The notes under the pieces: model-generated
What the model saw: the letters and a program-made list of their open reading frames with translations, nothing else
What the model was told of the DNA's origin: nothing
Database searches by the model: none
Shown here: positions 1-20,390 of the stretch, piece after piece
Position numbering within the stretch: the first letter of the stretch is position 1
Layout of the letters: the number at the start of each line of letters is the position of its first letter
Program-made: the position numbers and the translations under genes
Virus record (IMG/VR): IMGVR_UViG_3300044655_002769
Location: 1 to 20,390 of that record
Length of the DNA: 20,390 nt
Origin: a virus
Reading direction: 5' to 3' (one strand)

Positions 1-578
1 CAAATAAAAATTGCGATGCTCTTTGTACGGCTTTATGTACTATCCTACCAAAATACGAAATTAACACGCCAAATAGAATTGCAGCTTTCCTAGCTCAATG
101 CGGTCATGAATCAGGTGGATTTACAGTTCTACAAGAAAACTTAAATTATTCAGCTGAGGGATTAAGAAAAATCTTTCCTTCTAGATTTGCAACAGTGGCT
201 GCTGCTCAACCATATCATAGACAACCGGAAAAAATTGCCAATAAAATTTATTGCGATAGAATGGGTAATGGTCCAGAATCTTCAGGCGAAGGATACAAAT
301 TTCGTGGTCGTGGCGCGATTCAATTAACAGGCAAAGAAAATTATAGTAATTTTGCAAAATCAATTGGTAAATCTCTTGATGAAACAGTTGCATATTGCGA
401 AACATTAGAGGGAGCTATCTGTTCAGCGGCATGGTTCTGGACAACTCGTAAACTTAATGTATTCGCCGATTGTGGTGACATTCTTTCTATGACTAAAAAA
501 ATAAATGGCGGGACTATTGGAATCGAAGACCGCAAGAAACACTACGAACATGCATTGTATGAAATTAAAACGAGTTAA
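1..578 (+). CDS. GH19 chitinase-like endolysin (5' partial)
   Basis: The gene is cut by the left window edge. The reading frame is open from base 3, so about 192 residues are visible. Glycoside hydrolase 19-type lytic domain: the motif HESGGF (catalytic-type Glu at bases 108-110) is followed by ENLNYSAEGL, and GRGAIQLTGKENY lies further on; both blocks are hallmarks of phage GH19 endolysins related to chitinases. It probably cleaves the peptidoglycan glycan backbone at lysis. A GTG at 195 could be mistaken for a start but lies inside the domain, after the catalytic Glu. The gene ends two bases before a row of small membrane proteins that could act as holins, so this is a plausible lysis cassette. 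No N-terminal binding domain or signal can be judged because the start is missing. Confidence 0.88.
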   Translation, partial: NKNCDALCTALCTILPKYEINTPNRIAAFLAQCGHESGGFTVLQENLNYSAEGLRKIFPSRFATVAAAQPYHRQPEKIANKIYCDRMGNGPESSGEGYKFRGRGAIQLTGKENYSNFAKSIGKSLDETVAYCETLEGAICSAAWFWTTRKLNVFADCGDILSMTKKINGGTIGIEDRKKHYEHALYEIKTS

Positions 579-580
579 TT

Positions 581-874
581 ATGGACGTTCAAATACCAGC
601 AAATTTTGATTATTTTGGTTTAATAGAAGAGGTTGGATTTCCAATTACTCTTGCTATGGTTTGTGGTTGGTTTATTATGCAAGCTATGGAATTGGTATTA
701 GGTAGCGTTGTTAAATCAATTAAAAAATTAACAGGTTTAATTCGTTCAATGGATGGAAGAGTTCGTCAAATGAATACTGATGTATTAGAATTGGATGGAT
801 TAGTTTCTGGTTCGTTAATGGTTGACCCATTACCTGAAAATAGTTATTATACAATTAATCAGGAGGATAAATGA
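581..874 (+). CDS. small membrane protein 1 of a tandem trio, holin-like
   Basis: 97 residues. An N-terminal segment containing GFPITLAMVCGWFIM is a single transmembrane helix, followed by a probable amphipathic helix (roughly residues 45-75) with regularly spaced Leu, Ile, Val and Asp. Architecture and the GFPI motif resemble small phage holin-like proteins of the BhlA/UviB kind, but this is by eye only. It follows the endolysin by two bases and overlaps the next gene (ATGA). It shares its layout with the two following genes, suggesting tandem duplication. The role could be holin, or a membrane platform for the genes downstream. I am not certain of either. Confidence 0.6.
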   Translation: MDVQIPANFDYFGLIEEVGFPITLAMVCGWFIMQAMELVLGSVVKSIKKLTGLIRSMDGRVRQMNTDVLELDGLVSGSLMVDPLPENSYYTINQEDK

Positions 875-1155
875 ATCCGGAATATGTAAAATTTTTTACA
901 GATGTATTGGCTCCGACATTAGCAAGTTGTGTTGCAGGAAGTTTTATTTTTACTGCATTAAAATTTGTATTAAAAGATGTTATTGCAGCAGTTCATATTT
1001 TAGCGATTAGCGTTAAAGCATTAGAAAATAGGGTTAGATCTAGTTCACACGAATTAATTAAAATAGATGTAACAATTTCTTCAGTTTTAGGTTTACGTCC
1101 AGATTTAGAACGTATTTCCAGAGCTGATGGAAAAAATGACGCAAGAAAAGATTAA
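871..1155 (+). CDS. small membrane protein 2 of a tandem trio, holin-like
   Basis: 94 residues. The start overlaps the stop of the previous gene (ATGA) and has a good ribosome site (AGGAGG at 861-866). A hydrophobic segment near residues 12-30 (APTLASCVAGSFIFTALKF) is followed by a second hydrophobic or amphipathic stretch and a charged C-terminus. The segment LENRVRSSSHELIKIDVTIS matches in pattern the LIDRIRLLDNDLLRLTAKLN stretch of the third gene, so the two look paralogous although diverged. An alternative ORF in another frame (822-1010) is a shadow. Function unknown; part of a possible lysis or membrane complex. Confidence 0.6.
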   Translation: MNPEYVKFFTDVLAPTLASCVAGSFIFTALKFVLKDVIAAVHILAISVKALENRVRSSSHELIKIDVTISSVLGLRPDLERISRADGKNDARKD

Positions 1156-1167
1156 AAGGAAAAAATT

Positions 1168-1440
1168 ATGGGTGAAATAGGAGATTTAATATCTAAATAC
1201 GGATTTCCAATTGTAGCAGCAGGTTACATGTTAAAGATGGTAAAATATGTTTGGTCATATACCATCGATGAAATTAATCCAGTATTAGGGGAAGCAAGTA
1301 AAGAGTTGATTGCTCTTATCGATCGTATTAGATTATTAGATAATGATTTATTACGTTTAACTGCTAAATTAAACACAGTTCTTCAAATGCGAGAACAGCA
1401 ACAAGATCCAGTAGCAAAAAGAAATAATAGACAGAGATAA
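1168..1440 (+). CDS. small membrane protein 3 of a tandem trio, holin-like
   Basis: 90 residues, preceded by an AAAAGGAAAA ribosome site. N-terminal GFPIVVA-like segment (KYGFPIVAAGYMLKMVKYVW) predicted to span the membrane, then a long amphipathic or coiled-coil helix with Leu/Ile heptads (about residues 40-75) and a basic, Gln-rich C-terminus. The GFPI motif directly matches the first protein of the trio. Possible holin or pinholin; a membrane scaffold for the curli-like system that begins 4 bases later is an alternative. Confidence 0.6.
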   Translation: MGEIGDLISKYGFPIVAAGYMLKMVKYVWSYTIDEINPVLGEASKELIALIDRIRLLDNDLLRLTAKLNTVLQMREQQQDPVAKRNNRQR

Positions 1441-1443
1441 TAT

Positions 1444-1887
1444 ATGAAAAAATATTTACAATTATTTTTCATTATGTGTTTTTCAGTAGGAGTTAATGCA
1501 ACACCATTGACGTTTGAATTTAAAGATCCATCATTTTCAGGAAATGGTTGGTCGGCTCAGGTTATAACTTTAGAACAAATTGAAGCGCAACGTAAACAAA
1601 AAATTAAAGACGATCAATTGGCAGCAATTGCTAAAGCCGAAGTTGCTGCAAATAATAGCAATTTATCTAAATTTTTAGTTAATGTTGAATCTAGAATTTA
1701 TGCTCAATTATCAAAACAATTAACTGATCAACTGTTTTCTGATACAGGAGCAACATCAGGGACAATGGATTTTCAAGGAACATCAATTAATTGGATTAAA
1801 ACAGCTAATGATGTTACATTAACAATTATGGAAACAAACGGTAATACAACAGATATTACTGTGCCAATAGGACAATTCGGATTCTAA
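1444..1887 (+). CDS. csgF: CsgF-like curli assembly factor
   Basis: 147 residues with a classical signal peptide (positively charged start, hydrophobic core, cut near VNA|TPL at residue 19). The mature N-terminus TPLTFEFKDPSFSGN has the pattern of CsgF (Escherichia coli TMTFQFRNPNFGGN), the segment that plugs into the CsgG pore. Length agrees with the family (138 in E. coli). The middle (residues 35-75) is a charged helix, and the C-terminus (residues 98-147) is a Thr/Ile-rich beta-type domain. In curli systems CsgF is secreted through CsgG and couples the nucleator to the pore. The next gene is CsgG-like, two bases on, which strongly supports the call. I know of no CsgE-like gene in this window. 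Confidence 0.82.
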   Translation: MKKYLQLFFIMCFSVGVNATPLTFEFKDPSFSGNGWSAQVITLEQIEAQRKQKIKDDQLAAIAKAEVAANNSNLSKFLVNVESRIYAQLSKQLTDQLFSDTGATSGTMDFQGTSINWIKTANDVTLTIMETNGNTTDITVPIGQFGF

Positions 1888-1888
1888 T

Positions 1889-2683
1889 ATGAAATATATT
1901 ATTTTATCATTATTTTTATTACTTTCTGGTTGTTCACAACTTGCTCTAGAATTAGCAGCAGAAGAACCAGTTTCTGTTAAACCAAGAGCAAATCTATCAG
2001 AAAAACTTCCTTTTCTTGAAGGGGATTCAATTCCTATTTCTGTGTACGAATTTACCGATAAAACTGGGCAACGTAAACCGTCTGATAAATTAGCTCAATT
2101 ATCAACAGCTGTTCCACAAGGCGCAGAATCTTTTGTCATTAAAGCTCTACAAGATTCAAAAAATTGGTTTAAAGTTGTTGAACGCGTCGGTTTAGATAGT
2201 TTAGTTAAAGAACGTCAATTAATTAGAAATCAAAGAGAAGTTTACGAAAAAACTGAAGCAAAACCATTAACTCCATTGATGGTTAGCGGATTAATAGTAA
2301 CAGGAAGTATATCTGGTTACGATTCTGACATAAGATCTGGCGGTATTGGTTTACGATTATTTAAATTAGGTTTTACTGATGAATATCGTGTAGATAAAAT
2401 TACTATTTCAATGAGAGTTATCTCAGTTGCAACTGGAGAAGTTTTGTTATCGGTAATAACAACAAAAACAATTTATAGTTTTGCGTCAGGTGGCGGAGCT
2501 ATGATGTTTATTGGAACTGGTAATGTAACTGCTCTTGAAGCGGAAGTTGGTGATGCTGTTAATGAACCAATCACCGAAGGAGTTAGAGTAGCTATTGAAG
2601 ATAGTGTTTATTCCATGATACTTGAAGGTGAAAAGAAAGGTCTCTGGAAATTTAAAAAAGAAATGCAACCATTCCGCATATAA
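1889..2683 (+). CDS. csgG: CsgG-like outer-membrane curli secretion lipoprotein
   Basis: 264 residues (E. coli CsgG 277). A lipoprotein signal with lipobox LSGC gives acylated Cys15. Diagnostic CsgG stretches are visible: PISVYEFTDKTGQRKP, LSTAVPQGAE, ALQDSKNWFKVVER, KERQLIR, GSISGYDSDIRSGGIG, VATGEVLLSV, EVGDAVNEP and GLWKF near the C-terminus. CsgG forms a nonameric outer-membrane channel that exports curlin subunits from the periplasm. The constriction loop differs: where E. coli has YPASNF before STAVPQ, this protein has SDKLAQL, so the Tyr and Phe of the narrow ring are replaced while a polar residue (Gln) remains at or near the Asn site. Start chosen at the ATG with the signal peptide. 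It sits between CsgF-like and curlin-like genes. Confidence 0.9.
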   Translation: MKYIILSLFLLLSGCSQLALELAAEEPVSVKPRANLSEKLPFLEGDSIPISVYEFTDKTGQRKPSDKLAQLSTAVPQGAESFVIKALQDSKNWFKVVERVGLDSLVKERQLIRNQREVYEKTEAKPLTPLMVSGLIVTGSISGYDSDIRSGGIGLRLFKLGFTDEYRVDKITISMRVISVATGEVLLSVITTKTIYSFASGGGAMMFIGTGNVTALEAEVGDAVNEPITEGVRVAIEDSVYSMILEGEKKGLWKFKKEMQPFRI

Positions 2684-2694
2684 AGGAAAAATAA

Positions 2695-3330
2695 ATGAAA
2701 AAAATACAAATATATTTAATTATGTTTGTTATGCTTTTTGCTAAATCTGTGTTAGCTAGTGACGTTTTTATTGAACAAATTGGAAGTTCTTCTGAAATTA
2801 AAGTAACTCAGCAAGGAACTTCAAATAGAATAGGTAGTTCTTTAACTCCTTCGTTTTTTGGTGGAGATAGTAATAAATTTACAATTGAACAAGTTGGCGC
2901 TGTTAATGAATTGGATTTATTAATTAATGGTAACAATACAAATGTAACATTAGAAACATATGGTGCTGGTAATATCGAAAGTATTATTTGCGGAAGTAAA
3001 ACTACACCAAATTCGTGCGATAGTTCTACAATTGATTATACAATATCAGGTAATAATAATAAAATTACTACAAATTTAGGAGCTGCTGATAAATCTGCTA
3101 CAAGTAAAATGAATATTTCTGGTAATAATAATATTGTTACCCATACAGGAACACATACAAGCACTCTTGGTAGTAAAATATCGGCAGATTTAACTCTTAT
3201 CGGAAATTCAAATAAAATTGATATGACTCAATCAGGAAGTTTGGATGAAAACATTAAAGTCACCAGCACAGGCAACAACAATAACATTAGCATTACTCAG
3301 TCTTCTGTTATTACTTTACTCGCCCCGTAG
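2695..3330 (+). CDS. curlin-repeat amyloid-like secreted protein
   Basis: 211 residues with a signal peptide (cut near VLA|SDV, residue 22) and an AAAGGAAAAA ribosome site. The mature chain is built of curlin-type strand-loop-strand units with Ile/Val-x-Ile-x-Gln and Gly-Asn-Asn-Asn: FIEQIG, IKVTQQGTSN, FTIEQVGAVNE, ISGNNNKI, ISGNNNIV, LIGNSNKIDMTQSG, GNNNNISITQ. It is poor in aromatic and charged residues, as are CsgA/CsgB. It is the likely cargo of the CsgG-like pore encoded just upstream. Two cysteines (about residues 99 and 108) in the middle are not typical of CsgA. The last 86 bases overlap the next gene in another frame. Whether it is a fibre subunit or a nucleator cannot be told. Confidence 0.8.
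   Translation: MKKIQIYLIMFVMLFAKSVLASDVFIEQIGSSSEIKVTQQGTSNRIGSSLTPSFFGGDSNKFTIEQVGAVNELDLLINGNNTNVTLETYGAGNIESIICGSKTTPNSCDSSTIDYTISGNNNKITTNLGAADKSATSKMNISGNNNIVTHTGTHTSTLGSKISADLTLIGNSNKIDMTQSGSLDENIKVTSTGNNNNISITQSSVITLLAP
3234..3239 (+). promoter_or_regulatory. ribosome binding site deciding the FecR-protein start
   Basis: AGGAAG lies five bases before the ATG at 3245, inside the curlin-repeat gene. It supports a start deep within the upstream reading frame, which is needed to give the FecR protein its signal peptide. Confidence 0.65.
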
Positions 3331-4324
3331 TTTTGGAGCAATTGGTAAAGTTTCTGAACAAACTGGAGTAGCTGAAATACAGCGAAATAAACAATCGCTA
3401 CCAAGTGCTGTTAATACAGAAATTGAATCTATGGATGTCGTGGTTACTGCAAAAGGTAAACTCGACATTACTTTTAATGATAATACCAAAGTTTCCGTTG
3501 GCGAACAAAGTAAACTTGTAATTGACGATTTTGTTTATGACGCTAAAAAATCCACAGGAAAACTTGGATTAAAAATTGCATTAGGAACTGTTCGTTATGC
3601 CTCTGGGCAAATAGCAAAACATAATCCACAAAATGTTGGAATACAAACTCCAACGGCTACCGTTGCTGTTCGTGGTACAGATTTTTCTACAACAGTAGAT
3701 GAATTAGGTCAAAGTACATTTATTCTGTTACCAAGTTGCGATTTATCTGGTTGCGTAACAGGAGCTATTGAAGTTTCTACAGATGCAGGTTTTGTTTTAT
3801 TAAACCAAGCATTTCAATCAACTACTGTTTCTGATAAAACAAATTCTCCATCAAAACCAACTATAATTAATATTGATCCATTAAATATTAACAATAGCTT
3901 AATTGTATCTTCTCCAGTAAAAGCCGCTGACACAACAGTAACAGTTCAACAAATAAAAACTGGATTAGATGTTAATTTTCTTGATCAAGATTTTTTAACG
4001 TACAAACAATTAAGTATCAATTTATTAGATGTAAAAACTGATTTAGATAAAAATAAATTAGATGAAAAATTATTAACAAATGCATTAGACGAACCGATTG
4101 ATGATATTAGTGATATGCTACCTGGATATGATGAAAAAACAAATTTAAAATATAATACAAATGGAAAAGCATTAGTTCTTGATAAAGAAGCAACCAAAAA
4201 TAAATTTCAATTAAAAGTAGATAAAAATGCAGATGCAACTTTAAAATTAAATCAAGAAGGAACTGTTTTAACTCAAAATATTAACATGGGCACAACAACG
4301 AAAATAGATATTACACAAAAATAA
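3245..4324 (+). CDS. secreted FecR-domain protein with curlin-like C-terminus
   Basis: 359 residues. Signal peptide with core TLALLSLLLLLYS and cut near FGA|IGK (residue 32), encoded almost entirely within the overlap with the curlin gene. Residues about 33-150 form a FecR domain: glycan-binding-like beta repeats, VVVTAKGKLDITFNDNTKVSVGEQSKL, IALGTVRYASG and the TPTATVAVRGTDFST motif. FecR domains of this stand-alone type occur in secreted proteins, often next to CHASE2 cyclases, and one such cyclase is encoded four genes downstream here. The remainder is a Leu/Asp-rich helical-looking stretch (240-310). The last 30 residues (LKLNQEGTVL, KIDITQK) resemble curlin strands. It could anchor or nucleate the fibre; this is inference. 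Confidence 0.78.
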   Translation: MKTLKSPAQATTITLALLSLLLLLYSPRSFGAIGKVSEQTGVAEIQRNKQSLPSAVNTEIESMDVVVTAKGKLDITFNDNTKVSVGEQSKLVIDDFVYDAKKSTGKLGLKIALGTVRYASGQIAKHNPQNVGIQTPTATVAVRGTDFSTTVDELGQSTFILLPSCDLSGCVTGAIEVSTDAGFVLLNQAFQSTTVSDKTNSPSKPTIINIDPLNINNSLIVSSPVKAADTTVTVQQIKTGLDVNFLDQDFLTYKQLSINLLDVKTDLDKNKLDEKLLTNALDEPIDDISDMLPGYDEKTNLKYNTNGKALVLDKEATKNKFQLKVDKNADATLKLNQEGTVLTQNINMGTTTKIDITQK

Positions 4325-4327
4325 TAT

Positions 4328-5077
4328 ATGGATAAAAAATACCAAAGCATTTTTATTAGCGATATACATTTAGGAACAAAAGATTCTAAAGCAATTGAAT
4401 TAATTGATTTTTTAAAAAATAATACTTGCAATAAATTGTATCTTGTTGGAGATATAATTGATGGATGGAAAATACAACAAAATAAACTTAAATGGAAACC
4501 TAGTCATACAAAATTAATTCATAAATTTTTATCTTTATCGAGGAAAGGAACTGAGGTAATATACATAACAGGGAATCATGATGAATTTATTAGACCAATG
4601 GTTAATCTTAACGTCACCTTTGGTAAAATTTCAATTCATAATCAATATGAACATAATGGAATTGATGGTAAACGCTATTTGGTAACTCATGGAGATTTAT
4701 TTGATGGAATTACTAGGCTTGCTCCATGGTTAAGTTTTCTTGGAGATAAAGGCTATGATTTAATTTTATCATTAAATAATAAATTTAATTGGGTAAGACA
4801 TAAATTGGGATTTGGTTATTGGAGCCTAAGTAAATATTTAAAACATAAAGTTAAAAAAGCTGTCGATTTTATGTTCCAGTTCGAAATAAATTTAACAGAC
4901 TATTGCAAAAAACGTGGATATGACGGCGTTATCTGCGGACACATTCATCACGCGGAAATAAAAGAAATTAATGGTGTAACATATATGAATGATGGAGATT
5001 GGGTAGAATCATTAACGGCTTTAGTCGAACATCATGATGGTAGATGGGAAATTATAACATATAGTAAGGAGGAATAA
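4328..5077 (+). CDS. PlcP/LpxH-like metallophosphoesterase (phospholipid remodelling candidate)
   Basis: 249 residues, full length. Calcineurin-like metal site: SDIHLG (D12, H14), GDIIDGW (D42), GNHDE (N83, H84), THGD and CGHIHH (203-208) are all intact. The C-terminal half, GYWSLSKYLKHKVKKAV, YDGVICGHIHHAEI and NDGDWVESLTALVEHHDGRW, is typical of the COG2908 branch that includes PlcP rather than LpxH proper. PlcP enzymes cut the head group from phospholipids to give diacylglycerol under phosphate shortage and are usually followed by a glycosyltransferase (Agt), as here. Soluble or membrane-peripheral; no signal peptide. Start ATG follows the FecR stop by three bases without a clear Shine-Dalgarno. 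LpxH-like lipid A enzyme activity is the alternative. Confidence 0.82.
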   Translation: MDKKYQSIFISDIHLGTKDSKAIELIDFLKNNTCNKLYLVGDIIDGWKIQQNKLKWKPSHTKLIHKFLSLSRKGTEVIYITGNHDEFIRPMVNLNVTFGKISIHNQYEHNGIDGKRYLVTHGDLFDGITRLAPWLSFLGDKGYDLILSLNNKFNWVRHKLGFGYWSLSKYLKHKVKKAVDFMFQFEINLTDYCKKRGYDGVICGHIHHAEIKEINGVTYMNDGDWVESLTALVEHHDGRWEIITYSKEE

Positions 5078-5244
5078 TGTATATTTTAGTGGCATTACAA
5101 GCAGTAGCAGCATTAGGAACTAGTCTTTTTTGGCAACCAATTGGCGATTTTAGTTCGTATGAATCTTGTAAAGTAGCAATGGAACAATTACATAAATCAA
5201 AAGAGCATAGAGAAGGTGAAATGTATGTTTGCCTAAAAAAATAA
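5077..5244 (+). CDS. 55-aa hypothetical between PlcP-like and Agt-like genes
   Basis: 55 residues. It starts in a TAATG overlap with the metallophosphoesterase stop and has a strong AAGGAGG site at 5067-5072. The N-terminus (MYILVALQAVAALGTSLFW) is hydrophobic, either a signal-like segment or a short membrane anchor. The rest is charged, with two cysteines (31 and 52). It ends one base before the glycosyltransferase start. Not recognised; the position suggests an accessory to the lipid-modifying pair. Confidence 0.6.
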   Translation: MYILVALQAVAALGTSLFWQPIGDFSSYESCKVAMEQLHKSKEHREGEMYVCLKK

Positions 5245-5245
5245 T

Positions 5246-6247
5246 ATGAAAAAAACTATCTTAATAATAACAGACAATTTACCGAACCAAATTAATGGTG
5301 TGGTAACTACATTTAACAATTTAAAACGTGTTGGTGAACAAGAGGAGTTTACTTTTGAATTTATAACTCCTCTGGATTTTAAACATATTAACATGCCAAA
5401 ATATCCAGAAGTTAAATTAAGTTTTCCTTTTGGATTAACTAAGAAAATTAAAAAAATAAATCCAGATTTTATTCATATAGCAACAGAAGGTACTATTGGA
5501 ATTGCAGCTAAATTGGCGTGTAAGAAAAATAAATGGAAATATAACACGAGTTATCACACGAATTTCCCAGAATTCGTTAAAAAAATTTACGGAATACCAG
5601 AAAAAATTACATACAAATTTTTACGTTGGTTTCATAATCGTTCATATAAAGTTTTAACAACAACCAATACTATGGTTCAAGAATTAAAATCTAATGGATT
5701 TAAATGTGATGTTATTTCATGGACTAGAGGTATTAATAGAGAAGAATTAACTCCAACTAAACCAAAAGAAAATAGAGAACAAATTATATTGTTATCTGTT
5801 GGTAGAGTTTCTAAAGAAAAGAATTTAGATGTATTATGTCAACTATCAACTAATCCGCAATATTACATTCAAATTGTCGGAGATGGTCCATATAGAAAAA
5901 AACTTGAAAAAAAATACCCATTGGTAGAATTTGTTGGTTATAAATCTGGATCAGAATTAGCCGATTATTATGTTAATGCTGATGTATTTTGCTTTCCAAG
6001 TAAAACCGATACATTTGGAATTGTAATGATTGAAGCAATGTCATTGGGATGCCCTGTAGCTGGATATCCAGTTGCTGGTCCAATTGATGTTATTGAATCT
6101 GATGTTAATGGTTACATGGATGAAAATTTTGAAAACGCTATATTAAAATGTTTATCTCTTGATAGACATAAAGTTTATGTTAGCTCATTCAAATGGACTT
6201 GGGAAAATTGCTGGAAAATATTTAAAGAAAATCTTGTTCATAAATAA
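5246..6247 (+). CDS. GT4-family glycosyltransferase, Agt/SQD2-like
   Basis: 333 residues with a GT-B fold. The N-terminal domain has ITDNLPNQINGVVTT, PEVKLSFPFG, HIATEGTIGIAAK and SYHTNFPEFV; the C-terminal nucleotide-sugar domain has LLSVGRVSKEKNL, GDGPYRKKLE, FCFPSKTDTFGIVMIEAMS and PVAGPIDVI. This is the pattern of the family that makes glycolipids from diacylglycerol (Agt, SQD2/SqdX and relatives). Bacterial members commonly sit next to a PlcP metallophosphoesterase, as this one does. Predicted to act at the inner membrane, transferring a sugar to diacylglycerol. It is a little shorter than typical members (about 350-400). The donor sugar cannot be told from sequence; an alternative is transfer to lipid A or a polysaccharide. 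Confidence 0.85.
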   Translation: MKKTILIITDNLPNQINGVVTTFNNLKRVGEQEEFTFEFITPLDFKHINMPKYPEVKLSFPFGLTKKIKKINPDFIHIATEGTIGIAAKLACKKNKWKYNTSYHTNFPEFVKKIYGIPEKITYKFLRWFHNRSYKVLTTTNTMVQELKSNGFKCDVISWTRGINREELTPTKPKENREQIILLSVGRVSKEKNLDVLCQLSTNPQYYIQIVGDGPYRKKLEKKYPLVEFVGYKSGSELADYYVNADVFCFPSKTDTFGIVMIEAMSLGCPVAGYPVAGPIDVIESDVNGYMDENFENAILKCLSLDRHKVYVSSFKWTWENCWKIFKENLVHK

Positions 6248-6272
6248 TGTTTTAATATAACTTGAGGTAATA

Positions 6273-7031
6273 ATGAAAAAAATTGTTTTAGCTTTATGTC
6301 TACTATTTTCTACAGCTGTTCTTGCAAATCCAATCGATGACAAATGTTCACATTTTGCAACTTGGGGTGCTCCGCAAATTAAAACTGAAGGCGATAATCA
6401 ATATATCTGCAAAACCGGATATGCTGTTAATTTAAATTATAAAACCAAAGTCCCGTATTTTGTTATTGAACATATTACAGCTGATCACCTAAAAAAAGCA
6501 GTTGGTAGAAAAGATGATTTTCGTGAAGATGCAGAAGTTCCTGCTGAATACCGCGTAACATTAAAAGATTATGTTGGTTCTAACTTAGATCGTGGACACA
6601 TGGCACCCGCAGCAGATTTCGTTTATGATGCTAAAGTAATGAGCGAATCATTTTTCCTTGATAACATGATGCCTCAAAGTCAACCATTAAATCGCGGAGC
6701 ATGGAAATTACTTGAAGAAAAAACCCGCGACCTAGTTGCTCATGGCGATGTTTATGCTATTACCGGAACAATTTATGAGGGCGAATACAAAACTATTGGA
6801 AATAAAGTTGGAGTTCCCACTCATATTTACAAAGTAATTATTCAACCAAGCAAAGAAAGAATGATTGCATTTTTATTCCCTAATGAAAAAGTCGACCCAA
6901 AACAATTGGCAAAATATATTGTTCCTGTTGCTGATTTAGAAGTTAAAGCTGGTGTTGATTTTTCTCCGGCAATTCCAGAAAATTTAAAAGCATTAGAAGC
7001 AGTGGCAGCGAAATATGAAGATTGGTTCTAA
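6273..7031 (+). CDS. secreted DNA/RNA non-specific endonuclease (NucA/EndA type)
   Basis: 252 residues, with a TTGAGG ribosome site. Signal peptide with core VLALCLLFSTAVLA, cut near residue 18. The beta-beta-alpha metal nuclease motif DRGHMAPAADF (D106 to H109, catalytic His) and NMMPQSQPLNRGAW (metal-binding Asn131) are intact. Cysteines at about 25 and 46 may form a disulfide, fitting an exported enzyme. It degrades single- and double-stranded DNA and RNA in the periplasm or outside the cell. Its 3' end overlaps the cyclase gene by 17 bases. The role in a virus is open: clearing extracellular DNA, attacking competing DNA at entry, or nucleotide supply. Confidence 0.9.
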   Translation: MKKIVLALCLLFSTAVLANPIDDKCSHFATWGAPQIKTEGDNQYICKTGYAVNLNYKTKVPYFVIEHITADHLKKAVGRKDDFREDAEVPAEYRVTLKDYVGSNLDRGHMAPAADFVYDAKVMSESFFLDNMMPQSQPLNRGAWKLLEEKTRDLVAHGDVYAITGTIYEGEYKTIGNKVGVPTHIYKVIIQPSKERMIAFLFPNEKVDPKQLAKYIVPVADLEVKAGVDFSPAIPENLKALEAVAAKYEDWF

Positions 7032-9030
7032 ATTAAAAGCATTATTAAGTCCTTATTGGGCATTGGTAACTCTACTGCTAGTTTTAGCAGTTAGGGTTGC
7101 CGATCCATCATTTGTTGAATCGATTCGTCTTCGCTATTTCGATACATTAATTACATCTAAAGCTCCAACAGAAAATAATGTTTATACAGTTAACATTGAC
7201 GAAGCTGCATTAGATAAGTATGGTCAATGGCCATTTAAACGCGATTTTTATGCAGATACAATTGAAACATTATATTTACATAATGCAGGATTAGTTGTAT
7301 TTAATGTTTTAATGAGCGAAACTGACCGTTTAGGCGGAGATGATAAATTAGAACAAACTTTAAAAGTATTACCTGTTATTTTACCCAGTGTTCCTGCTGG
7401 TAAAACTAAAAATACTCCAAAGAATCCTGGATCGGTAATTTTAAATCCAGAATATCAAGATAAAATAGTTAGCTATCCTGGAATTATTTCCAATATTTCT
7501 GCATTAGAAAATAGTTCTGCTGGTGTTGGAACTGTTAATACGCTACCGGAAATTGATGGAGTTAATCGCAGAGTTCCATTACTAACATCAGTTAACAATG
7601 TATTGTATCCAGCATTAAGTCTAGAAACGTTAAGAGTTCTTGCACAGGATACAACATTTCAAGTAAAATTAAATGAATTGGGTGTAGAAAAACTGCGCAT
7701 TCCACAATTTGGTCCAGTTACAACAGATAGTCTAGGTAGAATCTGGATTGATTGGAGTCAAAAAAATCAAGCAGTAAGCATTACTGATATTCCTGCTGAT
7801 TTTGGTGGAGCTGTGGTTATTGTTGGAACAACTGCTGCTGGTATTGTAAATCCATTATCAACACCAATTGGAGCAGTTTATCCGCAAGATGTTCAGGCGG
7901 CTGTTATTTCTACTATGATTAATGGCGTAGTTATAGAACGTCCTGATTGGACAGATATGGCTGAAACATTAGCTATATTCCTAGGAGGGATCTTAGTTGT
8001 CGTTGGATCGCGCTGGACGTATGCATTTATCCCAGTAATACTAACGTTAGGTGCAAGTCATTTCGCAGCTGCATGGGTCTTTCAGAGCTATAATATGCTC
8101 ATTGACATTACAGCGTTTGTAGTTGGAATTGCATTAGTTTACGGGCATGCATATACCGTTAAATTTCTTTCTGAATATTTACAAAAAGAGCAAATTAAAA
8201 AACAATTTGGCGGATACGTTTCCCCTGTAATGGTTGAAAGATTACAAAAAAATCCAGATTTAATTAAATTAGGCGGAGAAAGAAAATTAATCTCCTCTGT
8301 TATGACGGATCTTCGCGGATTTACTACTTTAGGCGAATCATATGGTGATGATGTTGAGGGTTTAACTCAAATCATGAACGATTATATGACTGCTATTTCT
8401 GAACCTGTATTAAAAAATGATGGATGTATTATTAAATTTATTGGCGATGCAAGTTTACACATTCATGGTGCTCCATTAGATGATGAAAATCATGCGAAAG
8501 TTGCTGTTCAAACTGGATTAGAAATGGTTGAGGCTGTTACTCAATTTAATAAACAGTTAATTTCTCTGGGTAAACCTCCAGTTGGTATGGGTGTTGGTGT
8601 AAATTCTGGACCAATTTTAGTAGGTAACATTGGATCGAAATATAGATTCGGTTATGATGTACTAGGAGATACTGTATCATTAACTTCTAGATTAGAAGGG
8701 CAAACAAAAGGATATGGCGTGTTACTAATCCTTGGGGAAACAACAGCTGAATTAGTTAAAGATGATTTTAAATTAGCAGAATTGGATTGCATTGCAGTTA
8801 AGGGTAAACATATTGGTGTAAAAATGTTTACAGTAGCCGAAACTTTACCTGCGCATCAACAATATTTGAATGCATATTATGCAGGAGATTGGGGATCTGC
8901 TAGAGTTATATGTAAACATTTAGCTGAACAACCTGGACCTCTACAACATTATTATAAATTAATGCTAGAAAGAATCTCAGGCGAATGTCCAGCTAACTGG
9001 GATGGTGTATTCCACGCCCTCTCCAAGTAA
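7015..9030 (+). CDS. CHASE2-domain class III adenylate/guanylate cyclase
   Basis: 671 residues, the largest gene here. One N-terminal membrane helix (about 13-28), an extracytoplasmic CHASE2 sensor (about 40-310, with DEAALDKYGQWPF), three closely spaced helices (about 319-385), and a class III cyclase domain (about 425-610). Metal-binding Asp432 (TDLRGFTTLGE) and Asp478 (KFIGDA) are present, with Lys474 as in adenylate cyclases, Asp552 (VLGDT) and Arg559. The transition-state Asn of the usual VNLASR motif is Ser555 (VSLTSR), which could lower activity. Predicted to sense a periplasmic cue and make cAMP or cGMP. It starts inside the nuclease gene (17-base overlap) and ends flush against the convergent gene. 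Confidence 0.88.
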   Translation: MKIGSKLKALLSPYWALVTLLLVLAVRVADPSFVESIRLRYFDTLITSKAPTENNVYTVNIDEAALDKYGQWPFKRDFYADTIETLYLHNAGLVVFNVLMSETDRLGGDDKLEQTLKVLPVILPSVPAGKTKNTPKNPGSVILNPEYQDKIVSYPGIISNISALENSSAGVGTVNTLPEIDGVNRRVPLLTSVNNVLYPALSLETLRVLAQDTTFQVKLNELGVEKLRIPQFGPVTTDSLGRIWIDWSQKNQAVSITDIPADFGGAVVIVGTTAAGIVNPLSTPIGAVYPQDVQAAVISTMINGVVIERPDWTDMAETLAIFLGGILVVVGSRWTYAFIPVILTLGASHFAAAWVFQSYNMLIDITAFVVGIALVYGHAYTVKFLSEYLQKEQIKKQFGGYVSPVMVERLQKNPDLIKLGGERKLISSVMTDLRGFTTLGESYGDDVEGLTQIMNDYMTAISEPVLKNDGCIIKFIGDASLHIHGAPLDDENHAKVAVQTGLEMVEAVTQFNKQLISLGKPPVGMGVGVNSGPILVGNIGSKYRFGYDVLGDTVSLTSRLEGQTKGYGVLLILGETTAELVKDDFKLAELDCIAVKGKHIGVKMFTVAETLPAHQQYLNAYYAGDWGSARVICKHLAEQPGPLQHYYKLMLERISGECPANWDGVFHALSK

Positions 9031-9366
9031 TTAACAACCTGTATAAACGTTGTTAAACTCGATAATAGAATCTGAAATTTCTTGATATGTTTGATAGAAA
9101 ATATCCGGTTTACAGGCATAAAATTCACCCTGTACACCTCGAATAATATAGTCACCTTCGGTAGCTATATGTTTGACCTGATAGGAATCCTGGCCATCCT
9201 CTAGGGTTCCAATCTGCAACCATCCTTTGGCATCAGGATGCCTATCCTTTCCAGAGGCTATGAATTCGCTTCCAAGCCAATCTTTTAGTTCCTGAATACA
9301 CTTATTGTTATATTCAAATTTAATCGCCTCAATGGTCACTGGGCGTTTCATATATTGTTTAATCAT
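9031..9366 (-). CDS. conserved phage hypothetical protein
   Basis: 111 residues. It resembles a small protein seen in many phages, with N-terminal RPVTIEAIKFEYN and C-terminal EGDYIIRGVQGEFYACKPDIFYQTY (compare the common pattern GDWI-x-GV-x-GEFY-x-CKPDIF). Function unknown. The ATG at 9366 overlaps the upstream stop; an ATG at 9351 (MKRPVTIEA) is an equally possible start and would match relatives better. The stop codon touches the stop codon of the cyclase on the other strand with no spacer, and no terminator is visible at the junction. Confidence 0.72.
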   Translation of the reverse strand: MIKQYMKRPVTIEAIKFEYNNKCIQELKDWLGSEFIASGKDRHPDAKGWLQIGTLEDGQDSYQVKHIATEGDYIIRGVQGEFYACKPDIFYQTYQEISDSIIEFNNVYTGC

Positions 9367-9598
9367 CTTCGAACACCGCTACGACTTCATCTTCTGAAAC
9401 AACCCATAACTCTCCAGAAACATTTTTTGCTTTATTCCAATTCAAAAGAATAATGTCGCCTAATTTAAGTAATGTAACATCATGACCTAAGTTCATGACT
9501 TTTCCTTTTGTATTATCTTCAGAGTTAACGCCATAAATTAAACCCTGATATTCCGCTTTTTGTTTTAAAACAAGAACGTTTTTCCCCAATACTTGCAT
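9359..9598 (-). CDS. mini GroES-like co-chaperonin
   Basis: 79 residues, shorter than GroES (97) or T4 gp31 (111). The fold signature is visible: VLGKNVLVLKQK at the start, then KGKVMNLGHDVTLLKLGDIILLNW and VVSEDEVVAVFE at the end, matching GroES GKV-x-x-x-G, LKVGDKVLF and DDILAVIE. The mobile-loop region (about residues 16-30, EYQGLIYGVNSEDNT) is short, as in gp31-type phage proteins that partner the host GroEL for capsid folding. Start ATG has an upstream TAGGAAA ribosome site and lies 25 bases after the tmRNA terminator stem. Confidence 0.68.
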   Translation of the reverse strand: MQVLGKNVLVLKQKAEYQGLIYGVNSEDNTKGKVMNLGHDVTLLKLGDIILLNWNKAKNVSGELWVVSEDEVVAVFEDD

Positions 9599-9615
9599 AA
9601 TATTTTCCTATAGTT

Positions 9616-9640
9616 AATAAAAGGGGATGTTTCCATCCCC
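9616..9640 (-). terminator. rho-independent terminator after the tmRNA
   Basis: On the minus strand, GGGGATG (9640-9634), loop GAAA, CATCCCC (9629-9623), followed by TTTTATT. It abuts the end of the tmRNA coding piece and separates it from the GroES-like gene. Only the minus strand has a T-rich tail. Confidence 0.85.
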
Positions 9641-9811
9641 AAGCCGTTCTGTTTCCAAGTGGCTTAATCTCAGGCTAATCTCACGCTGCTAGAGCGTAAT
9701 CTCCATAGTTTGCATCATTTGCTGCATTTACTTTGATTTATGCTGATTACGTCAGTCATCTCTCGTGTTGCCTTCTCTACTATCTCACCTGATCGAAACC
9801 ATGACAGCCCC
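9641..9811 (-). ncRNA. tmRNA coding piece
   Basis: It begins at GGGGCTG (9811) with the D-loop-like region, then a pairing segment, the tag reading frame, and a final hairpin AAGCC...GGCTT (9665-9641) probably part of a pseudoknot. The 3' end is placed at the terminator boundary and is approximate. Confidence 0.8.
9681..9725 (-). other. tmRNA proteolysis-tag reading frame (AANDANYGDYALAA)
   Basis: From GCA at 9725-9723, the codons give AANDANYGDYALAA then TGA. The start AAND and the end ALAA match known bacterial tags (E. coli ANDENYALAA; Caulobacter AANDNFAEEFAVAA, from memory). Resumption at the second GCA (9722) would give 13 residues instead of 14. Confidence 0.85.
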
Positions 9812-9899
9812 ATCAAAAACATACTATTTGAGTCTTTAAACTCGATCACCATTCAGTAGATTACCGCGAATAGTCTACCTTCTGAGTCTAATATGTTTA
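9812..9899 (-). other. tmRNA intervening segment removed at maturation
   Basis: 88 bases between the encoded CCA end of the acceptor piece and the coding piece. Its ends are complementary (AAACATA at 9898-9892 with TATGTTT at 9823-9817) and it holds an inner hairpin GTAGA/TCTAC, so it could fold into a stem presenting both cut sites to host RNases, as in known permuted tmRNA genes. Confidence 0.65.
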
Positions 9900-9990
9900 T
9901 GGTGGAGCTGGAGGGATTCGAACCCTCGTCTCAGATGCCTTCATTTTGAAGGAGTTACAACAATTCAGTTACTTTCCTGAGAAAGTTTAC
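9900..9990 (-). ncRNA. tmRNA acceptor piece
   Basis: Carries the T arm (TTCGAAT loop), the 3' acceptor strand CAGCTCC and an encoded ACCA end at 9900. A hairpin CTTTC TCAG GAAAG lies at 9985-9972 near the likely 5' end. The 5' boundary is not fixed by sequence alone. Confidence 0.78.
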
Positions 9991-10123
9991 ACAGTTTGCG
10001 CTTTAATAATAAAAGTTCAATAGTATTATCAAGCGTTTTTCTATAATTTAATATTTCTACTTTTTTCTTTAGTGAAAGATTATTAAAGTTTCTTCTTGTT
10101 ACTGGCCAAATCTCACCATTCAT
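9965..10123 (-). CDS. 52-aa basic hypothetical overlapping tmRNA 5' end
   Basis: 52 residues. It starts in an ATGA overlap with the 48-aa membrane protein, which supports translation by coupling. The product is basic and helical (MNGEIWPVTRRNFNNLSLKK, then EILNYRKTLDNTIELLLL and KRKLCKLSQESN). The last 20 or so bases run into the tmRNA acceptor piece. Not recognised. A weak -35/-10 pair for the tmRNA lies inside it. It may be a real gene, or an open frame kept by the RNA; moderate to low certainty. Confidence 0.42.
   Translation of the reverse strand: MNGEIWPVTRRNFNNLSLKKKVEILNYRKTLDNTIELLLLKRKLCKLSQESN
10006..10032 (-). promoter_or_regulatory. possible weak promoter for tmRNA
   Basis: CGCTTGATA at -35 (TTGATA at 10032-10027) and TATTAT (10011-10006) with a short 15-base spacer. 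The -35 resembles the other promoters of this region, but the spacing is poor, so the tmRNA may instead be cut from a longer transcript. Confidence 0.3.
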
Positions 10124-10266
10124 CTAGGTTTTCCTAGATTTAGCAGTACAACCAAAAAGAAAACAATTAATGCTAATTCAGAAATTTTAATCGCTATAGC
10201 TGGAACTGCCATTAATAATAAAAAAAATAATACAACGCCTAATATAAATTTTTCAATAAGTTTCAT
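10120..10266 (-). CDS. 48-aa membrane protein
   Basis: 48 residues, two predicted membrane helices: FILGVVLFFLLLMAVPAIAI (about 7-26) and LALIVFFLVVLLNLG (about 31-45), with charged ends. It starts two bases after the exonuclease stop and its stop overlaps the next ATG. Function unknown; such tiny phage membrane proteins are common in early regions. Confidence 0.6.
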   Translation of the reverse strand: MKLIEKFILGVVLFFLLLMAVPAIAIKISELALIVFFLVVLLNLGKPR

Positions 10267-10268
10267 AA

Positions 10269-10850
10269 TTAACTTGGATATAGTAACATAAGAGCGTCTA
10301 ATATAACATCGTCTTGAGGGCGATGTTTAACAACCACATTTCGATCCCATGTTCCAGGATAAGTTTCTGGATTAATATCACAATAACCGCGAGTGGATTT
10401 AGTAGCAGCCAAATCAACATATGTTCTCATATCTCGATAATTTGAATATTGCATAATTGGCTCATCGCCAGTTGCTTTACATAAACTATCTATAACAACC
10501 TGATCCAAACTGCCTCGAGTCCAGATTAACGTAGTTTTTGGGTCGCAATGAGAAGCAATATAATTTCTAATACAAGCAATTGCTTGTTTAGCTGGTAAAT
10601 CTTTTTCACTTGGATAAAAACTTTGTTTCTTAGCTAAATCACATTGTTTATTCCACCAAGTAATGGTATCTTTTTCGGTAACGCGATTGTATTGTTTAAC
10701 TTGTTCTTTTACATTAAATTTAACAAACAAGGTATTTGCATATAACGATTCCCATGTATTTTTTTCAGCGGGATTTAAATAAACAATAGCAGCAGATAAA
10801 ATAACTGAATTAGATTCAGCTCCAAGCGTTTCTACATCATAGACCAACAT
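10269..10850 (-). CDS. DEDDh 3'-5' exonuclease, DnaQ/DexA-like
   Basis: 193 residues, start at ATG with GGAGTTATT before it. The five-residue DEDDh active site is visible: D5 and E7 in VYDVETLG, the second Asp in WTRGSLDQVVIDSL, and H176/D181 in KHRPQDDVILDAL. The WTRG-x-x-D form and overall length fit the Rv2179c-like/T4 DexA branch (single-domain exonuclease or exoribonuclease) rather than a polymerase proofreading domain. Likely trims single-stranded DNA or RNA ends in nucleic acid turnover, consistent with neighbouring ligases. Confidence 0.83.
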   Translation of the reverse strand: MLVYDVETLGAESNSVILSAAIVYLNPAEKNTWESLYANTLFVKFNVKEQVKQYNRVTEKDTITWWNKQCDLAKKQSFYPSEKDLPAKQAIACIRNYIASHCDPKTTLIWTRGSLDQVVIDSLCKATGDEPIMQYSNYRDMRTYVDLAATKSTRGYCDINPETYPGTWDRNVVVKHRPQDDVILDALMLLYPS

Positions 10851-10864
10851 AATAACTCCAGAAA

Positions 10865-11320
10865 TTAAACACTATTATTTTTTTGTAATCTCGCTAAATC
10901 TCCATCCATCATAGAAAGTTTTTTAGTTCGTTGCGTATCTTTAATTAATTCGTTAATTAACAGAGAAGATAATTTAATCAATTCTTTTGTTTGCGGTTCA
11001 TCTAATTGATTATTGTTAAACCCATTAAGAAGTTTTCCATATTTTGCTAATGGCGTTTTTAATTTTGGGTTTGTATAATTTATTTTCATTTCTTTTTCTA
11101 TTAATCTAAGGTGATAATATTCCGGAGCATCTTTGATTTTAAGTGGAAATCCATTAGCATTCCATATAATTGGATAACGATAATTTCCAAACAAAACTAC
11201 TCCTAAGATTTTATCATTAAGAGTATCGCTAATTTCAAATTTATGTCCAGCCGCAACCACTATAGTTTTATTTATAGTATCTGGAGTAATTAAATCGATA
11301 ATTCTTTTAGAGGTGTTCAA
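10865..11320 (-). CDS. hypothetical protein with TTG start
   Basis: 151 residues. The only suitable start is TTG at 11320, six bases after GGAG (11330-11327), inside the end of the preceding gene (14-base overlap). The N-terminal half (to about residue 75) looks beta-rich (TIVVAAGHKFEISDTL, ILGVVLFGNYRYPIIW). The C-terminal half is helical and basic (KTPLAKYGKLLNGF, ELIKLSSLLINELI). Not recognised. Translation is probably coupled to the nucleotidyltransferase-like gene. Confidence 0.6.
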   Translation of the reverse strand: MNTSKRIIDLITPDTINKTIVVAAGHKFEISDTLNDKILGVVLFGNYRYPIIWNANGFPLKIKDAPEYYHLRLIEKEMKINYTNPKLKTPLAKYGKLLNGFNNNQLDEPQTKELIKLSSLLINELIKDTQRTKKLSMMDGDLARLQKNNSV

Positions 11321-11693
11321 TTTTAACTCCGTCGTTATTTAAAATTGTTTTAAATAGATATTTTCTATCTTCTTTTTTAACTAAATTTAATTTAATAGCA
11401 ATTTGAGTTGCAAACTGCCATTTAATAAAGTAATCCGGTTTAGCAGTAATTAAAATATTAAACTTACCAATTCTAAACGCTACCATGTCGTCATCTGAAT
11501 ATGTTGCATCGGCTCCGCATTTAGAATCAACTGTATGCTCTGCTTCCCACTTTTCAATATTATCGACCAATATCATAATATCGATATCATTATACGGTTC
11601 TGTGGGGCAAATATATTTAGAGCCTGTGTACAATACCTCTTTTGCCTCGGCGATTATTTGTTTAATATATTCTGGAAGATCTTCTTGAATCAT
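11307..11693 (-). CDS. putative nucleotidyltransferase-fold protein
   Basis: 128 residues, overlapping the DNA ligase stop (ATGA) with GAGGATTTATT before the ATG. The segment YTGSKYICPTEPYNDIDIMILV has the helix-GS-x(n)-DxD pattern of small nucleotidyltransferase-fold proteins (Asp-Ile-Asp after a strand), followed by a later strand FRIGKFNILIT. No third catalytic Asp is obvious, so activity is uncertain. C-terminal helices complete a minimal domain. The fold call is tentative; the product could modify RNA or be an inactive relative. Confidence 0.5.
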   Translation of the reverse strand: MIQEDLPEYIKQIIAEAKEVLYTGSKYICPTEPYNDIDIMILVDNIEKWEAEHTVDSKCGADATYSDDDMVAFRIGKFNILITAKPDYFIKWQFATQIAIKLNLVKKEDRKYLFKTILNNDGVKIEHL

Positions 11694-12991
11694 AATAAAT
11701 CCTCTAACGAATTCGCTGTAGTTTTATCGTCTCTAATTCCATCATAAATTGGTAAGAATAATGACTTTTTATCAGAACCGCGACTAGAAATAATACAGTT
11801 ATATTTTACTTGAATGATTTTACCAACATATGATTCTGGATTATCGCGTTCGCCTTGTTTATGTTTAAAACCGCTACCAACATTCACTTCTAATTGACCG
11901 CATAAAGTTTGACAAATCAACGATCCAAGCATGCCATCGAATTGAGTTCCAGGAGTTCCTAATGTATAACCAACAACTAATAAATCGGCAGGATCTTCAG
12001 CTTTAAGTTTTAATTGATATTTGGAGCGTTTTGCTTCCCAGATACCATTAATTGATTTAAGGATGCAACCTTCTTCGCCGCGATCTAAATTGCGTTGATA
12101 TTTCTCCATTACTTCTTCACGAGAATTAACAATTTCAGTTTCAACTAATTGTAATTTGTTATCAAAACTTGTTGATAATTCTTGTAAAGTAGCAAGTCGT
12201 TGGCTATATGGAATTTTACTAACTTCTTTTAAAAAATCTTCATATGGAATGTAATCCCAAACAACAACATACAAACCTAATTCTTCTTCAGAAGTAATAG
12301 TTCCACGAACAGCTTTTGTTACATAACCATTTGATACTTTTCTTTCTGCTACTGTACCATTTTGATGTAACCACATTAATTCACCATCAAGAATAAAACG
12401 ATCTTTATTTGGTAGCGTTAAATTATCGAAACAAGAAATAGATAAAACGCTACCATTACGAGTTGTTGCTGATACAAATTTACCATCAGCAAATTCAAGG
12501 TTGATTCTTGATGAATCCACTTTACACTGTAAGATCGCAGGATATTGGATATTTTTTTCAGTTTTTTCGTTGAATTTACCACATAATAAAACAGGGTATT
12601 CTGGAATTAAATCTTTCCAAACTTTGTTAATTAGTTTAGTATTAACGCCACATTTTAAATCGCGTTCAATAACTCGATATAAAACTTCTTGGTCAAATTT
12701 CGTTAAATTATTTAATAGGTTACTAACGAATTTAATTGCAGCATTACCTGTTAATTTTCTATTCGCTATATTTTCAACCAATTCATTTAATGCTTTAGTT
12801 AAATCGCCTTTATGATATACAGTAGAAAAGTAAGATGATTCTGAACGTTTTTTAATCCAAAATTTAATTCTAGGGTTATATGCTAATTCAAATACTAATC
12901 GTTTATCAGTATCATTTTTTGCTGATTCTAGGATAGCAAGTTTATCATTAGTGCTTGCAGTTTCAGCTAATAAGTTTAAAAAGTTTAACAT
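11690..12991 (-). CDS. ATP-dependent DNA ligase
   Basis: 433 residues, with GGAGATGAATAA before the ATG. An N-terminal helical domain (to about 140, with VIERDLKCGVN) precedes the nucleotidyltransferase core. Motif I is CKVDSSR with Lys157 as the AMP-accepting lysine; the usual KxDG has Ser160 in place of Gly. Motif III LDGELMW (about 201-207), motif IV GEEGCILK (305-312) and motif V QLKLK (326-330) are intact. A C-terminal OB-fold follows (VGYTLGTPGTQFDGMLGSL, VGKIIQVKYN). It seals nicked DNA during phage replication or repair, fitting the UvsE gene immediately upstream. It has its own promoter in the 3' end of uvsE. Confidence 0.93.
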   Translation of the reverse strand: MLNFLNLLAETASTNDKLAILESAKNDTDKRLVFELAYNPRIKFWIKKRSESSYFSTVYHKGDLTKALNELVENIANRKLTGNAAIKFVSNLLNNLTKFDQEVLYRVIERDLKCGVNTKLINKVWKDLIPEYPVLLCGKFNEKTEKNIQYPAILQCKVDSSRINLEFADGKFVSATTRNGSVLSISCFDNLTLPNKDRFILDGELMWLHQNGTVAERKVSNGYVTKAVRGTITSEEELGLYVVVWDYIPYEDFLKEVSKIPYSQRLATLQELSTSFDNKLQLVETEIVNSREEVMEKYQRNLDRGEEGCILKSINGIWEAKRSKYQLKLKAEDPADLLVVGYTLGTPGTQFDGMLGSLICQTLCGQLEVNVGSGFKHKQGERDNPESYVGKIIQVKYNCIISSRGSDKKSLFLPIYDGIRDDKTTANSLEDLL

Positions 12992-13022
12992 TTATTCATC
13001 TCCAATTCAGTAAGTATAGTTT

Positions 13023-13051
13023 ATTATACTCTATGCAAGTTTCAATATCAA
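13023..13051 (-). promoter_or_regulatory. sigma70-like promoter for the DNA ligase gene
   Basis: TTGATA (13051-13046), 17-base spacer, TATAAT (13028-13023), preceded by AAAGTG. Located at the end of uvsE and 32 bases before the ligase ATG. Shares the extended -35 of the other promoters here. Confidence 0.75.
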
Positions 13052-14050
13052 ACACTTTGTTAATTTTTCTACAGCTAAATTTTTAGCTTTTGATTCGCAC
13101 ATAATATCTGCCCACGATAGGTGCGTTAACGCCCAATCATTAACAGCTGTATTCCAATAGAAATCCGAATGAGCGCGTAATTTTGATTTGCTATAACCTT
13201 CAGAAATTAACGCAGATAGATCTGGCTTAGTTTTAGTGCAATGTTTGGATAAAATAGATTCCTGACTTTGAGAATAATGAATAACAGGTCTAACACCGCG
13301 CCAGCTGTCGATAACACGCTGTATTCTGGAATCGTCAGATGAAATATATTCGCCACTGTTAATGTAATGATGATGAATATCTAGTACAATAGGACATAAA
13401 TCTGCAATCTGTAAACAGTAATCTAACGAACCGGAAAACTCATCGTTTTCGATAGTAATACAACGCTGCGCAACAACGCTAAGTCTAGCGTAAACATCGC
13501 GAAAAACATCTGGACCACCTTTACCGCTTAAATGAACGTTTAACTTGATATCCTGAAATTGTTTACCATAACCCATAAATCTAGCCATGTCTGCGTGATA
13601 CTCAAACTCAGCAATACTATTTTTAACAACATCTGCGCGATGACTGGCTAACACGCAAAACTGACCAGGATGGAATGATAATCTAACGTCGTGCTGTTTA
13701 GCTAAGTCTCCAATTCTAGAAAACTTTTGCTGTAATAATTTTTTAATAGAATCTGATTGATAAAAGTATGACCAATTTTCGTGTGTATAAACCGGAAGTA
13801 TATCTGATGATAATCTAACCATACGAAACATAGGCTGTAATTTAGAAACATACTCAACTAAATTGTATGCAGCATCCAGGTTAGCAGCAACTAAATCGCG
13901 TAATTTATTTTCGGCAACAGCAACAGTTTGACGAGAAAGCCACGCAACTGTAGTTGTACCTGTATTGTAACGTTTATCTGGATCTTTAGCAGACAAACCA
14001 TTAACTTGTGACGGGTTACTAATTTTTTTACAAGCAAAACCTATACGCAT
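13031..14050 (-). CDS. uvsE: UV-damage endonuclease UvsE/UVDE
   Basis: 339 residues from ATG at 14050, chosen because GGAG lies nine bases upstream and the family N-terminus is MRIGFACKK; an upstream in-frame extension to 14116 runs through promoter and terminator and is not credible. TIM-barrel UVDE signature: GFACKK, TTTVAWLSRQT, FRMVRLSSDILPV, RLSFHPGQFCVL, KLNVHLSGKGG, ITIENDE, PIVLDIHHHYIN and RAHSDFYW supply metal-binding His and Glu residues. The enzyme nicks DNA 5' to UV photoproducts, starting repair without photolyase or UvrABC. Grouped with DNA ligase it suggests a phage-borne repair path. Confidence 0.93.
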   Translation of the reverse strand: MRIGFACKKISNPSQVNGLSAKDPDKRYNTGTTTVAWLSRQTVAVAENKLRDLVAANLDAAYNLVEYVSKLQPMFRMVRLSSDILPVYTHENWSYFYQSDSIKKLLQQKFSRIGDLAKQHDVRLSFHPGQFCVLASHRADVVKNSIAEFEYHADMARFMGYGKQFQDIKLNVHLSGKGGPDVFRDVYARLSVVAQRCITIENDEFSGSLDYCLQIADLCPIVLDIHHHYINSGEYISSDDSRIQRVIDSWRGVRPVIHYSQSQESILSKHCTKTKPDLSALISEGYSKSKLRAHSDFYWNTAVNDWALTHLSWADIMCESKAKNLAVEKLTKCLILKLA

Positions 14051-14062
14051 AATATAAACTCC

Positions 14063-14100
14063 AATAAAAAAGGGCATACAGTTATTATACCGTATGCCCT
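14063..14100 (-). terminator. terminator-like hairpin containing a promoter -10 box
   Basis: On the minus strand a 10-bp perfect stem AAGGGCATAC/GTATGCCCTT (14100-14091 region with 14079-14070 region) is followed by TTTTTTATT. It would end transcription from the thioredoxin operon. The loop contains the -10 box of the uvsE promoter. Confidence 0.6.
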
Positions 14101-14112
14101 TTCTAATGTCAA
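14084..14112 (-). promoter_or_regulatory. perfect sigma70-like promoter for uvsE
   Basis: TTGACA (14112-14107), 17-base spacer, TATAAT (14089-14084), both exact consensus. Preceded by AAGTGC. It begins just after the thioredoxin stop codon. Confidence 0.85.
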
Positions 14113-14118
14113 GCACTT

Positions 14119-14382
14119 TTATTTAACGAATTCTCTTAACTGTACTGCAGTTAATAATCCGACTTTTCTATTAATTTCTTCGCCATTTTCCACAACAATT
14201 AATGTAGGAACTCCACGAACTTTGTATTTAGCCGCTAATTCATAATCTTCATCAATGTCAATCTCTACGAGAGGAATCGCTGGTGGATTATTTTCAATAA
14301 TTGATGTTAACACTTTACAAGGTGAGCACCAAGACGCACTAAATTTTATCAATACTTTACCGCTTTCTGGAATATTACTCAT
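14119..14382 (-). CDS. thioredoxin-like protein
   Basis: 87 residues. Short thioredoxin fold with active site WCSPCK and cis-proline loop GVPTLIV, plus the C-terminal strand and helix (EEINRKVGLLTAVQLREFV). Shorter than E. coli thioredoxin (109), typical of phage thioredoxin/glutaredoxin-like proteins. It reduces disulfides, commonly to support ribonucleotide reductase or a polymerase; neither partner is in this window. AAAGTGAT precedes the ATG; the stop lies just before the uvsE promoter. Confidence 0.88.
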   Translation of the reverse strand: MSNIPESGKVLIKFSASWCSPCKVLTSIIENNPPAIPLVEIDIDEDYELAAKYKVRGVPTLIVVENGEEINRKVGLLTAVQLREFVK

Positions 14383-14389
14383 ATCACTT

Positions 14390-14620
14390 TTAGTTAATTA
14401 AAATTGCATTAGTTGGTAAATCGCTTCCGTCATCTTCGATATCTTTTTCAGTAACAAAATCTCCGCGCAAATCATAATAATTTCCAGGAGTCGGTCCATA
14501 ATGTACAATTTTATAATCGTTACCTTCGTCATCAATGGAGTAAATAACTTCAGCATCAATTAATTCTGGTCTATCGCGCAACAAATCTTGTAAATTTTCT
14601 AAATATTCACTAAATTTCAT
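14390..14620 (-). CDS. hypothetical acidic protein
   Basis: 76 residues with an AGAGGAATT ribosome site. The N-terminus is helical (MKFSEYLENLQDLLRDRPEL) and the remainder beta-rich and acidic (AEVIYSIDDEGNDYKIVHYG, TEKDIEDDGSDLPTNAIL). Not recognised with certainty. Small acidic proteins of this layout occur widely in large phages. It sits between the RNA ligase and thioredoxin in the same operon. Confidence 0.6.
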   Translation of the reverse strand: MKFSEYLENLQDLLRDRPELIDAEVIYSIDDEGNDYKIVHYGPTPGNYYDLRGDFVTEKDIEDDGSDLPTNAILIN

Positions 14621-14628
14621 AATTCCTC

Positions 14629-15891
14629 TTAATTTACAGTATTTTCAGCCCAAGTACGAACAAACTCCAATCGTTCTTGCTCTGAAGTTTCCAAAAATGA
14701 TTCTTTAGTGTAATTTTTTTGTATATATTCACACAAAGAATAGTATTCTTCATCAAAGTTTTGTTTATAATTACCGCTAAAAATTAATTCTAACTTTTTA
14801 GTACGAGCAATAAATTTTGATGTCAAGTAATATGGAGTTTTAAGTTTTAAAACTGCATCGCTATCTAAATCATAAACAACATAGCCTTCTCGTTTGTAAG
14901 TTTTAACTTGTTCTAATATGTCATAAAACGAACCAGTAACAATATCTGGGCGCATTACATCCCATTTTTTAGCAATTCCATTTAATAGTTTTTGATTAAC
15001 TTGTTTAGAACCTTTAACTTTTTCGCGGCAACCAATTAAATATGCGCCAAAATTTTCTTTAATAATATGTGGATCATTTACATGTACAATTTCAAAACAA
15101 AATGTGTAGTCTTTATACAATTTAAGAATCTTTGACATTTTAGCTAATGGCAACATTTCTTTAGCCATTTCAATAAAATCGCTAGACAATGAACCAGTAG
15201 TAGAAACTAAAGGTTCATCATTGTACCAAGTAACAGCAGCCATAAAGCCATTAATTTTATCAATAGCCATAATTTTATGATCAAGTGGAATAGTTGTACC
15301 ATTTTCTTTGTAATTAAAAATTTTAGTAAATGGATATTGTATAATGTTATCATCTTTGTCAGTAACTAAACCACGAGCATCAACTAAATCTGGATGCATG
15401 TTCCATAAATTATCATAAAATACTTTGCGTTTGTATTTGTGTACAATTAAACCATTTTGTTCTTTTTTAGCTACAAAATCTTCGTAACGAATATCAGGTG
15501 CTAATTTAATTTCAAATCGATCAGTCATTTTTTTAATTGTTTCTGGAGAAACGCCATGGATATTTTGATTGCCGTGGCGATTTTCTACTATTAAACACGT
15601 TACTTGATAATCATGTTCTTTGGCCATGTTAAAATATGGTTGCATTTCCCACTCTTGTGTGAACGTATTGTGGACAGCAATGTTATCAATAAATGGAGAT
15701 TGTAGTGCGCGGTTAACTTCTGCTTGACACCACGCGTGACCAGCTTTAGATTTTTCTGGAGTCCAGTTATAATTACCATCTGCATCTGTGTGAAAATCAT
15801 CAGCAGAAACCGCAAGGTTAACATTTAATGATTTAATTAGTGTAGATTTACCTGCCCCACAAACCCCCCTAACAAGAAAAAGTCTTTTCAT
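14629..15891 (-). CDS. polynucleotide kinase-RNA ligase fusion
   Basis: 420 residues. Start set at 15891 (MKRLFLVRG); in-frame ATGs at 15909 and 15900 lie upstream, but the ribosome site GGTGG and the shared TATATTATG leader favour 15891. N-terminal P-loop kinase: GVCGAGKST (9-17), SADDFHTDADGNYNW, AHNTFT-like VHNTFTQEWEM, as in N4BP2-type polynucleotide kinases. C-terminal ligase core: motif I IDKING (Lys212, with Asn for the usual Asp), motif III FCFEIV (Glu267), motif IV EGYVVYD (Glu335), motif V LKLK (349, 351). Likely phosphorylates 5'-OH RNA ends and reseals them, countering host tRNA-cutting defence as in T4 Pnkp/Rnl1. The homing endonuclease gene lies immediately upstream. Confidence 0.85.
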   Translation of the reverse strand: MKRLFLVRGVCGAGKSTLIKSLNVNLAVSADDFHTDADGNYNWTPEKSKAGHAWCQAEVNRALQSPFIDNIAVHNTFTQEWEMQPYFNMAKEHDYQVTCLIVENRHGNQNIHGVSPETIKKMTDRFEIKLAPDIRYEDFVAKKEQNGLIVHKYKRKVFYDNLWNMHPDLVDARGLVTDKDDNIIQYPFTKIFNYKENGTTIPLDHKIMAIDKINGFMAAVTWYNDEPLVSTTGSLSSDFIEMAKEMLPLAKMSKILKLYKDYTFCFEIVHVNDPHIIKENFGAYLIGCREKVKGSKQVNQKLLNGIAKKWDVMRPDIVTGSFYDILEQVKTYKREGYVVYDLDSDAVLKLKTPYYLTSKFIARTKKLELIFSGNYKQNFDEEYYSLCEYIQKNYTKESFLETSEQERLEFVRTWAENTVN

Positions 15892-15909
15892 AATATACAT
15901 TCCACCCAT

Positions 15910-16794
15910 TTAAAGTTTATTAAATTTTTTATCATATTTTGGTAACCATTTTAGCGATCCGTCATTATACATATTTTTTATTTCAATTTGAGATAATCTT
16001 TGAATATGATTTTCTGTAATTATTTTAAAATTTTCACCAAAAAGATTTTTAGCGGCATTAAATTTAGATAAATTTAAACCAGAATTTATTAGTTTTTTAG
16101 GTTTTATTTCTATATAAATTTTAGAATCTATTAAATAATAGTCAGGGAAATAATTTCTATATTTGTTTTTTATTGAATCAAAATATTTTATTTTATGTTT
16201 ATCTAATTCACCAGATTCAAATTTTATTCCATTATCCAATAAATATTTTAAATAAGACAATTCTAATATAGATCTAAAATATATATCAAAATACCAACCT
16301 GACCAACCATTTCCTGAACCTTGCGGAGAAGGTTTACCAAACATAGGATTTAATTCGCCGGAAGTTGATTTAGAAATTTTGTTTCTATATTCTTGTTTTT
16401 TAATATCAACAGTTTCTTTATCGTATTTACTTTCCCAAACTGTAAATGGGTGTTTTTTATTAGCAACAAGTTTTAATAATTCTCTAGATTTTTGTCTATC
16501 TTCATCAGTCCAAATTTTTTTTCCTTGTTTTGATTTAGATTCTTCGGTGTGCTTTTTACCGAAGAATGGGTTGTTCTCCCCTTTTTGTTTTTCGTTTAAC
16601 ATTTGTAAAGAACATTTAGCGCAAGGTTTATTTTTAGAAAGAGCGACATTACTCTCATTAGATAATTTTCGCTCTTCTTTACAAATAGGGCATATTATTA
16701 AACATCTACAATGTTCGCACAAATTTCTTTGTTTTCTAAAATTTTTAAATTCAATATTACATTTAATACAATTTTTTAGAGTAAATTTTTCCAT
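15910..16794 (-). CDS. free-standing homing endonuclease (NUMOD3, PD-(D/E)XK-like)
   Basis: 294 residues, GGAAATTATTT before the ATG. N-terminal paired cysteines (CIKC, CEHC, CPIC, CAKC) suggest zinc-binding knuckles. Two NUMOD3-type DNA-binding motifs follow: GENNPFFGKKHTEESKSK (about 92-109) and GELNPMFGKPSPQGSG (about 147-162). The C-terminal catalytic domain has FRSILELSYLKYLLDN, then YFPDYYL...YIEIKPKKL, a PD-(D/E)XK arrangement related to Vsr-like homing nucleases. It promotes spread of its own gene to cognate sites. Its stop touches the leader of the RNA ligase gene, and a truncated kinase start lies just upstream, marking an insertion. More AT-rich than its neighbours. Confidence 0.8.
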   Translation of the reverse strand: MEKFTLKNCIKCNIEFKNFRKQRNLCEHCRCLIICPICKEERKLSNESNVALSKNKPCAKCSLQMLNEKQKGENNPFFGKKHTEESKSKQGKKIWTDEDRQKSRELLKLVANKKHPFTVWESKYDKETVDIKKQEYRNKISKSTSGELNPMFGKPSPQGSGNGWSGWYFDIYFRSILELSYLKYLLDNGIKFESGELDKHKIKYFDSIKNKYRNYFPDYYLIDSKIYIEIKPKKLINSGLNLSKFNAAKNLFGENFKIITENHIQRLSQIEIKNMYNDGSLKWLPKYDKKFNKL

Positions 16795-16820
16795 AAATAA
16801 TTTCCGATAAAATAAATTAT

Positions 16821-16871
16821 TTAGTAAAATTCGTCTCCTGGAACACCACGAATTAAAAATAACATTTTCAT
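16821..16871 (-). pseudogene. remnant 5' end of a P-loop kinase/RNA ligase gene
   Basis: 16 codons, MKMLFLIRGVPGDEFY then stop. The first 12 residues match the start of the kinase-RNA ligase on the other side of the homing endonuclease (MKRLFLVRGVCG; 9 of 12 identical), and the leader TATATTATG is also shared. The Walker A motif breaks off after GVPG. It looks like the stump of an allele split by endonuclease gene insertion, or of a paralogous kinase. Confidence 0.6.
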
Positions 16872-16884
16872 AATATAATTTCTC

Positions 16885-17100
16885 TTAACAATTATTTGTA
16901 TCAACACCTAGATAATTTTGATAACGTGTTTCTTTACCATTTTTATTATATTCTTTTCTAACCCAAAATCCTGTAAAATCTTCGTGAAATATGCAATTCC
17001 CTAGATCATCATATTTTTTTTTCCACCAAAAGCCTCTATCCATAGCTGCATAAAAAACAACGTTTCCATTTTTATCGTATTCAGTTATTACGTCATTCAT
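16885..17100 (-). CDS. hypothetical protein with YD-type repeats
   Basis: 71 residues, ATGA overlap with the upstream gene. Three imperfect short repeats of the form EYDKNGNVVFYA, KYDDLGNCIFHED, EYNKNGKETRYQNY, each with a turn Asn-Gly or Leu-Gly, separated by Trp-rich stretches (GFWWKK, GFWVRK). This resembles YwqK/YD-like beta-hairpin repeats seen in small phage proteins. Function unknown. Confidence 0.6.
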   Translation of the reverse strand: MNDVITEYDKNGNVVFYAAMDRGFWWKKKYDDLGNCIFHEDFTGFWVRKEYNKNGKETRYQNYLGVDTNNC

Positions 17101-17276
17101 TTTAATTCCTTAAAAGTTCTACCTTTAGTAAAGAATCTTAGTGGTTTTTTAAATGTAATCATTTCAGTTGTTCCATTTTTAATGTAACCAATCATTTTAA
17201 ATTTATCATTTGTTAGAAAATACGTGTGTAAAATATGCTCAGGAAAAGATTTGGTTGTTTCTAATACAGTAATCAT
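17097..17276 (-). CDS. 59-aa hypothetical protein
   Basis: 59 residues from ATG at 17276, five bases after GGAGGATATT; an in-frame TTG at 17288 lies within the ribosome site and is rejected. The product is small, basic and beta-rich (HTYFLTNDKFKMIGYIKNGT, TFKKPLRFFTKGRTFKELK). First gene after a perfect promoter, so probably strongly expressed early. Not recognised. Confidence 0.6.
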   Translation of the reverse strand: MITVLETTKSFPEHILHTYFLTNDKFKMIGYIKNGTTEMITFKKPLRFFTKGRTFKELK

Positions 17277-17300
17277 AATATCCTCCAATTAATATAACTT

Positions 17301-17329
17301 ATTATACTATATTAAAAAACTAATGTCAA
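17301..17329 (-). promoter_or_regulatory. perfect sigma70-like promoter
   Basis: TTGACA (17329-17324), 17-base spacer, TATAAT (17306-17301), preceded by AATGC and followed by AAGTTATATT. Lies just after the stop of the gene ending at 17337 and starts the unit running towards the RNA ligase. Confidence 0.85.
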
Positions 17330-17336
17330 GCATTTT

Positions 17337-17519
17337 TTATTTAAAATCTGCAGATACAATTAAAGATCTTCGATTATCATATTCAACAACAGCAATCGTT
17401 TTATTATTATCAGATAGATAAGTAACGGTATTCATATATCCGAAATATTTACCTTTCCAACCTCTATCTGTTAATTTTTTTTGCAAATCAAAATCAGAAA
17501 ATTTAGTAGATTTTAACAT
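17337..17519 (-). CDS. 60-aa hypothetical protein
   Basis: 60 residues, TAATG overlap with the DUF3307 gene and GGAG before the start. The sequence DFDLQKKLTDRGWKGKYFGYMNTVTYLSDNNKTIAVVEYDN suggests one helix followed by a three-strand sheet. Not recognised. Confidence 0.58.
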   Translation of the reverse strand: MLKSTKFSDFDLQKKLTDRGWKGKYFGYMNTVTYLSDNNKTIAVVEYDNRRSLIVSADFK

Positions 17520-17890
17520 TACGACTCCATTAAAATGACATAGACGATAACAAGATATGTTAAATAATGTAAATACTGATCACACCCTAATTGAACCCAA
17601 AACTTTTTATCTGATACATCTGATAAACCGTAATGCGCTTTAAAATAATCAATAATATAATGAACGTTAATTTCAATGTATACAATTATGAATAAAAGAA
17701 TTGGATCTACGAATGGAAGTAATACTACGCCTGTCGCAAGACCTTGTTTGATACTATGTTTTGCTCCAGTAAAATTTCCAAATATACCTTTACATTTTAC
17801 TTCTTCGTATGTTTGATTGATAAAATCTATATAGAAATGTTTAGTAAACAAGAGAAAAAAACATATAAAAATTATATTATATTGATGCAT
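17519..17890 (-). CDS. DUF3307-family integral membrane protein
   Basis: 123 residues from ATG at 17890 (TAATG overlap, GGGAAAG upstream; an in-frame TTG further upstream is rejected). Four predicted membrane segments. Family motifs are visible: KHFYIDFINQT near the start, GAKHSIKQGLATGVVL, HYIIDYFKAHYGL, and FWVQLGCDQYLHYLTYL at the end, giving conserved His and Asp in the membrane. DUF3307 proteins occur in bacteria and many phages; function not established. Confidence 0.75.
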   Translation of the reverse strand: MHQYNIIFICFFLLFTKHFYIDFINQTYEEVKCKGIFGNFTGAKHSIKQGLATGVVLLPFVDPILLFIIVYIEINVHYIIDYFKAHYGLSDVSDKKFWVQLGCDQYLHYLTYLVIVYVILMES

Positions 17891-18111
17891 TATAAACTTT
17901 CCCAATCAACCCATTTTGTTAATTCAATATTAACTGCTTCGTGCGTAATATTACCATTATTATCATAACTTTCTGGAATATACACTGTAATCCCATTTAC
18001 TGCTGCACCAAAATCATACATTTCAACAGAAACATCAAGTTCTGCGTTGTACTTTTTTAATAGATTTTTTAAATCTCTTTTAAACGATCGTTCAATAACT
18101 TCATTAACTTC
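17890..18111 (-). CDS. hypothetical protein
   Basis: About 73 residues from ATG at 18111 (MEVNEVIERS), three bases after GGTGG. The frame is open further up to 18141 (MAPFIFWWL...), which would add a hydrophobic start but has no ribosome site. A basic helix (RSFKRDLKNLLKKYNAEL) is followed by strands (DVSVEMYDFGAAVNGITVYI) and an acidic end. Not recognised. The stop overlaps the DUF3307 start. Confidence 0.5.
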   Translation of the reverse strand, partial: EVNEVIERSFKRDLKNLLKKYNAELDVSVEMYDFGAAVNGITVYIPESYDNNGNITHEAVNIELTKWVDWESL

Positions 18112-18171
18112 CATAAGCCACCAAAAAATAAAAGGTGCCATAAAATAAGGCAACTAAAATAAATTGCAATT

Positions 18172-18507
18172 TTAAAAAATAAAAGTTGCATCTTCCATGT
18201 AATATGTTTTTTCTTTAACGTCATCATTAACGTCGCTAAGATATAACCCAGAATATTTATTACCTGAAATTAACTCTTTAACATTATCTTTTAAAAATTT
18301 AGATGCAAATTGTGGATAATCTAATTCTTCTTTTTTGTCAATTTTATACATATATTCAACACAACGTTCAATTCTTGATGCTTCTGATTGAATACTATCG
18401 TTGTTAAAAGGTTTATCTAATTTTTTTAATCTACCGAATGCAACTACAGTAAATGCTTGTTCTAATCCATCAACTGATGGTCTTTTAATTTCTGCTGTTT
18501 TTTTCAT
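18172..18507 (-). CDS. hypothetical protein
   Basis: 111 residues, TAGGAATATATC before the ATG. Mostly helical and charged (SEASRIERCVEYMYKIDKK, FASKFLKDNVKELISG), with no signal or membrane segment. Not recognised; cytosolic early-region protein by position. Confidence 0.58.
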   Translation of the reverse strand: MKKTAEIKRPSVDGLEQAFTVVAFGRLKKLDKPFNNDSIQSEASRIERCVEYMYKIDKKEELDYPQFASKFLKDNVKELISGNKYSGLYLSDVNDDVKEKTYYMEDATFIF

Positions 18508-18516
18508 GATATATTC

Positions 18517-18609
18517 CTAGGCTTTATTGATTTTGTGTTTAAAATGATAGACTGTCAACCAAACTGTTGATGCTATTAAAATACCAGATATGATTGCTAT
18601 TAAAATCAT
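18517..18609 (-). CDS. 30-aa single-helix membrane peptide
   Basis: 30 residues with AAGGTGATT before the ATG. MILIAIISGILIASTVWLTV is one membrane helix, followed by a basic tail (HFKHKINKA). It sits between the lipoprotein and the 111-aa gene in the same direction, with an overlap-free fit (8 and 9 bases). Function unknown; comparable to small phage regulators of membrane enzymes. Confidence 0.55.
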   Translation of the reverse strand: MILIAIISGILIASTVWLTVYHFKHKINKA

Positions 18610-18618
18610 ATAATCACC

Positions 18619-19170
18619 TTATCGTTTACCAGCTGAAGATAACCGACTTATATTCATACTAGAACTAGGTCTGCTAATAGGAGCTGATGGTTTGTATGAA
18701 TTGGTAGAATTAAATTTACTTGTATCCATGTAATTTGTTTTGGGGGCAGCGGCTACTGAAGCAGGAGCAACTTGATTAATTGTAACATTTTTAGTAACAT
18801 TAGTTACAGTTCGCGAACTAGAACCGTAATCGTGATTATAACTAGGAGCTGAATTATTAGAAGAATTTCCTGAGCTACCAATAGCATGACCAATTAATCC
18901 ACCAACTAACATATTAGTCATAGTATTATCATGTTGTTGCTGTACTACTACTGGTTGTTGTGCAGCAGGTTGTTGAATAACCACCGGAGCTTGCGCTTGA
19001 ACAGGTTGTTGCGCTTGTTGTTGAATTTGCTGCTGTTGAACTTGTTGATTTTGTAGGATTTGTTGTTGCTGAACAAGAATTTGTTCAGTTTGTTTTTTAG
19101 CCTTTTCTTCTTCGCTTTCGCCACAAGCAACAAGACTTAAAATAGCTAATGCTAAAATCATTTTTTTCAT
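18619..19170 (-). CDS. Gln-rich lipoprotein with glycine zipper
   Basis: 183 residues from ATG at 19170 (TTGAGGAATTATATA before it; the in-frame TTG belongs to the ribosome site). Lipoprotein signal ending in LVAC gives lipidated Cys16. Residues about 20-80 are a low-complexity Gln/Val/Ala tract (runs of QQQ). A short MLVGGLIGHAIGSSG glycine-zipper helix follows at about 86-100, then a Ser/Asn-rich tail. It is the first gene after a perfect promoter, hence likely early and abundant. By analogy with phage lipoproteins such as T5 Llp it could block reinfection; that is only inference. Confidence 0.68.
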   Translation of the reverse strand: MKKMILALAILSLVACGESEEEKAKKQTEQILVQQQQILQNQQVQQQQIQQQAQQPVQAQAPVVIQQPAAQQPVVVQQQHDNTMTNMLVGGLIGHAIGSSGNSSNNSAPSYNHDYGSSSRTVTNVTKNVTINQVAPASVAAAPKTNYMDTSKFNSTNSYKPSAPISRPSSSMNISRLSSAGKR

Positions 19171-19211
19171 TATATAATTCCTCAATAAGTTTAAAGTTAC
19201 GGTACAGTTAT

Positions 19212-19240
19212 ATTATACTAGATTAGACATATTATGTCAA
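19212..19240 (-). promoter_or_regulatory. perfect sigma70-like promoter for the lipoprotein unit
   Basis: TTGACA (19240-19235), 17-base spacer, TATAAT (19217-19212), preceded by AAGTGC. About 42 bases before the lipoprotein start and beginning at the stop of the 48-aa membrane gene. Confidence 0.85.
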
Positions 19241-19247
19241 GCACTTT

Positions 19248-19394
19248 TTAAATATTTATTTTTTGTGCATATGAAATTAAGTGGAGAATTCCCGCTGCAG
19301 CGAATAAACCGCAAATAGAAACGATAGCAAAACTAAAAATTAATCCCACGATATAATACACAACATATAACATTGTTTGAGATGATTCTTTCAT
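19248..19394 (-). CDS. 48-aa membrane protein
   Basis: 48 residues, GGAATTTTT before the ATG. Two predicted helices, MLYVVYYIVGLIFSFAIV (about 8-25) and CGLFAAAGILHLI (about 28-40), end in a short polar tail. It lies between a terminator and a promoter, so what transcribes it is not clear; read-through from the virion gene is possible. Function unknown. Confidence 0.55.
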   Translation of the reverse strand: MKESSQTMLYVVYYIVGLIFSFAIVSICGLFAAAGILHLISYAQKINI

Positions 19395-19418
19395 AAAAAT
19401 TCCATAAATTTTATGTAC

Positions 19419-19443
19419 AAAAAAAGCCTGCGAACAGGCTTTT
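19419..19443 (-). terminator. rho-independent terminator of the virion protein gene
   Basis: Nine-base stem AAAAGCCTG/CAGGCTTTT around a four-base loop (CGAA on the plus strand), followed on the minus strand by a run of seven T. It lies 17 bases after the virion gene stop. Confidence 0.88.
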
Positions 19444-19459
19444 CTTAATTATCCCAAAA

Positions 19460-20390
19460 TTAAATTTCAGGGAAAGTTCTATCGTCTACAGCATCAGTTG
19501 TAATTGAACCAATAGCAACTAATGTTTCGTATTGAACGCGACCTGAACGACCACCAGTTCCTACAGTTTTCTTAACCCAGCCAGCGTGAGCACCTTGTGA
19601 TTCTGCTGATGTACCAATACCTAAGATCGCTGTAGCAGTAGCTGCTTCGGCAGTTGTTAATGTTAATTTATGTGCAGCACCAACACCAACACCAGTAATA
19701 TCAAGTTGAGTACCTAAAGTTGCATTAGATGCACTTGTAGCAAGCGCAATTGTATTAGCTGAAGAATTAATAATATAATATGTATTTCCGCTAGTCAAAC
19801 CAACAACAGATGTTCCGCCGCCATTAGAATAAACAGCTGCATCACCAGTAACAAATAAATGACCTGGAGCATAAGTAACAGTATTTGCAGTAGCACTTAC
19901 GTTTGCGCTTGCGAAAGTAATATATGGCGAACCAATAGTAATTGCTGGAGCAGAAGCATAAGCTCCTCCAGTAGTAGTAATTGTTACACCAGAAACAGCT
20001 CCATTAGAAATAGTCGCATTAGCAGCAAGAGTACCGCTTGCAACAGAAACAGTTGGAACTTCTTTATATTTTGTTCCAGCAGTTCCAACAGAAATAGATG
20101 TTACATTAGCTCCACCGCTTGCGATTTCTGTAGTGTCAACGCCATAAGTGTTCTGCATTGCTGTATAACCAGTTTCACCATTAGTTCCACCATTTCGGTA
20201 AACATATTTTGGTTGTTCGTTAATTTTAACGAATGAAATTGGTAAAGTAGTATTAGAAGTTCCACCAAAAACATCTGATAATGTTAAATATGTGTTATTT
20301 GCAATAGCTGCAACGCGGTTTTTTGTATACAAATCTGAATGAATACCGATAATATCACCGATTTCCAAATTTGCTGTAAATAATGTTCCA
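19460..20390 (-). CDS. virion structural protein with beta repeats (5' partial)
   Basis: The frame is open to the right edge, so at least 309 residues are visible and the true start is outside (the TTG at 20368 is internal). The N-terminal visible part LEIGDIIGIHS and VAAIANNTYLTLSDV resembles repeats common in T4-like and jumbo phage virion proteins. The middle has a GTKYKEVPTVSVAS and GGAYASAPAITIGSP pair of short repeats. The segment VTGDAAVYSNGGGTSVVGLTSGNTYYII with NTIALATSASNA is a domain seen in tail and decoration proteins. Ala/Thr/Gly rich, less AT-rich than neighbours. Tail fibre, decoration or neck role cannot be resolved. Confidence 0.7.
   Translation of the reverse strand, partial: GTLFTANLEIGDIIGIHSDLYTKNRVAAIANNTYLTLSDVFGGTSNTTLPISFVKINEQPKYVYRNGGTNGETGYTAMQNTYGVDTTEIASGGANVTSISVGTAGTKYKEVPTVSVASGTLAANATISNGAVSGVTITTTGGAYASAPAITIGSPYITFASANVSATANTVTYAPGHLFVTGDAAVYSNGGGTSVVGLTSGNTYYIINSSANTIALATSASNATLGTQLDITGVGVGAAHKLTLTTAEAATATAILGIGTSAESQGAHAGWVKKTVGTGGRSGRVQYETLVAIGSITTDAVDDRTFPEI

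Follow-up and report, generated by a model that had tools for sequence, protein, structure and literature searches.

A phage-borne curli-type secretion module with a putative lipid-remodelling gene pair and a nuclease in its variable slot

Introduction

Curli-type (type VIII) secretion modules of phages have been in print since 2020, and again in 2022, and are annotated in the isolates HTVC008M and Melnitz (accessible parts of PMC7029224, PMC9004378, and PMC9599517). In the available text of PMC9599517, the module has the order csgF-csgG-csgA/B-fecR, frequently followed by a cyclase; a histidine kinase precedes csgF, and a second curlin gene is frequent without being universal. CsgE is described as not essential in the part of PMC7029224 consulted. 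For Melnitz, the available text of PMC9004378 states that csgA and csgB are lacking, contrary to the phage's own record, which annotates two curlin-associated repeat proteins; it also reports that neither cytograms nor TEM showed infected cells to clump. Published ideas on the role of phage curli run from lysis to cell capture.

Here, we analyse such a module in a window of 20,390 nucleotides, the whole stretch studied, which covers positions 1 to 20,390 of the IMG/VR virus record IMGVR_UViG_3300044655_002769. All coordinates are those of the window, and all features lie on the plus strand. The original prediction, made from the sequence, held that a virus with its own amyloid export pore is not a standard module. 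This has to be abandoned given the accessible parts of the three papers cited above and the at least 594 viral stretches that encode a relative of the window's CsgG.

Phage origin of the locus

The window also holds an ATP-dependent DNA ligase, an exonuclease, and an RNA ligase/tail-fibre-attachment protein, all from phage families, and a longer contig with an identical CsgG (L007) encodes a phage head protein (phrog_240, E 2.8e-28). The contig is therefore of phage origin, as initially proposed. Models of gp23 and terminase had no match on L007 or on two other long near-identical contigs, all of them fragments; on longer contigs, gp23 matched in 2 of 15 records, and terminase in 8 of 14 records or genomes, with 0 among the near-identical contigs of the window.

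That the locus is instead a host csg operon on a misassigned contig, or an artefact, is extremely improbable. CsgG and CsgF are bacterial families, and nine loci of the genome_contigs set carry partner genes, seven of which could not be shown to be of phage nature. However, phage-family genes are present in the window or its longer copy, a fecR, a cyclase, or a strong small-membrane-protein match occurs in only those 9 among the best 80 genome_contigs csgG loci, and all nine come from metagenome-derived bins, two of them (from the same bin) with phage replication genes. We regard this explanation as already largely refuted: the phage-borne curli-type module at this locus is real.

The secretion core

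The four genes of the original prediction are consecutive, in the order given there, and their Pfam matches all pass the curated cut-offs. The first encodes CsgF (1444..1887; PF10614, E 2.7e-18), assigned also by alignment, with a hydrophobic N-terminus and TFEFKDPSFSGN close to the likely mature N-terminus; a single-sequence search against solved structures (PDB set) returned no CsgF match. It is followed by CsgG (1889..2683; PF03783, E 2e-44, and 1.2e-46 in a second search), an outer-membrane pore lipoprotein with the lipobox LLSGC, and all 14 phage sequences compared conserve its lipoprotein cysteine, C15. A profile built from 14 phage CsgG covers positions 3-259 of the 277 of Escherichia coli CsgG (3x2r) with an E of 2.8e-69. 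The third gene encodes a putative curlin-repeat fibre protein (2695..3330; PF07012, E 2.4e-5, 24.6 bits for a cut-off of 20.7) with a hydrophobic N-terminus and two Cys (C99 and C108) conserved in an alignment of 22 sequences. Its predicted structure is all-beta, with repeated strand-turn-strand units (mean pLDDT 84.6, pTM 0.78). Foldseek gave this model no confident match among solved structures (best E 0.036), so the fibre fold is a prediction. The window thus holds the pore lipoprotein, the CsgF partner, and the curlin-repeat subunit with a putative signal peptide that characterise type VIII secretion.

The FecR-domain protein (3245..4324; PF04773, E 3.4e-11) has a signal-peptide-like N-terminus, and its gene begins within the curlin gene, in another frame, with an overlap of 86 nt. 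Such overlaps of at least 20 nt occur in 36 of 62 modules, as upper bounds, since each ORF was taken from its first possible start. The module does not end there, as first delimited, but runs on to position 9030, where a CHASE2 sensor with a class III nucleotide cyclase closes it (7015..9030; PF05226, E 4.5e-40; PF00211, E 2.3e-19). Cyclase residues D432, D478, K474, and R559, among them the metal and Arg positions, are present in all 100 phage-type sequences aligned, that of the window included. The Asn at what we take to be the transition-state position is replaced by Ser in the window and in 54 of the 100 sequences, so the activity of the cyclase may be low.

The locus follows the csgF-csgG-curlin-fecR-then-cyclase order given for phages in the accessible text of PMC9599517, and shares it with the pelagiphage/methylophage systems of HTVC008M and Melnitz, to whose CsgG the window's is 43-46% identical. 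All three have upstream small membrane proteins of one family and no CsgE match. The window differs from the two isolates in having no second curlin, in carrying a lipid-gene pair and a nuclease between fecR and cyclase, and in having three small membrane proteins, as do the relatives L013-L019, where the isolates have two. With the curli system of E. coli it shares CsgG, CsgF, and curlin repeats; it differs in having no CsgE match and in the additional FecR protein, CHASE2 cyclase, and small membrane proteins. CsgE and a second curlin had been noted as absent, and searches of the window agree. The CsgE search also gave no match in 10 other phage records; it matched a Vibrio and did not match an Azospirillum. 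As this Azospirillum, which has csgG, also yields no CsgE, and as the component is non-essential according to the part of PMC7029224 consulted, we did not treat CsgE as defining.

Genes upstream of csgF

The block had been placed directly after phage lysis genes. An endolysin of the GH19/chitinase type is indeed encoded upstream, truncated by the left end of the window (3..578; phrog_181, E 2.6e-44; PF00182 at 195-578, E 1.3e-6; 345 aa at full length in L007), but three paralogous small membrane proteins intervene. The first (581..874) has one hydrophobic segment, at residue 22, and a tail that is possibly coiled-coil-like. The second (871..1155), assigned to the same family by alignment, has its segment at residue 17 and ends in DAR[KR]D, as do most relatives. 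The third (1168..1440), aligned likewise, has the conserved LIDRIRxLDND and a hydrophobic stretch that falls under the threshold of 1.5. The three products have 90-97 aa, and the family accompanies the curli module in 74 of 80 loci.

We do not favour a holin role for these proteins, as the matches are weak (in PHROGs, searched with the 581-874 product, phrog_4898, holin, E 0.028, and phrog_18771, of unknown function, E 1.3e-14) and the family instead tracks the curli genes; they are at most candidate lysis genes. Matches to YvrJ stayed below the cut-off (E 0.036 for 581-874 and 0.015 for 1168-1440). No histidine-kinase domain was found in the three proteins or in 11 family members scanned, so we did not adopt this label for the genes before csgF. 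We suppose that the published label, in the accessible text of PMC9599517, refers to this small-membrane-protein family.

A variable slot between fecR and the cyclase

The slot starts with a PlcP-type metallophosphoesterase (4328..5077; PF00149, E 1.3e-11), a putative phospholipase C of lipid remodelling. LpxH was rejected as an alternative (37.8 bits for a cut-off of 190.35; 48.2 for 134 with another LpxH model). After an ORF of 55 aa (5077..5244), which by position corresponds to ORFs of 56-59 aa in L010, L168, L181, and L224, comes a putative glycolipid synthase, a GT4 glycosyltransferase of the Agt/GTcp type (5246..6247; PF00534, E 2.7e-25) with the motifs GRVSKEKN at 186 and FPSKTDTFG at 250. 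The same order, metallophosphoesterase then GT4, is found in the PlcP-Agt operon of phosphate-stress lipid remodelling (accessible parts of PMC4796936 and PMC8231724). The GT4 has 333 aa, the published GTcp 334, and both published UDP-sugar motifs are present, one with Ser for Ala. In contrast to that operon, the pair is phage-borne, lies within a curli module, and has the 55-aa ORF inside it. In bacteria, a PlcP-type gene adjoins an Agt-type glycosyltransferase in 28 of 30 loci; the putative PlcP and Agt assignments rest on such adjacency, on domain matches, and on the two motifs. The slot ends with a DNA/RNA non-specific endonuclease (6273..7031; PF01223, E 1.6e-52) with a signal-peptide-like hydrophobic N-terminus.

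To count gene content we used two sets. The table of 62 dereplicated modules pools loci retrieved with csgG, small-membrane-protein, and plcP queries and genome_contigs loci, which inflates its counts of small proteins and plcP, and contig ends hide some genes (e.g., in L012). The fresh set, 65 csgG loci kept out of the building of the core profiles, with redundant copies retained, gives the fairer figures. Among its 44 viral loci of at least 12 kb, csgF, curlin, and fecR are each present in 44, the cyclase in 37, and the small membrane proteins in 35. Two of the checks originally proposed, profile searches with CsgG, CsgF, and curlin-repeat models and a search for the same block in related phages, came out in favour of the module. 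The core genes compared, CsgG and the curlin among them, are under purifying selection, with omega at or below 0.39 in all comparisons made and at 0.09-0.15 for CsgG.

The slot cargo, on the other hand, varies between phages whose core is ~90-100% identical. The plcP-agt pair is not a constant part of the module: plcP occurs in 3 of the 44 fresh loci, and csgG in 8 of the best 80 phage plcP loci. A second curlin, which the window does not have, is present in 34 of 62 modules. Among the 34 second curlin-like proteins scanned, 8 have an F5/8C-type domain, 5 PA14, and 1 GLEYA, this last match possibly lying within one of the PA14 members; no such glycan-binding head was found in the window. The head is N-terminal to the match with the curlin profile built here in 10 proteins examined singly and in HTVC008M, which has a PA14-curlin protein, L163, and L173. 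Only 11 of the 34 match the Pfam curlin repeat, and because none of seven F5/8C proteins examined singly does so, their curlin label rests on our profile. Some relatives carry autotransporters. The model of the one in L046 shows a helix followed by 12 strands, with the NalP translocator as top PDB match (E 9e-11, TM-score of 0.79 on the target), and has little confidence beyond the barrel (mean pLDDT 69.6, pTM 0.45). The autotransporter barrel profile was iterated on pooled loci, retaining only matches that reach the C-terminus, and missed the longest F5/8C proteins (L023 and L048). None of the extra cargo scored occurs in 15 of 62 modules. In the open-licence literature, supplements aside, we found neither the F5/8C and PA14 heads on second curlin-like proteins, nor the autotransporters, nor a PlcP-Agt-type pair with a secreted nuclease in the slot and the turnover of such cargo among phages with near-identical cores.

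Possible functions of the module

We propose, with a probability of about one half, that the module leads infected cells to cover themselves in an adhesive, amyloid-like coat. The parts would be exported by Sec; a CsgG ring capped by CsgF would then export the curlin, which would stack into a cell-surface fibre. Through the FecR protein, the CHASE2 sensor would learn of periplasmic conditions or of the progress of export, and would respond by making cAMP or a similar nucleotide. By means of the fibre, infected cells would stick to one another, to new hosts, or to particles, and in many relatives second curlin-like proteins or autotransporters would contribute sugar-binding heads. In the window's phage, the PlcP-Agt-type pair would convert phospholipids of the host to glycolipids, which would release phosphate and alter the envelope, next to a secreted nuclease; infection would thereby be tied to the remodelling of membrane lipids and to the supply of phosphate.

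The published proposal for Melnitz, in the accessible text of PMC9004378, is that CsgG, with or without CsgF, forms a gated outer-membrane pore or a pinholin-like element that helps to trigger lysis. The module of the window lies directly 3' of an endolysin gene, and searches there and in the 10 other phage records returned no CsgE, which is the known gate. Yet, an endolysin of the GH19/chitinase type, the only type counted, is near just 4 of 62 modules (at least one more lineage should be added, as L013-L019 have the gene and their representative L012 ends before it) and 3 of the 44 long fresh loci. The curlin, found throughout the fresh loci and under constraint, speaks against a pore alone, as do the two repeat proteins in the record of Melnitz itself, and sugar-binding heads and autotransporters fit poorly. 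We judge this role to be improbable. For the delivery of fibres at lysis, suggested in the original prediction, the position of the endolysin is all that speaks. The heads, the autotransporters, and the swapped lipid-pair and nuclease cargo lead us to prefer, as far as sequences allow, a role in surface adhesion or surface remodelling to the lysis pore.

An ungated CsgG could admit larger molecules, and the block, with its PlcP and nuclease, could so scavenge phosphate and nucleotides for phage DNA. Uptake was raised in the accessible parts of PMC7029224 and PMC9599517, and the presence of the lipid pair and of a nuclease with a signal-peptide-like N-terminus inside the module would suit this salvage role. 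It leaves the curlin and CsgF unexplained, and plcP and csgG mostly occur apart, so we give it little credence. A fibre coat with altered envelope lipids might mainly block the adsorption of rival phages, as suggested in the available text of PMC9599517; envelope-changing genes fit such superinfection exclusion, whereas sugar-binding heads would suggest binding rather than shielding alone, and we consider it rather unlikely as the main role. The gluing or coating of cells, already among the roles first suggested, remains the best reading of the gene content and is strengthened by the glycan-binding heads predicted in relatives.

More tentatively, the module may be a surface-display island that phages exchange. 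Its constant core (a small-membrane-protein pair, CsgF-CsgG, curlin, FecR, and CHASE2 cyclase) would sense and drive export, and a fast-swapped slot would supply lectin-headed curlin-like proteins, glycan-binding autotransporters or, as in the window, lipid-rewriting enzymes, turning the infected cell into a trap, sticky and of altered chemistry, in which the next hosts collect. The heads and same-slot autotransporters point to adhesion, which is testable in HTVC008M and Melnitz.

Host and regulatory signals

The tmRNA matches a betaproteobacterial model; we do not name a host from it because, according to the accessible text of PMC9004378, the tmRNA type of a phage does not have to agree with its host. 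The T4-type late promoter TATAAATA occurs once in the window (5.7 matches expected by chance), and not within the module. Positions 1-9700 contain 43 sigma-70-like sites (47.8 expected) and nine terminator-like sites (4.2 expected).

Gene content and phage identity

On the plus strand, this 20,390-base IMG/VR virus record carries, from left to right, an endolysin gene (3-578, incomplete at the left edge), three small membrane protein genes (581-1440), csgF (1444-1887), csgG (1889-2683), a curlin-repeat gene (2695-3330) and a FecR-domain gene (3245-4324). These are followed by genes for a metallophosphoesterase (plcP, 4328-5077), a 55-aa ORF, a GT4 glycosyltransferase (agt, 5246-6247), a non-specific endonuclease whose N-terminus resembles a signal peptide (6273-7031) and a CHASE2-nucleotide cyclase (7015-9030). 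The CsgF, CsgG, curlin-repeat and FecR genes named in the original prediction were all confirmed, the curlin match being the weakest (E 2.4e-5). An alignment of 22 phage curlin relatives shows conserved Q/G/N repeat columns, plus two conserved cysteines.

The minus strand carries a permuted tmRNA (9590-9992, tag AANDANYGDYALAA), which matched the betaproteobacterial tmRNA model. The tmRNA of phage Melnitz sits under a glutamine riboswitch, according to PMC9004378; the window has no match to this riboswitch at the Rfam gathering threshold. Also on the minus strand, the right half encodes an exonuclease, a DNA ligase, UvdE, thioredoxin, an RNA ligase whose N-terminus is of AAA type, an adjoining endonuclease-like gene with NUMOD3 motifs (15910-16794) and a GroES-like gene (weak phrog_3188 match, E 2e-5; no Pfam match). 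A phage head protein is encoded on a longer contig whose CsgG is identical to that of the window. Models of gp23 and terminase matched the 161-kb record of a related locus (L040) and had no match on the window's three long near-identical contigs, all of them fragments. Two isolated phages with related modules, HTVC008M and Melnitz, are filed as Kyanoviridae. The gene set and these relatives suggest that the window's phage is T4-like.

The novelty claimed for a curli module in a phage does not hold, because three papers and the annotations of CsgF, CsgG and curlins in the HTVC008M and Melnitz records already give it. These papers describe csgF/csgG in marine pelagimyophages (PMC7029224) and in the OM43 phage Melnitz (PMC9004378), and HK, CsgF, CsgG, CsgA/B, FecR, a second CsgA/B and adenylate cyclase in SAR11 podo- and myophages (PMC9599517). 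The module is real and of a known kind, in a version that is new. CsgG relatives occur in 7 of 50,697 phage-collection records (two of HTVC008M, four of Melnitz and one labelled Salmonella phage) and in at least 594 stretches of IMG/VR. The Salmonella-labelled record (OR851715.1, 1.5 kb) has a CsgG at 38% identity (226-957) and may be host DNA.

The module recurs as a unit in viral loci

Core profiles, built on the genes of the window and on related genes in 63 loci (L001-L063), were applied to 65 other viral csgG loci, a set that was not dereplicated; 15 more of the 80 listed were left out as already in the earlier set. They contained csgF (65), curlin (63), fecR (59), small membrane proteins (52) and cyclase (46), the six loci without fecR measuring 4.1-11.3 kb. 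All 44 loci of at least 12 kb had csgF, curlin and fecR, 37 had the cyclase and 35 the small membrane proteins. The control comprised the best 80 of 112 csgG loci from 84,980 bacterial and archaeal genomes. Only nine had fecR, cyclase or a strong small-membrane-protein match, all in metagenome-derived bins; this count leaves out Azospirillum soli (L069; weak small-protein match, E 4e-4), and the control includes a short binned contig (L066) that stops before such genes could show. Isolated Vibrio and Flavobacterium in the control list have csgG and no fecR, cyclase or small-protein match. Because the FecR-cyclase-small-protein set recurs in viral csgG loci and is scarce in the bacterial control, it is a phage-type arrangement; PMC9599517 makes the same statement for FecR, AC and HK.

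Phage-family genes (UvsX, DnaB-type helicase, DNA polymerase, clamp loader) accompany two of the nine control loci (L080 and L084), both in one Sphingobacteriales bin. Whole or partial phage-type curli modules lie inside published bacterial bins at L080, L084, L064, L067 and L128. At L109, another of the nine, a stretch (925-2218) near such a module encodes an alternative oxidase together with an iron-sulfur protein that has both 2Fe-2S and 4Fe-4S domains.

The three small membrane proteins of the window form one family. Relatives are mostly paired, often directly 5' of csgF on the same strand or past the cyclase on the opposite strand, and sometimes between fecR and the cyclase; the window's lineage, including L013-L019, has three copies. 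A search with the family itself found csgF, csgG, fecR or cyclase nearby in 74 of the best 80 of at least 551 viral loci, the other six being contigs of at most 8.7 kb. With the L028 member as query, only HTVC008M and Melnitz matched among the 50,697 phage records. The members scanned had no kinase-domain match. We take these proteins as belonging to the module; in the inner membrane they may partner the sensor or the export process.

Comparing the window with five relatives gave omega values of 0-0.39 for every gene included: csgF (missing in L011), csgG, the genes for curlin, FecR, nuclease and cyclase, and two genes outside the module. In comparisons with the more distant relatives dS is near saturation. 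The FecR frame starts inside the curlin gene, so that the last curlin repeat and a signal-peptide-like stretch of FecR share DNA (3245-3330). Across 62 modules this junction overlaps by at least 20 nt in 36 (overlaps being upper bounds), touches in 25 and has a gap in one, which fits translational coupling. In the cyclase, the two metal-binding Asp, the Lys and the Arg are kept in 100 of 100 aligned sequences; at a position close by, 46 have Asn and 54, the window's among them, have Ser.

Cargo between fecR and the cyclase

Relatives differ in their cargo, which lies between fecR and the cyclase or, in some, separates csgF from csgG. The 62 modules (96 dereplicated at 90% CsgG identity; a biased sample, since csgG, small-protein, plcP and genome queries were pooled) carry a second curlin (34), an autotransporter barrel (8), plcP (9), agt (10), a nuclease (5) or none of these (15). 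The 44 fresh loci of at least 12 kb carry plcP (3), agt (4), barrel (3), endolysin (3) and no nuclease. The content of this slot turns over fast, and close relatives differ there despite a similar core: L008 and L009 are 98-100% identical to the window from csgF to fecR and just 41-43% in the nuclease, L010 lacks the 55-aa ORF, and L011 lacks plcP and agt, its csgG, curlin, fecR, nuclease and cyclase being about 90% identical to those of the window.

The plcP-agt pair (4328-6247) is cargo rather than core, because csgG occurs in just 8 of the best 80 phage plcP loci (35 with a GT), out of at least 596 viral stretches with plcP. PlcP-type genes are thus common in viral contigs and frequently accompanied by an Agt-type GT; in these 80 they lie mostly away from curli genes. 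The window metallophosphoesterase scores far under the LpxH model cut-offs, and has relatives in six of nine genomes searched (top three 46-51% identical). Within the class to which the Azospirillum genome belongs, 56 of 142 genomes have a GT4 relative (E 1e-30 or better), and a phosphoesterase gene adjoins the GT4 gene in 28 of the best 30 of these loci. The GT4 motifs of the window (GRVSKEKN, FPSKTDTFG) are close to those reported in PMC8231724 for the SAR11 glycolipid synthase GTcp (334 aa; GRVAXEKN, FPSXTDTFG). Under phosphate stress PlcP-Agt turns phospholipid into glycolipid, as PMC4796936 describes. Literature searches found no paper on phage-encoded plcP.

Sugar-binding domains and the role of the module

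Among 34 second curlin-like proteins, eight have an F5/8C-type domain, five PA14 and one GLEYA (perhaps one of the PA14 five); 11 match the Pfam curlin repeat. That of HTVC008M combines PA14 with Pfam curlin repeats. Seven F5/8C proteins viewed singly have this domain at residues 186-357 and a custom curlin profile further C-terminal (domain E 1e-8 to 1e-19), and none matches the Pfam repeat. F5/8C domains also occur in large proteins of L023, L031 and L048, that of L031 having an autotransporter domain too (E 1.2e-14). Two unrelated display routes bring the same glycan-binding fold, which is the strongest hint that the module's job may be to bind surfaces.

The best reading, to which we give a probability of about 0.5, is a putative adhesive surface fibre controlled by a periplasm-sensing cyclase. 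A role in exclusion seems unlikely. That the module is a lysis pore, an idea put forward for Melnitz in PMC9004378, strikes us as improbable, and so does a role in uptake.

A model of the 683-aa L046 protein (13099-15150) has a helix followed by 12 strands (mean pLDDT 69.6, pTM 0.45, the barrel being better), and its best Foldseek PDB matches are the autotransporters NalP and EstA (E 9e-11 and 1.4e-10). A final Phe, usual in outer-membrane barrels, is shared by all 24 proteins that passed the barrel profile. The words PA14, discoidin and autotransporter are absent from the texts of PMC7029224, PMC9599517 and PMC9004378, as is lectin from the first two, and a phrase search for phage autotransporters gave nothing. 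Autotransporter-like phage proteins lie inside curli modules at L046, L020 (3078-5093) and L031 (13041-15392).

Follow-up and report, generated by a model that had tools for sequence, protein, structure and literature searches.

A PlcP–Agt-like gene pair in a phage genome fragment and its proposed role in lipid remodelling

The window, i.e., the whole stretch of 20,390 bases that was analysed, is a fragment of a virus record. An endolysin gene marks its phage origin (Table 1), and its minus strand carries further phage genes, with matches to DNA ligase, T4-type RNA ligase/kinase, exonuclease and baseplate/head-closure proteins. The endolysin, the T4-type RNA ligase and the baseplate/head-closure matches identify the DNA as virus-encoded and not as host contamination. 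The T4 Gp23 capsid protein is also encoded on six records that carry plcP, and with it the pair (G019, G022, G026, G027, G028 and G033), and plcP is present in a phage isolate, Mosig. A megablast search against 50,697 phage records returned no match to the window, which has no close relative at the DNA level among named phages.

Two enzyme genes, encoding a plcP-like phosphoesterase and an agt-like GT4 glycosyltransferase, lie within a compact plus-strand run (1444-9030). Both open reading frames are intact and begin and end exactly where a first, sequence-only reading had placed them. This reading described the two genes as nearly adjacent, which holds insofar as they share a strand and a tight run, but the 168-nt gap between them contains an additional ORF that had escaped notice. 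From the FecR-domain gene to the cyclase gene, overlaps do not exceed 17 nt and gaps do not exceed 25 nt, from which co-transcription of this part of the run is inferred to be likely.

Table 1. Coordinates of the genes in the window and of the loci from other records discussed in the text
Feature	Record	Position	Strand	Length (aa)	Remarks
Endolysin	window	195-578			
csgF	window	1444-1887	+		upstream half of the curli cluster around the pair
csgG	window	1889-2683	+		upstream half of the curli cluster
Curlin-repeat protein	window	2695-3330	+		upstream half of the curli cluster
FecR-domain gene	window	3245-4324	+		curli cluster; stops 3 nt before plcP
plcP-like phosphoesterase	window	4328-5077	+	249	COG2908-type metallophosphoesterase
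Small ORF	window	5077-5244	+	55	between plcP and agt
agt-like GT4 glycosyltransferase	window	5246-6247	+	333	
Endonuclease_NS	window	6273-7031	+		DNA/RNA non-specific endonuclease; signal-peptide-like N-terminus; between agt and cyclase
CHASE2-adenylate/guanylate cyclase	window	7015-9030	+		last gene of the curli-type cluster flanking the pair
plcP-agt-pstS-Porin_O_P	L391	1448-5898			
plcP-agt-pstS-Porin_O_P	L392	1518-6020			
pstS-Porin_O_P-plcP-agt	L393	1773-6287			
GT2 behind viral plcP	L010	2853-3563			
GT2 behind viral plcP	L032	8907-9620			
plcP and agt of a near relative	L089 (G011:C1)	17773-19538			
Distant PlcP-side homologue	L003 (cyanophage S-SRM01)	4007-4711			
plcP-agt locus	L219 (P. 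aeruginosa plasmid pHOU1-1)	70078-77806			

Clusters of curli (type VIII secretion) genes have been described in pelagiphages and methylophages, including HTVC008M and Melnitz (PMC7029224, PMC9599517), and the window shares with them the order csgF-csgG-curlin-FecR-...-cyclase. The difference lies between the FecR-domain and cyclase genes, where Melnitz possesses a second curlin-repeat gene and HTVC008M a gene for a hypothetical protein, whereas the window has plcP, the small ORF, agt and a nuclease gene. A functional link between this nuclease and the plcP-agt pair is unproven. It is of a secreted type, and it could conceivably release phosphorus from DNA, which is untested.

The small ORF is tightly fitted between its neighbours, sharing 1 nt with the plcP stop (TAATG) at its start and ending 1 nt before the ATG of agt. 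Its product (MYILVALQAVAALG...CLKK) has a hydrophobic N-terminus and two cysteines, and no convincing family was found for it in Pfam or PHROG. In most viral loci that have a gap between plcP and the glycosyltransferase gene, a short ORF fills it, either of 55-60 aa (with a hydrophobic start and two cysteines), a basic one of 43 aa or the MYILV type of the window, the first two of these being found with GT4 and GT2 alike. None of the 26 bacterial plcP-agt gaps contained an ORF of at least 20 codons. As a mere guess, the small protein might be anchored in the membrane and assist the pair.

The phosphoesterase matches the Pfam families Metallophos (1.3e-11) and Metallophos_2 (9.4e-11). It had been described as having PlcP-like features, which a clear place within true LpxH would have refuted, and the phylogeny on which this description was to be judged supports it. 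In a maximum-likelihood tree of 69 proteins, including 12 LpxH with that of E. coli among them, LpxH is split from the PlcP side with a support of 100/100, its branch being very long. On the opposite side of this split, the window protein falls within a viral clade (96/95), and bacterial PlcP, both of plcP-agt loci and of P. aeruginosa, are located on that side too. Consistently, its score against the LpxH model TIGR01854 is 37.8 bits, for a cut-off of 190.35. The P. aeruginosa locus L219, which we take from its neighbour genes to be the plcP studied in this species, comes from a plasmid record bearing plcP-agt, and its neighbours look chromosomal. Cyanophage S-SRM01 encodes a distant homologue (36%) without an adjoining GT4, deposited as a UDP-2,3-diacylglucosamine diphosphatase; this protein and that of L300 form long branches whose exact placement is unsure. 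The closest bacterial homologue found for the window PlcP, at 59%, is from Hyphomonadaceae and relatives.

The metal ligands of the window PlcP (D12, H14, D42, N83, H121, H205 and H207) are all present and align with D8, H10, D41, N79, H114, H195 and H197 of E. coli LpxH. The residue that distinguishes both groups is LpxH Arg80, which is an arginine in all 29 LpxH and a histidine in all 98 PlcP-side rows; the window protein has His84 at this position, within a GNHDE motif (82-86) which replaces the LpxH GNRDF motif in most PlcP-side rows. An AlphaFold2 model of the window protein (pLDDT 79.9, with low confidence for residues 127-141 and 167-176) has LpxH as nearest solved folds, with a TM of about 0.57; alignments of structure models were restricted to the window and IMG/VR or GTDB loci. 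The shared COG2908-type fold and metal ligands, combined with the split in the tree and at the discriminating residue, thus indicate the same superfamily fold but an enzyme group different from LpxH. The identification as LpxH itself is ruled out by the TIGR01854 cut-off, the motif and the tree. In addition, a predicted user of diacylglycerol as gene neighbour, taken as a criterion for PlcP, is found one small ORF downstream in the form of the Agt-clade GT4. Codon comparisons gave a median dN/dS of 0.061 for PlcP, i.e., purifying selection.

The second enzyme matches Glycos_transf_1 (2.7e-25) and Glyco_transf_4 (2.4e-14). In a tree of 60 proteins, containing five other GT4s for comparison and whose bootstrap had not fully settled, a support of 100/97 sets bacterial Agt together with viral GT4s apart from these five, and the viral GT4s form a single clade with the same support. 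E. coli WaaG, WaaB, WcaI and WcaC could not be used as outgroup because their branches were saturated. The grouping with plcP-linked Agt, and not with polysaccharide enzymes, is the outcome that the earlier proposal depended on, and a polysaccharide GT4 is ruled out by the same tree. The "Agt/SQD2 type" initially suggested is supported for its Agt part only, the relatives found being Agt and SQD2 being absent from the tree. The closest bacterial homologue found for the window GT4 (46%) is encoded by a 1.2-Mb genome.

The Agt of SAR11 strain HTCC7211, named GTcp (334 aa), has had its functional residues mapped by mutation (PMC8231724). Counterparts of all 14 residues are present in the window GT4, namely G18, G82, G85, H104, T160, R161, R187, K192, D255, T256, F257, G258, E263 and W319. 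This correspondence rests on motifs and conserved columns, not on the GTcp sequence itself. The motifs of the GTcp group, GRVAXEKN and FPSXTDTFG, appear as GRVSKEKN (186-193) and FPSKTDTFG (250-258), and the GTcp H104-D256 dyad, R163 and W320 correspond to H104-D255, R161 and W319. H104 and D255 are predicted to form the catalytic dyad, and H104, R161 and W319 to contribute to a diacylglycerol site. In GTcp, the D256E substitution abolished more than 90% of the activity (PMC8231724); a glutamate occupies this column in 18 of 65 viral Agt relatives, while the window enzyme has an aspartate. The model of the window GT4 (pLDDT 92.7) matches the GT-B enzymes BshA, PimB', PimA and MshA, as expected for a GT-B fold, and the gene is under purifying selection (median dN/dS of 0.138, codon comparisons). 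Both enzymes are therefore identified at the level of their family with their active-site residues preserved, and the initial statement that their motifs are intact proved correct.

The association of the two genes extends well beyond the window. When the window phosphoesterase was used as bait in IMG/VR, 490 relatives were obtained, of which the best 80 were kept; among the 49 distinct viral plcP genes in this set with at least 1.3 kb downstream, the next gene encodes a GT4 in 28 cases and a GT2 in the other 21, with no locus having neither. A search with the Mosig PlcP gave 56 distinct loci, in which a GT4 was assigned 21 times and a GT2 11 times, while the rule applied left 24 without assignment; several of these 24 carry an Agt-like GT4 that overlaps the end of plcP and was missed because the rule required a gap of at least 0. 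Conversely, with the GT4 alone as bait, a same-strand PlcP is encoded upstream in 61 of 62 viral loci (those with at least 1.3 kb upstream, not deduplicated) and immediately upstream in 27 of the 30 best alphaproteobacterial matches. P. aeruginosa, Roseomonas and Sphingomonas plasmid records show the same arrangement, and adjacent plcP-agt pairs are found in gammaproteobacterial genomes (in the GTDB sense). The pairing is thus far from chance and recurs in phages and bacteria. No GT4 homologue was found in phage Mosig, which hence seems to bear plcP without this GT4.

Several loci depart from the arrangement in the window. The GT2 that takes the place of the GT4 behind viral plcP has about 237 aa (e.g., L010 and L032), and a fatty acid desaturase gene lies near plcP-GT2 in some viral loci. 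In a near relative of the window (L089), plcP and agt are separated by about 1.2 kb, and there is a second, short match to the 3' end of plcP.

The closest known system is the lipid remodelling pair of bacteria (PMC4796936, PMC8231724, PMC9804370). As in SAR11 HTCC7211, Erythrobacter NAP1, Agrobacterium and P. aeruginosa, plcP precedes agt on the same strand, and the likeness extends to the families assigned by the trees and to the active-site and predicted diacylglycerol-site residues. The viral pair differs in being phage-encoded, in often having a short ORF in a gap which is without one in bacteria, in the replacement of GT4 by GT2 in part of the viral loci, in showing no Pho box and, for the window, in its location within a curli cluster. 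Regarding the Pho box, the sequence-only reading had pointed to PhoB-box-like sites upstream as a check. A search for TGTCAY-N5-TGTCAY-like sites revealed no enrichment over chance in the window and no clear site at the pair, and in phage Mosig (L002) there was likewise neither enrichment nor any site between plcP and pstS. Similarly, a promoter scan returned sites no more numerous than chance. The Pho-box search is a loose test that bears on regulation only, and a phage promoter may drive the pair instead.

The idea that the pair serves phosphate supply has gained support from the neighbourhood of plcP in related phages, where genes for pstS and a phosphate-selective porin adjoin plcP-agt. 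In Mosig, plcP has a divergently oriented neighbour that is annotated as phosphate ABC transporter and whose product scores 143 bits against TIGR02136 (PstS subfamily), below the cut-off of 206.6. Among 25 long viral records, 24 of which carry plcP, seven encode PstS-type proteins (on records of 74-335 kb), each on the plcP strand and 0.2 to 4.3 kb away, and all four of those tested exceed the PstS equivalog cut-off. Three loci combine plcP-agt with pstS and Porin_O_P (PF07396), the phosphate-selective porin family, in either order (Table 1). In another one (L390), the order is csgF-csgG-curlin-FecR-pstS-plcP-agt-cyclase, so that pstS-plcP-agt sits where the window has plcP-agt. Overall, 20 of the 174 distinct viral loci with plcP have a pstS, which in each case shares the strand of plcP; the other 154 have no pstS in the flanks examined, many of which are short, and the count is hence a lower bound. 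Strand agreement alone is weak evidence because T4-like phages keep long same-strand blocks. While these genes are reminiscent of the phosphate genes of T4-like phages (pstS etc.), the plcP-agt pair would target phosphate already in the host membrane and not its uptake.

In Phaeobacter, lipid replacement requires PlcP, and the SAR11 plcP complements its loss (PMC4796936), while SAR11 agt expressed in E. coli yields MGDG and GADG (PMC4796936; PMC8231724). Assignment of the enzyme families and of the pathway is supported by the data above, and we propose, with a probability of roughly 0.78, that the pair is a phage-encoded lipid remodelling module feeding freed phosphate to the phage, its substrates, the sequential action of both enzymes during infection and its benefit being inferred. 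The PlcP-like enzyme would cleave host phosphatidylethanolamine or phosphatidylglycerol into diacylglycerol and a phosphoalcohol, and the Agt-like GT4 would transfer glucose, galactose or glucuronic acid from a UDP-sugar onto this diacylglycerol. The host membrane would keep its lipid and lose phosphorus. Further phosphatases would presumably free inorganic phosphate from the phosphoalcohol, and a phage replicating in a phosphorus-poor cell could use this phosphate to make nucleotides and DNA. In phages with a GT2, another glycolipid would be made, whereas those with plcP alone, such as Mosig, would either depend on the host or end with diacylglycerol. On the basis of published per-cell figures (PMC4796936), halving the phospholipid of Phaeobacter MED193 would release about 2.7e5 phosphorus atoms, approximately the content of one 141-kb genome (2 x 141,461 nucleotides), and halving that of Dokdonia about 9e5, approximately three such genomes. 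With one to three extra genomes per cell, as a rough estimate, the gain would be real but not large, and part of the benefit may come from a changed membrane. The phage can also obtain phosphorus by recycling nucleotides of host DNA.

The benefit is only inferred to be a gain of phosphate and not a modified envelope. The same enzymes and products could serve to change the membrane, affecting permeability, lysis or adsorption or excluding rival phages, with phosphorus release being incidental. This explanation, which we consider unlikely without dismissing it, draws on the location of the pair among surface and secretion (curli) genes, on the about fourfold lower adsorption of phage DSS3-Phi2 to Ruegeria devoid of aminolipids (PMC9938194) and on a per-cell phosphorus gain that may be small. 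However, curli genes flank the pair in a minority of loci only (csgG in 11 of 170 distinct ones), and the nameable recurrent neighbours in related phages are the phosphate genes pstS and Porin_O_P.

The two other explanations assign different substrates to the enzymes. It is highly improbable that the phosphoesterase acts on a nucleic acid or nucleotide signal, with modified phage DNA or a virion protein as the target of the GT4: although a cyclase and a nuclease are encoded in the same run, calcineurin-like enzymes are diverse and phages often use glycosyltransferases on DNA, the pair occurs without a cyclase in the examined flanks of other phages, the identically paired orthologues of bacteria act on lipids, and the GT4 retains its predicted diacylglycerol-site residues. 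Barely tenable, in turn, is a joint modification of the outer membrane glycan by an LpxH of the lipid A pathway and an LPS or polysaccharide glycosyltransferase. The annotation of the Mosig and S-SRM01 homologues as UDP-2,3-diacylglucosamine hydrolase or diphosphatase and the nearest solved folds point in this direction, and LPS-type glycosyltransferases do occur in phages (PMC7029224), but the score far under the LpxH cut-off, the fully supported tree split, the change of Arg80 to His, the position of the GT4 in the Agt clade and a pairing identical to bacterial plcP-agt all contradict it.

With the lipid remodelling module proposed here, a pathway known from bacteria takes on a viral form that is new, and no report of a viral PlcP was found in the literature searched, preprints and most subscription journals being outside its scope. 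The gene pair is common in environmental phages and sometimes lies beside phosphate-uptake genes, which suggests that viruses mine host membrane phosphorus. More broadly, and here we see the odds as even, phages may possess a widespread and modular phosphate-mining programme, consisting of a phosphate-selective porin, periplasmic PstS, and PlcP with GT4 or GT2 converting phospholipid to glycolipid, these two enzymes often being accompanied by a virus-specific small protein encoded between them, by which the infected cell would be rebuilt as a low-phosphorus one; the viral "lpxH" of metagenome surveys would then largely be misnamed PlcP. Such viral lpxH genes have been listed in two surveys (PMC9611531, whose table also lists a desaturase, and PMC10653327) and, judging from the motif found here, may be PlcP. 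If so, a likely naming error would be corrected. Part of the idea is testable in phage Mosig, which has PlcP without GT4 and whose host is culturable. If the enzymes act like their relatives, membrane phospholipid would be a phosphorus source tapped directly by phages and a new target in viral phosphorus metabolism, and in low-phosphorus waters the lipids set free by lysis would have to be read differently.
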